From the IMG/VR virus record IMGVR_UViG_3300037258_000590, positions 62,001 through 126,000 of that record: 64,000 nt of DNA; one strand, 5' to 3'. This document shows, in pieces, positions 1-64,000 of this stretch (the first letter of the stretch is position 1; the number at the start of each line of letters is the position of its first letter). Made by a program: the position numbers and the translations under genes. Source of the DNA: a virus. Under the pieces are notes generated by a model. It did not search any database, was not told the origin of the DNA, and saw only the letters and a list, made by a program, of their open reading frames with translations.

Positions 1-586
1 TCGTCGCGCCGGCGACGAACTGAGCGAAGCCGGTGACGGTGGCGCTTTCTCCGCCAGACCCGGTGACGGACACCGACCCGCCGGTGATCACGTCAAACGT
101 GGCGCCGGTCACGGTGATCGTGACGGTCTGCGCACCGGCCGCCGGGGCGTCGATCCTGAAGACTTCAACGAACCCGGCGGTGCCGGTCAGCCCGGTGAAC
201 CCGCTGGACTGCTTGCCCATCGAGGTCATCGCCGTGCCGCCGTACGTGGCGGCTGTGGCATAGGCGGTGTCGGCAGCGCCTCCGTTGTTGCTGACGGCGA
301 GGCCCGCGTATACCGCTGACGGCGTTCCGGCGGGGGTATGGGTCCACGTCAGCGGACTGGTGGCGCTGGAGGTGCCCGCTGAGGACGGCCCGGCGGCGTC
401 GAACGCGACGCCTGCGCCGCCGGCGATAAGCCGGACCGGGCGCCCGGAGCGCAAATATCCGATGATCATGCCAGGGTGGCGTTCGCCGCGCCCCCAGGTC
501 TTCAGGTAACGCCGGGTCAGCACCCAGGGAAGGACAGCAGGCGGCGGTGGCGGCCGGAACCGCCGCGGGCACGCCAAAGCCAGCAT
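1..586 (-). CDS. phage tail or surface protein, C-terminus cut by window edge
   Basis: The reading frame runs off the left edge, so the C-terminus is missing. From the ATG at 586 the protein starts MLALACPRRF, then a proline run, then a Ser/Thr/Gly/Ala-rich region of short beta-type stretches (for example TVTITVTG near the window edge). That composition is typical of phage tail or fibre proteins but no named domain is recognised. An internal ATG at 469 (MIIGYLRSG) is an alternative start; neither has a strong ribosome-binding site. It lies downstream of the next structural-type gene on the same strand. Confidence 0.6.
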   Translation of the reverse strand, partial: MLALACPRRFRPPPPPAVLPWVLTRRYLKTWGRGERHPGMIIGYLRSGRPVRLIAGGAGVAFDAAGPSSAGTSSATSPLTWTHTPAGTPSAVYAGLAVSNNGGAADTAYATAATYGGTAMTSMGKQSSGFTGLTGTAGFVEVFRIDAPAAGAQTVTITVTGATFDVITGGSVSVTGSGGESATVTGFAQFVAGAT

Positions 587-715
587 GAGGGCCAGCGAGA
601 AGCGAAGGAGAACCCAGGCGGCTCGCGCCGGAGCAGCCATTGACTTACCTCCGGTCCCGGGCAGCCTCCTGGCTAATCAAGGTCGGCGCCATCAGCCAGC
701 TAGCCACTGCCCCGG

Positions 716-1153
716 TCACATACCGCCAGCAGAAATCGCCTCAGCCGCCACCTGGAATGTGTTGCCGTTGGCCACGGTGATCGGCTGTCCGTTCCAGGCG
801 CCGAACCAGACCCGCAGCGGGGTGGAGTCCACGATCTCCAGTGACACGATGGTCCACGAGGACCCGGAGCCGTTGGTCCAGGAGATGGCGGTGGTGTGCG
901 GGCACGTGACGTTCGACCCGGCTGAGCTGGCTGCCGACTGGGTGGAGAAGGCGGTGCCGCCTGTGGTGTACCCGGTGCCGGTCAGCTCGGTGCCTGCCGA
1001 GGAGCCGGTACTGGCCGTGGAGAACAGCTTCAGCTTCATCGCCGAGCCGCCGAGAGCGGCGAATGAGGTGCCAGGCACGCCCGAGGCGCCGGTCGGCAGG
1101 GTGGCGTTGAGGATCTTGGTCGACATGGCCGCATCCCAGGCTGTCTGCGCCAT
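716..1153 (-). CDS. phage tail-type structural protein
   Basis: A 145-residue protein starting MAQTAWDAAM, rich in Gly, Ser, Thr and Ala, with one Cys and alternating hydrophobic strands. Such proteins sit in the tail/fibre module of actinophages; the exact role is not recognisable. It is followed by the partial tail-type gene at the window edge and preceded within 6 bases by the Cys-rich gene 1159-1605, so the three probably form one transcript. Confidence 0.6.
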   Translation of the reverse strand: MAQTAWDAAMSTKILNATLPTGASGVPGTSFAALGGSAMKLKLFSTASTGSSAGTELTGTGYTTGGTAFSTQSAASSAGSNVTCPHTTAISWTNGSGSSWTIVSLEIVDSTPLRVWFGAWNGQPITVANGNTFQVAAEAISAGGM

Positions 1154-1158
1154 CTAGA

Positions 1159-1605
1159 TCACGCCCCCGCCGGCTGGATCACGGTACTGCCGCGCATGAC
1201 GGTGATGATCAGCGGCCTGCAGACGGTGCAGTTCCTGACGCCCTTGGCGCAGTGCGCACCTGGGCAGTCCGGCACCGTCGCGCCGGAGAACAGCGGGTGG
1301 GTGCCGGGTTCGAACAGCGGGTGATGCGCGTCGGCGGTGGCGCCCTGCCAGGTCCGGCAGCTGCCCGGTTCCGGGCACGGCTCGTCATCATGCGCGCCGG
1401 AGCAGGCGTTCGCCGCCGCGGCGTGATCATGGTCCTGGTGGCAGCAGCCGGGGTTCGTGCTGGCCGGATTGCAGGTGATGGCGGCGTCGATGCCAGCATG
1501 CGAGCAGCCGTCTTGGTGCTGGCCCGCGACGGCGAGGTAATCCGGCGGGCATGTGCACTCCAGGAATGCCTGGGTCATGCAGCCGGCACACTGAACGTGA
1601 AGCAC
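1159..1605 (-). CDS. Cys/His-rich hypothetical protein
   Basis: A 148-residue protein starting MLHVQCAGCM with about 16 Cys and 10 His, including CxxC pairs near the start, in the middle (CCHQDHDH) and near the end (CTVC). It probably binds zinc. The C-terminal part (RPLIITVMRGSTVIQPAG) looks like a small beta domain. No family is recognised. It is preceded by a leader element at 1752-1806. Confidence 0.65.
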   Translation of the reverse strand: MLHVQCAGCMTQAFLECTCPPDYLAVAGQHQDGCSHAGIDAAITCNPASTNPGCCHQDHDHAAAANACSGAHDDEPCPEPGSCRTWQGATADAHHPLFEPGTHPLFSGATVPDCPGAHCAKGVRNCTVCRPLIITVMRGSTVIQPAGA

Positions 1606-1751
1606 GAGAGCGGGCCTTCCGGGGGGTGGATACCTCCCGGCTCACCCGCTCGACATGCGCCAGGGTGCCTCGGCTAGCACCAGGTTACCGCAGGCCGGGC
1701 ACGGACGTCAGGCCACGCCAGCGATAGATCCCGGGCAGTGGGCGGGACCAT

Positions 1752-1806
1752 CTCCGGTTCCGTCCGTGCCCGGTAAGGCAGCTACGTCCTGGCTGCGGCC
1801 AGGCTA
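1752..1806 (-). promoter_or_regulatory. promoter and conserved leader motif (minus-strand operon)
   Basis: Minus-strand TAGCCT (1806-1801) can serve as a -10 box. It is followed by a leader with GTAGCTGCC and CGGACGGAACCGG, nearly identical to the leader upstream of the major capsid gene (37988-38020) and related to leaders at 29.7, 31.8, 42.4, 43.8 and 47.9 kb. Confidence 0.45.
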
Positions 1807-2499
1807 TCAGCTGGCGCCGGGCCCGAACGGCTTCTGCCAGATCCCGTGCCGCTCGGAACTCCAGGCGTCCAGGATCGGGTACCACCCCATCGGCGGCCGG
1901 CATTCCAGGTTCGCGCACATGATCACCGCGCCCGGGTCAGCGGTGTTCCAGACCAGGGCCTCCAGCTTCGCCTGCAATGCTGTGTCGCGGAACGCGCGGT
2001 TGAACCAGAGCAGTTCGTGACCGCCGTAGCCGGGCATGCTGAGCGCGTCAGCGGTCACGACGTCGAGGCCCAGCGTGCGGCCGACCGCTGCGTACTCGTC
2101 AGATCTCTCGATGCCGTGCACGTCCAGGCCGAACACCTCACGGGCGATCAGCAGCTTGGTGGCGATGCCTGCGCCGATCTCCATGAGACACGGGGGCCTG
2201 TCGTCGGACTGCGGAACGTCAGGCGCGGCTTCAGCCAGCATCGCGATCCAGGTGAACAGCTGAAACGGCATCCACGGGGTGTACAGCTCACGCTCAGCCT
2301 CCTCCTGCGGTACCGCGCCGATCCACTTGCGTTCCATCTCCGCAGCCGTGCCGATCGCGCTGGCGATCTGCCGCCAGTTGGCTGGCATCAGCAATCGCCG
2401 CCCATCAGTCACCACCGCACTCAGGGCTGCCGCACCAGTCCGCGACCTGGCGCTGTCCTGGCCGCCGGGCCAGAGCGCCTGGATCGCGTTCAGGCTCAC
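1807..2499 (-). CDS. SAM-dependent methyltransferase-like protein
   Basis: A 230-residue protein whose central part has a class I methyltransferase nucleotide-binding motif (LMEIGAGIATKLL, about residues 105-117), followed by an acidic strand end (HGIERSDE) and a later strand (VIMCANLECRPPMGWYP). These fit a Rossmann-fold SAM-dependent enzyme; the substrate is unknown. The N-terminal 100 residues are helical. A second frame starting MADETSL at 2575 overlaps the start, so the true N-terminus is uncertain. Confidence 0.6.
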   Translation of the reverse strand: MSLNAIQALWPGGQDSARSRTGAAALSAVVTDGRRLLMPANWRQIASAIGTAAEMERKWIGAVPQEEAERELYTPWMPFQLFTWIAMLAEAAPDVPQSDDRPPCLMEIGAGIATKLLIAREVFGLDVHGIERSDEYAAVGRTLGLDVVTADALSMPGYGGHELLWFNRAFRDTALQAKLEALVWNTADPGAVIMCANLECRPPMGWYPILDAWSSERHGIWQKPFGPGAS

Positions 2500-2597
2500 C
2501 GGCTACCATCGCGTCCCAGTCGGGCGCCTCGCCTCCGCGGGTCTCGGCAGGAGGCAATGAGGTCTCGTCAGCCATCGGCTGTTCCTCGCTTCCCCAG

Positions 2598-2945
2598 TCA
2601 GTCGGGCCGTTCCAGGACATAATAGGGCCGGCCGGCGTTGGCGTGGCTCCAGCGACGGCTGAGGATTTTGTATACGATCGGATCACCACCCTGATCGCCG
2701 TGCCTGCTGAACCGGATGACCGCGCCGACCAGCCAGCTCCCTGACGGATCATCGTAAAGCCGCCCTCCGGTCACCGTCACGACAGGCTCCGCGTCTCCGC
2801 GGCCGTACACGTCAAGCGCGGACGCGTCCATCCAGACCTCGCGGTCGCCGAGGCCGCCGGGAGACTCATCCAGGATCCACCACAGGCCGTAACCGCTTTC
2901 GCGATGCCGGCCGCGCGTTCCAGGTTCAGCGGCAGTGACGCTCAC
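2598..2945 (-). CDS. hypothetical small phage protein
   Basis: Using GTG at 2945 gives 115 residues starting VSVTAAEPGT. It has several Trp and Gly and ends YYVLERPD, with the look of a small beta-barrel protein, but no family is recognised. The open frame continues upstream to 3062, where it overlaps the C-terminus of the next gene, so the shorter start is preferred. Confidence 0.5.
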   Translation of the reverse strand: MSVTAAEPGTRGRHRESGYGLWWILDESPGGLGDREVWMDASALDVYGRGDAEPVVTVTGGRLYDDPSGSWLVGAVIRFSRHGDQGGDPIVYKILSRRWSHANAGRPYYVLERPD

Positions 2946-2955
2946 CCGGTCAAGT

Positions 2956-3609
2956 TTATGCCGTGAGCAGGAGCCGCCCGCATGGTGCAGCTGGCGTGAC
3001 GCGCTTTCCGGCGGGCTGGGCAAGGACGCCGTGATCGGGCTGCGCCACGCCAGCTGCACCACGCGGGCGGCTCCGGTTTACCCGAGCAGCCGCTCGCCGG
3101 GCACGGCGCCCGTCGTTGTAACACTGTCGGCACTGCCGGTAGCCCCGGGCCTGGATAATCGTGTTGGCCGCATCAAACAGGTGCCCTCGCTGGCAGCTAC
3201 CCAGGGCTGACTTTACGACGGGTATTTCGGTGATGGCCCGCTCCGATAGCCACCCTGCGTCGAGGCGCTGCTTGAGCGTGTCATAAGACACCGCGCACCG
3301 TGAATCATCAGCCCACGCAGCCAGGCAGAGCGTACGCTCGAACGCAGTGATCATCCGGTTGTTCGATCTGCGCCTCTGCTGCTCTTTCGGTGTAAGCCAG
3401 CAGCAGTTGTCTGCGCTGTAGTCCCCCGTTGAGTCTTTGCGCTGAATCCACAGCCCTGGCCGGTACCCAGATTGAGCCGCCCATTCACGAAAAGCAGTTA
3501 GGCCCGGAAACTGGAGCTTAATGCCCCGCGCCCCGTACCACGGGTAAGCGCGATGTTTTGGATCGGTGCACCGGGCCTGCATTCCAGCCCAGATAGCCCG
3601 CAGTCGCAC
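2956..3609 (-). CDS. AP2/NUMOD-like mobile DNA-binding protein, possible homing nuclease
   Basis: The N-terminus (RLRAIWAGMQARC, YGARGI, then TGDYSADNCCWLTPKEQ) matches the pattern shared by phage AP2-like and HNH-associated DNA-binding domains. It is followed by a helix-turn-helix-like segment (MITAFERTLCLAAWA). A zinc-ribbon-like segment (CQRGHLF then CRQC) lies near residue 150. The catalytic HNH core is not obvious, so it may be a DNA-binding remnant of a homing endonuclease. The start is GTG at 3609. The last 40 residues are arginine-rich and low-complexity. Confidence 0.55.
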   Translation of the reverse strand: MRLRAIWAGMQARCTDPKHRAYPWYGARGIKLQFPGLTAFREWAAQSGYRPGLWIQRKDSTGDYSADNCCWLTPKEQQRRRSNNRMITAFERTLCLAAWADDSRCAVSYDTLKQRLDAGWLSERAITEIPVVKSALGSCQRGHLFDAANTIIQARGYRQCRQCYNDGRRARRAAARVNRSRPRGAAGVAQPDHGVLAQPAGKRVTPAAPCGRLLLTA

Positions 3610-3649
3610 CCGGTCAGTCTCATCGATATGGACATTGTACTACCTGGAA

Positions 3650-4735
3650 CTACAAGAGCCATTCAGGATGACTCATAGTCCAGCGCACGGTTCGTTCCAG
3701 GGACTCCGCGAACGGGACAGGCGGCTTCCAGCCGAGTGCGCGTATCTTGCCGGAATCCAGCGCGTAGTGCGGGTCGTGACCGGGCCTGGTGCTGTGGAAG
3801 TCCTCCAGCCGGTATTTCAGCGGCATCCCGGCCGCCTTGGCGATCATCTCCGCCAGGGTGAGGTTATCGATCCGGTCCGCGGACGCGATGTTGTACCGGT
3901 CCGGCCGGTCCGCCGGGGAGACCGCAGGGCGCCCGGCCTGGACGGCACGGTACGCCGTCGTCTGCTGCCCCAGGGTCAGGTGCGCCGGGAACGCGGCAGG
4001 CCTGGTCCGGCTCAGCAGGAACAGTACCGCGTCAGCCATGTTGCGGGCGTGCAGGTAATGCCGCGAGCCGATGTTTCCCGGGCTGCCGTGAATGGTCGTC
4101 TCATTACCCGCCAGCACGTCGCGCAGCACTTTCGGAAGGAACTTCTCCGGGTGCTGGCGCTCTCCTACCAGGTTCATCGTGTTCGATATGACGACTGGAA
4201 CACCGTATGTTCGCCAATATGAAATCGAAATTGCTTCCTGAGCGGCTTTACTAGCCGCGTACGGGTTACTGGGCAGGATGGGGGCCCACTCCCGGTGCGC
4301 ACGGCCTTTCGGCGCCGGGCCGTACACCTCATCAGTTGAGATCAGCACCACAGCTTTGGGTTTCAGCTGCCGTGCCAGCTCCAGGGTGTTCAGCGCGACC
4401 GCGAAGTTGTTCTCGCAGAAGGCTACAGGATCGGTGATTGACGTGTCGACGTGGGACTGGCTGGCCATCCCGATCAGGAAGTCCAGGCCGTCATGCCCGG
4501 CAATGATGTCCTGGGCCTGCGGGCTGAACGGCGCGGTCAGGTCATGGGTGAGCACGCCGACGCGTCCCCGCGCCCGTTCAGGATGCCCGCTGATCACCTG
4601 GGCGATCCGGTCAGTCGTGCCCCGGTGCCGGAATGAGTCGGTGCACACGATGTCCCAGTCGGTGACCGTAAGCGCGTGCTCCAGAAAATGGTGGCCAGCG
4701 AATCCGCCTGCCCCGGTCAATGCCAAGCGAGTCAT
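3650..4735 (-). CDS. NAD-dependent nucleotide-sugar epimerase/dehydratase (RmlB-like)
   Basis: A 361-residue extended short-chain dehydrogenase. It starts MTRLALTGAGGFAGHH with the GxxGxxG NAD-binding loop, has STDEVYG near residue 131 and the catalytic YAASK motif near residue 158. Length and motifs fit dTDP-glucose 4,6-dehydratase and related enzymes that oxidise, dehydrate or epimerise nucleotide sugars. It sits apart from the main sugar gene block at 17-30 kb but could feed it. The exact substrate cannot be told from sequence. Confidence 0.85.
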   Translation of the reverse strand: MTRLALTGAGGFAGHHFLEHALTVTDWDIVCTDSFRHRGTTDRIAQVISGHPERARGRVGVLTHDLTAPFSPQAQDIIAGHDGLDFLIGMASQSHVDTSITDPVAFCENNFAVALNTLELARQLKPKAVVLISTDEVYGPAPKGRAHREWAPILPSNPYAASKAAQEAISISYWRTYGVPVVISNTMNLVGERQHPEKFLPKVLRDVLAGNETTIHGSPGNIGSRHYLHARNMADAVLFLLSRTRPAAFPAHLTLGQQTTAYRAVQAGRPAVSPADRPDRYNIASADRIDNLTLAEMIAKAAGMPLKYRLEDFHSTRPGHDPHYALDSGKIRALGWKPPVPFAESLERTVRWTMSHPEWLL

Positions 4736-4894
4736 GGTGCACGGCCTCCGCGCTAAGAAGCTGACTGACAGCTCCTCGCGCCTGACGTGCTAGCGGAGGC
4801 CGTGCCCGGATTTCTCAGGTTACCGTCCGGCCGGGGCGCGTGTCTGCAGGTACGGTACCGGATGCTGCTGCACCTGCAGGCCGTCTGATCATGT

Positions 4895-5263
4895 ATGCGG
4901 CTGTATGCTGGCGTGGCGGATATAAACCCGGCTGCCCAGCGCGCGGCCCTCATCAAGCTGTGGCCGGTCATCGGCGGTTACTGCGTCGCTCACGGCCTGC
5001 ACCAGGGCAGCCTCCTTCACGGGAACCAGGGCATCCCCGTCGATACCGGAAAGCTCATCGCCCTGCGGGAAGGTCAGTTCATGACCCGCGCGCAGCTGGC
5101 TGCGAAGACCGGGCTGTCCGCCGACACGATCGCCAAGGTCGAGAACCGGCGCCGGGCGCCCACGCTGGCTGTCCTGGACGCGCTCCTCGCCGCGTTCGGC
5201 CTGCCGCCTGACGGGCTGCTCTGGACGACCGGCACCGTGGCTGAGCACCTTGAACGGAAATAG
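4895..5263 (+). CDS. XRE-family helix-turn-helix regulator
   Basis: A 122-residue protein. The C-terminal half (from about residue 55: LIALREGQFMTRAQLAAKTG, then LSADTIAKVENRRR) is a Cro/C1-type helix-turn-helix. The N-terminal half is helical and unassigned. It is divergent from the epimerase gene and precedes the tRNA array, so it may regulate either. A GTG at 4913 is an alternative start. Confidence 0.75.
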   Translation: MRLYAGVADINPAAQRAALIKLWPVIGGYCVAHGLHQGSLLHGNQGIPVDTGKLIALREGQFMTRAQLAAKTGLSADTIAKVENRRRAPTLAVLDALLAAFGLPPDGLLWTTGTVAEHLERK

Positions 5264-5341
5264 AGGTTGCGCGCACGTTGTCTTACGCTGTATCGTTTAA
5301 CCAATGGCCCGAAAGTCCGGGCGCAGTCGGCCCTCGGGCGC

Positions 5342-5353
5342 TACACTGGAGAC
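5342..5353 (+). promoter_or_regulatory. -10 box of a leaderless promoter at the head of the tRNA array
   Basis: TACACT is followed by six bases and then GTG. The same -10 to start-codon geometry recurs at 16020 and 17064. No convincing -35 box is seen. It could drive the small ORF and the tRNA array. Confidence 0.4.
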
Positions 5354-5461
5354 GTGATGGATTCCTGTTCATGCAAGCAGGACAGCAACGGGCGAATCAG
5401 CCCGCTAGCCGTGCTGCACGCTGAGCAGGGCACCCGGCCCGCCGCGGCGGAACCTGGATAG
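5354..5461 (+). CDS. small Cys-containing ORF (35 residues)
   Basis: GTG-ATG start directly after a leaderless-type promoter; product begins VMDSCSCKQD. No Shine-Dalgarno site is expected for a leaderless transcript. No function is recognised. Confidence 0.35.
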   Translation: MMDSCSCKQDSNGRISPLAVLHAEQGTRPAAAEPG

Positions 5462-5539
5462 GAGTCCATCAGGACCGAGACCAGGACCGCCACCGGAGAG
5501 CCGGCAGGCGGTCTTCTCAGTCTCAGGACAACTTCACAT

Positions 5540-5613
5540 AGGGGCGAGCCACACTGGCTCGGCGGCCGGTCTCCAACACCGGCAAAATGGGGGTTCGATT
5601 CCCTCCGCCCCTG
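5540..5613 (+). tRNA. t​RNA-Trp(CCA)
   Basis: Acceptor AGGGGCG/CGCCCCT, anticodon loop CTCCAAC, T arm GGGGG-TTCGATT-CCCTC, discriminator G. First gene of the array; no encoded CCA. Confidence 0.9.
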
Positions 5614-5925
5614 CGACCGTCAGCAAAGGCGAGAGCCCGCGCAGGCGCAGTCATAGCGGCCAGCTCGCTGGCCATTGACAAGACCATAGCGTGAGCATCC
5701 CCGGCGGGCCTTCCCCTTTGCGCCCGCCGGAAGGGCGAGGACAGCCGATCCTCGTCACGCGGGCTGTAACAGCTCGCAACGTGCGGTCCCGGCCCAGGCG
5801 GTTGTTGCTAGCCGCTGAGCCGGGACCTGCACGCCAGATGCTGCCCGGGGGTAGCCTAAGTGAGAGGCGTCCCGGAAATAAACGGGATAGTTCCAGGCGG
5901 AAACCCTGGTCCCCGGGCTTGGTAT
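5614..5925 (+). other. spacer without a recognised gene
   Basis: Between tRNA-Trp and the first tRNA-Ala. It holds a lone TTGACA at 5675 without a matching -10 box, and short GC-rich inverted repeats. No convincing ORF or tRNA is seen. Confidence 0.5.
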
Positions 5926-5997
5926 GGGGCCTTGGCGCAGTGGTAGCGCATCTGCATGGCATGCAGAGGGTCAGGAGTTCAAATCTCCTAGGCTCCA
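5926..5997 (+). tRNA. tRNA-Ala(GGC)
   Basis: Acceptor GGGGCCT/AGGCTCC with the G3:U70 alanine identity pair, anticodon loop ATGGCAT, T loop TTCAAAT, discriminator A. Confidence 0.92.
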
Positions 5998-6133
5998 CGA
6001 GGGTAACCCCCTTGAGGACGAGATGCGGTCCTCGCGCCCGGAGGCGGTTTCAGGCTAAACGTCCGGGGCGAAGCTGCTGATCCCCGGCTGGATCACCCTG
6101 AAGGACCGGCCGGTCCTGTACGCAGCGCACCAT

Positions 6134-6205
6134 GGGGTTGTAGCTCAGCGGTAGAGCAGCCGGCCCGCAACCGGCAGGTCCGCGGTTCAAATCCGCGTAA
6201 CTCCA
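6134..6205 (+). tRNA. tRNA-Ala(CGC), C33
   Basis: Acceptor GGGGTTG/TAACTCC with G3:U70, anticodon stem GCCGG/CCGGC, loop CCCGCAA, so position 33 is C. T loop TTCAAAT. Confidence 0.88.
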
Positions 6206-6375
6206 CGACCTGGGAGATCCTGGTCCGGATCCAGGCTCCTGCATTACCGTGCCAGCTGGCGATCGGCAGCTGGCGCCCGGAAAGGCCGCCGGGCAGGGAC
6301 GCGAGGATGTAGCTCAACGGGCAGAGCGCCCAGGATCAGGTTTTCCCGGGAAACCAGGAATTGCCGTAAGAATAG

Positions 6376-6449
6376 CGGGGCATGGCGCAGCTTGGCAGCG
6401 CGCTTCGTTCGGGACGAAGAGGCCACAGGTTCAAATCCTGTTGCCCCGA
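6376..6449 (+). tRNA. tRNA-Pro(CGG)
   Basis: Acceptor CGGGGCA/TGCCCCG, anticodon loop TTCGGGA, T loop TTCAAAT, discriminator A with C1-G72 as expected for proline. Confidence 0.92.
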
Positions 6450-6583
6450 CTAGGTACGGCGTGCAGGCAAAGACCTGTTCGCGGCATGTGCCCTTATAGT
6501 GCGGACCCGGCTCATTACCGGGACACCGCGGGCACCCCTTGCTGGAGAGGGAGCTGACTGAAATCCAGTGCCATACCTAAAAA

Positions 6584-6656
6584 CGGGCCGTGGCCTAGTG
6601 GCTATGGCGCCTGCCTGGGGGGCAGGAGGACGCCGGTTCGAGTCCGGCCGGCCCGA
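6584..6656 (+). tRNA. tRNA-Pro(GGG)
   Basis: Acceptor CGGGCCG/CGGCCCG, anticodon stem CCTGC/GCAGG, loop CTGGGGG, T loop TTCGAGT. Confidence 0.9.
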
Positions 6657-6744
6657 CTCTGACGTGTGCCGGCTCAAGGGCAGCGGACATGAAGGGCCTC
6701 CTCGCTCTGCCAGCACACTCCGGCGGGACGAAGCGCAGGAGATA

Positions 6745-6816
6745 CGGGGTGTGGTGTAGGGGTAAGCGTGCCTGGTCTGGAACCAGGAGGGTGAGGTTCG
6801 AGTCCTCGCACCCCGA
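6745..6816 (+). tRNA. tRNA-Pro(TGG), C33
   Basis: Acceptor CGGGGTG/CACCCCG and discriminator A fit proline. Anticodon stem CCTGG/CCAGG, loop TCTGGAA with C at position 33. The D arm is irregular. Confidence 0.82.
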
Positions 6817-6828
6817 CGAAATGCACGC

Positions 6829-6901
6829 GGGTTCCTAGCTGAGATGGATTAGCACCCGGCTGAAAACCAGGAGCAGGAAGGTTCGATACCTTCGGAACCC
6901 A
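6829..6901 (+). tRNA. tRNA-Phe(GAA)
   Basis: Acceptor GGGTTCC/GGAACCC, anticodon loop CTGAAAA, one mismatch in the anticodon stem, T loop TTCGATA. Confidence 0.9.
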
Positions 6902-7087
6902 CAACGGCATGACGCTGGCGGCGGCTATGAAACCGTCGTCGGTGACTGAGCGAGTAGCGCTCCGCCCGGTAAGCTGGCCCTGCCGGCAGGGCTGATCTCA
7001 TGCCGCCCGGGAACGGGCCTGGTCACACCTGCGGTCAGCCTCGCAAAGGCGCTTCAGGTCCCTGGCACCAGGTGGTTCCCGGGGCCT

Positions 7088-7159
7088 GCGGGTGTGGCCT
7101 AGTGGCTCGGGCATCAGCCTTCCAAGCTGACCACGCGAGTTCGATTCTCGCCACCCGCT
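7088..7159 (+). tRNA. tRNA-Gly(TCC)
   Basis: Acceptor GCGGGTG/CACCCGC, anticodon stem TCAGC/GCTGA, loop CTTCCAA, T loop TTCGATT, discriminator T. Confidence 0.92.
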
Positions 7160-7175
7160 CTATGACCGTAAACAT

Positions 7176-7247
7176 GCGCCGCTAACTCAGTGGCAGAGAG
7201 TCCGACTCTTAATCGGAAGGTCCGGGGTTCGATTCCCTGGCGGCGCA
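7176..7247 (+). tRNA. tRNA-Lys(CTT)
   Basis: Acceptor GCGCCGC/GCGGCGC, anticodon stem TCCGA/TCGGA, loop CTCTTAA, T loop TTCGATT. Confidence 0.92.
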
Positions 7248-7250
7248 CGA

Positions 7251-7523
7251 ATGGCGGTGATGACGACGGACCGCACAGAAGAACAGGCCGCTGCCGAAGT
7301 GGCCGCCGCGAACGCAGCCAGCATCCTGATTGGCTGGTCACCATGCCGGGCCACCTGCCCGCACTGCGGCTTGCGGGGAACGGCCGAAGTCCGGCAGTGC
7401 TACCGGGTCCAGCCGCCTGGTTCGTTCTCCCTGGCGGGCGTGCAGGTCAAGTTCCCGGCCCGGCTCGGCTGGGAATTCCGGTGCGGCATCTGCGGCGTAT
7501 CTGGCTCCGCCGCGCCGAAATAA
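7251..7523 (+). CDS. small zinc-ribbon protein
   Basis: A 90-residue protein lying between tRNA-Lys and the next tRNA. It has two CxxC pairs (CPHC at about residue 36 and CGIC at about 80), which predicts a zinc ribbon. The N-terminus is helical and acidic (TTDRTEEQAAAEVAAANAA). Codon third positions are G/C rich as in neighbouring real genes. Confidence 0.65.
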   Translation: MAVMTTDRTEEQAAAEVAAANAASILIGWSPCRATCPHCGLRGTAEVRQCYRVQPPGSFSLAGVQVKFPARLGWEFRCGICGVSGSAAPK

Positions 7524-7528
7524 ACCCT

Positions 7529-7601
7529 GGGCTCGTAGTCCAACTGGCAGAGCAGCGCTTTCAAACGGCGTACAGTGCGGGTTCGAATCCCGCCGGGCCC
7601 A
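7529..7601 (+). tRNA. tRNA with CAA anticodon (Leu), short variable loop
   Basis: Acceptor GGGCTCG/CGGGCCC, anticodon stem GCGCT/GGCGT closed by a T-G pair, loop TTCAAAC, variable loop only ACAGT, T arm GCGGG-TTCGAAT-CCCGC, discriminator A. The anticodon reads leucine UUG codons but the body is class I, unlike normal bacterial tRNA-Leu. Confidence 0.8.
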
Positions 7602-7606
7602 CTCAA

Positions 7607-7679
7607 TGCGGTATGGCGCAACTGGCAGCGCGTCCGGCTCTGACCCGGAAGGCTCCTGGTTCGAATCCAGGTGCCGCAG
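7607..7679 (+). tRNA. tRNA-Gln(CTG)
   Basis: Acceptor TGCGGTA/TGCCGCA, anticodon stem TCCGG/CCGGA, loop CTCTGAC, discriminator G as usual for glutamine. Confidence 0.92.
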
Positions 7680-7703
7680 CTACGCGTCATCTGACGCAAA
7701 CTC

Positions 7704-7772
7704 GCCGCCGCGCGCTGGCCGCGGCCTCGCTTTCGTAAGGCGGGAGGCCCGGTTCGACACCGGGGGGCGGCT
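7704..7772 (+). tRNA. tRNA-Thr(CGT), shortened D arm
   Basis: Acceptor GCCGCC/GGCGGC (7:66 is G-G), anticodon stem TCGCT/GGCGG, loop TTCGTAA, T loop TTCGACA, discriminator T. Only 16 bases separate acceptor and anticodon stems, so the D arm is truncated. Confidence 0.75.
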
Positions 7773-7856
7773 CGATCGTCGACAGCTGCTGTTGCAGGTT
7801 ACAGGCCTAACCGGCAGTAAAAGCCCAGGTCAGCGAAAACGGTTGCCGCCGTGCAT

Positions 7857-7930
7857 GTCCTCGTAGCCCAACGGCAGGAGGCACCAGGTCGAGAATCTGG
7901 ACAGTGCGGGTTCAAATCCCGCCGGGGACA
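7857..7930 (+). tRNA. tRNA with GAG anticodon (Leu), C33, short variable loop
   Basis: Acceptor GTCCTCG/CGGGGAC, anticodon stem CCAGG/TCTGG, loop TCGAGAA with C33, T arm GCGGG-TTCAAAT-CCCGC, discriminator A. Class I body with a leucine anticodon, like the neighbours at 7529 and 8916. Confidence 0.78.
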
Positions 7931-7933
7931 CGC

Positions 7934-8383
7934 TCAGGTCAAGATGGCCAGCAGCATGAGCAGGCACACCGCGGCTGACTCGGCGACCCCGGTGCGGGAA
8001 CCGTCCCTGATGGCCAGGGCCAGCGCTGACCCGGCGGCCAGGGACGCGACGATCAGCACGGCGCCTATTACCGGCAGCCAGCGTGGTGATCCTGGTGCAG
8101 GCAGCGAACCCTGCCGCCTTAGCTCATCTGGCAGAGCAGCGGCCCTGTAAGCCGCGGGTAGCCCGTTCGAACCGGGCAGGCGGCTCTGACGGCCGGTTCC
8201 GGCGCGCGGCGGCACGTACACCGGGACGTCCAGGCCGAACCGGCCGCAAGCCTGGTGCAGGGCCCGGTAGTTTCCGCCGGCCGGCCGCAGGCCCAGCGTC
8301 TGCAGCGCCTCGGCGATAGACCGGCTCTGGCGGACCGCCCGGGTGACGGCCGCGCGGTCGCGCAGGATGCTCTGTACTGGCAT
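7934..8383 (-). CDS. homing-nuclease-type DNA-binding segment plus membrane tail, antisense to tRNA-Thr
   Basis: From the ATG at 8383, the first 50 residues (AVTRAVRQSRSIAEALQTLG, then GGNYRALHQACGRFGLDVP) match the helix-turn-helix motif that accompanies many phage HNH endonucleases. No HNH core follows. The frame then passes through the antisense of the tRNA-Thr at 8113-8185 and ends in a hydrophobic helix (WLPVIGAVLIVASLAAGSAL). The DNA-binding segment looks genuine; the rest may be a chance extension. Confidence 0.4.
   Translation of the reverse strand: MPVQSILRDRAAVTRAVRQSRSIAEALQTLGLRPAGGNYRALHQACGRFGLDVPVYVPPRAGTGRQSRLPGSNGLPAAYRAAALPDELRRQGSLPAPGSPRWLPVIGAVLIVASLAAGSALALAIRDGSRTGVAESAAVCLLMLLAILT
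8113..8185 (+). tRNA. tRNA-Thr(TGT), C33
   Basis: Acceptor GCCGCCT/AGGCGGC, anticodon stem GCGGC/GCCGC, loop CCTGTAA with C33, T loop TTCGAAC, discriminator T. Confidence 0.9.
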
Positions 8384-8419
8384 ACGGCAACGGTACGGCG
8401 GCTGGGCTGCCAGTTCCAG

Positions 8420-8491
8420 TGGGGTGTGGGGTAACCGGCAGCCCGGAGAGTTTTGGTCTCTCTTGTCCAGGTTCGAATCCTGGCACCTCAG
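8420..8491 (+). tRNA. tRNA-Gln(TTG)
   Basis: Acceptor TGGGGTG/CACCTCA, anticodon stem GAGAG/CTCTC, loop TTTTGGT, T arm CCAGG-TTCGAAT-CCTGG, discriminator G. Confidence 0.9.
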
Positions 8492-8605
8492 CAAGGCTGT
8501 CCCAGACACTCAGCGGCAGCCATCCAGTTGCCAGGTAACTGCCCGGTCAGCCGGGCGCTTGACGGTTAATTGTCAGTTAATCGCACTTAATTGCTAGTCA
8601 CGTGT

Positions 8606-8679
8606 GCCTCCGTAGCTCTAGCGGATAGAGCGCCTGCTCGGTACGCAGGAGGTCCCGAGTTCGAATCTCGGTGGAGGCT
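8606..8679 (+). tRNA. tRNA-Thr(GGT), C33
   Basis: Acceptor GCCTCCG/TGGAGGC, anticodon stem CCTGC/GCAGG, loop TCGGTAC with C33, T loop TTCGAAT, discriminator T. Confidence 0.9.
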
Positions 8680-8808
8680 CTGAGCGATGCGCCTCGCTCG
8701 CAAAACCAGGGCGCGGGGTGCGGCTGGTCCTCTCAAAACCAGTTCTTGCCCGCTCTGCGGAGCGGATGTGCGGTGTAAGCCCCGGCCTTGATCCTGCCGG
8801 GCAGCCAT

Positions 8809-8881
8809 GCGGACGTAGCGCAGCTGGTAGCGCGTTACCTTGCCAAGGTAAAGGCCGCGGGTTCGAGACCCGTCGTCCGCT
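8809..8881 (+). tRNA. tRNA-Gly(GCC)
   Basis: Acceptor GCGGACG/CGTCCGC, anticodon stem TTACC/GGTAA, loop TTGCCAA, T loop TTCGAGA, discriminator T. Confidence 0.93.
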
Positions 8882-8915
8882 CGGCCCCGGCCTGGTGAAT
8901 GCAGGCAGGGCTCAT

Positions 8916-8989
8916 GTCCAGGTAGCCCAACGGCAGGAGGCACTGCGCTCAGACCGCAGGATGTGCGGGTTCGAATCCCGCCTTGGACA
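8916..8989 (+). tRNA. tRNA with CAG anticodon (Leu), short variable loop
   Basis: Acceptor GTCCAGG/CTTGGAC, anticodon stem CTGCG/CGCAG, loop CTCAGAC, variable loop about five bases, discriminator A. The D arm is nearly identical to the GAG tRNA at 7857. Confidence 0.82.
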
Positions 8990-9061
8990 CGATGGCGCTG
9001 GAAGGATCACGGCCGCGGGGTCTGCGCGTACCTGGCGGTTCGCCTGCCTTCCCCCATCCTC

Positions 9062-9147
9062 GGAGCATTGGCACAGCGGCAACTGCAGCGCCCTGCTAAG
9101 GCGTACGCCAGGTGACTGGTGCGGAGGTTCGAGTCCTCCATGCTCCG
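9062..9147 (+). tRNA. tRNA-Ser(GCT)
   Basis: Acceptor GGAGCAT/ATGCTCC, loop CTGCTAA, long class II variable arm, T arm GGAGG-TTCGAGT-CCTCC, discriminator G. Confidence 0.9.
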
Positions 9148-9154
9148 CGAACCA

Positions 9155-9239
9155 GGAGGATTCGCCTAGTGGCTTATGGCGCACGCCCGGAAAGCGTGTT
9201 GGGGTAACACCCTCGCAGGTTCAAATCCTGCATCCTCCG
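9155..9239 (+). tRNA. tRNA-Ser(GGA), C33
   Basis: Acceptor GGAGGAT/ATCCTCC, anticodon stem CACGC/GCGTG, loop CCGGAAA with C33, long variable arm, discriminator G. Confidence 0.9.
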
Positions 9240-9626
9240 CTCCCGGCCGGAGGCAAGTAACTATCCGGAGTCTCTTGATTCCAGCCCGTAGTTGGAGCTA
9301 TGTTGGCCTTGGGACGTTGGTGAACACTTGGGCTTCAAACGCAGGGAGCTGTCGTGCTGGTGAAAGCCTGCTACGCGGACCTCGGCCCTGCGTGAGAGGA
9401 ACTGGGGTTCGGCGACACGTGAATGGTCAGTCGGTGACTGGCGCTTGTTGTGGGTCTTGAGGTACCCGTAAGCCGCCGGGGAGCCAGACGGGACCGCGGC
9501 CCCTGAAGGGCAGCATGCGACGCGGAACCAGAGGCACCCAGACAGGAGGCATACCCGCCGTCTTCCCGGCAGCGGGTCACTGCCCAGCCAAAGGAACAGC
9601 AATCCCCGGCGCAGGGTCCTCACCCA
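9240..9626 (+). other. 387-base gap in the tRNA array
   Basis: No tRNA, no convincing ORF on either strand. The sequence is less GC-rich than the surrounding tRNAs and contains several short hairpins, so an unassigned RNA is possible but not supported. Confidence 0.4.
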
Positions 9627-9711
9627 GGAGGATTCGCCTAGTGGCCTATGGCGCCGGCTTTGAATCCCGGTTGGGGTGACACCCTCGCAGGTTCAAATCC
9701 TGCATCCTCCG
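9627..9711 (+). tRNA. tRNA-Ser(TGA)
   Basis: Acceptor GGAGGAT/ATCCTCC, loop TTTGAAT, C-C mismatch closing the anticodon stem, long variable arm, discriminator G. Close copy of the Ser(GGA) gene at 9155. Confidence 0.88.
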
Positions 9712-9724
9712 CTCGCATCACCCA

Positions 9725-9814
9725 GGAGGGGTAAGCCGAGCTGCGGCCTATCGGCACTTGTCCCGAAAACAAGCTGGGAGCAATCCCGTGTGGGTTCGAG
9801 ACCCACCTCCTCCG
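9725..9814 (+). tRNA. tRNA-Ser(CGA), C33
   Basis: Acceptor GGAGGGG/CTCCTCC, anticodon stem CTTGT/ACAAG, loop CCCGAAA with C33, long variable arm, T loop TTCGAGA, discriminator G. Confidence 0.9.
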
Positions 9815-9951
9815 CGTAATATCCTGATTTCTGCGGGGCGTCCTATAGGCAACGCCGCTCAGACGGTAACAGCGCGGTCGTGCGACCCCCTGAGCAGGCC
9901 AGCCAGCAGGCCGCAGCGAGACTGGCCCCCGCGGTGTACTCGCTTCATCCT

Positions 9952-10025
9952 GGGCCGGCAGCACAGTCGGTTCGTGCAGCTGCCTGATACGCAGACGGGC
10001 GCTGGTTCAATTCCAGCCCGGCCCA
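9952..10025 (+). tRNA. tRNA-Ile(GAT)
   Basis: Acceptor GGGCCGG/CCGGCCC, loop CTGATAC, T arm GCTGG-TTCAATT-CCAGC, discriminator A. Confidence 0.88.
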
Positions 10026-10031
10026 CTACAC

Positions 10032-10105
10032 GGCGGTATAGCTCAGTCCGGCAGAGCGATCCCCCCATAAGGGAGAGGCCGGTGGATCGAAGCCACCTAC
10101 CGCTA
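10032..10105 (+). tRNA. tRNA-Met or Ile2 (CAT), C33
   Basis: Acceptor GGCGGTA/TACCGCT, anticodon stem ATCCC/GGGAG with an end mismatch, loop CCCATAA with C33, T loop ATCGAAG. Whether the CAT anticodon is methionine or lysidine-modified isoleucine cannot be told. Confidence 0.82.
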
Positions 10106-10115
10106 CGCAGTTCCC

Positions 10116-10190
10116 GGGCCAGTGGCCAATATGGTGACGGCGCCCGTCTTATATACGGGAAATGTGCAGGTTCAACCCCTGCCTGGCCCA
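10116..10190 (+). tRNA. tRNA-Ile(TAT)
   Basis: Acceptor GGGCCAG/CTGGCCC, anticodon stem CCCGT/ACGGG, loop CTTATAT, T loop TTCAACC. Confidence 0.9.
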
Positions 10191-10241
10191 CGAAAGGAAT
10201 TTCCGTGAACGCTAAACGACCCCTGCGAATATGACTCGCAG

Positions 10242-10314
10242 GAGCCGGTAGCTCAGCGGTATGAGCGGCGGGCCTTTAACCCGCGCGACCTGGGTTCGAA
10301 TCCCAGCCGGCCCA
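10242..10314 (+). tRNA. tRNA-Lys(TTT), C33
   Basis: Acceptor GAGCCGG/CCGGCCC with an A-C mismatch at 2:71, anticodon stem GCGGG/CCCGC, loop CCTTTAA with C33, T arm CTGGG-TTCGAAT-CCCAG. Confidence 0.88.
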
Positions 10315-10321
10315 CGATCAC

Positions 10322-10395
10322 GCGCTGGTAGCTCAGCTGGACAGAGCGACCGTCTTCTAAGCGGCAGGCCCAGGGTTCGAATCCCTGCCGGCGCA
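10322..10395 (+). tRNA. tRNA-Arg(TCT)
   Basis: Acceptor GCGCTGG/CCGGCGC, loop CTTCTAA, D loop with the arginine-type A20, T loop TTCGAAT. Confidence 0.9.
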
Positions 10396-10482
10396 CATGA
10401 ACGGCCGCGCTAAAAGACGGCCCGGTGGAACGGGGCACGTGACCCTGGACTCACAGCGAGCGTCCGTCAAGCGCGAGCACAC

Positions 10483-10555
10483 GCTCCGTTGGAGTAACGG
10501 ACATCTCACCTGGCCCTCAACCAGGAGACTGCCGGTTCGATCCCGGCACGGAGCA
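10483..10555 (+). tRNA. tRNA-Glu(CTC), C33
   Basis: Acceptor GCTCCGT/ACGGAGC, anticodon stem CCTGG/CCAGG, loop CCCTCAA with C33, T loop TTCGATC. Confidence 0.9.
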
Positions 10556-10566
10556 CGCAGTAACCA

Positions 10567-10639
10567 GGCCCCATGGAGCTACTGGCTAAGCCACCGGTCT
10601 TTCACACCGGAGAAGACGGGTCGGAACCGTCTGGGGTCA
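10567..10639 (+). tRNA. tRNA-Glu(TTC)
   Basis: Acceptor GGCCCCA/TGGGGTC, anticodon stem CCGGT/ACCGG, loop CTTTCAC, T loop GTCGGAA. Confidence 0.88.
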
Positions 10640-10640
10640 C

Positions 10641-10714
10641 TGCGGGGTGCAGCAGTTAGGTAGCTGACTGGGCTCATAATCCAGAAGACGCGGGTTCAAA
10701 TCCCGCCCCCGCTA
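10641..10714 (+). tRNA. initiator-like tRNA-fMet(CAT)
   Basis: Loop CTCATAA. Position 1:72 is a T-T mismatch above six G/C-rich pairs, and the D stem has A11:U24; both are hallmarks of bacterial initiator tRNA. The anticodon stem carries a G29-G30-G31 run paired with C, C and U. T loop TTCAAAT, discriminator A. Confidence 0.85.
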
Positions 10715-10718
10715 CTAT

Positions 10719-10789
10719 TCTGGTATCCGTTAACGGTAAACGAGCAGACTGTTAATCTGTCCCTCCTGGTTCGAATCCAGGTACCAGAG
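10719..10789 (+). tRNA. tRNA-Asn(GTT)
   Basis: Acceptor TCTGGTA/TACCAGA, anticodon stem GCAGA/TCTGT, loop CTGTTAA, T loop TTCGAAT, discriminator G. Confidence 0.92.
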
Positions 10790-10865
10790 CGAGGTGCCGC
10801 AAGCCGCTGCACGAAACCGCCACGTGGCCTCATACGGCGGGGAATTGCCCTTTCGCAGCACCCTA

Positions 10866-10939
10866 GGTGACGTAGCACAACCGGCCAGTGCCCCACCCTG
10901 TCACGGTGGATTGTGCGGGTTCGAATCCCGTCGTCATCG
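10866..10939 (+). tRNA. tRNA-Asp(GTC)
   Basis: Acceptor GGTGACG/CGTCATC, anticodon stem CCACC/GGTGG, loop CTGTCAC, T loop TTCGAAT, discriminator G. Confidence 0.92.
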
Positions 10940-11277
10940 CCAGCAATCAGGCCGGGTGCAGCCTGCCGCGGATCGTCGCGTGCGCACCCTGACAGCGGGT
11001 GCCGGCGGCGGCAGAGCGGTCTTACGGCTGCACCCGGCCCTCACCAGGTAAGAGCCGCTCACGGCCCGGACCTGACACACGAACGCAAGACTCAGGGCGG
11101 CTGGTTACGCGATCGCACCCTGACATCCGGAACTGGCCGGAACGATCAACCTGAGTGACCGGCCCGAGACGGCGGCGCCATTCCCAGGGATTAAGCGGGA
11201 CAGCTTTCCCGGACCGCGTAAAGCACAGACCGCATTCCGGCCCCAGCAGGCATTGCACACGCCGGAAGCTTACATAC
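10940..11277 (+). other. spacer in tRNA array, no supported gene
   Basis: A 338-base stretch between tRNA-Asp and tRNA-Val. A minus-strand frame at 11022-11258 (starting MQCLLGPECG) is open but has no supporting features. No tRNA is seen. Confidence 0.4.
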
Positions 11278-11349
11278 GGGCGGCTGGCGCAGCGGCAGCG
11301 CGCTACCCCGACACGGTAGAGGCCACTGGTTCAAATCCAGTGCCGCCCA
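11278..11349 (+). tRNA. tRNA-Val(GAC), C33
   Basis: Acceptor GGGCGGC/GCCGCCC, anticodon stem CTACC/GGTAG, loop CCGACAC with C33, T loop TTCAAAT. Confidence 0.9.
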
Positions 11350-11361
11350 CGTAGTATCCAT

Positions 11362-11434
11362 GCGCCCGCAGCACGACGGATCGTGCAGACGGCTACGAAC
11401 CGGAAGGGTGGGAGTTCGAATCTCTCCGGGCGCG
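11362..11434 (+). tRNA. tRNA-Arg(ACG)
   Basis: Acceptor GCGCCCG/CGGGCGC, loop CTACGAA, only three clear pairs in the anticodon stem, D loop with A20, discriminator G. Would need A-to-I editing by the host TadA enzyme. Confidence 0.85.
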
Positions 11435-11445
11435 CGTAATACCAA

Positions 11446-11517
11446 GGGCGGTTGGCGCAGCGGCAGCGCGGCTCGTTCACACCGAGTAGGCCGCAGGTTC
11501 GATCCCTGCACCGCCCA
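11446..11517 (+). tRNA. tRNA-Val(CAC)
   Basis: Acceptor GGGCGGT/ACCGCCC, anticodon stem GCTCG/CGAGT, loop TTCACAC, T loop TTCGATC. Confidence 0.92.
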
Positions 11518-11520
11518 CTA

Positions 11521-11588
11521 GCTGACGAGAAGCAGGATTGCGGTCGCGACGGCGACCAGGGGTCCGAGTCCCCGTTCTCGTCAGCCCA
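11521..11588 (+). ncRNA. tRNA-like RNA with 11-bp closing stem
   Basis: GCTGACGAGAA (11521-11531) pairs perfectly with TTCTCGTCAGC (11575-11585), then CCA follows. Inside are a 3-bp hairpin, a 6-bp hairpin GGTCGC/GCGACC with a 4-base loop, and a T-arm-like hairpin GGGG-TCCGAGT-CCCC. There is no 7-base anticodon loop, so it is not a decoding tRNA. It lies exactly between tRNA-Val and tRNA-His, inside the array. Confidence 0.6.
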
Positions 11589-11591
11589 CAT

Positions 11592-11665
11592 GGCGGCCGA
11601 AGCCAAACAGGCTGAGGCACTGGACTGTGAATCCAGGTAAGCGGGTTCAAGTCCCGCCGGTCGCC
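11592..11665 (+). tRNA. tRNA-His(GTG)
   Basis: G at -1 faces C73 as required for histidine identity. Acceptor GCGGCCG/CGGTCGC, anticodon stem CTGGA/TCCAG, loop CTGTGAA, T loop TTCAAGT. Confidence 0.93.
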
Positions 11666-11669
11666 CCGC

Positions 11670-11750
11670 GGGTCGTTGGCAGAGCGGACGATTGCGCCTG
11701 GCTGTAAACCAGGTTCTCCGGACACGGTGGTTCAAATCCATCACGGCCCA
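11670..11750 (+). tRNA. tRNA-Tyr(GTA)
   Basis: Acceptor GGGTCGT/ACGGCCC, anticodon stem CCTGG/CCAGG, loop CTGTAAA, class II variable arm, T loop TTCAAAT. Confidence 0.92.
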
Positions 11751-11764
11751 CGTAACCCGGTGGC

Positions 11765-12007
11765 ATGATGGCTGTCGTGGATATCACGATCATGTACCGC
11801 AAAGACGCCGACCACCCGCAGCACGGCGGCAGCGGCGGTGAGGAGTGGCGCATCGAAGCCGTAGGCATCGAAGGCTATGACGGCGACCGGTGCGTTCAGG
11901 CTGTGCTGGATGCGGGCGCGCTGATGAAATCCGCCGCGTACGGAAATGCGCGGTTGATCGTGGAAGGGCTGCGCGGCGCCAGCCCGGATGCTGTGGCAGG
12001 TGCATGA
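11765..12007 (+). CDS. small hypothetical protein
   Basis: An 80-residue acidic protein (MMAVVDITIMYRKDADHPQH) placed inside the tRNA array between tRNA-Tyr and tRNA-Arg(CCG). The N-terminus reads as beta strands, the C-terminus as helices. It is the first of three consecutive plus-strand genes here. No family is recognised. Confidence 0.6.
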   Translation: MMAVVDITIMYRKDADHPQHGGSGGEEWRIEAVGIEGYDGDRCVQAVLDAGALMKSAAYGNARLIVEGLRGASPDAVAGA

Positions 12008-12095
12008 ATGCGCACCGGCCTGGGACTGCTGGCAAGTCTGCAGCCGGAAGCCCAGGCCCTGCCGTTAGCACAGCACGTATGGCAGGATGACCCGC

Positions 12096-12845
12096 ATGGA
12101 ACTGACGCAGCTGGCCCCGCCGGGCCACGGGCTTATCTCCAAGCTGACCGCTGACGATGGCGATTTCCGGGTTACCTGGGATCCCGGCAACCCGGAGGAG
12201 ACCGAGAACGCCCGGCAGGCTTTCGCTGACCTGCGCCGCAGCGGGTACGCAATCCACCGGGTGGAAGGCGGGCGCCGGGAGGTGATCCGTGAGTTCGATC
12301 CGGCGGCCGGAGCCATGCAGCTCGTGGCGCACCGGCCGAACCGCGGCGGCTTATCATGCCCGCGGGAGAGTTCCGGTACTGCCGTGATCCGGAAGCTGCG
12401 TGGCTGGCCAGCGGCAACAGCATGCCCGCAAGTACGGACCCGGCAACCAGGTTCTTCACGTGGTCTGCTGCTGGTTCCGGTGTCATCTGCACGACCGGGA
12501 ATACCGCATCCGGTACGGTTATCGTTTACAGCCCGGACGGGAGTGCAGGCCTGTGGTACGGCACGTTCCCTTCCGGCCCTGGCTCAGGACTACCGCAGGC
12601 ACAGATTGAGCAGCTGGTCGCGGAACACCAGCGCGAGGCGGAAAAAGCTGCCGCGCGCCGCCAGGTCGCTGATGCCAGGGCGCACCAGTTGCTGCTGTCC
12701 CTGCTCGATGAAATCCAGGCAGCGGATTACGCGCAGCATGGCTGGTTCGAGCTGCGCGGCTCGGCAGGCGGCTGGTGGCGCATCCGCGGAGCCGGCCAGG
12801 CGGGGAACGTTGATGAACTGGAAGCTTCAGGCGGCGAGCGGATAG
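12096..12845 (+). CDS. conserved small phage protein, frame extended by overlap
   Basis: The first 92 codons (MELTQLAPPGHGLISKLTAD through HRPNRGG) look like a known actinophage small-protein family with a conserved GHGLI and a DPAA segment near the end. After that the frame stays open for another 155 codons but overlaps the next gene in another frame and reads as low-quality sequence. The functional protein probably ends near 12370; a lost stop codon or small indel is likely. A start at 12087 is also possible. Confidence 0.5.
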   Translation: MELTQLAPPGHGLISKLTADDGDFRVTWDPGNPEETENARQAFADLRRSGYAIHRVEGGRREVIREFDPAAGAMQLVAHRPNRGGLSCPRESSGTAVIRKLRGWPAATACPQVRTRQPGSSRGLLLVPVSSARPGIPHPVRLSFTARTGVQACGTARSLPALAQDYRRHRLSSWSRNTSARRKKLPRAARSLMPGRTSCCCPCSMKSRQRITRSMAGSSCAARQAAGGASAEPARRGTLMNWKLQAASG

Positions 12846-12985
12846 CGTCCTGGTGCTGTCATCCGCCAGGCGCCCTGCCGGACGCTGACGCGTACATCGC
12901 CCAGATGCTGCACCTGGCTGCTGACGAGCCTGGGTTCCGGGCCGCCGGCAACAGGACCGGGCGGCGCCAGCCTGCCGCAGCGTGA
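12356..12985 (+). CDS. hypothetical protein with central coiled region
   Basis: A 209-residue protein starting MPAGEFRYCR. Residues 1-70 look like beta structure (TGNTASGTVIVYSPDG), residues 80-115 form a charged helix (QIEQLVAEHQREAEKAAARR), and the C-terminal part is Trp-rich (GWWRI) with helices. No catalytic motif is seen. It ends just before tRNA-Arg(CCG). Confidence 0.6.
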   Translation: MPAGEFRYCRDPEAAWLASGNSMPASTDPATRFFTWSAAGSGVICTTGNTASGTVIVYSPDGSAGLWYGTFPSGPGSGLPQAQIEQLVAEHQREAEKAAARRQVADARAHQLLLSLLDEIQAADYAQHGWFELRGSAGGWWRIRGAGQAGNVDELEASGGERIASWCCHPPGALPDADAYIAQMLHLAADEPGFRAAGNRTGRRQPAAA

Positions 12986-12989
12986 TCTA

Positions 12990-13061
12990 GCGCCTATCGT
13001 CCAACGGACAGGGCTCTGGCCCCCGAAGCCAGCGATGCAGGTTCGAATCCTGCTGGGCGCG
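12990..13061 (+). tRNA. tRNA-Arg(CCG), C33
   Basis: Acceptor GCGCCTA/TGGGCGC, anticodon stem CTGGC/GCCAG, loop CCCCGAA with C33, T loop TTCGAAT, discriminator G. Confidence 0.9.
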
Positions 13062-13134
13062 CTGGTACCCCGTGAAGCCTCGTGCTAGCTGCGGGCTCCG
13101 CGTGAACGCCCCGCTGCTGAACGGGGTACCTCCT

Positions 13135-13207
13135 GGCGGCATGGCTGAACGGACAGGCCCGCGTCTGCAAAACGTGCGCTAACCCGGTTCGACTCCGGGT
13201 GCCGCTT
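13135..13207 (+). tRNA. tRNA-Cys(GCA)
   Basis: Acceptor GGCGGCA/TGCCGCT, anticodon stem CGCGT/ACGTG, loop CTGCAAA, T loop TTCGACT, discriminator T as expected for cysteine. Confidence 0.92.
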
Positions 13208-13211
13208 CTGA

Positions 13212-13284
13212 TGGCTCGTAGTCCAGCGGACGAGGGCACCGGCCTCCTAAGCCGGGGGCGCGGGTTCGATTCCCGCCGGGCCAG
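13212..13284 (+). tRNA. tRNA-Arg(CCT)
   Basis: Acceptor TGGCTCG/CGGGCCA, anticodon stem CCGGC/GCCGG, loop CTCCTAA, T loop TTCGATT, discriminator G. Last gene of the array. Confidence 0.92.
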
Positions 13285-13322
13285 CAATTCCAGGGCGCTC
13301 ACGCTATGATCGTGGTTCCGTA

Positions 13323-13401
13323 CCTTCCCGGTGCGCTAGCTGGCGGTTACTTCATCATTCTGGATGCGAATCGTGCCGCTGGCGTCTCGATCTCGGGGAG
13401 G
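13323..13401 (+). ncRNA. Y-RNA-like RNA, unit 1 (minimal)
   Basis: The ends pair: CCTTCCCG (13323-13330) with CGGGGAGG (13394-13401). The 5' strand continues GTGCG and the 3' strand is preceded by CTCGATCT, both conserved in all four units. The short interior has no tRNA-like module. It lies in the four-unit tandem directly upstream of the Ro60 gene, which in other bacteria is the usual place for Y RNA genes. Confidence 0.7.
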
Positions 13402-13419
13402 ACTGACCGCGAAACAGTG

Positions 13420-13561
13420 TCTTCCGGTGCGCAGGCAAGCGGGTACTTCGCTGACCATCCAATTTCAGCGGGTAGCTCAGTGGCAGAGCACTCGGCTGAG
13501 CCGAGAGGTCGCGGGTTCGAATCCCGCCCTACGTCCCGCCGCCGATCTTGATCTCGGAAGA
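13420..13561 (+). ncRNA. Y-RNA-like RNA, unit 2 with tRNA-like module
   Basis: TCTTCCG (13420-13426) pairs with CGGAAGA (13555-13561). The stem differs from the other units at several positions but pairing is kept. The interior holds a D-arm sequence (13485-13499), a hairpin CTCGG-CTGAG-CCGAG in place of an anticodon arm, and a perfect T arm GCGGG-TTCGAAT-CCCGC (13511-13527), in normal tRNA order. Confidence 0.75.
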
Positions 13562-13587
13562 ATGCGCGTACAACTGAATACTCCGCA

Positions 13588-13700
13588 CCTCCCGGTGCGA
13601 TTGCTGCGGGTTACTTCGTGGTTCGATTCCGCGCAGTCAGCTTGCCTGGCTGCTGCCCGACTGGCTTGGGCTATCCTGCAGCGCCTTTGACCTCGGGAGG
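13588..13700 (+). ncRNA. Y-RNA-like RNA, unit 3
   Basis: CCTCCCG (13588-13594) pairs with CGGGAGG (13694-13700), again with compensatory changes. GTGCG and GCGGGTTACTTCG follow the 5' strand as in unit 1 and 2. A T-arm-like hairpin (CGTGG-TTCGATT-CCGCG) and a D-arm-like segment follow, suggesting a degenerate tRNA-like module. Confidence 0.68.
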
Positions 13701-13715
13701 AGCACGCGTCACGGC

Positions 13716-13844
13716 GTGCCCGGTGCGCAGGTGAGGAGTTCTTCTCCTGTTAGAGAAAGATGCGGGTTCGAATCCCGCCGCGGCTCCGGCCGTGTAGCTC
13801 AATGGCAGAGCATCTGACCGCCTCGCCGACCTGATCTCGGGCAC
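13716..13844 (+). ncRNA. Y-RNA-like RNA, unit 4 with circularly permuted tRNA mimic
   Basis: GTGCCCG (13716-13722) pairs with CGGGCAC (13838-13844). Inside, the T arm (13762-13778) comes before the D arm (13797-13811). The acceptor halves CGCGGCT and GGCCGTG are joined by two bases and pair over 7 bp. GTTAGA (13749-13754) and TCTGAC (13813-13818) form an anticodon-type stem that leads into the Ro-binding stem. This is the layout described for YrlA-type bacterial Y RNAs. Confidence 0.82.
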
Positions 13845-13897
13845 TATCCGTGACGCCCGCTCCTCCTGCCAGCACAGCAAGCGAGAGGAGCATTTTC

Positions 13898-15577
13898 ATG
13901 TCCAGGTACAACACCCCGGCAGCCAAGGCTGCTGTGCGCAGCCCGGTCACGTCAGAAGCCACCCCGAGCGGCCAGACGTACGAAGGCGCACCCGGGTACG
14001 CGCGTGACGCTCGCGGCGAGCTTTTCCTTTTGTCGGTCGCCTACATGGGCGCGGATGGCGCATTCTACGAAACCAGCACCCAGCGCGATACCCGGTTCGC
14101 GAACCTGGTCCGCCAGGTCGCTGTCGAAGACCCGGCATGGATGGCGGGTTTCGTCCCGTGGCTGCGCAACGGCGCGCACATGCGCACCGCGTCGGTGGTC
14201 GCCGCGGCCGAGGCGCTGCAGGCCATGCTCGCCGCCGGGCTGCCGGGCGGCCGGGCGCTCATCTCCGCAGCGCTCCAGCGGGCTGATGAGCCGGGTGAGC
14301 TGCTGGCCTACTGGCACGGCCGGTACGGGCGCAATGAGCCCAAGCCGCTCAAGCGCGGCATCGCCGACGCGATCGTCCGGTTGTACTCGGAGTTCAGCCT
14401 GCTTCGCTATGACACGGACTCGCACGGCTACCGGTTCGGCGACGTAATCGAACGCGTTCACGTCACCGGGGAGCACCCGGAGGTCAAGGGCACCTGGCGG
14501 GGTGCGCTGTACGGGCACGCCATCGACCGGCGCCACGGCCGGGACAACCCGGTGCCAGGCGAGCTGCGGATGGTCGGCGCGAACGCCATCCTGCGGGTGC
14601 GGGCCGCGAGAGACCCATCCGTCCTGCTTAACACAGGCGCGCTGCGGGCTGCCGGCATGACATGGGAAGACACCTTGTCGCTGGCCGGGAGCCGGGTGGA
14701 CAAGGCGAAGCTGTGGTCCGCGCTGATCCCGTCGATGAGCTTCATGGCGTGCTTGCGCAATCTGCGCAACTTCGATGAGGCCGGCGTCCCGGACGAGGTG
14801 ACGGCAACCGTGGCGGCCCGGCTGAGCGATCCGGAGCAGGTCGCGAAGTCCCGGCAGTTCCCGTTCCGGTTCCTGGCCGCGTACCGGGCGGCGCCGTCGC
14901 TACGCTGGGCCTACCCGCTGGAGCAAGCACTCAACTTGTCGCTGGCGAACGTGCCAGCATTGCCGGGCCGCACGCTGGTCCTGGTCGACCGGTCCCTGTC
15001 CATGTGGAGCGCGAAGATGAGCACCCATTCGGACATGCCGTGGGCTGATGCTGCGGCCATCTTCGGCGCGGCCGTGGCTAGCCGTGCCGCGCACGCCGAC
15101 CTGGCGGAATTTTCCAGCCGCTCCGCGCGGATCGAATTCAGCCGCGCCGAATCCGTGCTGCGGATCATCGGGCGGTTTCACGCCGGCGACAGTCCAGGCA
15201 GCATCATCGGGACCGGGACAGACATCCCGCGTGCCGTTCGCGATAACCTGCGCCCGGATCACGCTCGGGTGGTGATCGTCACCGATGAGCAGAGCGAGCC
15301 AGGCATCCTGCCGTCCAACATCTACGGCGGCTACAGCAGCGACGCGATGCCGCCTACCCGGATCGATGATCTCATTCCGGCCTCTGTGCCGGTGTACCTG
15401 TGGAACATCGGCGGCTACAAGCGCGGTGTTCTCCCTTCAGGAAGCGGTAGCCGGCACACGTTCGGCGGCCTGACCGATTCCGCCTTCGAGATGATCAGCT
15501 TGCTCGAAGCACGACGGGACGCGCACTGGCCGTGGGCACCGGCGCTGCTCGCGGATCACAGCCGCGGCAGCGTCTGA
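13898..15577 (+). CDS. rsr: Ro60/TROVE-domain RNA-binding protein (Rsr-like)
   Basis: A 559-residue protein. The N-terminal 350 residues form the helical TROVE ring that binds misfolded RNA 3' ends in its hole and Y RNA on its outside. The C-terminal vWA domain has an intact metal-binding motif DRSLS (in LVLVDRSLSMWS) and TDEQSE. The ATG at 13898 is preceded by GAGAGGAG. The frame is open from 13850, but the SD site decides for 13898. Four Y-RNA-like genes lie immediately upstream. In bacteria Ro60 with Y RNA scaffolds nucleases for RNA decay and stress survival; phage copies are known in mycobacteriophages. Confidence 0.95.
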   Translation: MSRYNTPAAKAAVRSPVTSEATPSGQTYEGAPGYARDARGELFLLSVAYMGADGAFYETSTQRDTRFANLVRQVAVEDPAWMAGFVPWLRNGAHMRTASVVAAAEALQAMLAAGLPGGRALISAALQRADEPGELLAYWHGRYGRNEPKPLKRGIADAIVRLYSEFSLLRYDTDSHGYRFGDVIERVHVTGEHPEVKGTWRGALYGHAIDRRHGRDNPVPGELRMVGANAILRVRAARDPSVLLNTGALRAAGMTWEDTLSLAGSRVDKAKLWSALIPSMSFMACLRNLRNFDEAGVPDEVTATVAARLSDPEQVAKSRQFPFRFLAAYRAAPSLRWAYPLEQALNLSLANVPALPGRTLVLVDRSLSMWSAKMSTHSDMPWADAAAIFGAAVASRAAHADLAEFSSRSARIEFSRAESVLRIIGRFHAGDSPGSIIGTGTDIPRAVRDNLRPDHARVVIVTDEQSEPGILPSNIYGGYSSDAMPPTRIDDLIPASVPVYLWNIGGYKRGVLPSGSGSRHTFGGLTDSAFEMISLLEARRDAHWPWAPALLADHSRGSV

Positions 15578-15693
15578 GCAGGAGAACAGCACGACGGCCG
15601 GCTCCCGGCTACCACCCCGGGGGCCGGCCATCGCTACGCCGGGCTCGGCAGCCGGGCGTACCATTTCATGCTACCCGCGCCATTTCCAGGTAA

Positions 15694-15716
15694 TGCACGT
15701 GCATCCGTGCTATAGT
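15694..15716 (+). promoter_or_regulatory. promoter of the small secreted protein
   Basis: An extended -10 box, GTGCTATAGT with TATAGT at 15711-15716. No clear -35 box. It sits 50 bases upstream of the ATG at 15767, leaving a leader with a strong SD (GAGAGGGGAG). Confidence 0.55.
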
Positions 15717-15766
15717 GGCAGGACAGAGCGGTCAGCATCAGGCTGCCGCCTGAGAGGGGAGATCAC

Positions 15767-15964
15767 ATGCGTCACGCCATCGCGAAGGTTCTCGTTGCCG
15801 CCGCGGCCTTCGCCGGAGCAGGTGCCCTGGCGGTACCCGCCGCATCAGCCGCCCCCGCGGTGAACCACTGCCCGCTGTGGGCCAACCCGGTCCTGCACCC
15901 GACGACCCACCCGGCCCTCGGGATCCCGGGGTATCCGCACTGTTACGCGAACGAGCACCTGTAA
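15767..15964 (+). CDS. small secreted protein
   Basis: A 65-residue precursor with a Sec signal peptide: MRHAIAK, a hydrophobic stretch, then AASAAPA with a likely cleavage after ASA near residue 30. The mature part is about 35 residues and has two Cys (HCPLWANP and YPHCYANEH), possibly a disulfide. It has its own promoter and terminator, so it is probably expressed alone, perhaps as an early or lysogenic gene. Similar short chaplin-like or phage secreted peptides exist in actinomycetes, but the role is unknown. Confidence 0.7.
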   Translation: MRHAIAKVLVAAAAFAGAGALAVPAASAAPAVNHCPLWANPVLHPTTHPALGIPGYPHCYANEHL

Positions 15965-15979
15965 CCAGTGCGGAACCAG

Positions 15980-16012
15980 GCGCCCGGCACTTCATCAGGA
16001 GGTGCCGGGCGC
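15980..16012 (+). terminator. stem-loop terminator
   Basis: A perfect 11-bp stem GCGCCCGGCAC/GTGCCGGGCGC with an 11-base loop just after the secreted-protein stop codon. No U tract, as common in actinobacteria. Confidence 0.75.
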
Positions 16013-16019
16013 TACCGCG

Positions 16020-16031
16020 TACACTAGCACC
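16020..16031 (+). promoter_or_regulatory. -10 box of leaderless promoter
   Basis: TACACTAGCACC ends exactly at the GTG start of the next gene. The same arrangement occurs at 17064 upstream of a truncated paralogue and at 5342. Confidence 0.55.
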
Positions 16032-16631
16032 GTGGACGAGCAGGTAAAAAGACTCACAATTCACTCCGCCCTTGGTTTCCTGGTCGCCGCCGGGCCTGCC
16101 GGGGTGACGACCGTGCAGGTCGCGCAAGCCTTCACGCACCCGGTCAGCTACCATCAGCGGTCTAACCGGGCCAGCCAGATCACGTGCCAGCTGGCCCGGG
16201 AAGGCTGCGCGGAACGGCTGGGCATGGAACGCTCTCCGCTGTACCGGCACAACCTGGTCGGGCGCTGGCGTGCCACCGAAGCCGGGATCGCCCGGTACGG
16301 GTCCGGTTCACAGGCGGATTCGCGCCGGGAGCGGATCCCGTACCAGGTGCGGGACAGGACGGCGGCCTGCAATGCGGTTCCGGAAGCCCGCCGGGAAGCC
16401 CTGGCCGCGGTCCGCGAGGAGCTGGCCGGCCTGGTCCAGTCGGGCCAGCCGCTCATCATCGCGCGCTGCTGGCGGGCCCGCAAGATCCTGCGGCTGCGCG
16501 AAGTCCCGTGCACGCTGACCGAGATCGGGTTGCTGTTCGACCTGACCCTGGTACGGATCCGGCAGATCGAGCTGGGGCACGACGCCCCGTGCCACTGCCC
16601 GCCGTGCCGCGCCGCGAAAGCTAAGGCCTGA
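16032..16631 (+). CDS. winged-helix/HTH DNA-binding protein
   Basis: A 199-residue protein from GTG (VDEQVKRLTIHSALGFLVAAG). Residues 10-90 look like a winged helix (GVTTVQVAQAF for the HTH, SRSPLYRHN-type wing region). The C-terminal part (CTLTEIGLLFDLTLVRIRQI) resembles the sigma region 4 helix-turn-helix, followed by a short Cys cluster (CHCPPC). It is probably a phage transcription or recombination regulator. The leaderless promoter decides the start. Confidence 0.65.
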   Translation: MDEQVKRLTIHSALGFLVAAGPAGVTTVQVAQAFTHPVSYHQRSNRASQITCQLAREGCAERLGMERSPLYRHNLVGRWRATEAGIARYGSGSQADSRRERIPYQVRDRTAACNAVPEARREALAAVREELAGLVQSGQPLIIARCWRARKILRLREVPCTLTEIGLLFDLTLVRIRQIELGHDAPCHCPPCRAAKAKA

Positions 16632-16633
16632 CG

Positions 16634-17005
16634 TTGGCAGCACCGCCGAGATGGATGCGGCTCACCGATGCGCTGCACGATCCGGAAGTCAGTTTCGGCG
16701 ACAAGATCGCGATCGGCGCAGCGTGTATTGAGGAGGAAGCGCTGATGCGGACCGCGCGGCTGTTTGCGGGGGACGCTAGAGCCCCGGCATGGTATATCGC
16801 GCACGGCGGCCGGTTCCGGTTCAGTGAGGACGGCGAGCACCTGATGATCCAGGTCCCGGTACAGCCCTCCGCGCTCAACGCCGGCTTAGAGCGCTCCCGT
16901 GAAAGAGCAGAGGCCTCTCCAGCCAGGACAGCCAGCGGGCGCCTTAGGAGAGACCTCTGCCGGAAGGCCCGCGAAGACCCTTGCGCGGCAGCCAGGCCAG
17001 GTTAG
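16634..17005 (+). CDS. hypothetical protein
   Basis: A 123-residue frame from TTG at 16634, two bases after the previous stop; an internal ATG (MRLTDALHDP) at about residue 8 is an alternative. The first 80 residues look like a folded helical domain (DKIAIGAACIEEEALMRTAR), the last 40 are arginine-rich and low-complexity. No family is recognised. Confidence 0.5.
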   Translation: MAAPPRWMRLTDALHDPEVSFGDKIAIGAACIEEEALMRTARLFAGDARAPAWYIAHGGRFRFSEDGEHLMIQVPVQPSALNAGLERSRERAEASPARTASGRLRRDLCRKAREDPCAAARPG

Positions 17006-17063
17006 CAGCCGGCCTGAGAGCTACGGTACCTCGCCGGAGGCGGTCAGGAAACCGCGTGCCGCG

Positions 17064-17075
17064 TGCACTAGCACT
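17064..17075 (+). promoter_or_regulatory. -10 box of leaderless promoter (second copy)
   Basis: TGCACTAGCACT directly precedes ATG at 17076 and matches the element at 16020-16031 in 10 of 12 bases. Confidence 0.45.
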
Positions 17076-17207
17076 ATGACAGGTCAAGTCCAGGATCTGA
17101 CCGCCCGCTCGGCGCTAGAGCGCCTGATCCAGGCTGGCCCGGCAGGGCTGGCGGCAGGCCGCCCGCTGAGGCGGGACCTGCGGTCCCAGACGCAGATCAG
17201 GCTCTAG
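17076..17207 (+). pseudogene. truncated paralogue of the HTH gene at 16032
   Basis: The 43-residue product (MTGQVQDLTARSALERLIQA, then GPAGLAAGRPL) aligns with the first 30 residues of the 16032 protein and then stops. Promoter and first exon-like segment are shared, so it is a partial duplicate. It ends inside the 3' end of the converging glycosyltransferase gene. Confidence 0.55.
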
Positions 17208-19359
17208 GCCGGAACAGGGCCTCGTAAGCCGCCGCCCAGTCGCGCCAGTGATCTTCGATCAGGTACCGGCAGGCCATATCCCGGGCCGCCTCGCCCATAG
17301 TAACCCGCAAGTCATTATCGGCGGCGAGGAGGCTCATGTACTTAAGCCATTCATGGTCTTGCTTTACCAGGAACCCGTTGACGCCGTGCTCGATGACCGG
17401 GCGGTAGGCCTCGCAGTCGCTTGCGATCGCCGGGATCCCGCGAGCCCCGTACTCAATCGCTTTGATCGCGCTATTGTGGCTGTATATTCCGGCGGCTGAG
17501 AACGCTTCGCCGTCTACCTGGATGTCTACCGGGCAGACTATCCACGGCTCTACGACGGCGATCTCGTCTTCCCAGCGGATCGGCTGTATCATATTGCAGC
17601 CGCGAGGATCACGAACCCTGTCTGTGGCGTGGAGCAACACGGCGCGCTTCCGCTCGGAAAGGAATCCGACGCGTGCGGCGAACAGCCGGGTCTCATTCAG
17701 CCGCAGCCAGACTTGCCAGTAGACACGATCGGCATACGATGACCGCTGGGGCCCCCGGCAGGCCCGGACAACAGACGGGATGCCGATGCTCCACAGCAGC
17801 CGCTGCACGTCCCGGGCCAGATCTTCGCTCTTACTGGCCAGGCTGACTGCCGATTTAGTTACGTGCCCGTCTGCCTCGAACAGCCCGGCCAGGAACGCTG
17901 TACGCACCGGGTGCGGACTGCGGAAAATCACATCCGGAACCCGCAGCGTACGCTCCCGCCGCTGGCCCAGCTTCGAATGCGGCCTCCCTGCACCGACCGC
18001 GCACAGAAACCGGGACAGATGCGCGCTGGCTACGCTGACCGACCGGCGCCGCAGCACCTCACCGTCCCAGGTCGTGACTGCTTCCGCGGTAGCCCGGAAC
18101 CCGGCGGCTTCCAGATCAGTGATCAGCGCCTTGATCAGGTCGCCGTCCTGGCCGTCACAGGAGAACTTAATCGCGGTCTTACCCGAGAAATTGCCGTCCC
18201 CTGTGAACAGGCCGAGGATACGACCCCAGGTTTCGGTAATGGCGACGGACGGCCCCTCGGCCACATCCAGGAATGCCATCGGATGCACAGCGCCGGAACG
18301 CGTAACCCGGCCGTCAGCCGGCCAGGGTACGCGACGGACAGGCAGCTCCGGGCATTCCTCCTGGACTAGCCGGAGCTTATCGCCACACCGCAAGTCCCGG
18401 GCTTGACGCCACGTCCCTCCGCTATCCATCAGGCGGTGTTCAGGCGTGACTGCGACCTGGAGTCCGCGAGCTGTAGTGATGCGCATTCCGGCCCGTTGCA
18501 GCTGATGTTCCACGGCACGCACTTCGCGCCAGCCGTCCAGCCAGACGTTCATGCCTGCTTCGATCACGCCTGCTTCGATCACGCCTTGATCCGTCGAGAC
18601 TCGCATACTTGAATCTATGCATTTCGACTGATTGAAGGTGGTCGGCGCGAGCGGGCACAGGCCTATGTCGAAATCAATACTTACGTAGAACTCTTGCGGG
18701 TGCTGGTTGACCTGCATCCAGGGCACGTAGGACATCCGGTCTGCCGGAGCCTTGACGGTGGGCCGGTAGTCGGTGGCGTTGCACTGGAAGTCCCAGCCGG
18801 GAAAACGCCGCAGGAACCGGCGCACCGGATCGGCGACGATACCGATATCGACGCCGTGACTGGCCCCGCCCATCCAGCCGACCCGCGGGCGGGCACGCTC
18901 CAGCCTGGGCAGCGTGCACACCCAGCCTGGTATGCAGTTGGGCAGCACGGCAACCGCCGGGTTGTACTCGCGCATGACCTGGGCCAGCGGTTCGGTGCTC
19001 ACGGTCACCAGGTCGGCCGTCTGCGCGGCGTGCTCGATCGCGTCGCGGATGTCGGGGCGCCCGTACAGCGTATAAGCGTTCCAGTTGTCCGGCGTGACGT
19101 GGAATACATCGTCATCCAGCTCGAACACCAGCCGTGAGTGCGGGGTGCGGGCCCGCCGCCAGACAGGCAGGCCGTCATGCTTGTTCCAGCGCTGAGCCAC
19201 GATGACGTCGTAGCCCTGCAGGCTGGCCAGCGTGATGCGAGGCGGCGTGCCCGCCTGGTCTCCGGCATCGGCGAACGTGACCTCGAAGTCCGCATCGGAT
19301 TCGTCCTGGCACGCCAGCTCTTTGAGCGGCAGCTCCATGCGATACCAGGACAGGAGCAC
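17197..19359 (-). CDS. GT4-type glycosyltransferase interrupted by an intein
   Basis: A 720-residue precursor; the spliced enzyme is about 337 residues. The N-extein has an early Rossmann half (YDVIVAQRWNKHD) and GWMGGASHGVD. The C-extein holds the group 1 glycosyltransferase donor-site motif (AIKAIEYGARGIPAIASDCE) and a C-terminal helix. The intein splits the motif between NQSK and SAIK. The usual N-terminus of this family (MKIFAGHDGGSGC) is present in another frame from 19394, separated by a 5-base duplication TCCTGTCCTG, so the annotated GTG start at 19359 may reflect a frameshift. It likely transfers sugar to a phage or cell surface target. Confidence 0.85.
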   Translation of the reverse strand: MLLSWYRMELPLKELACQDESDADFEVTFADAGDQAGTPPRITLASLQGYDVIVAQRWNKHDGLPVWRRARTPHSRLVFELDDDVFHVTPDNWNAYTLYGRPDIRDAIEHAAQTADLVTVSTEPLAQVMREYNPAVAVLPNCIPGWVCTLPRLERARPRVGWMGGASHGVDIGIVADPVRRFLRRFPGWDFQCNATDYRPTVKAPADRMSYVPWMQVNQHPQEFYVSIDFDIGLCPLAPTTFNQSKCIDSSMRVSTDQGVIEAGVIEAGMNVWLDGWREVRAVEHQLQRAGMRITTARGLQVAVTPEHRLMDSGGTWRQARDLRCGDKLRLVQEECPELPVRRVPWPADGRVTRSGAVHPMAFLDVAEGPSVAITETWGRILGLFTGDGNFSGKTAIKFSCDGQDGDLIKALITDLEAAGFRATAEAVTTWDGEVLRRRSVSVASAHLSRFLCAVGAGRPHSKLGQRRERTLRVPDVIFRSPHPVRTAFLAGLFEADGHVTKSAVSLASKSEDLARDVQRLLWSIGIPSVVRACRGPQRSSYADRVYWQVWLRLNETRLFAARVGFLSERKRAVLLHATDRVRDPRGCNMIQPIRWEDEIAVVEPWIVCPVDIQVDGEAFSAAGIYSHNSAIKAIEYGARGIPAIASDCEAYRPVIEHGVNGFLVKQDHEWLKYMSLLAADNDLRVTMGEAARDMACRYLIEDHWRDWAAAYEALFRPRA
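17473..18621 (-). mobile_element. intein with LAGLIDADG homing endonuclease (in glycosyltransferase)
   Basis: Residues 247-629 of the host protein (383 aa). It starts Cys (CIDSSMRV) and ends GIYSHN followed by Ser, as in class 1 inteins. Two dodecapeptide motifs are visible, ILGLFTGDGNFSG and FLAGLFEADGHV, with intact acidic residues, so the nuclease may be active. A 15-base tandem duplication gives GVIEAGVIEAG near its start. Confidence 0.9.
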
Positions 19360-19651
19360 CCGGAGCCGCCGTCGTGTCCGGCGAAGATCTTCACAGGTGC
19401 GGGTTCACCAGCTGCATCGGCTGATCCTTCCGGTAGCGGTAACCAGCAGAACCTTACAAGGCTTTTCGCGTACTATCCTCGCGTACAGGCTGGGATGTGG
19501 GCTTAGAGGCAGCCATCATCTAAGGAGTGAGGACACGCTGCCTCTTGTCCGAGGGCACCTGCGGTAAGAGCAGGAACGCTGGCGGGCGGGAGGGTAAACA
19601 GGGATCTTCTCTGGCGTAACAGCACACCAGGCTTCGCTTGCACCATACGCG
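19360..19651 (-). other. intergenic region with hairpin
   Basis: No supported gene. A stem GAGGCAGC/GCTGCCTC (19506-19513 with 19537-19544) could act as a terminator. The part next to 19359 contains the out-of-frame N-terminus of the glycosyltransferase. Confidence 0.4.
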
Positions 19652-19870
19652 TCACGCTGATCCCAGCCACCTGGCGTAAGCCCGGCCGTAGTCCCTGCCC
19701 ATGCAAGCCGAGCACAGCTTACGGGCCGGGCCGCCTGGCATGGCGAACATACGCCGGTTCCCGGCCGAGCTGCGGATGACAACCGGGGTGCCGGAGTCCT
19801 GATCCCGCCAGCGGTGGAACCACCGGCACCACAGGGCGCGCTTGAACGCCTGCCGCCACCTCGTGCTCAC
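19652..19870 (-). CDS. small basic zinc-knuckle protein
   Basis: From GTG at 19870 (VSTRWRQAFKRALWCRWFHR) a 72-residue basic protein with CSAC near the end. The start overlaps the upstream stop by GTGA, so translation is coupled. The function is unknown. Confidence 0.55.
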   Translation of the reverse strand: MSTRWRQAFKRALWCRWFHRWRDQDSGTPVVIRSSAGNRRMFAMPGGPARKLCSACMGRDYGRAYARWLGSA

Positions 19871-20082
19871 TGCGAGTGCCCCTGCATAAGCTGCTGCCCG
19901 CGCTCGGTGATCAGCAGGATCATGACCTGCGCACGGTCCAGGTTCGCGATCGCGAACTCCTGGCTGTCGCAGTACCCGCCGTCCGCGTGGCGGATCACGG
20001 CATCGCGCGAGATCAGCTGGACGGGCAGCCGGTGCCGTGCGCACGTGATGGCCCCGGCTGCCGCGTTCACCGTTCCTCGCAT
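19867..20082 (-). CDS. small hypothetical protein
   Basis: 71 residues (MRGTVNAAAGAITCARHRLP). Composition suggests two short beta strands followed by a helix (SQEFAIANLDRAQVMILLIT). It overlaps the gene 20067-20333 by 16 bases and the gene downstream by 4. No family recognised. Confidence 0.55.
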   Translation of the reverse strand: MRGTVNAAAGAITCARHRLPVQLISRDAVIRHADGGYCDSQEFAIANLDRAQVMILLITERGQQLMQGHSQ

Positions 20083-20333
20083 GTGCAGCCCGGCCCGTGG
20101 GCCATCACGCCGATGGCCGGCCGGCCACAGCGCGGAACCGCAAGCTCGTAGGCGTACCAGATATGCACGGTGACACCGGTTACCTGCCCGGCGGAAGCGC
20201 GGGTGACGACCTCGCTGCGGGTCACCGTGAACGGCCCCAGCGACGGCGGTTCCGGCCTCGGCAGTGCGGCGGGCACCAGCTCGTCATGCCAGGCGATCAC
20301 CGGGTCCCGGACGACGCTGGTAACGGCGCTCAC
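20067..20333 (-). CDS. small hypothetical protein
   Basis: 88 residues from GTG (VSAVTSVVRDPVIAWHDELV). Beta-rich with a C-terminal Cys/His cluster (HGPGCTCEER). The start overlaps the 20330-20425 ORF by GTGA, which supports it over the longer open frame starting at 20480. Confidence 0.55.
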   Translation of the reverse strand: MSAVTSVVRDPVIAWHDELVPAALPRPEPPSLGPFTVTRSEVVTRASAGQVTGVTVHIWYAYELAVPRCGRPAIGVMAHGPGCTCEER

Positions 20334-20425
20334 CGCGGGTGCACGACCGTATGCTTCCGGCGGCCCAAGCCCGTGCTCTGCGCAGCGGTCACCAGCGCCA
20401 GCCCGGTGATGTCCCGTGCGGTCAC
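20330..20425 (-). CDS. tiny coupled ORF (31 residues)
   Basis: VTARDITGLALVTAAQSTGL then a basic tail. Both ends overlap neighbours by GTGA, so it sits in a chain of coupled genes. Its size makes it uncertain, but the double coupling is unlikely by chance. Confidence 0.45.
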   Translation of the reverse strand: MTARDITGLALVTAAQSTGLGRRKHTVVHPR

Positions 20426-20622
20426 GCCATCGCCAGCACTTCCCCGTCCGCCGCGCCCAGGACCTCGGCCAGCTCAGCACGGCTGCCGGCCGACCGCATC
20501 GGCGGCGGCCCTGCCCAGCGGGCGTCCCAGGACCAGGACCCGTCCGCCTGCTCCTGCAGCTGGATCAGCGCGGACCTGCGCGGCCGGATGTCTTGCGCGG
20601 TATCCGCAGCAAGGTCGCTCAT
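20422..20622 (-). CDS. small hypothetical protein
   Basis: 66 residues (MSDLAADTAQDIRPRRSALI), with a short beta hairpin (QEQADGSWSWDARW) and a C-terminal helix. ATG overlaps the upstream stop (ATGA). Unassigned. Confidence 0.6.
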   Translation of the reverse strand: MSDLAADTAQDIRPRRSALIQLQEQADGSWSWDARWAGPPPMRSAGSRAELAEVLGAADGEVLAMA

Positions 20623-20975
20623 CGCCGGCGCCGCCCGGGAACGACCAGGCCGGACGGCGTGTTCGCGGCCTGCAGCCCGGATCCGGACAGGCTGTCGCGC
20701 AGCTCGGCAAGCGTGTCGGCCCACTCGGCGGCGTCCCCCCGGGTCAGGGTGACGGTGATCGTCGCGGTGGTGGTCCGGATGGTGACGATGCCGACTTCAC
20801 CAGCCGGCACCGGCAGCTTGCCGGTCAGGAGCTGAGACGGGACCGCCGTGGCGAGCAGCCAGTTACCCGTGTCGTACAGCGGCGGCAGGCCGTCCGCTTC
20901 AGCGCAAGCTGACGGGTCCTGGATCGGGCGCCCCTGCGGGACCTGCTCCGGTGCTTGCGCGGGCGTATCGGGCAT
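20619..20975 (-). CDS. hypothetical protein
   Basis: 118 residues. A proline/acid-rich N-terminus is followed by a beta-rich core (IVTIRTTTATITVTLTRGDA) and a helix (EWADTLAELRDSL). The C-terminus is arginine-rich. Coupled to the next gene. No family is recognised. Confidence 0.6.
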   Translation of the reverse strand: MPDTPAQAPEQVPQGRPIQDPSACAEADGLPPLYDTGNWLLATAVPSQLLTGKLPVPAGEVGIVTIRTTTATITVTLTRGDAAEWADTLAELRDSLSGSGLQAANTPSGLVVPGRRRR

Positions 20976-20984
20976 GACGGCAGC

Positions 20985-21605
20985 TTACCGGTACAGCGAT
21001 GGCCACACGTCGACTGTCTCATCATCGACGCGGACGTGCGGTATCCCGGCGTTGATCATGGCGAGCACGAAGTCCCAGTCCTCGAACTGGCCGGCATGGT
21101 CCCAGCCGGGCAGCCCGTCCAGCACGCCGCGGCGGTGCATGACCATCGGAGTGCCGACGTTCCCGCACGCGAGCGGGCCATGGCCGATGACGGCCTCGCC
21201 GCCGGGCCCGTGACTGACCATCCGGGACACCGCGAAACCAGCCTCGGGGTTAGCGTCGAGCGCTGCGGCGAGCAGGTGGCAGTGCATCGGCCGCAGCGCG
21301 TCATCATCATCGCAGTACGTGATGTAGTCTCCGGCTGCGTATTCCAGGCCGTAATCGCGGGCCAGGTGCCCGTAGTGCTTGTCCGGGTCGTGCTCAGGAA
21401 GTTCCCGGTAGATCAGGTTCCGCCAGCCGTCCAGCCACGGCACCGACAGCTGCGCGGCCAGCTCGCTGTCCCGGCCGTCTGAGATCACCAGGTGCTCGGT
21501 CTGCGGATAGCCCTGAGCCTGCACGGACGGGATGGTCCTCTTGAGCAGCAATTCGTGTCTTTGCCAGGTCGGCGTGATCACGGTCACCAGCGGCAGGCTC
21601 ACCAT
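20985..21605 (-). CDS. GT2-family glycosyltransferase
   Basis: A 206-residue protein starting with the GT-A donor fold (LVTVITPTWQRHELLLKRTI) and carrying the acidic metal-binding motif YITYCDDDDALRP near residue 100, then FEDWDFVLAMINAG near the end. It fits an inverting GT2 enzyme using a nucleotide sugar and a divalent metal. It is part of the coupled sugar gene run. Confidence 0.85.
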   Translation of the reverse strand: MVSLPLVTVITPTWQRHELLLKRTIPSVQAQGYPQTEHLVISDGRDSELAAQLSVPWLDGWRNLIYRELPEHDPDKHYGHLARDYGLEYAAGDYITYCDDDDALRPMHCHLLAAALDANPEAGFAVSRMVSHGPGGEAVIGHGPLACGNVGTPMVMHRRGVLDGLPGWDHAGQFEDWDFVLAMINAGIPHVRVDDETVDVWPSLYR

Positions 21606-21925
21606 AGCTCCCGGGGCGGCAGGTCCGCCAGCACGCTGTCACGCGGGTCCTCGCAAGCCAGGTGGCAGGCAGCATGGTCATGCACGCCCTGGTAAGCGGG
21701 TCCGGGCCGGGCCACGGCGGGAACCCCCTCATTGCTGACCGCCTGATTCACGCGGTCGTAACCCCGCCAGCCCGCGCAGCCCCGGCGCCAGCCGCCTGTC
21801 CGCCCGGCGGCCAGCGAGGCAGGTGCCCGCTGGACGGCGCAGTGCGGGCAGAAGCCCTCGCAGACAGCGGCAGACCAGCGCCGGTAACGCCCGGCCCAGG
21901 CGCTGTCCGCGGCAGCAGTACTCAC
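21599..21925 (-). CDS. Cys/His-rich hypothetical protein
   Basis: 108 residues with CEGFCPHC near residue 22 and HDHAACHLACED near residue 83, likely metal-binding. Overlaps the glycosyltransferase start by a few bases. Function unknown. Confidence 0.55.
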   Translation of the reverse strand: MSTAAADSAWAGRYRRWSAAVCEGFCPHCAVQRAPASLAAGRTGGWRRGCAGWRGYDRVNQAVSNEGVPAVARPGPAYQGVHDHAACHLACEDPRDSVLADLPPRELW

Positions 21926-22212
21926 GGCTGCCGCCAGGCCATCCAGTCCGGCACCGCGGCGCAGACCTGCTCCGGGCGCACGAGATCGTGATCAAGCCAG
22001 TTGCCGGCCTCGCCCGTGTCCTGGTTCCAGCCCCAGAAGTGCCTGCAGGCGATACAGTGCCCGGCAATGCGGCGCGGCGGCGCGGCCACGGCGTCCATCG
22101 GCGTCCGGTGGACCGGGCAGCGGCTTGCGCTGATCGCGGCGGTGAGGTGCTGGTACATGCCTGCGACCGTCTCCGGCGTAGCGTCCAGGATGACCGCTTC
22201 CGCGGGGGTCAT
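21922..22212 (-). CDS. Cys-rich hypothetical protein
   Basis: 96 residues (MTPAEAVILDATPETVAGMY) with CPVH then CIACRHF, a small zinc site seen in several actinophage proteins. Coupled by ATGA to both neighbours. Confidence 0.6.
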   Translation of the reverse strand: MTPAEAVILDATPETVAGMYQHLTAAISASRCPVHRTPMDAVAAPPRRIAGHCIACRHFWGWNQDTGEAGNWLDHDLVRPEQVCAAVPDWMAWRQP

Positions 22213-22385
22213 GCGTGCTCCCGCCGCCAGTGCCGGCGCCAGGCCTTCCAGGCGCGCGGAGTCCCGAGCCGCTTACGCCAGGCGCACCCGGTGACGGTGA
22301 CGCCGCCCGCCCGGCTGCTGCTGCGCTCGCTCCACGAGCACATGATTGTGCTGCCGCCTCTGTCCGGCTGCGGGCGCGCGGTCAT
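22209..22385 (-). CDS. small basic protein
   Basis: 58 residues from ATG at 22385 (MTARPQPDRGGSTIMCSWSE), basic and Trp-rich. AGGAGG lies 8 bases upstream of the start. Unassigned. Confidence 0.5.
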   Translation of the reverse strand: MTARPQPDRGGSTIMCSWSERSSSRAGGVTVTGCAWRKRLGTPRAWKAWRRHWRREHA

Positions 22386-22549
22386 CCTGGCCTCCTGTAC
22401 CAGAGGCCGCCTGCGAGAATCGCGATAATCACCCAGCTGAACGCGGTCGCCAGCCAGTCCGGGCCCGCATGCCATACCAGGGCATGAATGAGCCCCGCGC
22501 CAGCTAGCACCAGCAGCAGCAGTTCAGGCGCCGGCCTGAGAATGCGCAT
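22382..22549 (-). CDS. small membrane protein (55 residues)
   Basis: MRILRPAPELLLLVLAGAG, then a second hydrophobic stretch (TAFSWVIIAILAGGLWY), so two membrane helices with a short basic tail. Both ends overlap neighbours by ATGA. Confidence 0.6.
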   Translation of the reverse strand: MRILRPAPELLLLVLAGAGLIHALVWHAGPDWLATAFSWVIIAILAGGLWYRRPG

Positions 22550-23283
22550 CAGTATGGCCACCGGTCCGGGATGTTCAGCTTGCGGTTGAATTCGGCTAGC
22601 TCCCTGGGCATGAAAGCCGTGCCGCCGAGTTTAGCGATGTCGCTGTTGAGGCCGCCAGCGCCCGCCCGCCTGGAGTAGGCGTGCCAGGCAGCCAGGTCGG
22701 TGCCGGTCCGCGCGAAGCTGCGCGCGTAAGTCTCGTCGTGAGCGGCGCCAAGGGTGTAGTGATGATGCGGTATGAGCACGTCGCGCAGGAACTCATGCCC
22801 GCAGGCCGTGCACCAGGCATACCAGGCGACATCCACGTACATATGGCTGATTTCCGGCGGTCCCATGTAGCCCAGCGTTTCCACGACGTCGGTCCGCATG
22901 AAAATGTGGCAGCTCAGCGACCCGGGCTCGCGCGTCGGGTACAGGTCATTGGCGAACGCGAACGGCTGCCGCTCCAGCGCCCTGAGGACCGCGGTATCCC
23001 AGCCGTCTGATGAGCAGGTGTTGTCGTCACCCACCGTGCCGACCGCGCTGAAGCCGCCCAGCGTCATCAGCGCCAGGTGGTTGACCCAGGCGGTGACGTA
23101 GCGGAGCCCGTCCTGGACCACGTAACCAGGACCGGACGGGTAGTCCGCCAGCTGCGGGTCATCAGCGTCCAGGCCGGCCAGCAGGACGGTGCGGGCGGTG
23201 CAGGTACGGCGCATCGACTCCCAGAGCCGGGCCATGTTCTGCGGGCGCCCGCGGCTGGGCACGAACAGGCCGATGTCATCCAC
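22549..23283 (-). CDS. phage GT-A-type glycosyltransferase-like protein
   Basis: 244 residues starting MDDIGLFVPSRGRPQNMARL, a nucleotide-sugar transferase N-terminus also seen in many actinophage proteins. GDDNTC near residue 88 takes the place of the DxD motif. A Cys pair (WCTAC) and a His cluster (IPHHHYTLG) follow. It may transfer sugar to phage DNA, capsid or cell wall. Confidence 0.7.
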   Translation of the reverse strand: MDDIGLFVPSRGRPQNMARLWESMRRTCTARTVLLAGLDADDPQLADYPSGPGYVVQDGLRYVTAWVNHLALMTLGGFSAVGTVGDDNTCSSDGWDTAVLRALERQPFAFANDLYPTREPGSLSCHIFMRTDVVETLGYMGPPEISHMYVDVAWYAWCTACGHEFLRDVLIPHHHYTLGAAHDETYARSFARTGTDLAAWHAYSRRAGAGGLNSDIAKLGGTAFMPRELAEFNRKLNIPDRWPY

Positions 23284-23316
23284 GGAAAAGCCCCGCCGTC
23301 CATGCTTGCGGTGAGG

Positions 23317-23985
23317 TCACGGGCGTTCCCTGATTCCGGTAACAGGAATACCCACGATAAATCCGCGGGAGGGCGTCAGGGCGTTATCGTACCGGACCAG
23401 CTCTGTCGTGTAACCGAGCCTGTCAAGAAGGGCTGTGCACTGATCCCGGATGCCCATCTGCGCAGCGAAATCGTACACGTCAGTATGGTCTTCGATCAGC
23501 AGCTGAGGCCGGTACCGCCGTAGCGTTTCCGCACCGCCTTGCAGGACACCGAATTCAGCCCCCTCTACGTCTATCTTGATCCGGTCAAGCCGGGAGAAAC
23601 CCTCAGTAAGCTGGTCAAGCGTTGAATACCGCGCGTCCTTGCCTGCGTGATGTTCCGGATAGGGCGCAGCGTCTAGCTTAGCCCTGAACTCTGGCGTGTA
23701 GCCGCCCGGAGCAGACAAGGCACAGCTGGCAACGGTCAGCCGGGCCAGGTCGAGCCCGTTCAGCTCGCACAAGCTGACCAGGCGGGACGTATAAGCCGCA
23801 GACGGATCGACAGCATAGACAACAGCTCCCGCGATCAGGGCCGGGATCGTGTAACTGCCGATATGACAGCCGACGTCAACCACGACCTCACCGGGCTGAA
23901 CCTGCCAGTACGCAGCCCTGATCCCCGCTTCGTCTTCGAAATACCCGGTGACATCCGGATTGCCGGGGAGACGCAGGCTGTGCAT
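23317..23985 (-). CDS. FkbM-family SAM methyltransferase
   Basis: 222 residues from ATG at 23985. Motif I is VVDVGCHIGSYTIPAL near residue 33, with acidic strand end VYAVDPS. The FkbM signature IKIDVEGAEFGVLQGG is near residue 138, then LLIEDHTDVYD. Family members O-methylate sugars or other hydroxyls. A paralogue lies at 24267-24905. The longer open frame to 24075 lacks support. Confidence 0.85.
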   Translation of the reverse strand: MHSLRLPGNPDVTGYFEDEAGIRAAYWQVQPGEVVVDVGCHIGSYTIPALIAGAVVYAVDPSAAYTSRLVSLCELNGLDLARLTVASCALSAPGGYTPEFRAKLDAAPYPEHHAGKDARYSTLDQLTEGFSRLDRIKIDVEGAEFGVLQGGAETLRRYRPQLLIEDHTDVYDFAAQMGIRDQCTALLDRLGYTTELVRYDNALTPSRGFIVGIPVTGIRERP

Positions 23986-24101
23986 CACAGCACCCCGGCG
24001 AGAATCAGGGCACCCAAGATGACAAGCGCAGCAGCCAGCCCGGTCACGGCGACGATGAGCCCGTTGACTACGCATCCGATCTGGCGGCCGATGTCATCCA
24101 C
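23985..24101 (-). CDS. single-helix membrane peptide
   Basis: 38 residues from GTG (VDDIGRQIGCVVNGLIVAVT), almost entirely one membrane helix. TGATG overlap with the FkbM gene. Function unknown. Confidence 0.5.
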   Translation of the reverse strand: MDDIGRQIGCVVNGLIVAVTGLAAALVILGALILAGVL

Positions 24102-24270
24102 CAGGCAGCACCACCGTCCACGCCTGCGTCCAGCCGGCACGTTCAGCGCGTGCCGGGCAGCCTTCGCCATCCCAGCCTGCGCAAACCCACACGGTGCCGG
24201 TGTAGCCGTTGCCGATGTCGCCGGAGCGAGCTTTCATGGCCCCGTGCACGGGGCACTGCGGCGGGGTCAT
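24094..24270 (-). CDS. small zinc-knuckle protein
   Basis: 58 residues from ATG at 24270 (MTPPQCPVHGAMKARSGDIG). CPVH and a later WVCAGWDGEGCPAR suggest a zinc site. Coupled by ATGA to the upstream methyltransferase. Confidence 0.6.
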   Translation of the reverse strand: MTPPQCPVHGAMKARSGDIGNGYTGTVWVCAGWDGEGCPARAERAGWTQAWTVVLPGG

Positions 24271-24905
24271 GCGCGCTCTCCGGGCACGCAGGCCAGGTAC
24301 GTGCGCGGCGGCGGCCCGTACGGGACTTCGGTCACCTCGTAGCCGAGGCCGGCCAGCAGGTCCAGGCACTTGCCCTTGCTGCCGGAGGCGGCGGTGTACG
24401 GGTAGACCTCGGTATGGTCCTCGATCAGCAGCCTTGGCCGGAACCGGGTCAGCGCGGCGCGCCCGCTGCGCAGCACGCCCAGTTCAGCGCCTTCCACGTC
24501 GATCTTGATCCAGTCCAGCCAGGTCAGGCCCGTGGTTACAGCGTCGAGCGTGATCCAGGGCACGTCCCGCGGCGGGATCAGGTAGCTGTACGGTGAGGCC
24601 TCCAGCGCCGCGCGCATATCCGCAGGATACCCGGCTGTATCGAAGACAGCGGCGTTGCGGACGGTGTACCAGGTCAGCTGGTTGAGCCGTGCGACCCGTT
24701 CCAGCTTGGCCGTCGCGCCGGCATCGGGATCCACGGCGAGCACCCGGGCGCCCGCCATCAGGGCCGGGATCGTGTAGCTGCCGACCGCGGCGCCGAGATC
24801 GATCACGGTGTCGCCTGCCTGCGGATGCCAGTACGCGTCCCGGACGTCCTGCTCGTCGGCGTACGCGGCGGCCAGCCCCGGCTCGTCCGGCAGCAGGATG
24901 CCCAT
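24267..24905 (-). CDS. FkbM-family SAM methyltransferase (second copy)
   Basis: 212 residues from ATG at 24905 (MGILLPDEPGLAAAYADEQD). Motif I VIDLGAAVGSYTIPALMAG, VLAVDPDAG, then the FkbM signature WIKIDVEGAELGVLRSG and LLIEDHTEVYPY. It is clearly paralogous to the gene at 23317, so the pair arose by duplication and may act on two positions or two substrates. Confidence 0.85.
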   Translation of the reverse strand: MGILLPDEPGLAAAYADEQDVRDAYWHPQAGDTVIDLGAAVGSYTIPALMAGARVLAVDPDAGATAKLERVARLNQLTWYTVRNAAVFDTAGYPADMRAALEASPYSYLIPPRDVPWITLDAVTTGLTWLDWIKIDVEGAELGVLRSGRAALTRFRPRLLIEDHTEVYPYTAASGSKGKCLDLLAGLGYEVTEVPYGPPPRTYLACVPGERA

Positions 24906-25549
24906 CAGCAGCTCCCTTCGGTGTCCAGCACGGTCAGCCAAGGATAAGCGGGCAGCGGCTGGATAGCGGCGAGGAGCAGCGGACGGCGGCGCGTCCGGTG
25001 GGAGTCGGTGCTGGAGAACTGGTACCTGTACATGACTTCGGGGATCCAGGCTTCCTCGCGGACGAGCCCGGTAGCGCGGATAGCGGCGGCCCACCGGTAA
25101 TCCTCGCTGTCGCCGCCGTCGAAGCGCGCCATGACGGCGATGTCACGGCGGACCGGGTTCAGGTGAGAGATGTCCCGGACCAGCCGTTCTGGCCAGTCGT
25201 GCCAGCCGTCGTACCGGATGGAATGCTCGGCGCGCTGGGCGGGCAGGCCGTCCACGGTGCAGTCGACCATGAAGCCCACGTAGTCCGGGCGGGCGCCCAG
25301 CTCGGACAGCACCCGGAACGTGAACTGCGGGGAAACCCAGTCGTCATCGTCGGCGAAGCTGACGTACCCGGCAGAGCTGGCTTCGGTCAGCGCCTGCCGT
25401 TTCACCGCGACGGGCGCGGTCAGGTTGTCACGGTACAGCAGGGCCCCGAACCCGGGGCGGGCCTGGGCATCCAGGCTGGCCAGCAGCCCGCACAGCTGTT
25501 CGTGCCGGTGCGGGATGGTGGCGATGAGCAGCTGCCACAGCAAGCTCAT
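24905..25549 (-). CDS. GT2-type glycosyltransferase
   Basis: 214 residues from ATG at 25549 (MSLLWQLLIATIPHRHEQLC). The metal-binding stretch YVSFADDDDWVSP is near residue 66. DGGDSEDYRWAAAIRATG near residue 150 is shared with the neighbouring paralogue at 25546-26196. It probably uses a nucleotide sugar donor. The frame is open upstream to 25888, but that part is antisense-like arginine-rich sequence. Confidence 0.8.
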   Translation of the reverse strand: MSLLWQLLIATIPHRHEQLCGLLASLDAQARPGFGALLYRDNLTAPVAVKRQALTEASSAGYVSFADDDDWVSPQFTFRVLSELGARPDYVGFMVDCTVDGLPAQRAEHSIRYDGWHDWPERLVRDISHLNPVRRDIAVMARFDGGDSEDYRWAAAIRATGLVREEAWIPEVMYRYQFSSTDSHRTRRRPLLLAAIQPLPAYPWLTVLDTEGSC

Positions 25550-26196
25550 GTGCCGAACCTGCGCAGCCACGGGTAGGCGGGGAGTCCCGGCAGCGTCCCG
25601 GATACCGGCTGGCGGGCGGTCTGGAACGTATCCGCGGTGCTCTCCCGGTAGTAGTACATCGCGTCCGGGATCCAGGCTTCGGTGCGGCACCGGCCGGTCG
25701 CGCGGATCCCGGCCGCCCATGCGACCTCGGCCCCGTAGCCGCCGTCGAACGGGACGAGCAGCGCGATCTCCCGGCGTACGGGGTTCTTCTCGCTGATGTC
25801 GCGTTCCAGGCACTGGTCGCTGGCACCCCAGCCGGGGTACCGCAGCGAGTGCTCTACCCGGCGCTGCAGCGCTCCGTCGCGAGTCCACCGGACCGGGTAG
25901 CCCACGTAGTCCGGGCGGTCCCGCAGCGCGGCGGTGACCCGGGCCACGAAATCCGGGGCCACCATGTCATCGTCGTCCACGCAGGACACGTACTCCGCGC
26001 CGGAGTTCTCGATCAGCACCTGGGTCTTGTACCCGTAACTGTGCTCCAGGTTGTCCCGGTACAGCAGCACGCCGACCTCGCCGCGAGCCGCCGGCAGCTG
26101 CCGGCCCAGCTCGGCCAGCAGCTCGCACAGCAGCCCGTGCCGGTGCGGGATCGAGGTGATCAGGATGTCGTAGGAAGGATACGGGCCGCCGGTCAT
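25546..26196 (-). CDS. GT2-type glycosyltransferase (paralogue)
   Basis: 216 residues from ATG at 26196 (MTGGPYPSYDILITSIPHRH). YVSCVDDDDMVAPDF is the acidic motif; FDGGYGAEVAWAAGIRATG and MYYYRESTADTFQTARQP match the preceding paralogue segment by segment. ATGA overlap joins the two genes. Confidence 0.8.
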   Translation of the reverse strand: MTGGPYPSYDILITSIPHRHGLLCELLAELGRQLPAARGEVGVLLYRDNLEHSYGYKTQVLIENSGAEYVSCVDDDDMVAPDFVARVTAALRDRPDYVGYPVRWTRDGALQRRVEHSLRYPGWGASDQCLERDISEKNPVRREIALLVPFDGGYGAEVAWAAGIRATGRCRTEAWIPDAMYYYRESTADTFQTARQPVSGTLPGLPAYPWLRRFGT

Positions 26197-26525
26197 GCCA
26201 CCGCGGCCCTCGCCTGTTCCAGTTCTTCGATGTTGCTGCCGTTGACGGGAAGTGCCCAGATCCGGTCGTCTGCGTACCGGGGATGTTCCGGCGGCAATGT
26301 CTTCAGCCGGAAATGGCCCAGCCGCCGGATGTCCTCCCATTTCTCGATCCACCGGCCGCCTCGCGACCGGGCCAGCACCCGGACACGCCCAGGCAGGTTC
26401 CCGCCGAGCTGAGGGATGACATACGCCCTGGCCCCCGCGGCCACTGCACTGACCGAGACAACGTAATTGCAGGCGATCACCTGACGGTCCGCGCTCCGGC
26501 CGGCTGGTTCCTGGTTCGCGATCAT
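26193..26525 (-). CDS. hypothetical protein
   Basis: 110 residues (MIANQEPAGRSADRQVIACN) with a beta-type core (YVVSVSAVAAGARAYVIPQL, then GRVRVLARSRGGRWIEKW) and an acidic C-terminal helix. Coupled with both sugar genes around it. Unassigned. Confidence 0.6.
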   Translation of the reverse strand: MIANQEPAGRSADRQVIACNYVVSVSAVAAGARAYVIPQLGGNLPGRVRVLARSRGGRWIEKWEDIRRLGHFRLKTLPPEHPRYADDRIWALPVNGSNIEELEQARAAVA

Positions 26526-27070
26526 GTCAGGATCGGCACGTCCAGCCTGATCGTGTCCCGCTCGTACTCCGTGGCGGCCCGCGGCCCGCGGGTGAGCACC
26601 AGGACAATGCAGTCGGTGACGGCCTTCCAGGCGTGCGGGATGCCAGCCGGCTCGCGGATGAAATCGCAGGCCTGGGCGTCCCGGGTGTGCACGCCGTCAT
26701 CTTCAAGCCAGGCGACCTGCAGCTGCCCGGATACGACGTAGGTCCACTGCGTGGTCAGCTTGTGGACGTGATTGCCGCGCACGGCGCCGGCCCGGGTGAT
26801 GATCTCGGTGACCGCATCAGCGTGCCCGAGCAGGTCCTGGATGCGCCCTCGCTCGTCGGTGAACTGGCCAAGCTCCAGCTGCGCGGTACCGCCAGGTGCG
26901 GTAGCAGCCTCGGCGAGGATGGCCCGCCTGAGCGATTCCAGCTGGGCGGTCGCCAGCTGGCCGTCACCGAGGATGTCGCCGTAGGTGCCTGCGATGACGT
27001 CCCAGACAGCCATGCCAGCCGCCCGTCCGGCCTTTTCCAGGGCGTCGTCGTCGGGATAGCGGTCAGCCAT
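26522..27070 (-). CDS. cupin-fold protein, sugar isomerase-like
   Basis: 182 residues. The C-terminal half is a cupin barrel: IITRAGAVRGNHVHKLTTQW gives the G-N-H-x-H metal site, then VVSGQLQVAWLEDDG and REPAGIPHAWKAVTD with the second His. Cupins of this kind act as dTDP-sugar isomerases or epimerases (WbxA/FdtA-type), fitting the surrounding sugar genes. The N-terminal 70 residues are helical (AGMAVWDVIAGTYGDILGDG) and of unknown role. Confidence 0.75.
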   Translation of the reverse strand: MADRYPDDDALEKAGRAAGMAVWDVIAGTYGDILGDGQLATAQLESLRRAILAEAATAPGGTAQLELGQFTDERGRIQDLLGHADAVTEIITRAGAVRGNHVHKLTTQWTYVVSGQLQVAWLEDDGVHTRDAQACDFIREPAGIPHAWKAVTDCIVLVLTRGPRAATEYERDTIRLDVPILT

Positions 27071-27236
27071 CGTGCGGGTCCTCTCGTCCGGCGCGCCAGT
27101 GCCAGGTGCCGCCCGGATAGTCCCGGCCGCCGCACAGGTCCTGGCGCAGTTCTCCTGGGTTCAGTGACCGGCCCTCGTGTCCCGGGCCGGCGGCAAAGGC
27201 GTCCCGTCGTAAGGCCAGTACCAGGCGATGGTGCAC
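27063..27236 (-). CDS. small ORF overlapping two genes
   Basis: 57 residues from GTG (VHHRLVLALRRDAFAAGPGH), ending inside the start of the cupin gene. It fills the gap upstream of the cupin start but its first half overlaps 27161-27364 in another frame. Only the second half (LNPGELRQDLCGGRDYPGG) looks protein-like. Confidence 0.35.
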   Translation of the reverse strand: MHHRLVLALRRDAFAAGPGHEGRSLNPGELRQDLCGGRDYPGGTWHWRAGREDPHDG

Positions 27237-27364
27237 AGGCCGTTGATGATGCCTGCCGGCAGGCCGGGCGGCATCCAGGCCTGCGGACCCGGGGTCAGGG
27301 TTACCCGCCCGCCGCGCGGCTGCGCGATCGGGTCCAGGGCGATCCGGAGCGGGATATCAGCCAT
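27161..27364 (-). CDS. small hypothetical protein
   Basis: 67 residues from ATG at 27364 (MADIPLRIALDPIAQPRGGR). Beta-type with a Trp cluster (IAWYWPYDGTPLPP). Overlaps the 3' end of the methyltransferase gene by 8 bases. Unassigned. Confidence 0.55.
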   Translation of the reverse strand: MADIPLRIALDPIAQPRGGRVTLTPGPQAWMPPGLPAGIINGLCTIAWYWPYDGTPLPPARDTRAGH

Positions 27365-28487
27365 GCCACAGCCTGGCATGCGGGAGCGGGACGATGAACT
27401 GGCCTTCGTACCCGGCGGCGCGCAGCTTGGGCGCGATGTCGCCGGCGATGTGCCAGGCGAGCAGCAGCGCGTACGGCGGCTGGGCCTGCATCAGCTCGGC
27501 CTCGTCCACGATGGGTACGGCGGTGCCGGGCAGCATGGTGCCGATCTTGTCTGAGCCGGCCACCTCGGCGATCTTGCTCAGGCAGGAGGCGATACCCGCC
27601 CAGTGCACGAGCGGGGTGGCCCGGGTGGACGCGCTGATCCCCCAGACCGGGCCGGCCCCGGCGGCCTTCTCCATCAGCTGGAGCAGGTACCTGCGGGCGG
27701 TGTCGGCACGGGGCTGCAGGTGCCCGCTGTCCAGCCAGGCGGCCCAGGTGCGGAACGAGCCGCCGTGAACCGGGACGTGCTCGACCCGTTCCGGGACCAG
27801 GCCGTGCATGGCCAGCGCGGCGAGCAGCGTGCCGGGGGTGTAGAACCGCAGGTGCTCGTGGTACACGGTGTCGACCTGCAGGCCGTTCACGACCGAGGCC
27901 CAGTCGTGATTCTCGGTGATGAACGTGCCGCCCTCATCGAGCAGGCTGGTGACCCCGGCGAGGAAATCATGCTGGTCGCCGGCGTGAGCGAGTACATTGC
28001 ACGCGACGATCACCCGGGCCTTGCCGAGCCAGCGGGCGATGTCCCGGGCCAGGGCGGCGGACCAGAAGGACTGCTGGACCGGGATGGCCTTGCGGCGCGC
28101 CCTGGCCGCCTGGCCGGTCGGTTCCACGGCCAGCAGCCGGGCCCCGGGCGCGTGGTGCCGGACCGCTTCCAGCAGCGTCCCGTCATTAGCGCCGATGTCG
28201 ACCACCAGGTCTCCCGGCTTCAGCCCGGCGGCGATGTCCGCGGCCAGCGCGCCGAAATGGCGGCGCATCGCGGCGGAGTTCCCGGTGGTGTACGGGTGAT
28301 TTTCCGGGAACACCTGCTCCCGGTCCGGGGCGTAGGTCAGCTGGGCCAGGCCGCACCGGGCGCATTCGGCGACGGCCAGCGGGTAGCGGTGCCCGTCGTC
28401 CCGCTCGGCCAGCGGCTGCTCTCCCATGTCCAGCACCACGTCCAGCCGCGGGTCTCCGCAGGTTCCGCAGCTCGTGACCTCACCCAC
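27357..28487 (-). CDS. sugar C-methyltransferase (NovU/TylCIII-type)
   Basis: 376 residues with the three-part layout of nucleotide-sugar C-methyltransferases. An N-terminal zinc domain has CGTCGDPRL and CARCGLAQL. The SAM domain has VVDIGANDGTLLEAV near residue 96 and AVEPTGQ. The C-terminal domain has the conserved YHEHLRFYTPGTL and HGGSFRTW. These enzymes methylate a keto-sugar carbon during deoxysugar synthesis, so this supports a real sugar pathway in the block. Confidence 0.88.
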   Translation of the reverse strand: MGEVTSCGTCGDPRLDVVLDMGEQPLAERDDGHRYPLAVAECARCGLAQLTYAPDREQVFPENHPYTTGNSAAMRRHFGALAADIAAGLKPGDLVVDIGANDGTLLEAVRHHAPGARLLAVEPTGQAARARRKAIPVQQSFWSAALARDIARWLGKARVIVACNVLAHAGDQHDFLAGVTSLLDEGGTFITENHDWASVVNGLQVDTVYHEHLRFYTPGTLLAALAMHGLVPERVEHVPVHGGSFRTWAAWLDSGHLQPRADTARRYLLQLMEKAAGAGPVWGISASTRATPLVHWAGIASCLSKIAEVAGSDKIGTMLPGTAVPIVDEAELMQAQPPYALLLAWHIAGDIAPKLRAAGYEGQFIVPLPHARLWHG

Positions 28488-28716
28488 GGGCGGCCTCCGC
28501 GGGCGGCTTGACCCAGGGGAACCGGGCGGTGACGTCGCTGCCGGGTTCTTCGGTGATGGCGTCCCAGCCGCCCGGCGCGAACACGGCCACCGGGTCAGCA
28601 GAGCCGGCCGGGTACAGGTGCAGGTAACCGCCCGCCTGCAGGAACCTGTTCGCGAGCACGACGGCCGTGCCGCCAGCCTGGTTCCGGGTGAGCCAGGCCC
28701 GCAGGCGGTCAGCCAT
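28480..28716 (-). CDS. small hypothetical protein
   Basis: 78 residues (MADRLRAWLTRNQAGGTAVV), beginning with a helix then beta strands (GGYLHLYPAGSADPVAVFAP). Overlaps the epimerase stop and the methyltransferase start by 8 bases each. Unassigned. Confidence 0.6.
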   Translation of the reverse strand: MADRLRAWLTRNQAGGTAVVLANRFLQAGGYLHLYPAGSADPVAVFAPGGWDAITEEPGSDVTARFPWVKPPAEAARG

Positions 28717-29665
28717 GGGCCTGGTACCAGGAGACCGTCTGGCTGAGCCCGTACTCGAACGGGGTGACGGTGAGCGCGGCGCCCGCCAGGTCGTAGATCT
28801 TGGCCAGGTCAGGCAGGCGCCGGGGCGGTGAGCCCTTGGGCAGGCTGCCGGGCAGCAGCTTGATCTCGCGGCCGTAGCACTCCGCGACCGCGTGCGCGAC
28901 CCCGGCGATAGTCATCTCGTTCGCGGTACCGACGTTGTAGATGCCGGTGATCGCGCGGTCCAGCAGCAGGGCCAGCTGGCTGGTGCAGTCGCCGACCCAG
29001 CAGAACGAGCGGGTCTCCTGCCCCGTGCCCTGAACCGGGAACGTGATGACGCCGCTGGCGGCCTCGGCGGTCAGGTCGTTCATCCGGATGCAGAATTCCG
29101 GGATGACGTGCTCGCGGCCCATGTCGGGACCGTAGATGTTGTGCGGCCGGGCGATCACCGCCCGGTCCAGGACCCCGGCGCGTTCCCAGGCCAGGGCGGC
29201 CAGCTCGCAGGCGATCTTGCCGCCGCCGTAGCTGTACCGCATGTTGAGCGGGTCCGGGACGGTCAGCGGGACGGTCTCCGGGGTCGGCACCGTGGCGGCG
29301 ACCTGGTAGGCCTCGCTGGAGGACACCAGGAGAAGGTCGCCGCACCCGGTCGCCTGGCAGGCGTCCAGCACGGAGAGCATCCCGCGCAGGGCCACGTCGA
29401 GCACGGCCCGCGGCTCGGCGTAGAACGTCTGGGTGCCCTGGAGGTAGGCCAGGTGGGCCACGGCGTCGCAGCCGTGCATGGCGTCACGCACGGCATCAGC
29501 GTCGCGGATGTCGCCGGGAATGACCTCGATCCCGGAGCCGTCCAGGCGGGAGCGCTTGCCCCGGCTCATGTCATCGAAGACCCGCACCTCATGACCCGCG
29601 GCGGCCAGCTTGCGGGACAGGGCGCTGCCGATGAAGCCGGCGCCGCCGGTCACCATTATCTTCAT
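28709..29665 (-). CDS. NAD-dependent nucleotide-sugar epimerase
   Basis: 318 residues of the extended SDR family: MKIMVTGGAGFIGSALSRKL with the GxxGxxG loop, VFDDMSRGKR, LLVSSSEAYQ near residue 123 and the YSYGGGK catalytic Tyr/Lys segment near residue 149. Likely UDP- or dTDP-sugar 4-epimerase or dehydratase. It is the first gene of the long sugar operon and follows the conserved leader at 29687-29742. Confidence 0.88.
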   Translation of the reverse strand: MKIMVTGGAGFIGSALSRKLAAAGHEVRVFDDMSRGKRSRLDGSGIEVIPGDIRDADAVRDAMHGCDAVAHLAYLQGTQTFYAEPRAVLDVALRGMLSVLDACQATGCGDLLLVSSSEAYQVAATVPTPETVPLTVPDPLNMRYSYGGGKIACELAALAWERAGVLDRAVIARPHNIYGPDMGREHVIPEFCIRMNDLTAEAASGVITFPVQGTGQETRSFCWVGDCTSQLALLLDRAITGIYNVGTANEMTIAGVAHAVAECYGREIKLLPGSLPKGSPPRRLPDLAKIYDLAGAALTVTPFEYGLSQTVSWYQAHG

Positions 29666-29686
29666 GCCGGGCTCCCTCGCGACAGC

Positions 29687-29742
29687 GGGAACCTGGCTCC
29701 GTCACGGACGGCCGCAGGCAGTGGCTCACGGGTGCCATCGTA
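29687..29742 (-). promoter_or_regulatory. promoter and conserved leader motif of the sugar operon
   Basis: Minus-strand TACGAT (29742-29737) as -10, then CTGCCTGCGGCCG and ACGGAGCCAGGTTCCC. The motif recurs upstream of four other minus-strand operons (31.8, 42.4, 43.8, 47.9 kb). Confidence 0.6.
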
Positions 29743-29822
29743 GCGTGTCAGGTCCGCGGGCGTCCGTGCTCTGATCAGGTGAGGCCGGGCGCGGCCGTAA
29801 GGCCTTCAGGCTCAGCCGGCGG

Positions 29823-30017
29823 TCAGCTGCGCCAGCCTGCGCTGCGGTACTCGGTACCCTGGTTCCAGTCCGCGTCCGGGGCGTTCGCACCGCGCGCCCG
29901 TTTCTCCCACGCGTCGCGGGTCTCCTGGTCCAGCTCCGCCCAGTCAGCCGCGCGGCCTGATTCTGAGCAGTATGCCTCGAACCGGATCTGGCCGGGCGTT
30001 TTTCCCGGCATGCTCAT
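29823..30017 (-). CDS. small hypothetical protein
   Basis: 64 residues from ATG at 30017 (MSMPGKTPGQIRFEAYCSES), helical and charged (DQETRDAWEKRARGA). ATGA coupling with the upstream membrane protein. This type of short protein often occurs near phage head genes; function unknown. Confidence 0.6.
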   Translation of the reverse strand: MSMPGKTPGQIRFEAYCSESGRAADWAELDQETRDAWEKRARGANAPDADWNQGTEYRSAGWRS

Positions 30018-30196
30018 CCGGTGATCAGCTGCGCGAGCATGTACAGGGCGAGCCCGGCCGAGATCGCCGTACCCCAGACTGCTCGCGGGGTGACGAACCA
30101 GGCAACGATCGCGGCGGCGAAAAACACCAGGAACGCGATGAGGACGAGAAACCCGTGCACGCCAGAGACGCTGAACGCCGCAGCGGAAGCGTGCAT
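30014..30196 (-). CDS. small membrane protein
   Basis: 60 residues with two hydrophobic helices (HGFLVLIAFLVFFAAAIVAW and AISAGLALYMLAQLI). The stop and start codons overlap neighbours. It could be a holin-like or superinfection protein but nothing specific supports this. Confidence 0.6.
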   Translation of the reverse strand: MHASAAAFSVSGVHGFLVLIAFLVFFAAAIVAWFVTPRAVWGTAISAGLALYMLAQLITG

Positions 30197-30384
30197 CAGG
30201 TCTGGCGCCAGGGACCGGGCCCGCTCTCGAACGAACCGGTGGCGTTCCCCTCACCGCTGAGGTCGCACGGGCCGGACTGCGGGTTGACCGACACCCACTT
30301 GCCGAGCGGGCCGTCGTCGGCGGCGTCGTAGGGCTGGCCCGGGACGTCGGGCGGTGAGGTGACGGGGCTGGGCGCGGATGCCAT
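30196..30384 (-). CDS. small hypothetical protein
   Basis: 62 residues (MASAPSPVTSPPDVPGQPYD), rich in Pro, Ser and Gly and probably disordered. Its position between capsid and sugar genes suggests a minor virion or assembly role. Confidence 0.5.
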   Translation of the reverse strand: MASAPSPVTSPPDVPGQPYDAADDGPLGKWVSVNPQSGPCDLSGEGNATGSFESGPGPWRQT

Positions 30385-30398
30385 CAGGGTCCTCCTGG

Positions 30399-30677
30399 TC
30401 AGTTTTCCCGGACGGTATCCGGGGTGGTGGTCGTGCCCCAGGCGGGGCGCGGCGGGTTGCAGCTGCCGGCCCTGGCTGCTGGCTTGCCGTCTGTGCCGGT
30501 GCGGATGCTGGCCCCCAGCTGCACCGAGGGCTCGCCCTGGTCCTCGGCGGGCGGCAGCGGGGTGACCGGCGGGGACCCGGGAGCGGACATGGCCGCGGAG
30601 CGGTCGCTCATCATGTTACCCGCTTCCTGGCTAGTGGGCCAAATCGAATCTTTAGCCAAATGACTAAGATCTTGCAT
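30399..30677 (-). CDS. proline-rich hypothetical protein
   Basis: 92 residues from ATG at 30677 (MQDLSHLAKDSIWPTSQEAG), preceded by GAGGAGGCG. Later part is Pro/Gly/Thr-rich and probably disordered. The open frame continues upstream but overlaps the small zinc-knuckle gene. Function unknown. Confidence 0.5.
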   Translation of the reverse strand: MQDLSHLAKDSIWPTSQEAGNMMSDRSAAMSAPGSPPVTPLPPAEDQGEPSVQLGASIRTGTDGKPAARAGSCNPPRPAWGTTTTPDTVREN

Positions 30678-30811
30678 CACGCCTCCTCGCTCATACGTTC
30701 GGTAACAATACGGGTAACCAGTTCCAGGTTGTCCGCGATAAGCCGCAGCAATTCCGGGTTGTCCTTCGCATGACCGCCGATGATGCTGCAGTCCGGACAA
30801 AGCGAGCCCAC
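30677..30811 (-). CDS. small zinc-knuckle protein, N-terminus damaged by duplication
   Basis: 44 residues from GTG (VGSLCPDCSIIGGHAKDNPE), with CPDC then a helix (LLRLIADNLELVTRIVTERM). A 26-base tandem duplication (30815-30866) lies immediately upstream. Removing one copy restores a frame in which MGTARQGDLARYAV runs into this ORF, so the original gene was longer. Confidence 0.5.
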   Translation of the reverse strand: MGSLCPDCSIIGGHAKDNPELLRLIADNLELVTRIVTERMSEEA

Positions 30812-30814
30812 GAC

Positions 30815-30866
30815 GGCATACCGGGCAAGATCTCCCTGACGGCATACCGGGCAAGATCTCCCTGAC
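30815..30866. repeat. tandem 26-bp duplication
   Basis: Two exact copies of a 26-base unit beginning GGCATACCGGGCAAGATCTC, at 30815-30840 and 30841-30866. Because 26 is not a multiple of 3 it shifts the reading frame of the small gene at 30677-30811. Confidence 0.9.
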
Positions 30867-30930
30867 GGGCAGTGCCCATGCTCCGGGCCTGCGCCAGCAG
30901 GTGCCGGAGCCTCGTCTCATCATACGGACC

Positions 30931-31248
30931 TCACGTCATGGCCGCGGAAATGAACGAGACGCGGCTGATGCCGGTCCCGGCGGCGGTACGGGCGTACAGC
31001 ACGGCCGGGTCCATGTCGCCGGGCGGCGCGGGAACGACAGGTGACTCTTTCGCGACCGGGGCGGTGAATTCCTCGGACTCGCCCGGATCGACGGGGTAGC
31101 CCTGGCCGTCGCCTGCTGCTTGCACGTCCGGGCCGCCGACATAGATGACCGAGCCGCCGCGGTTCTTGACCCGCACCCCGTTGGGGGGCACGGCGCACAG
31201 CGGAACGGTATCCTCGCCGACCTCGCGGGTTCCGGACGTAAAGCCCAC
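30931..31248 (-). CDS. small beta-rich virion-type protein
   Basis: 105 residues (MGFTSGTREVGEDTVPLCAV) with short beta strands (RVKNRGGSVIYVGGPDV), similar in style to small decoration or connector proteins located after actinophage capsid genes. Last residues RVSFISAAM. Four bases separate it from the preceding gene. Confidence 0.55.
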   Translation of the reverse strand: MGFTSGTREVGEDTVPLCAVPPNGVRVKNRGGSVIYVGGPDVQAAGDGQGYPVDPGESEEFTAPVAKESPVVPAPPGDMDPAVLYARTAAGTGISRVSFISAAMT

Positions 31249-31251
31249 GGC

Positions 31252-31815
31252 TCAGCCCGCTACCGCCCGGCCGCCGCGCAGCACCCGGCCGCCGCCCGGC
31301 TGGAACCGGCCTGACCCGGCCGCAGGCTCGTTGCCCTTGATCCCGGGCAGCTGCGGGCCGCCGGAAGCGTAACCGTCATCGTTGGCTGCGGTCCAGTCCG
31401 CGGACCCGGACACCGAGTCGCGCACGGTGTCCTGGGCGTAGCTGCCGGAGCCGAACGAGCCGGGGCGGGTGAAAGTGACCGCATCGGGCCCGGTGCCGCC
31501 GCTGGGAGTGGTGCCCTGGGTGCCGGGCGCTCCGGTGCCGTTGATGTCGGCGGGCGCCAGGCCGGTGAGGCCGTCGACCGTCTGGCCGGCTTCCACGGTG
31601 TCGTCATCGCCAGCTCCGCCGCCGCCTGCGGTGCCGGGTGCCCCGGTGCCCTGCGGGAGCTGGCCGCCGAAGATCATGCCGCCCCAGCCGCCGGGCGGGT
31701 ACTGGCCGGCCTCGTTGGTCGGGTCGGCGGGCCCCTGGTCGTTCCCGGAGATCTTCGGGCCGCCGGAGATGCGCTTGGTGCTGTCGTAGCCGGGGACCTG
31801 AGTGCTGCTGGTCAC
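31252..31815 (-). CDS. Gly/Pro-rich structural-type protein
   Basis: 187 residues, low-complexity and probably disordered (PGGWGGMIFGG, GTGAPGTAGGGG). No transmembrane or catalytic motif. It is the first gene downstream of the leader at 31833-31888, left of the CRISPR array. Likely a minor head protein. Confidence 0.55.
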   Translation of the reverse strand: MTSSTQVPGYDSTKRISGGPKISGNDQGPADPTNEAGQYPPGGWGGMIFGGQLPQGTGAPGTAGGGGAGDDDTVEAGQTVDGLTGLAPADINGTGAPGTQGTTPSGGTGPDAVTFTRPGSFGSGSYAQDTVRDSVSGSADWTAANDDGYASGGPQLPGIKGNEPAAGSGRFQPGGGRVLRGGRAVAG

Positions 31816-31832
31816 AGGGGGCTCCTCATCAT

Positions 31833-31888
31833 CTGGAGCCCGGCTCCCCGGAGGCCGCGGGCGACTGGTCAGTCAGCTACCAGGATAG
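31833..31888 (-). promoter_or_regulatory. promoter and conserved leader motif
   Basis: Minus-strand TATCCT (31887-31882), then GTCGCCCGCGGCCTCC and GGAGCCGGGCTCC. It separates the CRISPR array from the downstream genes and would start an independent transcript there. Confidence 0.5.
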
Positions 31889-32009
31889 CCCCTTCCGGCG
31901 GTTTTCCTCAGTTGCGGGCGGCGCGCCCTCAGCGGACGCCGTAGCCAGGAGGGCCGGATGCCGGCGGCTCCCTGGCCAGCTGGCACACCTCCTCGCTCAT
32001 CTTCTGGCG

Positions 32010-33497
32010 GTCGCATCCCGCACCCAGCTCAGGGCCTGCTGCCAATTGCGGCCTAAGCCCGGACCGGAAGCGGGAATGAATGAGGCCGTCGCACCCCCGC
32101 ACCCAGCTCAGGGCCTGCTGCCAGGCGCGTACCTGTGGCCGTGGTCGCACCTCATGCCCAGCTCAGGCCCTGCTGCCAGACCCGTTCGGGCTCGGCTACT
32201 TCGTCGGGGGTCGCACCTCATACCCAGCTCAGGCTCCGTTGCCAGGCTGTGCAGCTCACTGTCGCACCTCATACCCAGCTCAGGCTCCGTTGCCAGTGAC
32301 GGCGTGCCCGCGCGGCGGTCATCTGGGCAACCCCGTCGCACCTCATACCCAGCTCAGGCTCCGTTGCCAGCCTCCCACTGGAAGGCGCGCCTACGGCTAC
32401 AATGCAGTCGCACCTAATGCCCAGCTCAGGCTCCGTTGCCAGGCCAGGCGGATACTTCTGCGCAAGGTTCCAGCATGTCTGGGGGTCGCACCTCATACCC
32501 AGCTCAGGCTCCGTTGCCAGTCGCAACCAGTCGGCAGCGGTATACCTGCCGTTCTGCAGTCGCACCGCATGCTCAGCTCAGGCTCCGTTGCCAGCAGAAG
32601 ACGACCCGAATCTTAAGGTTGCGCTCCTGGTCGCACCTCATGCCCAGCTCAGGCTCCGTTGCCAGCTCCGGACGCCCAGGCCTTAATCCCAGGCGTCCGG
32701 AGCGTCGCACCTCATGCCCAGCTCAGGCTCCGTTGCCAGCCCGGGTCATGTCCCACCTCATGCCCAGCTCAGGCTCCGTTGCCAGCCTCAGCACCCTTGA
32801 GCGCATCGCGGCGGATCCGCCGTCGCACCTCATGCCCAGCTCAGGCTCCGTTGCCAGCCGCCCCGGCCAGTCCCACGTCGCCTTGGCGTCGCATCTCATG
32901 CCCAGCTCAGGCTCGGTTGCCAGACGTATTTCTTCCCGCCTAGGGCGACTGCTCGCAGCAGTCGCACCTCATGCCCAGCTCAGGCTCCGTTGCCAGGATC
33001 TCGACCATCTCGCCGGCGAGCACGCGACTCGTGTCGCACCTCATGCCCAGCTCAGGCTCCGTTGCCAGCCCCCGGCCGGACTTTGGCGAGGCTAAGCAGT
33101 CGCACCTCATGCCCAGCTCAGGCTCCGTTGCCAGGACCAGGGCATTTTCGCATGCCCGGGGGAGACACTAGTCGCACCTCATGCCCAGCTCAGGCCCCGT
33201 TGCCAGTGTGGCGCCTGTAGGTTGCCTGACATGGAGATGCGCGTCGCACCTCATGCCCAGCTCAGGCTCCGTTGCCAGCGAAGGCCAGCGCGTGACCGTG
33301 CTGACCACGGAGGTAGTCGCACCTCATGCCCAGCTCAGGCTCCGTTGCCAGCCGGACCCGTGGCCCCCCGCCATCCCGCCGGCGCCGGTCGCACCTCATG
33401 CCCAGCTCAGGCTCCGTTGCCAGCGGCGATATCGCGGACCTGGCTGATTTCAGGCTGACCAGTCGCACCTCATGCCCAGCTCAGGCTCCGTTGCCAG
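32010..33497 (-). CRISPR. CRISPR array, 22 repeats of 36 bp
   Basis: Twenty-two repeats and 21 unique spacers. In minus-strand sense the repeat starts CTGGCAACGGAGCCTGAG and ends GGCATGAGGTGCGAC. Spacer lengths from left to right are 42, 19, 30, 15, 38, 36, 42, 38, 35, 38, 10, 36, 30, 37, 36, 30, 36, 36, 37, 36 and 38. The first three repeats on the left (32010, 32088, 32144) diverge most, so the left is probably the trailer end and transcription probably runs leftwards, the same strand as the nuclease gene. The last repeat supplies the stop codon of that gene. Confidence 0.93.
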
Positions 33498-35133
33498 GGC
33501 TCCGCTTTCGCGTCTGCCGCGACCTGCGGCGTTCCGGCGGCTTGCGAGCACCTACCCGGCCATAGGCTCCCGGGATAAGGTTCTCAGTCAGCCCGGCGTA
33601 ACCCCTCTCCTGACCTGGGTGCGAGCGCTCCCCGGAGGGAGACTCCGCGCCTGGGTGCTCGCCTGGCGATGTCACTATTGAGTTGGGTAGCGAGTTGACG
33701 GGCTGCTGGCTGACGCCGAGGCATGTCTCCCGTCCTGCCACGGCCTGCGCTGCCGCGGTATACCGATCCAGTATATTCCGGGCCGCGACCACATCGGCAT
33801 GGCCTTCGAGCCCGCAGCGCACGCACCGGAACGTGTCCCGGTCCGGGCGGTTTGCCGCGTCGACATGCCCGCAGCGCGGGCATGTCTGCGAGGTGTACGC
33901 GGCCGGGACGGCAGCCACCTGCGTCTTGTACGCGGTGAACTGCATCACCTGATACCAGTTCCTGGCCAGGATCGCGCGGTTGAGCCCGGCTTTAGCCCGG
34001 ACCTGCGAGCCTGGCTGTTCCGCCGTGCCCCTGGCTGAGCTGGTCATCGCGGACACGTCAAGATCTTCCATGACCACCATCGCGTACCGGTCGGCAAGAG
34101 CGCGAGAAGCCAGGTGCGCTCCCGCAGTGCGCTGGCGGACCTGGCGCTGGCTGAGCTTGAGGTACGCCAGCTTGTCCCGGGCGTACCGGGCCGAATGCTT
34201 CCAGCAGCCGCAATCGTGGGCGGGATGACCCGGCGGTGGGCAGTAATGCCGGATCAGCTTGCTCCGGCCGCGCACGGTAACCCACACGTCGTGCCGGCAC
34301 GGGTTCAGGCGGCGCTTGCGGCTCAGGGTACGCTGCAGCCGGTCCTTGCGCTGCTGCTGTCCCGCAGACAAGACGGGCGTGTGATAAGCAGCCCCGTCTG
34401 CGGTGGCGATAGTGACGGCTACGCCGCGGTCGACCCCGGTAATGCCGCCAGCCGCGGGTTGCCGTACCTGGGCGGTGTCGTACTGCAGCAGCACCCAGTA
34501 ACGGCCCAGCGCATCAGCGCGCAGCACCGCGAACCTGACCAGGGTGTCGGCGGGCAGTTCCCGGTGATACCGGATACGGATCACGCCGATGACACCCGGC
34601 ACGCGGAATTCGGCGGTTGCCGGGCGGCTCCCGGTCGCTTTCCCGGTCACGATCACGGTCTTGCCCAGCGGACGCGGGCCGTTCTCGCCCTTCACCTGCC
34701 AGTACAGCGAACCGCCCCGGTGCACCGAACGAAAACGCGGCGGGCTGGACGGGCACCGCTGGCCGGGTGCGTGCGGATTCCGGTTCCACCCGGCCAGCGC
34801 TTTGAGATGCCTGGTCCAGGACCCGGACAGCTGCCGCAAAGCGCCGTACAGGAAAACCGCCGGCACGTCCGCGATCAGCCGCAAGCCGCCCTGGTACGGG
34901 AACTCCACGCCAGCCTGACGGGCAGCCGTTACCGCGTAGGAAAGCCGCTGCTTGTACGTCTCTACCGGAACATGATGCCGGTACCGGTCGAGCTGTGACG
35001 CGGCAGCCTCGTTGTAGAACCAGGTGACGCCGGCGTGGCAGAACCTGAACGCGGTTTCCTGCTCCGCGGTAAGCATGGCGGCGTAGGCCTGAGCGCGGAT
35101 ATGCCGGCCAGCATCTTTGCCAGGCGGGGTCAC
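33481..35133 (-). CDS. TnpB/Cas12-like RNA-guided nuclease (type V-U-like)
   Basis: 550 residues from GTG at 35133. A helical N-terminal OrfB-type domain (residues 10-130) is followed by a tripartite RuvC: Asp235 in GITGVDRGVAV, Glu356 in AMVVMEDLDV, Asp447 in GHADVVAARN. A four-Cys zinc finger (C418, C421, C437, C440) lies between RuvC II and III. All catalytic residues are present, so cleavage is plausible. A Cys/His insertion (CRHDVWV to CGCWKH, residues 279-312) sits between RuvC I and II, and a 95-residue basic tail follows RuvC III. The gene abuts a 22-repeat CRISPR array and lacks TnpA, cas1 or cas2 nearby. It is longer than typical TnpB (about 400 aa). Confidence 0.88.
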   Translation of the reverse strand: MTPPGKDAGRHIRAQAYAAMLTAEQETAFRFCHAGVTWFYNEAAASQLDRYRHHVPVETYKQRLSYAVTAARQAGVEFPYQGGLRLIADVPAVFLYGALRQLSGSWTRHLKALAGWNRNPHAPGQRCPSSPPRFRSVHRGGSLYWQVKGENGPRPLGKTVIVTGKATGSRPATAEFRVPGVIGVIRIRYHRELPADTLVRFAVLRADALGRYWVLLQYDTAQVRQPAAGGITGVDRGVAVTIATADGAAYHTPVLSAGQQQRKDRLQRTLSRKRRLNPCRHDVWVTVRGRSKLIRHYCPPPGHPAHDCGCWKHSARYARDKLAYLKLSQRQVRQRTAGAHLASRALADRYAMVVMEDLDVSAMTSSARGTAEQPGSQVRAKAGLNRAILARNWYQVMQFTAYKTQVAAVPAAYTSQTCPRCGHVDAANRPDRDTFRCVRCGLEGHADVVAARNILDRYTAAAQAVAGRETCLGVSQQPVNSLPNSIVTSPGEHPGAESPSGERSHPGQERGYAGLTENLIPGAYGRVGARKPPERRRSRQTRKRSPGNGA

Positions 35134-35354
35134 CGGCCCGCACCTGCTGCCAGGCAGCGCTCTACCTCCGCCAGGCTGGCACCTGTCTGCTCATCGCCGG
35201 CCAGCAGCCTGCCCTCCGCGTTGCGCAGGTACCAGCGCCCGTAGCCGAGCGCGCGAGGGTCACGCCGCCGGAGCTTAGCCAGGCGCAGCCCCTGCCGGGC
35301 GGCAGCGCGCCGGGAACGGTTCTCCCGGGTCATCAGCGTGTAGTCGCGAGTCAC
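35130..35354 (-). CDS. small basic protein coupled to the nuclease
   Basis: 74 residues; MTRENRSRR at residue 9 is an alternative start. Sequence RDPRALGYGRWYLRNAEGRL then GASLAEVERCLAA resembles small proteins found near actinobacterial mobile elements. Its stop overlaps the nuclease GTG start (GTGA), so the two are translationally coupled and may work together. Confidence 0.6.
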   Translation of the reverse strand: MTRDYTLMTRENRSRRAAARQGLRLAKLRRRDPRALGYGRWYLRNAEGRLLAGDEQTGASLAEVERCLAAGAGR

Positions 35355-35383
35355 GCCAGCTGTAACGACAGCTGTAGCGGGAG

Positions 35384-35698
35384 TTATTCCCTTGCGTCTC
35401 CTGCGCGCATCCCGGCGGGCGGGTTCGCGTGCGGCGCCAGCTTCGCCATTTCCGTGGTCATCTGCTGCCGGATCTCCTGCTCCGCGAGATGCGGCGTACC
35501 ACCGTAGATCATGGCGCGGATAATGCGGAGCCGCCGGGCAGCGTCCACGGCTTCCGCTTCAAGCACGTCTTCCAGGTGCTCGCACCACTGGCGCAGCAGC
35601 GTGACCTGGATCTGCAGGACGGCATCAGCCGGAGCTGACAGGCCGAGCCGGCGCAGGTACTGCTCAAGGATGTCCCTGGTCGCGCTCACCGCCGGCAC
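35384..35698 (-). CDS. helical hypothetical protein
   Basis: 104 residues (MPAVSATRDILEQYLRRLGL), nearly all helix, with a conserved-looking core (CEHLEDVLEAEAVDAARRLR). Ends PHANPPAGMRAGDARE; the segment PHANPPAGMR recurs in the neighbouring gene 35717. Probably a head-region accessory protein. Confidence 0.6.
   Translation of the reverse strand: MPAVSATRDILEQYLRRLGLSAPADAVLQIQVTLLRQWCEHLEDVLEAEAVDAARRLRIIRAMIYGGTPHLAEQEIRQQMTTEMAKLAPHANPPAGMRAGDARE
35406..35436. repeat. 31-bp direct repeat, copy 1
   Basis: Starts CGCATCCCGGCGGGCGGGTT. Identical except for one base to copy 2 at 35721-35751. Encodes the shared C-terminal tail of two different minus-strand proteins. Confidence 0.85.
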
Positions 35699-35716
35699 CG
35701 CCCTCCTGCTGTCAGG

Positions 35717-35950
35717 CTAGCGCATCCCGGCGGGCAGGTTCGCGTGCGGCGAGCACCTGATGCACTGCAGGTTCGAGCTGTCGGCAGAGTCGGTGATGAC
35801 CAGGGTGCCGGGCATCGCCATGTGCCCGCAGGGCAGCCGCTTGAGCAGGACCCCGCCGTCACGGCAGGCCATGCAGACGTGCCGCGTGTCGGCCAGCACG
35901 ATCCGGTCCGCTGACGGCGGGATAGGCCGCCCGCAGGAGCCGCACGGCAT
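35717..35950 (-). CDS. zinc-ribbon protein
   Basis: 77 residues with CGSC, CMAC, CGH and CIRC, so two zinc sites (MPCGSCGRPIPPSADRIVLA). C-terminus PHANLPAGMR is shared with the gene at 35384. Function unknown; lies between the head-region gene at 36001 and the nuclease locus. Confidence 0.65.
   Translation of the reverse strand: MPCGSCGRPIPPSADRIVLADTRHVCMACRDGGVLLKRLPCGHMAMPGTLVITDSADSSNLQCIRCSPHANLPAGMR
35721..35751. repeat. 31-bp direct repeat, copy 2
   Basis: Starts CGCATCCCGGCGGGCAGGTT. One mismatch from copy 1 at 35406-35436. Both copies lie at the 3' ends of genes, so they may be recombination footprints. Confidence 0.85.
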
Positions 35951-36000
35951 ACGGCTGGCGCGGCCCCGGGCGACGGCGATACGGGAGCGGCGGCTGTTGC

Positions 36001-36558
36001 TCAGAGCCGGCCGCCGTACCGGCTCATCAGGTCCGCCTTGGTCATCGCGGCGGCCTTGTCCTGATCGGCGCCCTGGCTGACCGCCCAGTCGATCCAGGCG
36101 GCCTTGGGAGCGGCGGGACCCGGCGCGACAGGCGCTGGCGTCACGGCATCCGGCTCGCCGGGTTCCTGCACCTGGTCGTCGTCCCCGGCGCCTGCCTCGG
36201 CCCCGTCGTCCCCGGCGCCTGCCTCGGCCCCGTCGTCCCCGGCGTCGAGGTAGCCGGGCGGCTCCGGCACATCGCCCGGCACCGCATCCGCGGCCAGGGC
36301 TTCGGCGGCCAGCCGCTCGCCCTCAACCTGGCTGGCCGGGCGGCCGTCGAGCTTGGACGGGTGGCCCGGCCGCGGGCCTTCGAAGTCGTCCCGCAGCATG
36401 TCCCAGAGCGCTTCCGCGTCCTTGCCGTACGGCGCGGCCAGCTCGGCCCGGATCAGGTCCGCGCCTTCAGCGTCAGGCACGTCCAGTGTCGCGTCCACGG
36501 GCGGCCACCGCTCGCCGTTGCGATGCCCGGAGATCCCGATCCGCATCCGTACCAGCAT
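36001..36558 (-). CDS. head-region protein with acidic repeats
   Basis: 185 residues from ATG at 36558 (MLVRMRIGISGHRNGERWPP). A folded N-terminus is followed by an acidic linker with two copies of GDDGAEAGA (27-base tandem DNA repeat) and a helical C-terminus (IDWAVSQGADQDKAAAMTKA) like small DNA-binding tails. It directly follows the capsid gene in transcription order, so a head-completion role is likely. Confidence 0.6.
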   Translation of the reverse strand: MLVRMRIGISGHRNGERWPPVDATLDVPDAEGADLIRAELAAPYGKDAEALWDMLRDDFEGPRPGHPSKLDGRPASQVEGERLAAEALAADAVPGDVPEPPGYLDAGDDGAEAGAGDDGAEAGAGDDDQVQEPGEPDAVTPAPVAPGPAAPKAAWIDWAVSQGADQDKAAAMTKADLMSRYGGRL

Positions 36559-36662
36559 GGCTGTTCCCTCCGGGATAGCACCTTGCTCCTGTAATGGCAT
36601 CCCAGCCGGTGCTCGCGTTACAGGCCGCCAGCACCGGCCAGGATGTGCCCGCGAGGTGCCGG

Positions 36663-37928
36663 TCAGGTACCGGCCCCGACGAACACCTTGATCGCCCCGG
36701 TACGGTCCACCAGCGTGCCGTCGCCGCGCAGGATCGCACGGAACGTCACGAGATCGCTGCCGAAAGCGAAGTCGTCGGAGCGCTCAAACCGCACCCCGCC
36801 GACCAGGCGGACGAAGTACTGGGAGAAGTCTCCGAAAGCGACCGACTTGGCCGACGTGGCCTGAGCCGGCATGAACGGGTCCGCCACCAGGGGCTTGCCG
36901 AGCAGCAGGTCAGGGGACCCGAGGACAGCGCTGGGCTCCCAGATCGGGCGCCCCACGGTGTCGGTGATCTTCCGGAAGCCCCCGATGGTCTTGTCCGCGG
37001 CCAGCCAGTAGCAGGATCGCGACTGGCGGTAGGGGGCAATCACGGAATATTCCAGGTCGACCAGGTTGGCGTAGGACGGTGCCCCGGAGACGCCGGTCAC
37101 GGCCCCGGTCACGCCGGTCGTGGCGACGGTGACGATGCCCGCGGGCTGGCCGCTGCCGGATCCGTTCACCAGGTCGGATCCGAACGAGTTTCCGAGAGCC
37201 CGCCCGGCTTGCATAGCAAGATACCCGAGAAGGTCTACCGCCGTGTCGTCAATCAGCTCCCGTGCTACTTGGAGCATAATTCCGTATTTGTACGCTGACA
37301 AGGGTTGCATCGAGAATGCAGGGTCAGCGGTGGGCAGGTTTCCGGCCTGCGCCGCGGAGGCCGCAGTCGAATGTGCTGTCGTCTTGGGCACCTGCAGCGT
37401 CTCGCCGCCACCGGTGTTGAGGACGGTCGGACCGCACTGCATCACACCCGAGACCTCGATCAAGTGTGCGATAAGCATGTCGTAGAAGTCGGTCGGTACG
37501 ATACTGCTTGCGTTTGTGCCGCTTGACTGGCCGCCCGTGGTCAGGATCCGGTAGTTGATCGGGCCGAGGCTGTTGTCGCGGCGGATCTCCAGGTTCCGGG
37601 GCGCGCCTTCCTCCCCGCGGGCCCACTTGCGGATCTCCTCCAGCATCGCGCCGCCGCCAGCGGTCCGGGCTGCCTGGCCGCCTTCGGGCTTGCGGCCGGA
37701 CAGCGCGTCGAACGCGTCATCGGCCTCCTTGGCGCGCTTCTCGGTATCGAGCACGGCGCGGATGCGGGTGTCCAGCTTGGACATCTCCTCCTGCATCGCG
37801 TCCCACTTGCCCTGTTCCTCATCGGTCAGGGCGCGGTTCTCGGTAGCAGCCGCCTCAGCGATGCCCTTAGCCTCATTCCAGACGTTCTGCCTCCGGTCAC
37901 GAAGCCTTTTTGCGACCTCACTAGCCAC
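36663..37928 (-). CDS. HK97-type major capsid protein
   Basis: 421 residues. The N-terminal 75 residues are a coiled-coil scaffolding (delta) region (VAKRLRDRRQNVWNEAKGIA, then EEQGKWDAMQEEMSKLDTRI). The rest follows the HK97 gp5 fold, with QVARELIDDT, QAGRALGNSFGSDLV and GKPLVADPFMP. The delta region is normally removed by the prohead protease encoded just upstream. A conserved leader lies at 37988-38020. It is the main building block of the icosahedral shell. Confidence 0.93.
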   Translation of the reverse strand: MASEVAKRLRDRRQNVWNEAKGIAEAAATENRALTDEEQGKWDAMQEEMSKLDTRIRAVLDTEKRAKEADDAFDALSGRKPEGGQAARTAGGGAMLEEIRKWARGEEGAPRNLEIRRDNSLGPINYRILTTGGQSSGTNASSIVPTDFYDMLIAHLIEVSGVMQCGPTVLNTGGGETLQVPKTTAHSTAASAAQAGNLPTADPAFSMQPLSAYKYGIMLQVARELIDDTAVDLLGYLAMQAGRALGNSFGSDLVNGSGSGQPAGIVTVATTGVTGAVTGVSGAPSYANLVDLEYSVIAPYRQSRSCYWLAADKTIGGFRKITDTVGRPIWEPSAVLGSPDLLLGKPLVADPFMPAQATSAKSVAFGDFSQYFVRLVGGVRFERSDDFAFGSDLVTFRAILRGDGTLVDRTGAIKVFVGAGT

Positions 37929-37987
37929 TTCTGTTTCCTCCTAAACGGGGATTCGGTTGGAGCACCCAGATCGGGGGCTCGGATACA

Positions 37988-38020
37988 ACCGGCTCCGTCC
38001 GCGCCCAGGAGGGCAGCTAC
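37988..38020 (-). promoter_or_regulatory. conserved leader motif upstream of capsid gene
   Basis: Minus strand GTAGCTGCC then GCGGACGGAGCCGG. It matches the element at 1752-1784 base for base over most of its length and shares the CGGAGCC core with the five other leaders. A -10 box is not clear here. Confidence 0.5.
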
Positions 38021-38056
38021 GGCCTCAGCAGATTCTGTTTTACTGTCCTGGGCGGG

Positions 38057-39076
38057 CTAGACGTCCTCGTCCGCCCAGGGGTCTTCCATGTTGGCCTGCA
38101 GCGCGATCAGCGCCTGGGCCCCGGTCATGGCCGGCTTGGGGGCGGGCCGCACGCGCTGGGTTTCCTTCGGCGCTCCGGCGGTCAGGTCCCGGGTGCGCTT
38201 GAAGAACTCCATGGCCCGCCCGTCACCGACCCGGGCGCGGACTTCCTCCACGTCGGCCTGGACCCACTGGGCCAGCGACTCGATCGCGCCGTTCATGGCG
38301 CGGGCGTTGGAGGTGGCGTCCGGGTACGCGGGGTCCAGCACGGGCGCGACATCGACCAGCTGCACGGACAGCAGCGTGCGCATGGGGTAGTTGAACTCGC
38401 TGATGCCCCACTCATCACCGCCGGGGTAGATCCGGAAGGCGAACGAGCTGTGCCGGACGTCACCGCGGGCCACGTACTCCAGCACGTCAGCGCGGGCGTT
38501 CGGCGGTTCCACCTCGTACGCCAGGCCGGTGTCGTCGGTGGCCAGCCGCAGGGTGCGGGCATACGTGGTGCCGAGCAGGTGATCGTCCTTGTGGTTGTAC
38601 CGGCACACCACGTCAGGCCAGCCCAGGGATTTGGTCTCGTTGAACGCGCCGGTATCGACCTGCTCCACGAAGCCGCCGAGCTTGCGGCTCAGCTTGCCGA
38701 ACGCGGCGGCGTACCCGTAGATGTACTTGGGGCCGTGGCCGCCGTGGGACTCGCGGACCTCGGGCGGGAACCGGGTGAACCGGCGCTCGGGAAAGCCTTC
38801 CGGCTCCAGCCAGCCGAGAGCGGCGCGCTGGTCCGCGGAGACGGTGATGCCGAACTTGCGGGCCGCGGCCAGGATCTTGGGCATGGCCTGCTTGCCGAAC
38901 GGCGACTTCGGTGCCCGGGACAGGGCGTTGCGGGCGTGCGCCTCGTCGTGCACGGGGAAATGGCGCTTGCTCCGCGGCACGGTCTTGCCCTGCGGGTCTT
39001 TCGTTCCGCCGGCTTCGATGTGGGCGAAAGCGCTATCGGGCAAATCATTAATGGCAGCCTGACTCATATCAGTCAT
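38057..39076 (-). CDS. prohead protease (peptidase S78, HK97 type)
   Basis: 339 residues; the protease domain spans about residues 110-270. The catalytic His is in CRYNHKDDHLLGT and the catalytic Ser in RGDVRHSSFAFRIYP; FNYPMRTLLSVQLVDVAPVL follows as in the family. The N-terminal 110 residues (HFPVHDEAHARNALSRAPKS) form an extra domain that resembles ChaB-like or DUF6582 segments seen in other phage proteases. It matures the capsid protein encoded next. Confidence 0.9.
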   Translation of the reverse strand: MTDMSQAAINDLPDSAFAHIEAGGTKDPQGKTVPRSKRHFPVHDEAHARNALSRAPKSPFGKQAMPKILAAARKFGITVSADQRAALGWLEPEGFPERRFTRFPPEVRESHGGHGPKYIYGYAAAFGKLSRKLGGFVEQVDTGAFNETKSLGWPDVVCRYNHKDDHLLGTTYARTLRLATDDTGLAYEVEPPNARADVLEYVARGDVRHSSFAFRIYPGGDEWGISEFNYPMRTLLSVQLVDVAPVLDPAYPDATSNARAMNGAIESLAQWVQADVEEVRARVGDGRAMEFFKRTRDLTAGAPKETQRVRPAPKPAMTGAQALIALQANMEDPWADEDV

Positions 39077-39110
39077 TCGAAAAACCCTCCATGACCTGGC
39101 CAGTTACCAC

Positions 39111-39563
39111 TTGGCCAACTTCCCTATATGCACTAAGGCTGTGCCTGAAATCCGGGGTATTACTGGAAAACCGTGCCGGCTCCGCGCCGGGGACATCCTG
39201 TCGCGAGGTCCCGGCCGCGACGCCGAAGTGATCTACTGCAGCGTGCGATGCCGTCGTAACCACGAGCGGGAACGAAACACCGCTGCCGGGATTGCGCCGG
39301 TCACCAAACCGTGCGAAGAATGCAGCGGGCCGTTCACGTACTGCGCCTCGGTGCGGCCTAACGGGGCTTACTGCTCGCTGGACGGCAAAAACAGGGCGCA
39401 CAGCCGCCGGATGACCGGCCGCATCCAGGACGAGCCCAGCCGGGACAGCACTTTCCGCAAATCCATGCGACGCGTTTTCTGCAGTCGGCGTGCCCTGTGC
39501 AGCTGGGAGCTGGTCCAGCAGGCCCGGCTGACGATTATCAGACATCAGCCATCCCTCCCGTAA
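39111..39563 (+). CDS. zinc-finger moron inside the head operon
   Basis: 150 residues on the opposite strand to the head genes, between protease and portal. Two FCS-type zinc knuckles: IYCSVRCRRNHERER and CEECSGPFTYC with GAYCSLDG. Such short Cys fingers bind DNA or RNA. The start is TTG at 39111. An isolated opposite-strand gene in a structural operon is typical of a late-acquired moron. The minus-strand frame over the same bases is not supported. Confidence 0.55.
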   Translation: MANFPICTKAVPEIRGITGKPCRLRAGDILSRGPGRDAEVIYCSVRCRRNHERERNTAAGIAPVTKPCEECSGPFTYCASVRPNGAYCSLDGKNRAHSRRMTGRIQDEPSRDSTFRKSMRRVFCSRRALCSWELVQQARLTIIRHQPSLP

Positions 39564-42136
39564 CCATTGACGTGGTTCTGGCCGCTCCCGTTTACCCCGG
39601 ACAGCACAAGCTCCCGGGGGGACGGGATCCACGCTCCGACGTACTCCGGCTTGCCCCGCGGACGGCTTCCGTGCAGGCGCCGCCGGGCCGCGAGGAAATC
39701 GAGGATCAGCTGGGCGTCCTCGCGTTCCTCCGTGGTCCCGGCGGCGCGCTGCTGGCTGATAATCGAGCCCAGCATGGATTCCGGGCCGGGCATCGGCTGC
39801 CCGGTGTCCGTGGCGAGGCCCTGCTTCTCCAGGGACTCCAGCCGGTCCACGGCCAGGTCCATCTCCAGCGTGATGCTCTGCAGCATCGAGTTCGGGATGC
39901 CCTTGATGGACCGGGACATGGCGACCATGACCTCCAGCGGGATGTTCTCCCCGCCGGCCTTGCCGGGCAGCGGCTCCAGGTCTTCCAGGTCACGGATCTC
40001 GTCCGTCGTGCGCAGGCCCATGTCCCGCTGGGTCTTGTAGATGTTCGTCCTGGTCTGCAGGTCGGTCTTGAGCAGCGCGTCGCTGTCGAACCGGACATAC
40101 CGGTTGGCCGGCAGGATCTTGAAGAACGCGTGCTCCAGCCGGACCAGCCACGGCCGCAGCGCCTCGATCACCTGCAGCGTCGACTGCTCAACCGTGTTCC
40201 CCGTGAAGTAGCAGGTCCCGTCACGCCGGGCAAACCAGGTCTTATTCGGCGTCTGCACGCACCACACCAGGTCTGCAGTGCCCTCACTGACTTGCCGGGC
40301 GCGGCCCTTCGGCTTCACGAACGGCTCGACCCGGATGCTGGCGTGATACATGCCGTTCCGGTCCGGCCCCCGGACTACCGCAGCACGGCCAGTCAGCGCG
40401 CACGCGACCTGGAATGCCTCCAGCCGGGCACGGTCCTTCTGCGCTATCACGGCCCCGGCCGGGCCGGGCGTCCGGCGCGTTCCGGCCGCATCAGCAGATA
40501 CCTGGTAAAACAGCTCCAGCTGCGCGCGGGTGAGCTGGCTAAGGAACTCCGCCGTAACTACCCTGCCTGGCGCATGCTCGGTCAGGAGCCGTCCCGCCTG
40601 CGCGTTCAGCCGGAAGTGGCTGACCTGGCGGTTACTCGTATCTTCGGTCCAGCCTGGGCCGTCCGCCGGGCCAGCGCGGACCAGAGCGGCTGTGCGGGGA
40701 TCTACGCCGCACTCCCGGCCGGCAAGCTTCACGTCCGGGCCGAACAGCCCGGTGAGCGCAGCGCGGATCCTGGCCGTATTCCGCGGGTTAGCAGAGCCCG
40801 GCTGGGTGATCGTGACCTGGCCGGAATCGCCGATCCGGCCTTCGGTCCAGAACCAGGCCATCAGCTCAGCCAGGGAGTCCGACCACTTCGGCTGGTCCGG
40901 TGCCTGATACGGTGTCGCGGCGGCGATCCGGGCGTCCCAGGGCATTGTCTCTGTCGTCCGCCAGGCCCAGCCGTTCCCGTGCGCGCGATTCGCGGACATG
41001 ACAGGCCAGCGGTGGTTTCCGGTGGTAGCCGATGAATGGCGCAGGGACCTGAACTGCGTCACCGGGTACGGGCCGTCGCGGTAAATATGCACGGACTGAA
41101 CTGGCTGCCATTCAGCTATCCCGGCCTCCACGTTCAATGTCAGGGCAGTGTCCCCGGCTTTTACCTGGTCATAACGCAGCCAGCCGCGAGTAGTCAGGAT
41201 CTGCGTGTCTTCCGTAACACAGCTGTACGTGAGCGAGTCGCCCTTGGTGCCGCCGAGCCGGTCCGGAGGCAGCCCGAGAATAGCGGCGATCATCGTGGCG
41301 TTCATCTGCAGCGCCTGGATAAATTGCGCCTCGCTCGGCGGTACAACGACTGGCTTATAGTCCCAGTCGCGGCCGTATACCAGCGGTTCGCGCCGCCTGA
41401 TCGTGGCGCTGAGCAGAGACCGGATCTCCTCGGCCTGGTCGGCGTCGATCTCGATCTCGTTATTCTGGAAGGTGCCCGGGGGGAAACCGCCGCTGCGGAA
41501 CCAGTCCGTGCCGTACCGCTGGGCTTCCATGCCGTTCAAGATGGTCAGCGCGAACGCGCGCAGCGGGCTGATGCCCTCGATACGGCCGGCGATGGAGAAC
41601 GCCTTGATGTGGAACAGCTCGCTGCGGTCCATCAGGCGCCCGTAGACATAGATCCTGGCCCGGAGCGGGTTCCAGGGCTGCTGCTCGTCATCGGCGACCG
41701 TGACGTCTTCAGGGGGGATCCATTCAACCCCGGTGGGGAAGCCGAAGCCGTCGCGGCCGGTGATGAAACCCCAGGCGTTGCCTTGCAGGACCAGCGAGGT
41801 CATGGCAGTGAACAGCCAGTCGAACAGGGTCCCGGTAACCGAGGGCGCGTCGAAGATAGTCGGCCCGCGGTAACGCGCAGCCCGGCCTCCGGATCCGGCA
41901 CGGGTGTAGATCTTGAGCGGCAGCGAGCCGACCGAATCGGCCAGCAGCTTGGCCCCGGAGTACAGCGCGGGCAGGCCCAGCGCCTCATCCTGGCCGTAGT
42001 ACGCCCGGGACGGGTGGACCGGGCCGCCAGCTGAGAAGCGGACGAAGGGGTTGCCTAAATCCCAGGGCTTCCAAGGCACCCCGCCAATAACCCGGTTTTC
42101 CGTCCGGGAAGACTGGATGCGCTCAATAAGTCCCAT
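39545..42136 (-). CDS. portal protein interrupted by an intein
   Basis: 863-residue precursor; spliced portal about 521 residues. The N-extein (GLIERIQSSRTENRVIGGVP, then LADSVGSLPLKIYTRAG) and C-extein (VEQSTLQVIEALRPWLVRLE, YVRFDSDALLKTDLQTR) match the HK97-type portal family. The intein sits between SLTYS and TVEQ, a conserved site next to the stem helix. The portal forms the dodecameric DNA gate. The last 90 residues are a variable tail. Confidence 0.92.
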   Translation of the reverse strand: MGLIERIQSSRTENRVIGGVPWKPWDLGNPFVRFSAGGPVHPSRAYYGQDEALGLPALYSGAKLLADSVGSLPLKIYTRAGSGGRAARYRGPTIFDAPSVTGTLFDWLFTAMTSLVLQGNAWGFITGRDGFGFPTGVEWIPPEDVTVADDEQQPWNPLRARIYVYGRLMDRSELFHIKAFSIAGRIEGISPLRAFALTILNGMEAQRYGTDWFRSGGFPPGTFQNNEIEIDADQAEEIRSLLSATIRRREPLVYGRDWDYKPVVVPPSEAQFIQALQMNATMIAAILGLPPDRLGGTKGDSLTYSCVTEDTQILTTRGWLRYDQVKAGDTALTLNVEAGIAEWQPVQSVHIYRDGPYPVTQFRSLRHSSATTGNHRWPVMSANRAHGNGWAWRTTETMPWDARIAAATPYQAPDQPKWSDSLAELMAWFWTEGRIGDSGQVTITQPGSANPRNTARIRAALTGLFGPDVKLAGRECGVDPRTAALVRAGPADGPGWTEDTSNRQVSHFRLNAQAGRLLTEHAPGRVVTAEFLSQLTRAQLELFYQVSADAAGTRRTPGPAGAVIAQKDRARLEAFQVACALTGRAAVVRGPDRNGMYHASIRVEPFVKPKGRARQVSEGTADLVWCVQTPNKTWFARRDGTCYFTGNTVEQSTLQVIEALRPWLVRLEHAFFKILPANRYVRFDSDALLKTDLQTRTNIYKTQRDMGLRTTDEIRDLEDLEPLPGKAGGENIPLEVMVAMSRSIKGIPNSMLQSITLEMDLAVDRLESLEKQGLATDTGQPMPGPESMLGSIISQQRAAGTTEEREDAQLILDFLAARRRLHGSRPRGKPEYVGAWIPSPRELVLSGVNGSGQNHVNGYGRDG
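40196..41221 (-). mobile_element. intein with homing-endonuclease-like domain (in portal)
   Basis: Residues 306-647 (342 aa). Starts Cys (CVTEDTQILTTRGWLRYDQV), has the LVWCVQT block F and ends CYFTGN followed by Thr, a common phage intein style. One LAGLIDADG-like motif (ELMAWFWTEGRI) is visible; the second is weak, so nuclease activity is uncertain. Confidence 0.9.
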
Positions 42137-42314
42137 AGTCCCGCACCACCTCCCCCCGGTTGCCGTAATCGGTAAAGCGGGGAGGGCACCGGATTTGCCC
42201 CGGCGGTATTCCGGGCGCAGCCGCGCAAGCTGAATACAAGCGGAACGGCACGCCGCCGGTCACGCGCTGCTCGGCGCGGCTGGCACGGATTTGCTCGATC
42301 AGCCCGCGGGGCAC
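42123..42314 (-). pseudogene. duplicated N-terminus of the portal gene
   Basis: The 63-residue frame contains GLIEQIRASRAEQRVTGGVP, which aligns with residues 2-21 of the portal (GLIERIQSSRTENRVIGGVP), then diverges and stops. It lies directly upstream of the portal start on the same strand, so it is a partial tandem duplicate. Confidence 0.5.
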
Positions 42315-42347
42315 GAGGCCGGGACTCCCTCAGGTCGGTCCGGGTGG

Positions 42348-42394
42348 GGAACCCGGCTCCGATCCGGCCGCGGGTAGTGGCTATGCACAGGTTA
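42348..42394 (-). promoter_or_regulatory. promoter and conserved leader motif (portal operon)
   Basis: Minus-strand TAACCT (42394-42389), then CTACCCGCGGCCGGATCGGA and GCCGGGTTCC. Close match to the elements at 43761, 29687, 31833 and 47859. Confidence 0.6.
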
Positions 42395-42506
42395 CGCCCT
42401 GTCCCGGGACCTGCGCACCCGCGCACGCACTGAATACCGGAAAACCGGCTCCAGACTCTGCTTCCAGCGCTCTGCACCGGGATGGCCGGGCGCCTCTCTC
42501 CGGTGT

Positions 42507-42535
42507 TTGCAAAGGATTTTTCACTGTTATAAACT
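42507..42535 (+). promoter_or_regulatory. promoter of the DUF5753 regulator
   Basis: TTGCAA and TAAACT separated by 17 bases, 37 bases before the ATG. The region is AT-rich compared with its surroundings. Confidence 0.55.
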
Positions 42536-42571
42536 GCGTAACAGGTGCAGGAGCGAAGACAGGAGACCATC

Positions 42572-43435
42572 ATGAGCAGAACCAAAGCTGAGACGTACGT
42601 GCTGGACTGGCGGGTGAGCGCCCGGCTGAAGCAGCTGCGCCTCGCCGCCGGCATGACGGGTACCGATGTAGCGGCCAAGGCCGGGATATCGTCATCCAAG
42701 GTCGCCCGGATAGAACTGGGCAGGAATGCCTTTCCGCTCTCCGACCTGCGCGTACTGCTCAAGCTCTACGGGCTGGAGGAGCACGGCGACGAGACGCAGC
42801 ACATCGTGGACCTGGCGGCCAGTTCCGCGGAACCGCACCTCGGCGTCAAAGGTTCCCCGCGGACTTCGGCGTCCGGAGTCCTGCGCGAGACCTGCACCGA
42901 GATCAGGCTCTGGGCGCCGGAGGTGCTGCCGCCGCCGCTGCGCACGGAAGCCTACGAACGCGCGCTTGCCACGGCAGTGCAGGACCTGACCGGCCAGCTG
43001 CCATCTGAGGTGGCGAGAGCCGCGAAGACAGCGGCAGCCTGGTCGGACCGGGTGAGCGCCCGCAGAGGCGCGCTCCCGGTGCGCGCGGTCATCGACGCGA
43101 CGACCCTGCGGCGTACGGTGGGATCTGCGGCGATCATGCGCGATCAGGTCAGTTACCTGGTCATGCTGACCCAGGAGCCCGGAATTACGCTGCTGGTGCT
43201 GCCCCTTGGCGCGCTAGCCCCCCGCGGGACCAGCGCCTTCACGTGGATGCGGTTCAGCGACGTGCAGGGCACGCGGACGCCGGATGCCGTGATCTTTGAT
43301 GACATCACGGCCCCGGAATTCAGGATCACGAACGAGGAGCAGGTGACGTACAGGTGTGCCCGCACGTTCGGGATGCTGGAGAACGCGGCCGAGAACCCGG
43401 CTGCCGCCTTGGCCGCGGCGGGGAAAGCCTGGTGA
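42572..43435 (+). CDS. XRE-family regulator with DUF5753
   Basis: 287 residues from ATG at 42572 with AGGAGA upstream. The N-terminal helix-turn-helix (LKQLRLAAGMTGTDVAAKAG, then SSKVARIELGR) is followed by the DUF5753/Scr1-type domain (IRLWAPEVLPPPLRTEAYER, FTWMRFSDVQGTRTPDAVIF). These regulators are typical of Streptomyces and relatives, where they often pair with small neighbouring toxins or membrane proteins. It stands alone on the plus strand between head operons, with its own promoter, so it could act as a phage repressor. Confidence 0.85.
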   Translation: MSRTKAETYVLDWRVSARLKQLRLAAGMTGTDVAAKAGISSSKVARIELGRNAFPLSDLRVLLKLYGLEEHGDETQHIVDLAASSAEPHLGVKGSPRTSASGVLRETCTEIRLWAPEVLPPPLRTEAYERALATAVQDLTGQLPSEVARAAKTAAAWSDRVSARRGALPVRAVIDATTLRRTVGSAAIMRDQVSYLVMLTQEPGITLLVLPLGALAPRGTSAFTWMRFSDVQGTRTPDAVIFDDITAPEFRITNEEQVTYRCARTFGMLENAAENPAAALAAAGKAW

Positions 43436-43460
43436 CCGGGTATTCCGGTGCTACGCGCAG

Positions 43461-43739
43461 CTACAGCTTGGACGACCCTGCTTGCGCGGGCGGCTCCGGG
43501 GCGGCGGTCCGGGCGGTTATCTGAGCGTCCGTCAGGCCGATACCGAGCCAGTACCCGTACCGGACAGAGATCCCGGTGAACACCAGGGCACGCCAGCTGC
43601 CGCCGGCCAGGAAACCCGCGGCCACGAACAGCCAGGCGATAGCGGTGACCAGCGCGCGGCCTGGGCGTACCGAAGATGTGCGGGCGCGCTCGCGCAGTTC
43701 GTCTACCGGCAGTGACCGGAGAGCAGCGGCAGTAACCAT
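43461..43739 (-). CDS. small membrane protein
   Basis: 92 residues with two hydrophobic stretches (ALVTAIAWLFVAAGFLAGG and ALVFTGISVRYGYWLGIGL). Convergent with the DUF5753 regulator. Preceded by the conserved leader at 43761-43809. Function unknown. Confidence 0.6.
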   Translation of the reverse strand: MVTAAALRSLPVDELRERARTSSVRPGRALVTAIAWLFVAAGFLAGGSWRALVFTGISVRYGYWLGIGLTDAQITARTAAPEPPAQAGSSKL

Positions 43740-43760
43740 GCCAGGTCCTTCCTGAAGCCG

Positions 43761-43809
43761 GAAGCCTGGCTCCGGTCCGGCCGCAGGCAGCAGATACCCC
43801 CGAGGATAG
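43761..43809 (-). promoter_or_regulatory. promoter and conserved leader motif
   Basis: Minus-strand TATCCT (43808-43803), then CTGCCTGCGGCCGGACCGGA and GCCAGGCTTCC. One of five near-identical elements. Confidence 0.6.
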
Positions 43810-43832
43810 CGGCCACTGGCAGCAAGCCGCTG

Positions 43833-44180
43833 CTATCCGGCCTGGACCCAGCGGCCTTCCCGCACCCAGCCGTGATCTCCGCAATGGCACCGGATCGACG
43901 GGTCCAGGGTGAGCGGCTCCCAGCTGAGAACCTGCCAGGTAACCCGCGGGCAGAAGACGCGCCTGACTTCCGGCGTGTCCGGATGCAGGGCGCCTTCGCA
44001 GTACCCGCGTTCCCGGCAGTGCGGGTGATCATCGCCGGGCAGCAGCGGATGACGGATAAGCGCGAGCGCCTTCTCGATATCCGGCACGCCGGCATACTGC
44101 GGGTTCAGCTGCCGGTCCGGTTCCCAGCTGGCCCAGTGCAGCACGTGACCGTGCCCGAGATCGAGATCGCGGTCGGTCAC
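43833..44180 (-). CDS. Cys/His-rich hypothetical protein
   Basis: 115 residues (MTDRDLDLGHGHVLHWASWE) with HPHCRERGYC and CHCGDHGW, probably zinc-binding. Coupled by a 4-base overlap to the next gene. Similar proteins are common in actinophage head regions without known function. Confidence 0.6.
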   Translation of the reverse strand: MTDRDLDLGHGHVLHWASWEPDRQLNPQYAGVPDIEKALALIRHPLLPGDDHPHCRERGYCEGALHPDTPEVRRVFCPRVTWQVLSWEPLTLDPSIRCHCGDHGWVREGRWVQAG

Positions 44181-44437
44181 CCCGGCTCCGGCGGCGCCGG
44201 CCGGAACGTCACGGCGATCTCGGCGCCAAGCTGGCCGGTGAACCAGGATGCCGCGGACTCGTTCTTGATCGTCATCTTGATCTGGCCGGACGGCGTGGCG
44301 CGAGCCCAGTTCTTGTTGTGCTCGCCGCGGCTGACCGCGACCAGGGTGACTTCGGTGGCGTCCGGGTCATAGGCACGCCGTTCGTAACCGGATACGAAGA
44401 ACCGGGCTTCGACTGCTGCAGGCATGGCTGCGCTCAT
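44177..44437 (-). CDS. small hypothetical protein
   Basis: 86 residues (MSAAMPAAVEARFFVSGYER). Beta-rich (EVTLVAVSRGEHNKNWARAT, IKMTIKNESAASWF). An internal ATG at residue 5 is an alternative start. Resembles small phage single-domain proteins that fold as beta sandwiches; unassigned. Confidence 0.6.
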   Translation of the reverse strand: MSAAMPAAVEARFFVSGYERRAYDPDATEVTLVAVSRGEHNKNWARATPSGQIKMTIKNESAASWFTGQLGAEIAVTFRPAPPEPG

Positions 44438-44502
44438 TTCACGCGTAATGACGGGTGCGAGTGCCTGCGAGGGGCCGTGCGGCCAGCCCGAGCAGCCTCA
44501 TG

Positions 44503-45015
44503 TTACCGCTGCGCATGGCGGATGTCGTCCAGGGCCTGCAGGACCAGGCAGTCTTTGGCCTCGCGCAGCTTGCGCAGCCCGGCGGACAGCTCCGGGCCGT
44601 CGCGCAGCAGGGCGGCCAGCTCGATCGCGGCCCGCCAGGTGACCGCGGAGACATCCAGGGCGATACCGTCGAGCCGCGGATTCGGTTCCAGCCACTGCAT
44701 CAGGTGCCGGGTGGCTTCGTGGCGGTGGCTGAGGTCAGGGGCTGGCGGCACGGTAACGGCCATGGGGGGATCCTCCTGCTGGCGGGATGATGGCGGGCGG
44801 CGGATGGCCCGGACGTGGCGGTGATGGCCGCCGCGCACGCGGAAGTGGTGCGGCATGCTGATGACGGTGATGCGCTCGTAAGCGCCCGGTCCGTGACGGC
44901 AGCCGCGTACGGCGGGCCGGCACAAGGTGCATTCCCAGTACCAGTGCCAGCCGCCGCACAGCCTGCAGGCGGTACAGGGGCACGGGTCGCGCCGGATCCG
45001 GAAGGCTGCTGTCAC
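44503..45015 (-). CDS. zinc-finger protein with helical C-terminal part
   Basis: 170 residues from GTG at 45015, which overlaps the terminase stop (GTGA) and so is supported. The N-terminal part has CPCTACRLCGGWHWYWECTL and CRPAVRGCRHG, a zinc finger. An internal ATG at 44763 with a good SD (AGGAGGATC) could give a separate 86-residue helical protein (MAVTVPPAPDLSHRHEATRH). Both products may be made. Confidence 0.55.
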   Translation of the reverse strand: MTAAFRIRRDPCPCTACRLCGGWHWYWECTLCRPAVRGCRHGPGAYERITVISMPHHFRVRGGHHRHVRAIRRPPSSRQQEDPPMAVTVPPAPDLSHRHEATRHLMQWLEPNPRLDGIALDVSAVTWRAAIELAALLRDGPELSAGLRKLREAKDCLVLQALDDIRHAQR

Positions 45016-47819
45016 CGGACAGACCTTCCCGGATCGTAGTGGCGGCGGCGCTTGTTCAGTGCCCACAAGGCGAGCGTGGCTGCGGTGACCGGCGTGATGT
45101 CGGATTCGCTGTCGCGCCGGGACCAGGCTTTGCCGCCGTCGCCGACGACGCGGGTCTCGGCCCTGGCCACCGCGTGCCACATGCCAGGGGCGTTTTCCTG
45201 GCCGAAGTGGATCAGGCGCTTCCCGGGAACGGTGCTGCGGACGCTGGCGACAATGAAAGCGAACGCGGCTGCTTCGTCCGCGCTGGATGCGGTCAGGACC
45301 TCGATGCCGGCTTTGACCGCATCATCGATCAGGCCGGCGGCAGGCCCGTTCTTCGGCATCGCGATGACAATCGGCCGCCAGGCCTTGCGCAGCTCGGTCA
45401 GCCGTGGGATGACCCAGGAGACGCCCTCGCGGTGGCAGCCTTGCGGGATCTCCGCAACCGGCCGCTCGGGCTCGGCCAGGGCGAGACGCACGGCCAGCGC
45501 CTCCGGCGTGCCAGCGCGGGCGGCCATCATGGCGGCGATCTCGGTCTCGATCCCGGCGCGGGAGGGCCCGGGTACGGCAGGCCGGTACCAGGCAGCGGCG
45601 ATCGACGCGCTGAGCATGTCGGGGTCGACATCCACAGCGAACGCGATAGGCCGTGTCGTGCCGCCGGGATCGGCGATGGTGCAGGCTTCCCACTGCTCGC
45701 GGGAGATCACCGACCAGGCTTCGTCTTCGGTGGGCCAGTCGCCGACGCCGAGCCGTTCCCGGTCGAAGGCCTGGGCGCTCATCGCCTCCATTTCCTTGGC
45801 GACATGCTGGACGGAAATCCGGGTGCCGAGCGCGGGATTGGCCTTGGCCCAGGACCGCGGGTCATCCCGGTCGTCATGCAGGGCGCAGGTGACGTAGTGG
45901 TTGGTGACCCGGCCGCGCAGCTCATCTCGCGGGCAGCTGTCCAGGTGCGGGCTGACCGACCATTCAGCGCCCATCAGGCTGGCGTCATTGCGGAGCACCC
46001 GGCGCCGTACCGAGCCGAGCTGGACGGAATCCTTATAGCCGGCGGAGGCGGTGTAGATCATCTGCGGATTAGGGACGGCGCTCATGGTCGGCATCGACGC
46101 GCCGACCTGATCGTCGCTGAGGATCATAGCTTCGTCGTAGATCACCGCGTCGGCGGTGAATGACCGGCCGGAACCACGAGAGCGGGCCAGGAACCGGAGC
46201 CGCGGGGTGATCGAGCGGCGGATCATCGCGCCCGTCGAGCCGAAGATCAAGGTGGGGACCGAGCGCAGTTCGATGGCCTCGTCGCCATGGGACGTGGTGA
46301 TCGACTTGACCCGCTTGCGCAGCTCGTCGTAGGCGGTGATGGTGTCGCGGACCCGGCGGAAGTGCTCAGCGGCGGCCTTGAATTCGTGCGCGGTATGGAT
46401 CAGCATTTTCTCGCCGAACACGAACAGGCCGCCGAGTTCCCGGACTTCGAGGCAGTTGTGCGTCGGAGTGAACGTGTGCCCGAGCAGGAACACGCCGTCT
46501 TTCGCGACGACGGTAATGCACCGGACCGGCACCGAGGGCACCGGCCGGACATCAGTGATGCTCATCAGCTCATGCCGCCGGGATACGGGGAACCGCCAGC
46601 GCTCGGCCTTGCGAGGGAGAGCGAACGGGTTAAACGAGGGCGTCCACAAGAACCTGGCCTGATCCCGGTGCGGCTGGCCATTCAGTGACACAGGGCGATC
46701 CCGGCGCGCTACCCGGATACCGAGACTCCGGGCCAGCCGGTGGAATCCCTCCGCGATCCGGGGATTCGACGCCGTGAACTCCGCCTGGGGCGATTTGTTC
46801 GTGATGGCGATAGAGCCATCTGAGTCCATCAGCCCGCGCAGCAGCGCCAGCCGCTGAACCGGGGAGGCCGTCAGGTAGATCTCCGGGATGTGCTTATCGC
46901 CCCAGACGCCTAGGCGCCGGCAGCGTGACTCGAATCCGTCGCGCATGCGGCCGAGGGTGATGCGAACATCCCATACGCCGCGCAAGGCCTGCTCCCGGGC
47001 ACTGGCCTTTGCTCCAGCTGCGCTCACGAGTGCCTGAACCCATTCCAGGTCTGCCTTGCCGCACGTAATGACAGGACCTTTCGCGTACCCGTCGCCCAGC
47101 CAGTATCCGAGCAGGTACGGGTCAACTGGCAAGGCAGCCTCGGGTGTATCGGGCACCGCGTCGCACCGCACCCGGTAACGGTAGGCCTTCCGGCCCGTAT
47201 CCCGCGGGGGGAAGGCGAAGTCGCCGGCGATTCTTCCCGTAGTGAGATCCTGCCACCGGCCCCTGGTGTCCCTGACGTGCCAGAGGTGATCTTCATCAGC
47301 GGTATACACCGACCCGTCAGTAAACGTCACGGCGTAACACGGCCGGTCCCGGAAAACGCCGGTTACCGCCGTGACCCGCGTCGGCTGGCCGTCCGATCCG
47401 TACACGAAATCTCCGGGGAGCAGAGCACCTATTGCCTGCCAGCCCCGGTTTACTGTCAGTACCGGTGTAATGACAGAAATCGCCTGATTTTTCCCGTTCT
47501 GGCGGCTGACGATGAGCATGCACTCGAATGCGGCCCATTTGCCGTCCGGCTGGGTACCGCAGGCCTCGGTCAGCCACCATTGCTGCCACGGGTCCAGGTC
47601 GTAGCCGAAACCGGCACCCCAGTCCAGCAGGTCGCTGCTCTGGTAATCCCCGCACCCGCAGGCGTAATCGCGGTTGTCACAGGAAACGCAGGCCGGGTTC
47701 TTCTCCCGGTGCCTCGGCGGCGCGGTCCAGAATCTCGGCTCCTGGCTGCCGGTGAGCCCGCGCAGGACCTGGCCGCCAGGCAGGATAAAGTCCGGCACGA
47801 CCCGCAGCGTGACAGGCAT
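45012..47819 (-). CDS. terminase large subunit interrupted by an intein
   Basis: 935-residue precursor; spliced enzyme about 592 residues. The ATPase P-loop variant is VSRQNGKNQ, split by the intein directly before LEVRELGGLF. Walker B is AVIYDEAMILSDD; the sequence IYTASAGYKDS follows. The C-terminal nuclease half contains FAVDVDPDMLSASI and later VVGDGGKAWSRRDSESDITP. It packages DNA through the portal. An upstream leader lies at 47859-47910. Confidence 0.93.
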   Translation of the reverse strand: MPVTLRVVPDFILPGGQVLRGLTGSQEPRFWTAPPRHREKNPACVSCDNRDYACGCGDYQSSDLLDWGAGFGYDLDPWQQWWLTEACGTQPDGKWAAFECMLIVSRQNGKNQAISVITPVLTVNRGWQAIGALLPGDFVYGSDGQPTRVTAVTGVFRDRPCYAVTFTDGSVYTADEDHLWHVRDTRGRWQDLTTGRIAGDFAFPPRDTGRKAYRYRVRCDAVPDTPEAALPVDPYLLGYWLGDGYAKGPVITCGKADLEWVQALVSAAGAKASAREQALRGVWDVRITLGRMRDGFESRCRRLGVWGDKHIPEIYLTASPVQRLALLRGLMDSDGSIAITNKSPQAEFTASNPRIAEGFHRLARSLGIRVARRDRPVSLNGQPHRDQARFLWTPSFNPFALPRKAERWRFPVSRRHELMSITDVRPVPSVPVRCITVVAKDGVFLLGHTFTPTHNCLEVRELGGLFVFGEKMLIHTAHEFKAAAEHFRRVRDTITAYDELRKRVKSITTSHGDEAIELRSVPTLIFGSTGAMIRRSITPRLRFLARSRGSGRSFTADAVIYDEAMILSDDQVGASMPTMSAVPNPQMIYTASAGYKDSVQLGSVRRRVLRNDASLMGAEWSVSPHLDSCPRDELRGRVTNHYVTCALHDDRDDPRSWAKANPALGTRISVQHVAKEMEAMSAQAFDRERLGVGDWPTEDEAWSVISREQWEACTIADPGGTTRPIAFAVDVDPDMLSASIAAAWYRPAVPGPSRAGIETEIAAMMAARAGTPEALAVRLALAEPERPVAEIPQGCHREGVSWVIPRLTELRKAWRPIVIAMPKNGPAAGLIDDAVKAGIEVLTASSADEAAAFAFIVASVRSTVPGKRLIHFGQENAPGMWHAVARAETRVVGDGGKAWSRRDSESDITPVTAATLALWALNKRRRHYDPGRSVR
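46455..47483 (-). mobile_element. class 3-type intein in terminase
   Basis: Residues 113-455 (343 aa). Residue 1 is Ala (AISVITPVLTVNRGW) and not Cys/Ser. Trp in DEDHLW, Cys in VRCITVVAKDG and Thr in TPTHN form the WCT set that defines class 3 inteins; Cys is the +1 residue. LAGLIDADG-like motifs (LLGYWLGDGYAKG, ALLRGLMDSDGSI) are present. Confidence 0.85.
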
Positions 47820-47858
47820 GACCGGAGCCGGGGCCCTTCCCAGTCGGAGGAGAGGTCA

Positions 47859-47910
47859 GGTTCCCGGCTCCGGAATTCACGGCCGCGGGCGTTGCTGTCT
47901 GTAAGAGTAC
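47859..47910 (-). promoter_or_regulatory. promoter and conserved leader motif (terminase operon)
   Basis: Minus-strand TACTCT (47909-47904), then CGCCCGCGGCCGTGAATTCC and GGAGCCGGGAACC. Confidence 0.55.
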
Positions 47911-48123
47911 CGGCCAACTACGCATTATCCCGCGCGGGACGGCCGGGTCAGGGCGGGATCATGCGCTCAGCCAGCCCACCTGCACCTGACCGTGCTGTGA
48001 CGAGGATTCAGCTCGCGTATCTGGTCAGATTCCGCCCGGCCTAGGTGCTCTGGCAGCACCGTCACGTAATCCGCCAGCGCGACCTCGCCCCGCCACACGG
48101 CTTATGCCGGCGGCACGCCCGCC

Positions 48124-48318
48124 ATGATCTGCGCGACCTGCGCCGGCTTCCCGGCGTACAGGCATGTGCCTGTGGCGTCCCGCAGGATCTGCCGCGAGTG
48201 CGCACCGCAACTTGCAGGAGTCTCCGCAGCCCGGCGGGCGCCTCAGCCCCGGCCGGGCTGCGGTACCGGGCGGCGCGGCCGGCATCCGCTGCCGGACAAC
48301 CCAGCGGCCCGCAGGTAG
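48124..48318 (+). CDS. small zinc-ribbon protein
   Basis: 64 residues (MICATCAGFPAYRHVPVASR) with CATC and CREC, a simple zinc ribbon, then a basic proline-rich tail. G/C-ending codons support it over the minus-strand frames here. Stands alone between the terminase and the metabolic block. Confidence 0.5.
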   Translation: MICATCAGFPAYRHVPVASRRICRECAPQLAGVSAARRAPQPRPGCGTGRRGRHPLPDNPAARR

Positions 48319-48418
48319 CAGTCCCGTCCATGCGCCCGTCTGCTGTAAAACGGAGTAATGGCTGCCCTTACCGGCACATCGACCCGGCTGCCGTTACCTA
48401 TTATCCCGGGAAAAACCT

Positions 48419-48712
48419 TTACGCCTTGTCCGCGGGCGCATCAGCCCGGCCGTCACTGTCTAGCCTGCCAGGCCGAGGCCACTCCCGGGTGCAGGCCCGG
48501 CACAGGTGCCGCAGGTGATTATCGTCCGGCGCGGATCCGCAAGCGTGCTCGCCGTCTTCAGCTGTACAGGTCTTTCCCATGGCCCGGCGCTGGGCAAGCA
48601 CGAACTCGATGTCGCGCAAATCGTGCTCGGTCAGGCCGGCGATATGCCGGTTCCGGGCCAGGACCAGTTCCAGCTTGCCGCCGCAGCCGTGCTCAAGGAT
48701 CTCAACGTGCAC
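48419..48712 (-). CDS. Cys/His-containing hypothetical protein
   Basis: 97 residues from GTG (VHVEILEHGCGGKLELVLAR). The charged helix LTEHDLRDIEFVLAQRRAMG is followed by CTAEDGEHACG and HLCRACTREW, probably a zinc site. Function unknown. Confidence 0.55.
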   Translation of the reverse strand: MHVEILEHGCGGKLELVLARNRHIAGLTEHDLRDIEFVLAQRRAMGKTCTAEDGEHACGSAPDDNHLRHLCRACTREWPRPGRLDSDGRADAPADKA

Positions 48713-48716
48713 GGGG

Positions 48717-48902
48717 TTACCCGATCCCAGCCCATGCCCCGGCCTGGATGCCGATGGCAAGCACCCCGGCCTGGATGCCGAACGTCACGGCCATCATGCC
48801 GCCGGTGACAAACGCGGCAATGCCAGCACGGAGCATGATCAGGGCAATGACGGAGAACGCGAAAACGACGTGAGGACTGCGCGCGACGGCGAGCGTGATC
48901 AT
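48717..48902 (-). CDS. small membrane protein
   Basis: 61 residues, nearly all hydrophobic (VVFAFSVIALIMLRAGIAAF, then VTFGIQAGVLAIGIQAGAWA) and predicted to span the membrane twice. The start overlaps the PurA-like stop (ATGA). Confidence 0.6.
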   Translation of the reverse strand: MITLAVARSPHVVFAFSVIALIMLRAGIAAFVTGGMMAVTFGIQAGVLAIGIQAGAWAGIG

Positions 48903-50185
48903 GCCAGGGCCTCCGAAGCGGCCAGCTTGCGGTCCGGGCCGGGGCCGCAGGAACGGAGCACCAGCGGGGCCTGAGCGACCCGGGCCAGGTCATGTGCCAG
49001 GACATCGGGGCTGCTAGCAGGCTCATCCTCGTAAACCGGCTTGCTGCCGGACAGAACCCGGGTGAACCCTTCCTGCCAGGGCAGGTTCCGTGGCGGCCCA
49101 GGATGCAGCCGCGTAATGCGAGTGCCGTACAGGCCGGTGTAGGCGGTGCACAACCGGAGCCGGCTCACGTCGGCGTCCAGGTGGGTGACGGCGAGCCCGT
49201 CGATGCCGCCGCTGGCCTGGACGGCGTAGTCCAGGGCCAGCGCGTCAGGGTGGCCGAGCCGGAACGCGCCCTGCCACTGACCGGCCGTGTTGCGCGGCTC
49301 TGCGAAGTCCAGTGCCGGGTCCTCGGTGACGAACGGGCCAGCACCGTGCCGGGTCATGTAGGAGCGGGTGACCCCGAGCACGTAACCTTGCTCGTCCTGC
49401 TCGGCAAGCAGCGTCTGAGCGTTCGCCGAGGTAGTGGTGGACCAGGTGGTATACGGATGCCAGCCGCGCCATTCGTCCAGCAGGACGCCCTGAGCGCCCT
49501 CGAAGATGACAGGGCCCTGCTGCAGCAGCTGGCTCAGGTGCGGGCTGCCGTCCACCAGGCGGATACGCGCGGCGAACGCCGCGTACGCTTCGGTGAGATC
49601 CGCGGCGCTGGGTACGCCCCCCAGAGGGCCGGCATCCTCGGCGAGCAGCAGCCGGGCCCAGGTCAGCTTGCGGCGCAGCTCCCAGGCCGGGCCGGCGCAG
49701 TCCCCGGCGCGGACCGCGGCGTCAGGGTGCTCCAGCGCGCACCGGGCGGTCTCCCCGATGCCCACGCCGCACGACCCGTGCCGGCCGGCACCGCGGGCGT
49801 TTTCCCGGGCCTGGTTAGCAGCGGCGTGGTACGGCGTGGTGATCAGGGCTTCGCGGTCCACGGCGATCAGGTCCAGCGGCGCGGGCACGCCGATAGCGGC
49901 CAGGTGCGCGGCTTCAGCGGCCAGCGCGAGCGGGTCGAGCATCATGTAGCGGCTCAGGAACGTCGGCACGCCATGCAGGGTGCCGGACCCGAACTGCGCG
50001 AAAACGTGCTCGCGCATGACGTGAATCACGTTGTGGCCAGCTTGCGCGCCGCCGTTGTGCCGGACCACGGCGGCGACGGGCCGCTCCCCCCGCAGCGCGG
50101 TGCCGCGAGGGGAGCACAGCCAGTCGGTGACCGAGCCCTTCCCCTCGTCACCGAACCCGAGTCCGGTAACTATGACATGAGTCAC
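48899..50185 (-). CDS. adenylosuccinate synthetase-family protein (phage type)
   Basis: 428 residues. P-loop LGFGDEGKGSVTDWL retains the catalytic Asp; VVRHNGGAQAGHNVI, GSCGVGIGET, FEGAQGVLLDE and TTTSANA follow the PurA pattern, and RSYMTRHGAGPF is the loop before the nucleotide site. It condenses IMP (or dGMP in PurZ relatives) with aspartate using GTP. PurZ enzymes of 2-aminoadenine phages replace this Asp, so the Z-genome reading is not supported. Similar stand-alone proteins occur in other large phages. It is coupled to the vWA gene. Confidence 0.85.
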   Translation of the reverse strand: MTHVIVTGLGFGDEGKGSVTDWLCSPRGTALRGERPVAAVVRHNGGAQAGHNVIHVMREHVFAQFGSGTLHGVPTFLSRYMMLDPLALAAEAAHLAAIGVPAPLDLIAVDREALITTPYHAAANQARENARGAGRHGSCGVGIGETARCALEHPDAAVRAGDCAGPAWELRRKLTWARLLLAEDAGPLGGVPSAADLTEAYAAFAARIRLVDGSPHLSQLLQQGPVIFEGAQGVLLDEWRGWHPYTTWSTTTSANAQTLLAEQDEQGYVLGVTRSYMTRHGAGPFVTEDPALDFAEPRNTAGQWQGAFRLGHPDALALDYAVQASGGIDGLAVTHLDADVSRLRLCTAYTGLYGTRITRLHPGPPRNLPWQEGFTRVLSGSKPVYEDEPASSPDVLAHDLARVAQAPLVLRSCGPGPDRKLAASEALA

Positions 50186-51150
50186 AGCCGGTCGCTGCCT
50201 GAGCCGCTGCCGTACAGGTCAGCTGGCGCGGCGGCACTGACGACCTGGCCGCCGCGGGCCGAGCCGAGCGTGGCCAGCGCCTTGCCGACGACACCGCCGG
50301 CGGTGGACCCGACATCGTGCAGGTCGGACAGGCCGCCGTCCAGGTCAGTGGCGTCTTCAGCCAGGCCGATGGTCAGCGCGATGGTTTCGGCTACGGCGTC
50401 AAGGTCGTCCAGCGCGATGACGTTCTGGCCGAACAGCTTGCGCCAGAACTCCAGCACCTGCGCGTCACCAGCGTGAGCGGTCCCGGCAGGGATGATGAAG
50501 TAGACGTCCCAGCGTTGCAGGACCTCTGCGACGATGGTCTCCAGCGGGATGTCCTCGCTCAGCTCGTCGCCGATGATCCTGGCTACCTCGCGTGCTTTGA
50601 CCTGCGGGTAGGCCATCTCGTCCCCGATGAGGAAGCAGTATCCCCGCCGGCGGCGCTTGTCCCAGGCGTCAGTCTGGACGTGCCGGGCGAGCCAGTACAG
50701 GAACAGCTCGTACGATTCGGTTTTCTGGCCGCCGCCGTTGCCTTCGAGATAGATCTTGCCGAGAACTTCCTCCATCGCGTTACCAGACTCGAACTCTCCT
50801 ACCTGCAAGGGGGCACGATCAGTGGTAGCGTCCCCGATCGCCCCGAACATGACCTGCGGGTGCGCGACGTAACCCTTGAGCAGCAGCAGGCCGAGCAGCG
50901 CCGGCAGTTTAGCCTGAAGCCCGCGCGGCACCTTGTCCATGGACCCGGTGACGTCGAACGGCACGGCAACCGGCGTCGACTCGGGGTGCTCCGCGGAGTC
51001 CCGGGATTCCCTGTCCGCACCTCTCGGGTCGAGATCAGCATGCACCTTCGTGGCCCCGCTGTCGCTGTACGCGAAGTCGCTGACGCTATGCATGCTCCGG
51101 TAGGCCTTAGCGGCGTCATACGTGCTGGCTGACCAGCTTCCTCGTCCCAT
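50182..51150 (-). CDS. von Willebrand factor A-domain protein
   Basis: 322 residues. The MIDAS motif is DVTGSM (VPFDVTGSMDKVPRGLQAKL) near residue 66, with GDEMAYP and later threonine strand ends. vWA proteins bind partners through a metal ion and often work with ATPases, kinases or J proteins. TAATG overlap with the J-domain gene suggests a joint system. The last 60 residues are low-complexity. Confidence 0.8.
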   Translation of the reverse strand: MGRGSWSASTYDAAKAYRSMHSVSDFAYSDSGATKVHADLDPRGADRESRDSAEHPESTPVAVPFDVTGSMDKVPRGLQAKLPALLGLLLLKGYVAHPQVMFGAIGDATTDRAPLQVGEFESGNAMEEVLGKIYLEGNGGGQKTESYELFLYWLARHVQTDAWDKRRRRGYCFLIGDEMAYPQVKAREVARIIGDELSEDIPLETIVAEVLQRWDVYFIIPAGTAHAGDAQVLEFWRKLFGQNVIALDDLDAVAETIALTIGLAEDATDLDGGLSDLHDVGSTAGGVVGKALATLGSARGGQVVSAAAPADLYGSGSGSDRL

Positions 51151-52109
51151 TACGGCGTCCTTCCTGCAGTTGTCCCCGTAGCCGGGATGGCGAACGGGCG
51201 GAACGTGCGCGGCCCCCAGAGCCGCTCGATCAGGTCATCAAGGTCGGCAAGCGCGGCCCAGGCGTCCAGGTCCGGGATGAGCTGACAGCCCCGGGCGAAC
51301 GCGGCCAGCTGACGTGGCAAGACGGCCGGCCAGATAAGCCAGGTCATCAGTTTCGCGGCCATGGCCACGTCGGTGCCGGTCCTGGCGGTCTTGCTGTCCA
51401 GGACTGCGGCCGGGTACCAGGAACGCCAGGCGCGGGGCACGGCGGTGAGCTGATGCTGCGGCCCGGCGCCGGAATAACACCAGTCGGCCAGGACAAGGCC
51501 GTGCTCGGCAGGGTGGATCAGGACATGCGGCGGCAGCACGGCGCCGTGGACGAGGCCGGCCCGGCTGGCGCCGCCGAGCGCGAACAGCAGCCGCCGCCAC
51601 ATCCAGGCGGCATCCCGCGGGTCCAGGCCGCCAGGATAGGCAGTATGCACGGTTCCGAGCATGACGAAGCCGTTCAGCTCGGCGATCGTGTTCACCTGGC
51701 GGGTCATGCCGGTGCCCGGGTCCTTCTGCCGCACGGCGGTGACCAGGGCAGGATAGAACGCGCGGACCTTGACGGGCGCGTCGCTGGCGAGCGTGCGCAG
51801 AGCACGGGCTTCGGCGCGCATGAGATCGCTGTCGGCCGGGTCGCGGGGCATCTTGGCGAGCTGGCCCGGCCCGGCCCGGTACAGGTTGGCGATATCACCG
51901 CGGTACGCGAGATCGCTGTCTCCCCGGGCGGCGCCGGCTTTCAGCTCGCCGAGCCGCTTGAACGCAGCCTCAGCGGCCGGATTGCCGGGATTGGTGTCCG
52001 GGTGCACGGCGGCGGCCAGCGACCGGAAGCCTGGTTTGCCGTCACCGAACAGGTCGGCGGCCACTCGCGCGGCCATGATCAGCTTGATCGCGTCACCGGC
52101 GGCCATCAT
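51150..52109 (-). CDS. J-domain protein fused to a pseudokinase-like domain
   Basis: 319 residues. The first 60 residues contain a J-domain with the HPD motif (LAAAVHPDTNPGNPA). The C-terminal part is like a protein kinase lobe: HGAVLPPHVLIHPAEHGLVL and ADWCYS resemble the catalytic and DFG loops but lack the catalytic Asp after His-Gly, so it is probably a pseudokinase. It is coupled to the vWA gene; together they resemble chaperone-assembly modules. The function in phage is unknown. Confidence 0.65.
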   Translation of the reverse strand: MMAAGDAIKLIMAARVAADLFGDGKPGFRSLAAAVHPDTNPGNPAAEAAFKRLGELKAGAARGDSDLAYRGDIANLYRAGPGQLAKMPRDPADSDLMRAEARALRTLASDAPVKVRAFYPALVTAVRQKDPGTGMTRQVNTIAELNGFVMLGTVHTAYPGGLDPRDAAWMWRRLLFALGGASRAGLVHGAVLPPHVLIHPAEHGLVLADWCYSGAGPQHQLTAVPRAWRSWYPAAVLDSKTARTGTDVAMAAKLMTWLIWPAVLPRQLAAFARGCQLIPDLDAWAALADLDDLIERLWGPRTFRPFAIPATGTTAGRTP

Positions 52110-52835
52110 CAGTCCTCGCTTCCCAGGCGGGCCTGTGCAGCAGCCTGCATTACCCCCGCGGCGATCATCGCGCCGCCGCCCCGGCGCAGCACGATGCCCG
52201 TATCGCCCATGCCGGCCGGCGTTGCCCCGTATTCTGCGGACCTGGCCGGGAGGACCAGCATCTGGTCCAGGGCCGCAGCCAGCTCCTCTTCAGACAATCG
52301 CAGCATCCCGGCACCCGCACCCGGAAGATTTCCTTCCGCAGCCATCTGCAGGATGGCCGCGAACGCCTCGCAGTTACCCGTCGCGTCGTTGACCGGATGG
52401 TGATCGTGCCTGGTCCGGCGGAAAGACTTCCACTTCTGGGTGTTGCCCCAGGCCCCGTTCAGGCCCGCCCAGAAATCCGAGATCCGCCGGGCCGAATGGC
52501 CGAACGGATTAGCCACGCCCGCGGCGTCGCACATGCCGGCGATCCACATGAAGTCATACGCCGGGTTATCCGAGACCATCACCGGGCGGTCGCCCTCGCA
52601 CACCGCGGCTACCCACCTGATCAGATCGGCGGCTACCTCGAAGTTCCCGTTGAGCCGCTTGCCGACCACGGGGACAGCCGGGTTCTCCGGGTCCGGAGAG
52701 GACTCGAACAGCTGGCCGTAGAAGCTGACCCGGCTGGCGTAGTGCACCGCGCCGAATTCGGTCAGCGTGCCGTTCACCGGGGAAGTCCCGCGGGCTTCGC
52801 AGTCCACGAAGACCAGGTTGCTCATCCGGGACATG
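52109..52835 (-). CDS. DEDDh-family 3'-5' exonuclease-like protein
   Basis: 241 residues from ATG at 52835, with AGGAGGAG upstream. Exo I is FVDCEARGTS, Exo II is SDNPAYDFMWIAG, Exo III is HHPVNDATGNCEAF with His and Asp. The fold is that of DnaQ/RNase T proofreading or RNA-trimming enzymes. The C-terminal 70 residues are helical with a glycine stretch. Substrate (DNA or RNA) is not known. Confidence 0.75.
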
Positions 52836-52857
52836 CGCACTCCTCCTGAGCTGGCGG

Positions 52858-53412
52858 TCATGGCGTTTCCAGGGCCAGCATCTCGCGGGTCATCATCAGG
52901 GCGACGCCGAGCCAGTTGTGCCCGGCCCAGGTCTTGCCGGCCTGGGGCCACCAGGGCAGCTCGCGAGACCATTTCGGATGCCCTTCGGCGACGGCCCCCC
53001 AGTCAGTGTCGCCATGCCAGTTGCCTTCTACGAGGACCCGCTTGGCGGTGGCGAGCAAGGCGGCGCACAGGTCCGGGTGCTGGGTGTACTTGCAGAGCTG
53101 AACCTGGAGCATGACCGCGCCGCGGAGCTGATCCCAGCCGGGCCGGAGCCGGATCGCGCGGCCCATGCGCCTGGCCTGCTGCCAGGTTCCCAGGCGGGCG
53201 ATCCGCTCACGTTCCTCCCAGTCCAGGCTCTTGGCCCCGTGGAAGGCGTGCTCAGCGCTCGGGTACACGGTGTTCTCGAACCAGATCACGCACGGGTGCG
53301 GGTTGGCCAGGAACGCGTGCTCGCCGCGGAAGCTGATGACGGGTTCCGCGGCGAGGCCGCCGGCAGCACGGACGGCAGCCGCAGCGACATCAAACCGCAT
53401 GACCTCGTTCAC
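52858..53412 (-). CDS. NADAR (YbiA-like) domain protein
   Basis: 184 residues from GTG at 53412. The family pattern is clear: PHPCVIWFENTVYPSAEHAF, KSLDWEERERIARL, and GWDQLRGAVMLQVQLCKYTQ near residue 110; DTDWGAVAEGHPKW near the end. NADAR enzymes act on ADP-ribose or on riboflavin intermediates; some reverse ADP-ribosylation of guanine in DNA. In a phage this could counter an ADP-ribosylating host defence (inference). A degenerate copy of its start lies at 54.6-54.7 kb. Confidence 0.85.
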   Translation of the reverse strand: MNEVMRFDVAAAAVRAAGGLAAEPVISFRGEHAFLANPHPCVIWFENTVYPSAEHAFHGAKSLDWEERERIARLGTWQQARRMGRAIRLRPGWDQLRGAVMLQVQLCKYTQHPDLCAALLATAKRVLVEGNWHGDTDWGAVAEGHPKWSRELPWWPQAGKTWAGHNWLGVALMMTREMLALETP

Positions 53413-53585
53413 GGGAATCCTGCCCCGGCGATCAGGACGAGCCCGATGAAAACGCAGACCGCAATAAACCCGGTGATCTCAGGTTCGGCAGCGCATGCGC
53501 ACAGGCCGCGCCGGATCTTGTCCCGGACGCACAGCAAGCAGGCGCGTTCCGTCACGGGCGCCTTTTCCTGGCTGTTGCCGCTCAT
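53409..53585 (-). CDS. small CxxC membrane protein
   Basis: 58 residues from ATG at 53585 (MSGNSQEKAPVTERACLLCV) with CLLC then CACAAEPE, followed by one membrane helix (ITGFIAVCVFIGLVLIAGAG). Coupled to the NADAR start (GTGA). Function unknown. Confidence 0.6.
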   Translation of the reverse strand: MSGNSQEKAPVTERACLLCVRDKIRRGLCACAAEPEITGFIAVCVFIGLVLIAGAGFP

Positions 53586-53604
53586 GCTGTCGTGGCGTCC
53601 TTCC

Positions 53605-54405
53605 TCAGACTTTCGGGTAGCCGGGCGTCCAGGTACCGTTCTCATCCTGCTTGAAGTCCCCGAACACGGCCGGCAGCTCAGCTTGCATGATCCGCGCCAC
53701 GATGCCGAATACGAGCCGGATCTCTTCCTCCGCGCCGGGGCTGGTGCGCTCGGCGATGACGTGCCGGAGCGCCCGCAGGTTCGCGGTCCACAGCAGTCCG
53801 GTGGCGACACCTTCAGGTGCCAGGCGGCGCATAAACGACGTGCGGGCTTTTTTCTCGGCCATGGTCACGCCATCGCGGTCCAGGCCGAAATGCGCGGCCA
53901 TCCACTGCTGCAGTTCTTCCAGCCGGGCCAGCTCGCCGGTTACCCGGGCGGCCAGTTCCTCATCAGCGGCGGCCCAGTCCGGCAGCCAGAACGGGAGGTC
54001 GTCCAGCCGGACGAACCGCAAGGATTCCTGGCTTACCGCGGTGCCGGGACGGTGCCTGACCAGTTCGTGGGTAAACACGCGCGAAACCCCGTGGAAGACG
54101 AAGCTGTAGCTGACATGCTCCAGCACCGACCCGTGCCGCTGCCTGAGGATGTTATCCAGGTACTCGGCCTGCCCTGCCCGGACCCGGGTGATGTTCGGGT
54201 TGAGGCCCGGTTTCCAGGACCGGTAGCACATTCTCCCAGCGAACTCCACCAGGTCACAGCCGTCTCCGGACAGCGCAAGTTCCTGACTGGAGCACAGCCG
54301 GCTGATCCAGTCCTGCCCGCCGACGTCTTCCAGGTAGGCGGCCATCCCAGCGTAGTCGGGTACGGTGCGGGCGACGACGTGCACGCTAGGCGCTACGTTT
54401 CTCAT
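53605..54405 (-). CDS. thyX: flavin-dependent thymidylate synthase
   Basis: 266 residues from ATG at 54405, preceded by GGAGGGG. The signature region is FTHELVRHRPGTAVSQESLR; the usual RHRx7S spacing is one longer here. LEHVSYSFVFHGVSRVF and ATGLLWTANLRALRHVIAER also fit ThyX. It makes dTMP from dUMP with folate, NADPH and FAD, supplying thymidine for phage DNA. The frame is open further upstream to a GTG at 54541, so a longer N-terminus is possible. Confidence 0.92.
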   Translation of the reverse strand: MRNVAPSVHVVARTVPDYAGMAAYLEDVGGQDWISRLCSSQELALSGDGCDLVEFAGRMCYRSWKPGLNPNITRVRAGQAEYLDNILRQRHGSVLEHVSYSFVFHGVSRVFTHELVRHRPGTAVSQESLRFVRLDDLPFWLPDWAAADEELAARVTGELARLEELQQWMAAHFGLDRDGVTMAEKKARTSFMRRLAPEGVATGLLWTANLRALRHVIAERTSPGAEEEIRLVFGIVARIMQAELPAVFGDFKQDENGTWTPGYPKV

Positions 54406-54498
54406 GGATAACCCCTCCGGGCGTTTTTCCGGGCTGGCGGGAAACGGCAGTTCTGCGGGCCGCCGGAGATGCTGCTCACGCAAAGCCAGCAGTCTCCG

Positions 54499-54540
54499 GC
54501 GGGCCGCCAGGATCCGCGCAATGCGGATAACGCGGATCAC
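54499..54540. repeat. 42-bp dispersed repeat, copy 1
   Basis: Starts GCGGGCCGCCAGGATCCGCG and ends GGATAACGCGGATCAC. On the minus strand it encodes VIRVIRIARILAAR upstream of and in frame with thyX. Copy 2 is at 55307-55348. Confidence 0.8.
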
Positions 54541-54541
54541 A

Positions 54542-54690
54542 GTGCAGGCCCGCGGCCGGAAGCCTGGCTTGCTGTCACCGAACAGGCCGGCGGCCACTCG
54601 CGCGGCGGTTCCGCGCTGAGGCCGCCGCCAGTACGGACGGCAGCCTCAGTGACATCAAACCGCAGGATCTCGTTCACCCAGGTCCCTGCC
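54542..54690 (-). pseudogene. fused remnants of NADAR and J-domain genes
   Basis: The right part encodes VNEILRFDVTEAAVRTGGGL, matching the NADAR start (MNEVMRFDVAAAAVRAAGGL). The left part (54560-54605) matches DNA from the start of the J-domain gene near 52020-52070 (GGAAGCCTGGTTTGCCGTCA in the intact gene). The two are joined without the exonuclease gene, so this is a broken duplicate. Confidence 0.6.
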
Positions 54691-55243
54691 CCCGGCCTTC
54701 TGGCTGAGCCTCCTGGGGCGGGAACTGAACGATGAATGCCCGCCTGGCATTCCAGGCGGCTTTTTTGATCTTGTTCAGCGGCAATACAGCCGCCAGCCAC
54801 CGGCCGTACAACTCAAGAGAGTAGGCGTTCTCGTGCCGGATCTGGTACACGGCGACCCATGTCCGGTCAGACAGGCTCGGGCAGCCGCGAAGACTGATGT
54901 CGGTATTGCGGTTTGACTCGCTCCAGCACAGGTCCAGATTAGCAGCTGAGGCAATCTGGCCCAGGCTGCCGGTCTTGAAGTGGAACACGGTGATGATCCA
55001 CTGCTGGAAGTAGCCGTGCTGGCCGCACGGCACCCACCAGACGCTGTTGCCCTCGCCGGGTTTACTCGAATGCCCGTTCGCTTTAGCGCCGGCGCACCAT
55101 TTCCCGTGGTCAAACGAGATCCTGCCTGCATACGTGGTTCCGGACACGCCGGGTGCTGCGCTCGCGGCGCTCGTACCCGCAACGGCCAGGCTAGTGACCA
55201 GGGCAGCACTGAGTGCCGCCGCGGCGAGAGATTTCTTGAACAT
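54674..55243 (-). CDS. secreted protein with beta-trefoil-like features
   Basis: 189 residues. Sec signal peptide MFKKSLAAAALSAALVTSLA with cleavage near ASAAPG at residue 30. Mature part has WCAGAKANG, NLDLCWSESNRNTDISLRGC and Trp-rich strands, resembling ricin-type lectin repeats. Basic low-complexity tail. Secreted phage proteins may act in superinfection exclusion or host interaction. A paralogue-like gene follows at 55345. Confidence 0.65.
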   Translation of the reverse strand: MFKKSLAAAALSAALVTSLAVAGTSAASAAPGVSGTTYAGRISFDHGKWCAGAKANGHSSKPGEGNSVWWVPCGQHGYFQQWIITVFHFKTGSLGQIASAANLDLCWSESNRNTDISLRGCPSLSDRTWVAVYQIRHENAYSLELYGRWLAAVLPLNKIKKAAWNARRAFIVQFPPQEAQPEGRGQGPG

Positions 55244-55285
55244 GATTCTCCTGTCTTGTACAGCGGATGCGCGGGCACCTCCGGG

Positions 55286-55348
55286 CTAGCAGGCGACTCC
55301 TGCCCGGCGGGCCGCCGTGATCCGCGCGATGCGGATAACGCGGATCAC
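55286..55348 (-). CDS. tiny basic ORF (20 residues)
   Basis: VIRVIRIARITAARRAGVAC, starting at a GTG that overlaps the stop of the gene 55345-55938 (GTGA). The same peptide start (VIRVIRIARI) is encoded upstream of thyX. May be a coupled leader peptide. Confidence 0.35.
   Translation of the reverse strand: MIRVIRIARITAARRAGVAC
55307..55348. repeat. 42-bp dispersed repeat, copy 2
   Basis: Matches copy 1 at 54499-54540 with a few differences, keeping the palindromic core CGCGGATAACGCGG-like sequence. On the minus strand it encodes the basic peptide VIRVIRIAR. Confidence 0.75.
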
Positions 55349-55938
55349 GGCACGGGTACGTGTCTCGTCCACCCCTTGGCGAAAACGAGGCCGCGGTTGG
55401 CGGAGCGGCCATTGATCTTGGTGCCGCGCTTGAGCCACTGGGCTGGCCCGGCACCGTTGAAGCAGGAGAGCCAGCGGCCAGCGGTGTTCTTGATGCCGTT
55501 CGCGGCACCTTCTCTAACACCGCCGGTGACGACGAGACCCTGGCGGGGATCGAGGTGCTTGCGATGTGAGCAGTCATACGTCACTGCGCGGCCCGCGTCG
55601 TCACCGGCCTGCCCGGCCACGCAGATGTCCGGGTCGGCGCTGAGCCACAGCAGCAGGACACCGCCGATCTGGATGCCGGTCCAGAGCTGGAGCCCGTCGC
55701 CGTTCTTGCAGCCGCCGATGAACACCGCGGCGCCAGGATGCGGCGACGTGGCTTCCAGGCACAGCAGCTTGTGGCCGGCCGGATGGATCTGGGTCAGGTC
55801 GGAGTGGTAGGGGGCTACGGCCGCCGGGACAGCTGAGGTGGCTGCCGTCGCGCTCGCGGCGGCGGCGGTTCCGGCAGCCGTCCCGCCAGCGAGCAGGGCA
55901 GCGCTGAGTGCCATGGTGACAGCGGTCTTCCTGAACAT
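55345..55938 (-). CDS. secreted lectin-like protein
   Basis: 197 residues. Signal peptide MFRKTAVTMALSAALLAGGT, Ala-rich cleavage region, then a ricin-B-like fold: HKLLCLEATSPHPGAAVFIG, LWTGIQIGGVLLLWLSADPD, CVAGQAGDD, RWLSCFNGAGPAQWLKRG. Two or three trefoil-like repeats with Cys pairs. It may bind carbohydrate on the host surface. Confidence 0.7.
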   Translation of the reverse strand: MFRKTAVTMALSAALLAGGTAAGTAAAASATAATSAVPAAVAPYHSDLTQIHPAGHKLLCLEATSPHPGAAVFIGGCKNGDGLQLWTGIQIGGVLLLWLSADPDICVAGQAGDDAGRAVTYDCSHRKHLDPRQGLVVTGGVREGAANGIKNTAGRWLSCFNGAGPAQWLKRGTKINGRSANRGLVFAKGWTRHVPVP

Positions 55939-55976
55939 GATTTCTCCTGATCGTCGGTCTTGCCTGCTGCTACGTG

Positions 55977-56567
55977 CTACCGCTGAGATAGCACGTGACG
56001 TTCTAGTTCAGTGAGGTTCCATACGGCCAGGACGACCCACAGGTCACCGCGGAGGTGCCGCAGGAGAGCCGGGTCAACAGGCGCCACCCGGGTCCATTCC
56101 TCCACTTCCCACAAGATGTGCCGGCGGTGCAGCCTGCTGCGGCGGGGCCGGTGCTCGGGCGGGATGATCGGCACGATGGTGCTGCCGCGGTGCCAGGCTT
56201 GCCTGATCCGCGGGGGCGCGTCGCCGGCGGGCACGCGCACCCGGACGGAGTGGGCTCCGACGAGAGCACCGCGGTTGACGTTCTCATCATCGCGATCGGC
56301 AAAGATCAGGTCGCCGTGCTGCCAGCTGGCGAAGCAGATCTCGGTGTCGGCGCGGGCGATGGCGATCTTCGGCAGGCCATTGCCGAAGAATTCACCGGCG
56401 ATAACGGTGCGGGGCAGGCTGATGAAAGGAAGCCCGCGAAGCGCGGCGCGGTAACCACAAGCGATGGCCTCGTCTTCGGCGGTACGTTCCTCGCCAACCA
56501 GGCCGGCGTAACTGGCTAGCTTGGCCTTGGCCTCGTCGGGCGGTATGACAAACGATGCCAGCTCCAT
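55977..56567 (-). CDS. hypothetical protein
   Basis: 196 residues (MELASFVIPPDEAKAKLASY). Middle part is beta-rich (KIAIARADTEICFASWQHGD), later part has HRRHILWEVEEWTRV and a C-terminal helix. No family recognised. First of four minus-strand genes in this cluster. Confidence 0.6.
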   Translation of the reverse strand: MELASFVIPPDEAKAKLASYAGLVGEERTAEDEAIACGYRAALRGLPFISLPRTVIAGEFFGNGLPKIAIARADTEICFASWQHGDLIFADRDDENVNRGALVGAHSVRVRVPAGDAPPRIRQAWHRGSTIVPIIPPEHRPRRSRLHRRHILWEVEEWTRVAPVDPALLRHLRGDLWVVLAVWNLTELERHVLSQR

Positions 56568-56594
56568 AACGTGACCTCCTGGTCGTCTGCGCGG

Positions 56595-56969
56595 TCAGCC
56601 TCCGGCCAGCCGCCGTTCGCGGCGTTCGCGAACCTCATCGGTACTGTCACCGCGGACCTCGCCGGGCGCGAAGTCGTGCAGCTGGGTGAGGCACATCCGG
56701 ATCTCGCGGGCGTGCCCGGCGGCGTCGCGGCCCACGACGAGATGTGCATCCAGTTCGCTGGCCAGCCGGAGGGCCGCGGCGGCGATACCGCCCTTGCGCA
56801 TGTCATCGGGATACCGGGCCAGGTCGCGGCGCACGGCCAGCTCCACCGGTCCCTTGCGCTGCCGGGCCTGCCTCGGGCGCGGCGGGGGCGGCTGGACGGG
56901 AGCCGGGTCGAGCCGGTCCAGCTCGGTCTGCGGTCCGGGCTGAGCGGGCTGTGCCTTGCGCGGCGGCAT
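56595..56969 (-). CDS. terminase-small-subunit-like or hypothetical protein
   Basis: 124 residues. A proline/basic N-terminus (LDPAPVQPPPPRPRQARQRK) precedes helices (ELAVRRDLARYPDDMRKGGI, AAALRLASELDAHLVVGRD) and a conserved-looking AREIRMCLTQLHDFAPGE. Composition and length fit actinophage small terminase or DNA-binding proteins; not certain. Confidence 0.5.
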   Translation of the reverse strand: MPPRKAQPAQPGPQTELDRLDPAPVQPPPPRPRQARQRKGPVELAVRRDLARYPDDMRKGGIAAAALRLASELDAHLVVGRDAAGHAREIRMCLTQLHDFAPGEVRGDSTDEVRERRERRLAGG

Positions 56970-57228
56970 CTTTCACCTCAATCGCGTAAATGCGCCGCAC
57001 CTGCCTGCCGTCAGTAGCTACGGCCCAGTCGTGCACCGCGATCGTGAACGGGATTCCGGGCAGCGGTGGCTCGCAATACCAGTCCTGCCAGTATGGCCCG
57101 CTGCGCTCGCGCCAGTGCAGTCCCGGGTCGCTCACGCGGGCTTCCAGGGTGGCGGCGAAATCAGCCAGGACCTGCATATCGGACGGGCTCACCGGGCGGC
57201 CGTCGAAATTGCAGCGCGCGCAGGCCAT
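56803..57228 (-). CDS. hypothetical protein with CxxC start
   Basis: 141 residues, starting MACARCNFDGRPVSPSDMQV. The first 90 residues (to IYAIEVKDAA) look folded, with a Trp-rich core (WRERSGPYWQDWYCEPPLPG). The last 50 residues overlap the gene 56595-56969 in another frame and are Ala/Gly/Pro-rich, so the original stop was probably near 56960. Confidence 0.55.
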   Translation of the reverse strand: MACARCNFDGRPVSPSDMQVLADFAATLEARVSDPGLHWRERSGPYWQDWYCEPPLPGIPFTIAVHDWAVATDGRQVRRIYAIEVKDAAAQGTARSARTADRAGPARPGSRPAAPAAPEAGPAAQGTGGAGRAPRPGPVSR

Positions 57229-57530
57229 CAGTAATCCCCTTTTTCCCGGTAGCCCGGTCCGGGCGCATCCTCGTCCTCACCGCAGCACTGCGCAAGCCAG
57301 CCGCTTGCCCCGTCCGCGCGGATCTGCTCGCCTTCGGGGAACTCATCGCCGCAGCCCGCGCAAAGGCCGTCGTATCCGGCGGCGAACCACGGGCCGTACG
57401 CTGACGGCGGCGCGGGTGCGGGCTGGGCGAAGAACCCGCGCAACGTCCCCGCAGGCGGCGGGCTCATTCCCGGCCGGGGCGCGCAGGCAGCGCAGGCGCT
57501 CAGCTCCAGGTCATGCTTGCACAGGGCCAT
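57228..57530 (-). CDS. zinc-binding hypothetical protein
   Basis: 100 residues with CxxC pairs: CAAC and CAGCGDEF, then CCGEDED (MALCKHDLELSACAACAPRP). Charged C-terminus. TATACT lies 8 bases before the ATG on the minus strand. Function unknown. Confidence 0.6.
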   Translation of the reverse strand: MALCKHDLELSACAACAPRPGMSPPPAGTLRGFFAQPAPAPPSAYGPWFAAGYDGLCAGCGDEFPEGEQIRADGASGWLAQCCGEDEDAPGPGYREKGDY

Positions 57531-57584
57531 GCTTTGATAGTATAAGACGACGGCAAAGGACGCTACTGCCGAGCTGGAGGTTCA
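57531..57584. promoter_or_regulatory. divergent promoter region
   Basis: Minus-strand TATACT and plus-strand TATAAG overlap around 57540-57547, driving the genes at 57530 (leftward) and 57585 (rightward). No -35 boxes are clear. Confidence 0.5.
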
Positions 57585-57767
57585 GTGACGGATCCAGGCG
57601 CGGGTCGGCTGACCTGCGATCCTGACCTGCCCAGGGACCTATCTCCGGTCCCGCACGACTACGAATGCCAGGGCGAGGAGTACGGCTCCCTGCGCGACGG
57701 CGGCTCGTACGAGCGGCTGTGCTGCAGGAACTGTCTCCGGATCGCCTGCCGCTCACTGCCGGACTGA
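57585..57767 (+). CDS. small Cys-rich protein
   Basis: 60 residues (MTDPGAGRLTCDPDLPRDLS) with CCRNC and a further Cys, likely metal-binding. Preceded by GGAGGTT. Unassigned. Confidence 0.6.
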   Translation: MTDPGAGRLTCDPDLPRDLSPVPHDYECQGEEYGSLRDGGSYERLCCRNCLRIACRSLPD

Positions 57768-57812
57768 CGTTTCCCGCAAGAAACCCGTACACCAAGGAAG
57801 GCACCTGACCTG

Positions 57813-58400
57813 ATGCCCAGAACTTTGCCCCAGCCGCACGAAGGTATTACCGGCATCAGCCGAGATGACTGGCTGCTGTCCCTGGATGAGCGGGCGGTCG
57901 CGCACCGGGAGGCCCTGATCATCATGGCCAGGCACCTGTCTACGGCTACCCTGGTCGGCCAGCCCGCACCGGTAGTCAGGCGGATGAGCAGGCGGATGGC
58001 AGATCCGAGGGCCGGCGACCTGGCGGTGACTACTGAAGTGCTGTACGGCCGCCAGGTCGCCGGTGACCGGATCAAGGGCTTCGGCATCCTGCTTGCGCAC
58101 CGCCAGGAGTGGGGAGAGCCTGACACGAGCTGGGCAGCTACGTGCCTGCGCGAAGGCTGGAACCCGGTGACGGAAGAACGCTACGCAGAAACCGCGTGTT
58201 ACCTCCAGTACGGCTGCAGGGCCAGCGATGTATGCCGGTGGGTTAACTCGCTGCCGGTCGCCCTGCCTGCCTGGATCAGCTCGTTCAACCTGGACGCCGC
58301 TGCTGAACGCAGCGAAACAGGCGTCACGTTCACCCGGGACAGCCTCATTACCGGACTGGCCGACTCAGGCTTCACCCTTCGCGGGCCAGAGCGGCTATGA
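57813..58400 (+). CDS. helical hypothetical protein
   Basis: 195 residues (MPRTLPQPHEGITGISRDDW). Mainly helical in the middle (AHREALIIMARHLSTATLVG, RRMSRRMADPRAGDLAVTTE) with a Trp/Cys-rich C-terminal half. No known motif. Coupled to the next gene by a 4-base overlap (ATGA). Confidence 0.6.
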   Translation: MPRTLPQPHEGITGISRDDWLLSLDERAVAHREALIIMARHLSTATLVGQPAPVVRRMSRRMADPRAGDLAVTTEVLYGRQVAGDRIKGFGILLAHRQEWGEPDTSWAATCLREGWNPVTEERYAETACYLQYGCRASDVCRWVNSLPVALPAWISSFNLDAAAERSETGVTFTRDSLITGLADSGFTLRGPERL

Positions 58401-58666
58401 CTAGTCCGCGCGGCACGGTAACCGGACTGCCCGCCGCCGTCTGCTATCACCCTGATCCAGAGATCAACAGGGAGGTCATCGCCGACGCGACCGACGCCGA
58501 GCGCGCGGACCTCGCCGCGGGCTACTCGCCCCGCCGCTGGCGCTGCATCTGCGGTACCGAGCATTCGCGCGGCCACGTCGCCGGGACTATCGGCGTTCAC
58601 CGCTGCCTGGCGTGCGGCTACACCGGTACCGGGGGCGTGATGTCCGAGGACGAGGGGCGGCCGTGA
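58397..58666 (+). CDS. zinc-ribbon protein
   Basis: 89 residues with CICGTEH and CLACGYT, a C4-type zinc ribbon (WRCICGTEHSRGHVAGTIGV). It ends TGATG into the Nudix gene, so the two are coupled. Function unknown. Confidence 0.65.
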   Translation: MTSPRGTVTGLPAAVCYHPDPEINREVIADATDAERADLAAGYSPRRWRCICGTEHSRGHVAGTIGVHRCLACGYTGTGGVMSEDEGRP

Positions 58667-59280
58667 TGAGCAATGACCCCGGGCCCCTTCCCGGCCACCT
58701 GAAGTCGATGATCACCGGTCTTGTATCCGGCATCGAGCCCACCGATGACCTCGGGCGGGAGCACCGCCGGAACGCCCTGTCGTGGCTGGCCCGGACCGAT
58801 GACATCTTCCGGCGGGTGAAGCCGGTCACCCCGTCACCCCATCTGGTGTCGTACTTCCTGCTTGTCGACCGGCCGGCCGGGAGCGTGCTCCTCTGCGACC
58901 ACCGGCTGTCCGGCCTGTGGCTGCCGGCCGGGGGGCATGTCGAGCCCGGCGAGCACCCGTTCGACACCGTTCGCCGCGAGGCCGCCGAAGAACTCGGCGT
59001 CACTGCGCAACCCGACCCGGCATCCGGGGCCAGCCCGTTCCTTCTCACGATGACCGAGACCGTAGGTCCGCCCGCGACGCGGCACGTGGACGTCAGCCTC
59101 TGGTTCGCCTTCGCCGGTCACATCAGGCAGCCTCTGCATCCATGTCCACGTGAATTCGCTCAGGTCCGGTGGTGGGCGGGCGCGGAACTGGCGAACGCTG
59201 ACCTCGGCCGGTTTGAACCGCACTTGGTGCGTGCCCTGGGCGCGCTAAGCCTCACCTCGCCCGCTGGACGTACACGTTGA
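58666..59280 (+). CDS. Nudix hydrolase
   Basis: 204 residues from ATG at 58666 (MSNDPGPLPGHLKSMITGLV). The Nudix box is intact: GGHVEPGEHPFDTVRREAAE followed by ELG. RPAGSVLLCDHRLSGLWLPA precedes it. These enzymes cleave nucleoside diphosphates linked to other groups, often damaged nucleotides or NAD-derived compounds, so it fits nucleotide sanitation next to PurA-like and ThyX functions. Confidence 0.88.
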   Translation: MSNDPGPLPGHLKSMITGLVSGIEPTDDLGREHRRNALSWLARTDDIFRRVKPVTPSPHLVSYFLLVDRPAGSVLLCDHRLSGLWLPAGGHVEPGEHPFDTVRREAAEELGVTAQPDPASGASPFLLTMTETVGPPATRHVDVSLWFAFAGHIRQPLHPCPREFAQVRWWAGAELANADLGRFEPHLVRALGALSLTSPAGRTR

Positions 59281-59347
59281 GCCGGGACTCCCTGGTGCCC
59301 CAGCTGAATGCGAACGGCATGCGGGCACCGGAGAGCTGGACACCGCG

Positions 59348-60112
59348 ATGGAAGTAGTGTTCGACGGCTGCTGCGGTGAGGGCGGCGGTACCCGCGGCTG
59401 GGCTGAATCTGGCGCCTGCGTGATCGGCTGCGATATCAACCCGGCCTGCCGGGATGGGTACCTGCGGAGCGGCGCCGCGGAGTTCGTCTGCGCCGACATC
59501 CTGGATGTCCTGGCCGACAAGTCGTTCATGAGCCGGTTTACCTTCGTAGCCTGCGGATTTCCTTGTCAGCGGTATTCCCAGATGACCCGCTGCCGGCCGG
59601 GGCTGCGCGATACGTACCCAGAGCTGATCACTCCGGGTAGGCCATTGCTGAACGCGCTGTCACTGCCGTACGTGATAGAGAATGTCGGTGCCGCGCGGCC
59701 GTGGCTCCAGGAGCCTGTCACGCTGTGCATGTGGATGCTCGGCCGCGAGACCTACCGGCACCGGCTGATCGAGGCCGGCGGCGGGTTCCAGCTGCGCCCG
59801 CCGCCGCCTCCGCCCCCTGGCTCGCCTGCGTGGCTCGCGCCGGCCGGCTGCGTGACCGCGCTGAGAGGTGCCCGCGTCAACCGCGAGTGCGGCTGGCCGC
59901 ACCCCGTGCCGACCGCCAGGGCCGGGCACTGGCAGCCGGGCAAGTTCGTCTCCGTCGCCGGGCATGAACGCAAAGAACCCGTCCAGCGCGTGATGGAGAT
60001 CGGGTGGATGAGCGACCGGGACGCCGTGGCCGAGGCGATCCCGCCCTACCTGAGTGCATGGATAGCAGGCCAGCTGCGCAACTGGCGCCAGGATCAGGAG
60101 GCAGCAGCATGA
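59348..60112 (+). CDS. DNA cytosine-5 methyltransferase-like protein
   Basis: 254 residues. The SAM site is VFDGCCGEGGGTRGW, the catalytic loop CGFPCQRYSQMTR has the Pro-Cys motif with the active Cys, and PYVIENVGAAR is the ENV motif. It is short but complete in the N-terminal core; the target recognition region has a proline run (RPPPPPPPG). No restriction enzyme is nearby, so it may protect phage DNA from host restriction (inference). Confidence 0.82.
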   Translation: MEVVFDGCCGEGGGTRGWAESGACVIGCDINPACRDGYLRSGAAEFVCADILDVLADKSFMSRFTFVACGFPCQRYSQMTRCRPGLRDTYPELITPGRPLLNALSLPYVIENVGAARPWLQEPVTLCMWMLGRETYRHRLIEAGGGFQLRPPPPPPPGSPAWLAPAGCVTALRGARVNRECGWPHPVPTARAGHWQPGKFVSVAGHERKEPVQRVMEIGWMSDRDAVAEAIPPYLSAWIAGQLRNWRQDQEAAA

Positions 60113-60189
60113 CGACCGCGGCTTCAGGTGCCGGCGCTGCGGAAACGGTGCCGGACCCTGATCCCGCCAATCACGGAGCCCGGATCTGA
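60109..60189 (+). CDS. tiny coupled ORF (26 residues)
   Basis: MTTAASGAGAAETVPDPDPA then NHGARI. Starts in an ATGA overlap with the methyltransferase stop. No other support. Confidence 0.3.
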   Translation: MTTAASGAGAAETVPDPDPANHGARI

Positions 60190-60274
60190 TGGCCGCCCTC
60201 GTGCACATCCGGACCGGGGTCCGTCTTGCAGCCTGTGACACGGAGGACTCCCGGTCCCCGGGCCTGTAACCCGC

Positions 60275-60308
60275 GAGACCCCCGCCAGGAACGGCTGGCG
60301 GGGGTCTC
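60275..60308 (+). terminator. strong stem-loop terminator
   Basis: GAGACCCCCGCCAG (60275-60288) pairs with CTGGCGGGGGTCTC (60295-60308) with a 6-base loop; TCG follows. Ends the plus-strand gene run. Confidence 0.8.
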
Positions 60309-60488
60309 TCGATACCGGACGGGCGCATCCGGTCCGGGCGGGGATCACAGGATCAGCATGCCCGCGTTAAGCCGTGCCTATCCGCGGCGCACTGGCTTAG
60401 GTAAACCTTAACCAGGCATCCGGCGTCTGGAGTAACGTAATCGCTCGTCCCGGCACGGAGCCGGGCTGGGATCACGAGAGGATGCTTT

Positions 60489-61730
60489 ATGTCACGGAAA
60501 ATCAGGCTCGCAGCAGCTGCTGCCGGGCTGGCGCTCGCTGCGGGTACCGCGGTCCTGGCGGCTAGCCCAGCCAGTGCCAGTACTCCGGGCTGTGCATTCA
60601 GCAACGGGTGCGCCACGCTCCAGGGTGTCGACATGGCCAGCCACGCGGTGGCCATGGATGCGAAGTACCAGAAGGCGACGGAGATCGTGATCGGCTACCC
60701 GGACAAGCCGGGTGACGGGGCGACGAACTTCGACGCGGTACTGCACTTCACCACCGGGCCCAGGAGCACGTCCTACCAGGACACCGGACTGCAGCTCAGC
60801 CCGACCTTCACCAGCATCCCGTGCCTCACCGGAACCCCGGGCCCCCAGACTCCTGGCATCACTCCTGGCGCGCTGATCGTGACGGGCCACACGCTCACGG
60901 TGCAGGCGACATCAGGCAGCGTCACCGCCTCACCATCGTCCGGGGCGCTCATCACGGTCAACGGCGGCACCACGGGCGGGACGCTCACGGTCAACCAGGT
61001 GTACGCGAATGACGGCAGCTCGTGCGTGGCTGCCTACGCCTACAACGTCACCGCCGGAGCCACCCCGGTCCTCACCCACACGAGCACCGACTTCGCGGAG
61101 CTGAAGTTCCCGACCAGCCCCGGAAGCTCGCAGTTCACCTTCCTGGACTCCGACACGGCCGGCGCGTTCAGCTTCACCGGCCTGCCGGCGGGCATCTCAG
61201 TGAGCGGCGGGACGCTGACGGCCAGCACGTCGACCGCTGTTCCCGGCACCTACACCAACGTCGGGGTCACGTTCACGGCGACGGACGGTGCGGTCTTCAC
61301 TGCCACGTTCACGCTCACGGTGTCCGCGGTCAAGACGGTCAACCCCGGCGCGCACGTGCCGTACTACACGTTCGTCTTCGCCAAGGCCGGCGTGTGGAGC
61401 AACATGTGCGTCACCGACATCAACGGCTCCGGCGCGCTCAAGCTGCAGACCTGCACCCTGGGCAAGAACCAGTACCAGGACTTCTACGCCCTGGACGGTT
61501 CAGGGCACCCGAGCCAGGCCCTGACCGGCGGCGGCCAGTTCTCCATCCAGAACCGGCTGGCCGCGGTAGCGAACCCGGCGGGGTCCTGCCTCACCGACCC
61601 GTCCAGCCTGAACCCGGGCACCCCGCAGTCTGACCCCGCTGACGAAGCAGGCGCCCCTATCTTCGGGCGTCAGCTCCGCACTGACGGCTCATGCACGTCA
61701 ACCGCGGACAAGTGGTCCTGGGCCAGCTGA
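60489..61730 (+). CDS. secreted Ig-like/cadherin-type protein
   Basis: 413 residues. Signal peptide MSRKIRLAAAAAGLALAAGT with cleavage near ASASTPG at residue 31. Mature part is beta-rich with Gly/Ser/Thr repeats (SGSVTASPSSGALITVNGGT), Ig-like segments (FTGLPAGISVSGGTLTAS, then GVTFTATDGAVFTATFTL) and a C-terminal region with Cys pairs (SNMCVTDINGSGALKLQTCT, GSCLTDPSS). Close in style to actinomycete extracellular proteins. It is a stand-alone gene with a terminator on each side; exported proteins in phages often modify host surfaces. Confidence 0.75.
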   Translation: MSRKIRLAAAAAGLALAAGTAVLAASPASASTPGCAFSNGCATLQGVDMASHAVAMDAKYQKATEIVIGYPDKPGDGATNFDAVLHFTTGPRSTSYQDTGLQLSPTFTSIPCLTGTPGPQTPGITPGALIVTGHTLTVQATSGSVTASPSSGALITVNGGTTGGTLTVNQVYANDGSSCVAAYAYNVTAGATPVLTHTSTDFAELKFPTSPGSSQFTFLDSDTAGAFSFTGLPAGISVSGGTLTASTSTAVPGTYTNVGVTFTATDGAVFTATFTLTVSAVKTVNPGAHVPYYTFVFAKAGVWSNMCVTDINGSGALKLQTCTLGKNQYQDFYALDGSGHPSQALTGGGQFSIQNRLAAVANPAGSCLTDPSSLNPGTPQSDPADEAGAPIFGRQLRTDGSCTSTADKWSWAS

Positions 61731-61847
61731 CCGCTGCCGTAAGACTTCCCGCAAGCGGTCCGCCTGAGGGTGGGATTGCGCCGGAAACGGCCAGGCTGCC
61801 GGTCCTGTCACTGAGCATTACCGGCCCCGAGGACCGCCCAACCCAGC

Positions 61848-61887
61848 GGAGCCCCCTGTCTCGCGTGGTCACGAGGCAGGGGGCTCC
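61848..61887. terminator. bidirectional stem-loop terminator
   Basis: GGAGCCCCCTG (61848-61858) pairs with CAGGGGGCTCC (61877-61887), with a further inner pairing. It lies between convergent genes and can stop both. Confidence 0.8.
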
Positions 61888-61906
61888 GTCATTGCGGCTC
61901 AGGCGG

Positions 61907-62437
61907 TCAGGCCCACGGCTCCTGATCTACAGCCATGCTGGTGGACTGCAGGCCATCCGGGGTCCAGTAGTTAGACTTCTGCCGCTTGCGCCAGAGGAAC
62001 AGCACGGTAATCAGCCGCGGGCTGACCTCGGTGATTGAATGGGCCTGCGTGTGCCGGAGCCGGTGCACGCCGAACCGCTGGTGCCGGACGTGCCGCTTGA
62101 CGGTCAGGTCAGCCGGGTCGTCATAGACGTCTTCCGCGTACCAGCCGAATTTCCAGCTCCAGAATGTCCGGGAATGGTCGTGCGGGTACTTCCGCTGGTC
62201 GTCAGCCCTCCCGATCCGGGTGACATCGACTGAAGCCAGCGGAGTCCGGAAGACGATAAAGCGGGTCAGGAACCGCTCACCGTTGATATCAGAGGTATAC
62301 GGCCAGTACAGCCGCAGACTGCCTTCGGCATCGATGCCTGCACCAAGGAGGGCCCAGCCGGGCATGCCACCGTGCTTGCGTACGGTCTTCGCAGTGACGC
62401 TGGTATTCGCGGCCCTGCTGGATTCGGTTATCTTCAC
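61907..62437 (-). CDS. conserved hypothetical phage protein
   Basis: 176 residues (MKITESSRAANTSVTAKTVR). The middle has WALLGAGIDAEGSLRLYWPY, then TFWSWKFGWYAEDVYDDPAD and HVRHQRFGVHRLRHTQAHSI. These blocks are conserved in a family of actinobacterial and phage proteins with a beta-barrel (cupin-like) look, function unknown. Confidence 0.65.
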   Translation of the reverse strand: MKITESSRAANTSVTAKTVRKHGGMPGWALLGAGIDAEGSLRLYWPYTSDINGERFLTRFIVFRTPLASVDVTRIGRADDQRKYPHDHSRTFWSWKFGWYAEDVYDDPADLTVKRHVRHQRFGVHRLRHTQAHSITEVSPRLITVLFLWRKRQKSNYWTPDGLQSTSMAVDQEPWA

Positions 62438-62479
62438 GGAGTCCTTTCCTGATCGTCTCGTGTGATACTCAGCGATTGC

Positions 62480-62749
62480 CTACTCACGCCAGGCGGCGGT
62501 CTCATCCTGGTAGGCCAGGAACGCTTCGGCGGCGGCTTCCTTCGCAGCACCAGCGTTCACGGCCATGTCGGTGATGTGCGTGCCCGCCTGCTCCAAGCCC
62601 TGGCCGCCAGCCCACTCAGCCAGCTCGTCCAGCTTGCGGGCCAGGGTCTCGCAGAACCCCGGCAGGCCTTCGATAGTGGCATGCAGCTCCGCGGGGTCCT
62701 CCGGGATGAACCCGGCGGCGACAGTCTCGGTCAGGTCATCGATCTTCAC
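62480..62749 (-). CDS. helical protein, paralogous domain
   Basis: 89 residues (MKIDDLTETVAAGFIPEDPA), helix-rich. The segment TVAAGFIPEDPAELHATIEG matches residues in the next protein (DVAEGFIPDGTFPAGFALAD), so the two genes share a repeated domain. Function unknown. Confidence 0.6.
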   Translation of the reverse strand: MKIDDLTETVAAGFIPEDPAELHATIEGLPGFCETLARKLDELAEWAGGQGLEQAGTHITDMAVNAGAAKEAAAEAFLAYQDETAAWRE

Positions 62750-63354
62750 CGCAAGTGACTCCTTGCATCCAGCCAGAATGCGTTGGCGCTGTGATACGTT
62801 CCGCGGGCCTCATCAGCGGCCTGGCCCATTGCGGTCATCATCCCGGCTAGGGCGCCGAGCTGGTCACCGGTAACCGGCCTGTCCAGCTCCTGTTCAGCCC
62901 ACACAGCCATGCGGCGTAGTTCTTCAGCTAGCAGCCCGGCCAGCTGGGAGATGGAGCCGAGCGTATCGGCCAGGGCGAAGCCAGCCGGGAAAGTGCCGTC
63001 CGGGATGAAGCCTTCAGCGACGTCCTCGGCCAGCGTTTCCGCGGGCGCGTACGAGCAGTCTTCACCTTCGAGCCAGTGCGTATTATCCGCCCGGAACCTG
63101 GCGCTGCAGGTTTCAGCAGCCGTGGCGGCTTGCTGCGGATACGGGATAAGGGCCTGAATCAGGTCACCGGGCCTGCCGCCGACGCCCCGCAACGCGGCAG
63201 CCCATTCGGCCAGCTCCGGCAGTCCGGCTGCCATGGCGCGGAACACATCCGGCAGCACGGCCAGCGCGCCGGCCAGTTCACGCGCGGTACCTGGCTGCAG
63301 GCCCGCTGACGCGCTGTCGATCATTGCTTCGATGTTGTCGCTAGGGGCTAGCAC
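62746..63354 (-). CDS. helical protein with the same repeated domain
   Basis: 202 residues, all helix (AGALAVLPDVFRAMAAGLPE, AETCSARFRADNTHWLEGED). The C-terminal half repeats the layout of the first, and of the 89-residue neighbour, so it is a two-domain repeat protein. 4-base overlap joins the genes. Confidence 0.6.
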   Translation of the reverse strand: MLAPSDNIEAMIDSASAGLQPGTARELAGALAVLPDVFRAMAAGLPELAEWAAALRGVGGRPGDLIQALIPYPQQAATAAETCSARFRADNTHWLEGEDCSYAPAETLAEDVAEGFIPDGTFPAGFALADTLGSISQLAGLLAEELRRMAVWAEQELDRPVTGDQLGALAGMMTAMGQAADEARGTYHSANAFWLDARSHLR

Positions 63355-63551
63355 CGGGCGCCTCCGGTTTCAGGTGCGATCTCCGCGATGTCCCAGTCGT
63401 CTCCCCGGATGTAGCGTACGGAGTACCCGCTGGAATAGCGGTGGACCTCGGCGAAGTGCAGGCAGACGACTACCTCGTCATTAGCCATGATCTCCGGGCA
63501 CCAGCCACACTGCACGAGTCCTCCGAGGATGTGCGGCTGTGACAGCACCAT
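63348..63551 (-). CDS. small Cys-containing hypothetical protein
   Basis: 67 residues (MVLSQPHILGGLVQCGWCPE) with CGWC near the start, possibly zinc-binding. Basic middle and acidic C-terminus. Unassigned. Confidence 0.55.
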   Translation of the reverse strand: MVLSQPHILGGLVQCGWCPEIMANDEVVVCLHFAEVHRYSSGYSVRYIRGDDWDIAEIAPETGGARC

Positions 63552-63554
63552 CGG

Positions 63555-63998
63555 TCAGGCTCCCAGCGCCCAGGCGGCGCGCAGCAGGCGGAGCGGGTTC
63601 CACTGGCTGCGCCGCTCAGCAGCCAGGATTACCTCAGCTTGCTTCTCATTCGCCCAGCCGTCCCACGGGACGTAGACGGCGCGACCTGACCGGCGGTACC
63701 GCCAGTAGTTGCTCTTGGTCAGGTTACATGGCTTGCATAGCGCCCGGCAGTTGAACAAGGTAGTAAGCCCGCCGAGTGACCACGGCATCGTGTGATCAAC
63801 TTCCAGGTGGTCGGCGTGTACCATCAGCCGGGCCCGGCAGCTGACGCACCGGTTCCGGTCGGCAGCGAGGACGACACGGCGCAAGCCGGCGCTGATCCGC
63901 GCGGATCGCTGTTCTTCTCGCGGGCGCCGCTTACGGTACCGCTTGCGCCAGTCTCGGGGGACGCACCCGGCTCGCAGCAGTGCAGGCAGGAAGTACAA
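63555..63998 (-). CDS. HNH endonuclease, start may lie beyond the window
   Basis: At least 147 residues. The HNH core is CVSCRARLMVHADHLEVDHT, then PWSLGGLTTLFNCRALCKPC, with the His-Asn-His and four Cys all visible. A basic N-terminus (DWRKRYRKRRPREEQRSARI) contacts DNA. Such genes often sit near the terminase/cos region of phages. The frame is open at the right edge, so the true start is unknown. Confidence 0.85.
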   Translation of the reverse strand: MYFLPALLRAGCVPRDWRKRYRKRRPREEQRSARISAGLRRVVLAADRNRCVSCRARLMVHADHLEVDHTMPWSLGGLTTLFNCRALCKPCNLTKSNYWRYRRSGRAVYVPWDGWANEKQAEVILAAERRSQWNPLRLLRAAWALGA

Positions 63999-64000
63999 GC

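What the first reader, a model, noticed from the sequence alone, without database searches (positions are those of the whole stretch)
13323..15577. Four tandem Y-RNA-like genes upstream of a phage Ro60 homologue
Each unit has terminal stems that differ in sequence but pair perfectly (7-8 bp), a conserved GTGCG after the 5' strand and ATCTCGG-like sequence in the 3' strand. This covariation is strong evidence for structured RNAs with a common protein partner. The Ro60/TROVE protein starts 54 bases after the last unit. Four Y RNAs in one locus, of different complexity, suggest a family of scaffolds or RNA-decay guides made by the phage.
Basis: partly seen in the sequence, partly recalled or inferred. 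Interest (0 to 1): 0.92.

Follow-up and report, generated by a model that had tools for sequence, protein, structure and literature searches.

The report
Phage Y RNA array with tRNA mimics
A large phage carries four small RNA genes in a row before the gene for their partner protein, Ro60; three of the RNAs carry copies of a transfer RNA with its parts in a rearranged order, one of them in an order I found in only four other loci, and this makes them a good test bed for what such RNAs do for a virus.

Summary
Four units (13321-13847, + strand) share a Ro-binding frame: a covarying terminal stem, CGGTGCG and A(U/C)CUCG. They lie between a 39-tRNA array and a TROVE/Ro60 gene (13898-15577) of a 210-kb virus record. 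The same frame occurs in 177 units at 51 viral and phage Ro60 loci and beside 78 of 80 actinobacterial chromosomal Ro60 genes. Every confident model hit lies on the Ro60 strand. Tandem Y RNAs beside Ro60 are therefore ordinary for this clade, and phage Y RNAs were already reported.

Units 3 and 4 have the known YrlA order (T arm, acceptor hairpin, D arm). Unit 1 is minimal. Unit 2 has a different circular permutation: acceptor 3' strand, discriminator, encoded CCA, short linker, acceptor 5' strand, D arm, anticodon-like arm, T arm. I found this order in only five loci, all viral, each with 7/7 acceptor pairs and CCA exactly in place.

Best reading: exchangeable tRNA-like heads that recruit tRNA-handling enzymes to Ro60. 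Ro60 partnership is very likely; the function of the heads is inference. New variant of a known kind.

The parts
5540..13285 (+). array of 39 predicted tRNA genes directly upstream, same strand, one or more for each of the 20 amino acids
   Evidence: ARAGORN; Rfam RF00005 hits
13321..13403 (+). Y RNA unit 1, minimal head: stem 13323-13330 with 13394-13401, motif CGGTGCG 13329-13335, ATCTCG 13390-13395
   Evidence: R1 60.1 bits
13417..13564 (+). Y RNA unit 2, head is a tRNA permuted at the T-arm/acceptor junction (class C)
   Evidence: R2 38.2 bits
13447..13457 (+). unit 2: acceptor 3' strand TTCGCTG (13447-13453), discriminator A (13454), encoded CCA (13455-13457)
   Evidence: 7/7 pairs with 13466-13472
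13466..13472 (+). unit 2: acceptor 5' strand CAGCGGG, joined to CCA by an 8-nt linker
13475..13527 (+). unit 2: D arm 13475-13489, anticodon-like arm 13491-13505 (stem closed by a short loop), T arm 13511-13527, in ordinary order
   Evidence: RF00005 46.5 bits over 13471-13529
13585..13703 (+). Y RNA unit 3, permuted tRNA head: T arm 13618-13632, acceptor hairpin 13633-13656, degenerate D arm 13655-13671
   Evidence: R2 49.5 bits
13713..13847 (+). Y RNA unit 4, YrlA-type permuted head: hairpin with loop CUGUUA 13742-13757, T arm 13762-13778, acceptor hairpin 13779-13794, D arm 13797-13811
   Evidence: RF02553 YrlA 44.2 bits, below gathering 69; R2 117.5 bits, E 2.9e-25
13859..13891 (+). hairpin GCTCCTCCTGC/GCGAGAGGAGC whose 3' arm holds the likely ribosome binding site, followed by ATTTTC and ATG
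   Evidence: class statistics
13898..15577 (+). Ro60 (TROVE) protein, 559 aa, HEAT-repeat ring plus von Willebrand A domain with MIDAS D364-x-S366-x-S368, T441, D463

Best explanation
The locus makes one Ro60 ring protein and four Y RNAs that compete for it. Each RNA docks through the same end frame: the terminal stem, GGUGCG/AUCUCG, and a second helix next to UACUUC. Each presents a different head. Unit 1 has almost no head and would act as a plain lid or stabiliser. Units 3 and 4 present a tRNA elbow, with T and D arms and a looped acceptor, so that tRNA-recognising proteins bind Ro60; by precedent in Deinococcus and Salmonella the likely client is the host exonuclease PNPase. Unit 2 presents a tRNA core opened at another point, with an acceptor stem and an internal CCA; this would attract enzymes that read the acceptor/CCA end, such as RNase P, 3'-end processing enzymes or the CCA-adding enzyme. 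The most likely use in a phage with 39 tRNA genes is handling of structured RNA, above all tRNA, during infection. Shown here: the sequence frame, covariation, the tRNA-like order of parts, conservation beside Ro60 and the Ro60 fold. Inferred: transcription, binding, recruitment and purpose. My confidence that the units are Ro60-bound Y RNAs is about 0.93; the figure below is for the whole adaptor mechanism.
For: End frame: covariation statistics. Frame beside Ro60: all 108 R1 hits (E <= 0.1) and all 168 R2 hits in 509 kb lie on the Ro60 strand, most within 2 kb upstream of Ro60. 177 units in 51 loci. The same in 78 of 80 bacterial loci. Heads: T arm, acceptor hairpin and D arm covary (helices 3-5); unit 4 matches Rfam YrlA. 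Class C: 5 of 5 loci with 7/7 acceptor pairs and CCA exactly after the discriminator; shuffles give 7/7 in 0.2-0.7% and 7/7 with CCA in at most 0.02%. Protein: TROVE; model pLDDT 83.8; matches Ro60 of Thermus phage phiLo, Xenopus Ro with RNA and Deinococcus Rsr at Z 20-25. Precedent: YrlA tethers Rsr to PNPase and is a substrate of DusA and TruB (PMC8394870). A Listeria phage with an Rsr homologue has three highly transcribed regions nearby that its authors suggest may be Y RNAs (PMC12282133).
Against: No expression, binding or structure data for this phage. PNPase tethering is borrowed from other bacteria. The window's phage record has no RtcB and no RNA_ligase domain, so the RNA-repair operon context of Salmonella is missing. 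Class C heads differ in their anticodon arms (window has a collapsed loop, L040 a Phe-like UUGAAAA), so no single aminoacyl identity is preserved.
Confidence: 0.5

Rival explanations
1. Decoys: the tRNA-like heads soak up host tRNA-cleaving defence nucleases or tRNA-sensing regulators, and Ro60 only protects the decoys.
For: The array abuts 39 tRNA genes. Many heads of related loci carry anticodon-loop-like hairpins such as CUGUUAA, CUCUUAA and CUUGUAA. In Salmonella YrlA was proposed as a competitive inhibitor of an anticodon nuclease (PMC7790460).
Against: Hosts carry the same arrays, so the mimics are not a phage-only counter-defence. Heads often lack an anticodon loop (window unit 2 has a collapsed one). 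Salmonella YrlA fragments were not detected when tRNAs were cleaved.
Confidence: 0.2
2. Gates only: the Y RNAs cover the RNA-binding surface of Ro60 and set its stability and access. The tRNA-like heads serve RNA folding, stability or modification, not recruitment.
For: Minimal units with almost no head are common: 29 of 89 units in the first scan have 50-63 nt between motifs. Gating is an established idea for Y RNAs (own knowledge; Wolin group reviews).
Against: D and T arms are held by compensatory change (helices 3-5), and class C keeps CCA in five of five. Pure gating would not need either.
Confidence: 0.22
3. Decayed tRNA genes at the edge of the tRNA array that look like Y RNAs by chance.
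For: Units 2 and 4 contain strong tRNA pieces, and GenBank records of relatives label some units as tRNA genes.
Against: Compensatory changes in the end frame, conservation in distant loci and strand bias. In class C the ordinary acceptor pairing is only 3-6 of 7 while the permuted one is 7 of 7.
Confidence: 0.01

Closest known systems
Bacterial YrlA Y RNAs (Rfam RF02553)
   Same: Terminal Ro-binding stem; head with T arm, acceptor hairpin and D arm in permuted order; gene next to Ro60/Rsr. Unit 4 aligns to model positions 23-88 of 114.
   Different: Score 44.2 is under the gathering score 69, and no unit of the clade passes it. Unit 1 has no tRNA head. Unit 2 has another permutation with an encoded CCA.
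Rsr-yrlBA-rtcBA operon of Salmonella; RYPER (Rsr-Y RNA-PNPase) of Deinococcus
   Same: Ro60 homologue with neighbouring Y RNAs, at least one of them tRNA-like (PMC8394870, PMC7790460).
   Different: No RtcB or RNA ligase domain found in this virus record. RNAs lie upstream of Ro60, four units. PNPase link untested.
Actinobacteriophage and actinobacterial Ro60 loci (for example Streptomyces phages GiJojo, Kela; Streptomyces chromosomes)
   Same: Ro60 at 38-60% identity with units of the same frame nearby, mostly upstream.
   Different: Class C head not seen in the ten isolates or 80 bacterial loci searched.
Circularly permuted tRNA genes of algae and Archaea, and two-piece tmRNA
   Same: 3' part precedes 5' part; the acceptor ends are joined by a short intervening loop; two archaeal genes encode CCA (PMC3978253).
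   Different: Here the permuted tRNA is held inside a Ro-binding stem, not known to be excised, and its anticodon arm is often not functional.

Membership tests
Bacterial Y RNA (Ro60-bound ncRNA) | Encoded next to a Ro60/Rsr gene | tested here: met
   TROVE PF05731 gene 53 bases downstream; 51 viral/phage and 78 bacterial loci alike
Bacterial Y RNA (Ro60-bound ncRNA) | 5' and 3' ends pair in a conserved stem (pairing only, not binding) | tested here: met
   Pairing and covariation met
Bacterial Y RNA (Ro60-bound ncRNA) | Physical association with Ro60 | not testable with these tools
   Needs co-purification
YrlA (RF02553) | Passes Rfam gathering score | tested here: not met
   Unit 4 44.2 bits against 69; units 1-3 no YrlA match at E <= 1. 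Unit 4 is called YrlA-like by architecture, not by Rfam score
YrlA (RF02553), units 3 and 4 | T arm, acceptor hairpin, D arm in that order within the Ro stem | tested here: met
   Met for unit 4 and, with a degenerate D arm, unit 3
YrlA (RF02553), unit 2 | T arm, acceptor hairpin, D arm in that order within the Ro stem | tested here: not met
   D arm precedes T arm; acceptor hairpin comes first
tRNA gene (RF00005), unit 2 | Acceptor strands at the two ends of the tRNA core pair in ordinary order | tested here: not met
   Ordinary order 3-4 of 7 pairs; permuted order 7 of 7
Ro60 / TROVE protein | TROVE domain, HEAT ring plus vWA with MIDAS | tested here: met
   PF05731; invariant D364, S366, S368, T441, D463; Z 25.3 to 9kop, 22.0 to 1yvp, 20.4 to 2nvo

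The most novel reading that the evidence does not exclude
Unit 2 and its four counterparts are a new Y RNA class that is opened by tRNA-processing enzymes between CCA and nucleotide 1. This would give a two-piece RNA, held together by base pairs and bound to Ro60, with a true CCA 3' end that can be read or even charged like a tRNA.
Probability: 0.15. Interest if true: 0.85.

Novelty: new variant of a known kind. Interest (0 to 1): 0.6.

Why it matters
The clients of tRNA-like Y RNAs are largely unknown. A single phage locus that offers one Ro60 with four heads (none, two YrlA-type, one with a different permutation and CCA) is a natural domain-swap experiment: each head can be deleted or used as bait on its own. 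The rare class shows that the Ro-binding stem can be grafted at two different points of a tRNA ring, which constrains how Y RNAs arose from tRNA genes. It also shows that Rfam YrlA scores the units of this clade below its threshold and that several GenBank phage records label Y RNAs as tRNAs.

Tried and rejected
First motif scan of relatives found nothing because of an off-by-one in the stem register; corrected. Regex classification of D/T arm order was unreliable and was replaced. ARAGORN on units gives many spurious tRNA calls that start inside the Ro stem and misses window unit 2. MAFFT misaligns the CCA region of class C, so no covariance model was built for it. A hairpin threshold of 6 bp before Ro60 did not beat shuffles; 8 Watson-Crick pairs did. 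RNA-repair partners RtcB and RNA_ligase not found in the record. Papers of the Wolin group that define YrlA (Chen 2014, Sim 2018, Sim 2020) are not held; statements about them rest on citing papers or memory. No paper on the phiLo Ro60 structure was found.

Full report
Setting. The window is bases 62001-126000 of a virus record of 210,383 bases. ARAGORN finds 39 tRNA genes at 5540-13285, all on the + strand and with all 20 amino acids represented. The last tRNA ends at 13285, the first unit of the finding starts near 13321, and the Ro60 reading frame runs from 13898 to 15577. Everything points the same way, so a common transcript is plausible but not shown.

The observation. Stem + CGGTGCG ... 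A(C/T)CTCG + complementary stem occurs exactly four times in the 64 kb, at the reported places; Markov-shuffled sequence gives 0.06. The protein is a TROVE protein.

The family. tblastn finds Ro60 homologues in 57 phage records, the nearest in Streptomyces, Arthrobacter and Gordonia phages annotated 'Ro-like RNA binding protein'. 43 viral contig loci and 10 isolates were read. Two covariance models were built: R1 from 28 minimal units, R2 from 34 long units; window units 1 and 4 are among them, units 2 and 3 are not. Over 509 kb on both strands, all 108 R1 hits and all 168 R2 hits at E <= 0.1 lie on the Ro60 strand; some R2 hits are junctions of neighbouring tRNA genes. After removal of those, 177 units remain in 51 loci, mostly 2-5 per locus. 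A few loci are near duplicates (for example L038 and L053). The last unit often ends 40-60 bases before Ro60; in some loci the array sits farther away or downstream.

Not phage-specific. Of 80 actinobacterial chromosomal Ro60 loci, 78 have 1-4 units of the same kind, all on the Ro60 strand. Phage Y RNAs were known before: PMC7765460 and PMC12282133 state this, citing Sim and Wolin 2018 and Chen 2014. Array and partner are therefore a new member of a known kind.

Structure. RNAalifold on the long units gives 35 pairs, 25 with compensatory change. Named-structure counts: 94.6% of cells paired, 226 both-sided changes, covariation score 0.533 against 0.171 for shuffles and 0.083-0.144 for slid partners. 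Helices are the Ro stem, a second helix beside a conserved UACUUC-like element, T arm, acceptor hairpin and D arm. The subtype with GAAGUGC instead of GGUGCG has UUGUCG or UUAUCG on the other side (L006, L007).

Heads in the window. Unit 1: minimal. Unit 4: YrlA-type, RF02553 at 44.2 bits, under the gathering score, R2 117.5 bits. Unit 3: the same order with a degenerate D arm. Unit 2: the Rfam tRNA model matches positions 6-65, without the acceptor. Its D arm precedes its T arm.

Unit 2 in detail. The seven bases before U8 (CAGCGGG, 13466-13472) pair 7/7, two of them G.U, with TTCGCTG (13447-13453), which lies upstream and is followed by A and CCA (13454-13457) and an 8-nt linker. The same plan, found without requiring CCA, occurs in L020, L040, L278 and L318 with different stem sequences: TCCCGAT/ATCGGGG, TCCTGTC/GACAGGG, TTCGGAT/ATCCGGG, TCTCGCA/TGCGAGG. 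All have A or G as discriminator and CCA directly after it. In ordinary order only 3-6 of 7 acceptor pairs form (L040 reaches 6 only when a T-stem base is counted in). Shuffling the segment gives 7/7 in 0.2-0.7% and 7/7 plus CCA in at most 0.02% per locus. Among the other 12 hits of the same test, all without a T arm downstream of the D arm, 10 lack CCA. All five lie in multi-unit arrays; in the window and L318 a Ro60 frame follows directly, in L278 the array is followed by a Ro60-like start, and in L020 and L040 the array lies downstream of Ro60. So the Ro stem is grafted on the tRNA ring at the T-arm/acceptor junction, not at the anticodon side as in YrlA.

Protein. AlphaFold2 model with 18 sequences: pLDDT 83.8, pTM 0.84. 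Best structural matches are 9kop (TROVE domain) and 9l5y (Ro60 of Thermus phage phiLo) at Z 25.3 and 23.1, Xenopus Ro with RNA (1yvp, 22.0) and Deinococcus Rsr (2nvo, 20.4), well above the vWA-only matches at 10-11. The MIDAS residues D364, S366, S368, T441 and D463 are invariant in the aligned homologues.

Mechanism. The best-supported reading is one Ro60 with exchangeable RNA adaptors whose tRNA-like heads recruit tRNA-handling enzymes. The end frame and the heads are shown by sequence; recruitment is inferred from the Rsr-Y RNA-PNPase precedent (PMC8394870). Decoy and pure-gate models remain open. RNA repair is less likely for this phage because no RtcB or RNA ligase domain was found in its record, though Streptomyces phage Kela has an RNA ligase gene directly before Ro60.

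Origin. R2 also matches the junctions of adjacent tRNA genes (window 10276-10357, 3' half of tRNA-Lys plus 5' half of tRNA-Arg, 36.8 bits). A YrlA-type head has the same order as such a junction, so capture of two neighbouring tRNA halves from a tandem array by a Ro stem is a simple route to the permutation. This is a conjecture.

Limits. No expression or binding data; the defining YrlA papers could not be read; E-values from the models are rough by design.

Noticed in passing
13859-13891 and upstream of Ro60 in relatives: A hairpin just before the Ro60 start holds the likely ribosome binding site in its 3' arm. Stems of 8 or more Watson-Crick pairs occur in 19 of 43 viral and 38 of 80 bacterial loci, against 2.7-4% of shuffles, nearly all with an SD-like 3' arm. 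Possible terminator or translation switch between Y RNAs and Ro60.
   Followed up: partly
linkers between units, e.g. between window units 2 and 3 (13565-13584); L002, L003, L005, L022: Linkers between units often carry ACAACTGAAT or ACAACTTCA; a possible processing site.
   Followed up: no
L002 3677-3804, L022 3710-3836, L023 3682-3812: A further head type made of several hairpins, conserved in three loci, without clear tRNA arms.
   Followed up: no
GiJojo (L046), Alone3 (L047), Frankenweenie (L050), VanLee (L052): Annotated tRNA-Arg, tRNA-Ser, tRNA-Pro and tRNA-Arg genes just before Ro60 overlap Y RNA units and are probably misannotations.
   Followed up: partly
long units of many loci, e.g. 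L008, L010, L025: An extra hairpin before the T arm has loops like anticodon loops (CUGUUAA, CUCUUAA, CUUGUAA).
   Followed up: partly
L318 4783-4899: First unit of the L318 array seems to be yet another tRNA-like arrangement with a T arm and no clear D arm.
   Followed up: no
L048 2229-2981: RNA ligase gene directly before Ro60 in Streptomyces phage Kela.
   Followed up: no
L051 5079-5242, L047 4967-5199: Matches to the manA RNA motif just under its gathering score between tRNA-Lys genes of two Streptomyces phages.
   Followed up: no
17197-19359: Minus-strand glycosyltransferase gene that seems to be interrupted by an intein with a LAGLIDADG endonuclease domain.
   Followed up: no
10032-10106: Predicted tRNA-Tyr with the unusual anticodon ATA next to tRNA-Ile(GAT) and tRNA-Ile(TAT); identity doubtful.
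   Followed up: no

What the first reader, a model, noticed from the sequence alone, without database searches (positions are those of the whole stretch)
32010..35133. Phage-borne mini type V-like CRISPR locus: 22-repeat array beside a TnpB/Cas12-like nuclease
Seen: 22 near-identical 36-bp repeats with 21 unique spacers, and a 550-residue protein with intact RuvC Asp235, Glu356, Asp447 and a four-Cys zinc finger, coupled to a 74-residue basic protein. The stop codon of the nuclease is formed by the last repeat. Known: Cas12 arose from TnpB, some phages carry mini Cas12 systems. Inference: a compact RNA-guided effector that uses the array and targets competing phages, plasmids or host loci. Missing Cas1/Cas2 means spacer acquisition depends on something else.
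Basis: partly seen in the sequence, partly recalled or inferred. Interest (0 to 1): 0.95.

Follow-up and report, generated by a model that had tools for sequence, protein, structure and literature searches.

The report
Phage-borne TnpB-derived mini CRISPR system
A large virus of bacteria carries a tiny CRISPR system made of one DNA-cutting protein descended from a transposon enzyme and, directly behind it, an array of 21 guide sequences; a related virus carries the same unit with entirely different guides, which points to a new virus-held branch of CRISPR.

Summary
In detail: 22 repeats of 36 nt with 21 spacers lie directly downstream of, and in the same direction as, a 550-aa TnpB/Cas12-type protein with intact RuvC Asp235/Glu356/Asp447 and a four-Cys zinc ribbon. 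The decisive new evidence is a sister phage (three IMG/VR contigs, identical over this 13.4-kb region). It carries an ortholog (about 40% identical, C-terminal tail included) with its own 12-repeat array: related repeats, different spacers, another genomic site, and the effector's stop codon again inside the first repeat. Effector and array are therefore a conserved unit. It is cargo: related phages have an empty site.

The effector is not Cas12n (V-N/V-U4), the nearest-looking named subtype; that grouping is rejected (p-AU 0.001 and 0.008). It groups with actinobacterial TnpBs, and the best solved fold is TnpB.

Most likely this is an independent TnpB-to-CRISPR recruitment whose guide scaffold lies in the effector's disordered 3' end. 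The 74-aa protein is probably incidental. No cas1 exists in either phage record and no protospacer was found, so targets, PAM and spacer acquisition are unknown. I rate it a new variant of a known kind (type V-U); about 50 such recruitments are already reported.

The parts
33481..35133 (-). Effector, 550 aa, TnpB/Cas12-like; RuvC D235, E356, D447; zinc ribbon C418/C421/C437/C440; residues 472-544 predicted disordered
32010..33497 (-). CRISPR array, 22 repeats of 36 nt (two distal copies degenerate), 21 spacers; leader end at 33497
33462..33497 (-). First (leader-proximal) repeat; it contains the effector's stop codon
   Evidence: same in sister phage
33498..33720 (-). Candidate guide scaffold (tracrRNA/omegaRNA-like) inside the effector's 3' coding end, conserved at DNA level in the sister phage
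   Evidence: not supported by folding energy
33507..33529 (-). Conserved scaffold motif CCGCAGGTCRCGRCRGRCGNRAA; elsewhere in IMG/VR found only in the three sister contigs
33654..33663 (-). 5' arm GGCGAGCACC of a long-range stem with 33543-33552
33543..33552 (-). 3' arm GGTGCTCGCA of the same stem
33609..33624 (-). Weak anti-repeat candidate TCGCACCCAGGTCAGG (not significant genome-wide, not clearly kept in the sister phage)
35130..35354 (-). 74-aa basic ORF overlapping the effector start by 4 nt; probably not part of the system
31894..35731 (-). Cargo interval absent from related phages (flanks adjacent in L302); holds the 104-aa and 74-aa ORFs, effector, scaffold and array

Best explanation
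A phage-carried, single-effector type V-U CRISPR system that arose from a TnpB nuclease separately from Cas12n. A minus-strand transcript runs through the effector gene into the array. The 3' end of the effector message folds into the guide scaffold (the former omegaRNA), which pairs with repeats, in cis with the first one or in trans with the others, and loads spacer guides. The effector then binds and cuts matching DNA with its intact RuvC site, to the phage's benefit against rival mobile elements or host loci. Shown: the array, intact catalytic residues, a conserved effector-array unit in two phages with different spacers and sites, cargo status, TnpB ancestry. Inferred: transcription, scaffold role, cutting, benefit and targets.
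For: Array and effector as described. Sister-phage ortholog, about 40% identical over residues 64-549, with its own array, related repeat, different spacers, stop codon in the first repeat, other genomic site. Empty site in relatives. Best fold match TnpB, TM 0.81 by target length. Tail disordered as protein yet conserved as DNA, third codon positions 46-52% identical against 29% in shuffles; scaffold motif found only in the sister contigs. Genuine Cas12n loci have the same gene-then-array layout, and Cas12n keeps its tracrRNA inside its mRNA (PMC11641405).
Against: No protospacer found, so no PAM and no sign of use. Scaffold fold energies equal shuffles; the anti-repeat candidate is not significant. 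No promoter or terminator signal. Only two distinct members known.
Confidence: 0.8

Rival explanations
1. It is a divergent, phage-borne member of Cas12n (subtype V-N, formerly V-U4, C2c9).
For: Cas12u4 is the best PADLOC profile (E 8e-40); same layout of array directly behind the effector; similar size and tracrRNA place (PMC11641405).
Against: Genuine members score 547-651 bits to that profile and many plain TnpB-like genes 200-420, the window protein 135; nearer to TnpBs than to Cas12n by phmmer; one clade with Cas12n rejected, p-AU 0.001 and 0.008.
Confidence: 0.07
2. An ordinary TnpB gene that happens to lie beside an unrelated array, which the phage uses as an orphan array with host Cas proteins.
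For: Effector is TnpB by fold and tree; no cas1 in the phage; viral mini-arrays that use host machinery exist (PMC11656645).
Against: Effector and array recur together in the sister phage at another site with a co-diverged repeat; the stop codon lies in the first repeat in both; repeat absent from 395 Actinomycetes genomes at up to 3 mismatches; no TnpA family among the cargo proteins tested.
Confidence: 0.1
3. The effector works by binding without cutting, as Cas12m does, and silences rival genes.
For: Cas12m is carried by plasmids and some prophages and acts by binding (PMC11013384; PMC11656645); Cas12m structures match the model moderately, TM 0.42-0.54 by target length.
Against: All three catalytic acids and the zinc ribbon are kept in both phages and across TnpB relatives.
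Confidence: 0.1
4. A decaying relic: array and effector were acquired from a host and are no longer used.
For: Three short spacers and degenerate distal repeats; no targets found.
Against: The ORF is intact with all catalytic residues at about 40% identity to its ortholog; proximal repeats are identical; tail DNA conserved.
Confidence: 0.1

Closest known systems
Cas12n (subtype V-N, V-U4, C2c9)
   Same: Size; RuvC and TNB architecture; array directly behind the effector; guide scaffold located in or at the end of the effector gene
   Different: Separate place in the tree (p-AU 0.001, 0.008); far lower profile score
TnpB of IS605/IS607 elements (actinobacterial branch)
   Same: Closest in sequence (up to 150 bits), tree and fold; scaffold RNA overlapping the 3' end of the gene is the known TnpB arrangement (own knowledge)
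   Different: Followed by a CRISPR array instead of a single element end; no TnpA found beside it
TranC (LaTranC), TnpB-CRISPR intermediates
   Same: The idea of TnpB lineages feeding on arrays; LaTranC structures match the model (TM 0.54 by target length)
   Different: Weak sequence match (E 0.0074); no TranC paper was held, so lineage identity could not be tested; description of TranC is from memory
Virus-borne V-U effectors beside arrays (landfill phages, PMC12607003)
   Same: Phage-encoded compact type V-like nucleases next to arrays, including V-U4-like and TnpB-like ones
Cas12j/CasPhi and CasLambda
   Same: Phage-encoded, compact, single effector
   Different: About 700-800 aa and weaker sequence and fold matches

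Membership tests
Type V CRISPR-Cas (candidate, V-U) | Single RuvC-type effector with intact catalytic residues | tested here: met
Type V CRISPR-Cas (candidate, V-U) | CRISPR array linked to the effector | tested here: met
Type V CRISPR-Cas (candidate, V-U) | Linkage conserved in a relative with different spacers | tested here: met
Type V CRISPR-Cas (candidate, V-U) | Effector uses RNA from the array as guide | not testable with these tools
   needs RNA sequencing and interference assay
Type V CRISPR-Cas (candidate, V-U) | Spacers match mobile elements | tested here: inconclusive
   no match above background
Type V with adaptation module | cas1 in the genome | tested here: not met
   with ringing controls; the records may be incomplete
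Cas12n (V-N, V-U4) | Effector falls in the Cas12n clade | tested here: not met
Cas12n (V-N, V-U4) | tracrRNA inside the effector mRNA | tested here: inconclusive
   tail DNA conserved but no energetic or anti-repeat support
Cas12n (V-N, V-U4) | 5'-AAN PAM | not testable with these tools
   no protospacers
IS605/IS607 TnpB element | TnpB-type sequence and fold | tested here: met
IS605/IS607 TnpB element | Partner transposase TnpA beside it | tested here: not met
   none among cargo proteins tested; many TnpB copies also lack TnpA, so this is weak
Cas12m (V-M) | RuvC nuclease inactivated | tested here: not met
   D235, E356, D447 kept; Cas12u1 profile only E 3e-11
TranC | Membership in a described TranC clade | not tested
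   no reference set at hand; one weak PDB match

The most novel reading that the evidence does not exclude
A type V lineage that lives in phages: a TnpB turned its scaffold end into a repeat array without any adaptation genes of its own, and the unit then moved between sites in this phage family while its spacers were wholly replaced.
Probability: 0.3. Interest if true: 0.8.

Novelty: new variant of a known kind. Interest (0 to 1): 0.62.

Why it matters
TnpB-to-CRISPR recruitment has been inferred about 50 times (PMC12669027). Here the same unit can be compared in two related phages, at different sites, with different spacers and about 40% protein identity, with empty sites in relatives. That makes three open questions testable: how a TnpB scaffold RNA becomes an array-fed guide, how phages refill arrays without adaptation genes, and what such arrays target. 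It may also offer a compact nuclease of roughly 470 folded residues.

Tried and rejected
Single-protein scans of IMG/VR and GTDB contigs found nothing; the ortholog surfaced only when the whole contigs of capsid relatives were searched. A repeat-pattern scan of IMG/VR gave one chance hit without an array. The first AF2 model, from 5 sequences, was poor and was discarded. Spacer sp03 resembles a glmU motif in about ten actinomycete genomes, but the best match (30 of 37) is in another gene and the rest are 27-29 of 37: one chance resemblance to a conserved gene, seen many times. A 20-nt match of sp19 in more than 70 mycobacteriophages has E 8 and is chance level. Duplex-energy scans for an anti-repeat are swamped by high GC. 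Filing it as Cas12n was my first reading and was dropped. The 'arrays' of L075 are short tandem repeats. Rfam gave nothing. Promoter and terminator scans were empty. A test of one clade with the L060 effector did not finish.

Full report
Setting. The window is bases 62001-126000 of a 210,383-bp virus record. It holds portal, terminase and capsid genes and 39 tRNA genes, so it is a large tailed phage. The host is not known. High GC, actinobacterial TnpB kin and Streptomyces phages among the better capsid matches (about 32% identity) make an actinomycete likely (inference).

The array. Twenty repeats match the 36-nt consensus with at most three mismatches, and two degenerate copies close the far end. 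Most spacers are 30-42 nt; three are 10, 15 and 20 nt, which looks like internal deletion. Mismatches rise with distance from the effector, the usual sign of a leader at the effector side, so the crRNA sense is the minus strand: CTGGCAACGGAGCCTGAGCTGGGCATGAGGTGCGAC.

The effector. The 550-aa protein matches the Cas12f1-like TNB domain, guided_TnpB and, among defence profiles, Cas12u4 first. Across 110 relatives E356, D447, C418, C437 and C440 are invariant, and D235 and C421 are at least 90% conserved. AlphaFold2 with that alignment gave pLDDT 79 and pTM 0.74, with residues 472-544 below 50. Foldseek puts TnpB first (8h1j, TM 0.81 by target length; 8iaz 0.79), then Cas12f (about 0.57) and LaTranC (0.54).

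Not Cas12n. Genuine Cas12u4 members in Actinomycetes score 547-651 bits to that profile and many plain TnpB-like genes 200-420; the window protein scores 135. By phmmer it is nearer to TnpBs (123-150 bits for the best 60) than to Cas12n (44-73). Holding it together with seven Cas12n proteins is rejected (p-AU 0.001; 0.008 with its ortholog added). With the ortholog included, the pair (support 100) sits in a 33-row clade (SH-aLRT 99) of mainly actinobacterial TnpBs. Without the ortholog the lone long branch attached elsewhere, so the exact attachment is uncertain; the exclusion from Cas12n is firmer.

The unit is conserved. Eighty contigs carry a capsid 77-94% identical. None shows effector or array in the stretch around the capsid, and in L302 the bases that match window 35732 and 31893 are adjacent, so the 3.8-kb interval is cargo. 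A search of the whole contigs of 18 of these relatives found an ortholog in two, 43% identical over residues 64-549, and a pattern scan added a third contig. The three are identical over the 13.4 kb compared, so they count as one phage. Directly behind the 594-aa ortholog lie 12 repeats GTGGCAACACTGCCGGAGCCGGGTGAGTGAGGCGAC with 11 spacers, two of them the same. In both phages the first repeat forms the effector's stop codon. The sites differ: the gene before the ortholog corresponds to one near 80 kb of this phage, whereas the window effector lies at 95-97 kb. Forty-nine further contigs, many of them short, added none beyond the third one. No close member turned up in 395 Actinomycetes genomes at a strict threshold, a negative without a positive control. 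Neither phage record has Cas1, while 9 of 14 control genomes rang.

A scaffold RNA in the gene's tail. Between the zinc ribbon and the array the protein is predicted disordered, yet the DNA is conserved between the two phages, with blocks such as GCGCTCGCA, GGTGCTCGCA and CCGCAGGTCRCGRC. Third codon positions there are 46-52% identical against 29% in shuffles; in the RuvC part they are 46% against 36%, although the protein is better conserved there. A 9-bp stem is kept, and an IMG/VR scan for the scaffold motif returned only the three sister contigs. Against this, fold energies equal those of shuffles, the anti-repeat candidate is not significant, and two sequences cannot prove covariation. 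Genuine Cas12n loci show the same gene-then-array layout.

The 74-aa ORF. Homologues in sister phages lie far from any effector: in G411 at 103.8 kb against 37.8-39.2 kb for the effector, and in two phages where no effector was found. It is probably not part of the system.

Targets. The spacers gave no match above background in 50,697 phage records, 72,556 plasmids, 395 Actinomycetes genomes, about 30 sister contigs or the rest of the phage itself; one 20-nt core was scanned in IMG/VR without a hit. The sister phage's spacers gave none in phages or sister contigs. The repeat is absent from 395 Actinomycetes genomes at up to three mismatches, which speaks against a borrowed host array in the lineages sampled.

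Literature. About 50 independent TnpB-CRISPR associations are inferred and many more expected (PMC12669027). Phage V-U effectors beside arrays are reported (PMC12607003). Cas12n carries its tracrRNA within its mRNA (PMC11641405). Two TnpB/Cas12 survey papers cited there were not held, so identity with one of their unnamed branches cannot be excluded.

Verdict. A real, conserved, phage-borne type V-U variant, of TnpB origin separate from Cas12n. That it works as an RNA-guided effector is likely (0.8). What it targets and how it gains spacers remain open.

Noticed in passing
L060:5452-7041 (IMGVR_UViG_3300007151_000001): Another phage contig in which a 451-aa TnpB-like gene ends directly before a 4-repeat array; its effector groups with Caldilineaceae TnpBs, so it looks like a further separate recruitment. 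A second TnpB-like gene lies at 10952-12652.
   Followed up: partly
L060:6808-7041 and L200 (Cas12n locus) array: The repeats of L060 and of a genuine Cas12n locus share the stretch CACGCGCACGAGGGCG although the effectors fall in different clades.
   Followed up: no
window 35405-35436 and 35720-35751: A 32-bp direct repeat (97% identical) lies at the right edge of the cargo and inside the 104-aa ORF, possibly a trace of how the interval was inserted.
   Followed up: no
L167:1-245 and L177:10222-10383 (both ends of the 210-kb record): Both ends of the record consist of the same 24-nt tandem repeat, so the record probably breaks inside one repeat tract and may be close to a whole genome.
   Followed up: partly
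window 5540-13285: 39 tRNA genes in one cluster, followed by a 575-aa protein (13850-15577) that matches the PHROG 'RNA-binding protein' phrog_850.
   Followed up: no
window 32666-32703 and 33135-33170: Two spacers (sp12, sp05) contain strong inverted repeats, as if taken from hairpin or terminator sequences.
   Followed up: no
L237:7230 and L275:7606-8000: A two-copy 31-nt repeat and a 27-nt repeat array lie close behind TnpB-like genes in two other viral contigs.
   Followed up: no
L387:6287-6430: The sister phage's array holds the same spacer twice in a row, a sign of change by recombination and not only by acquisition.
   Followed up: no
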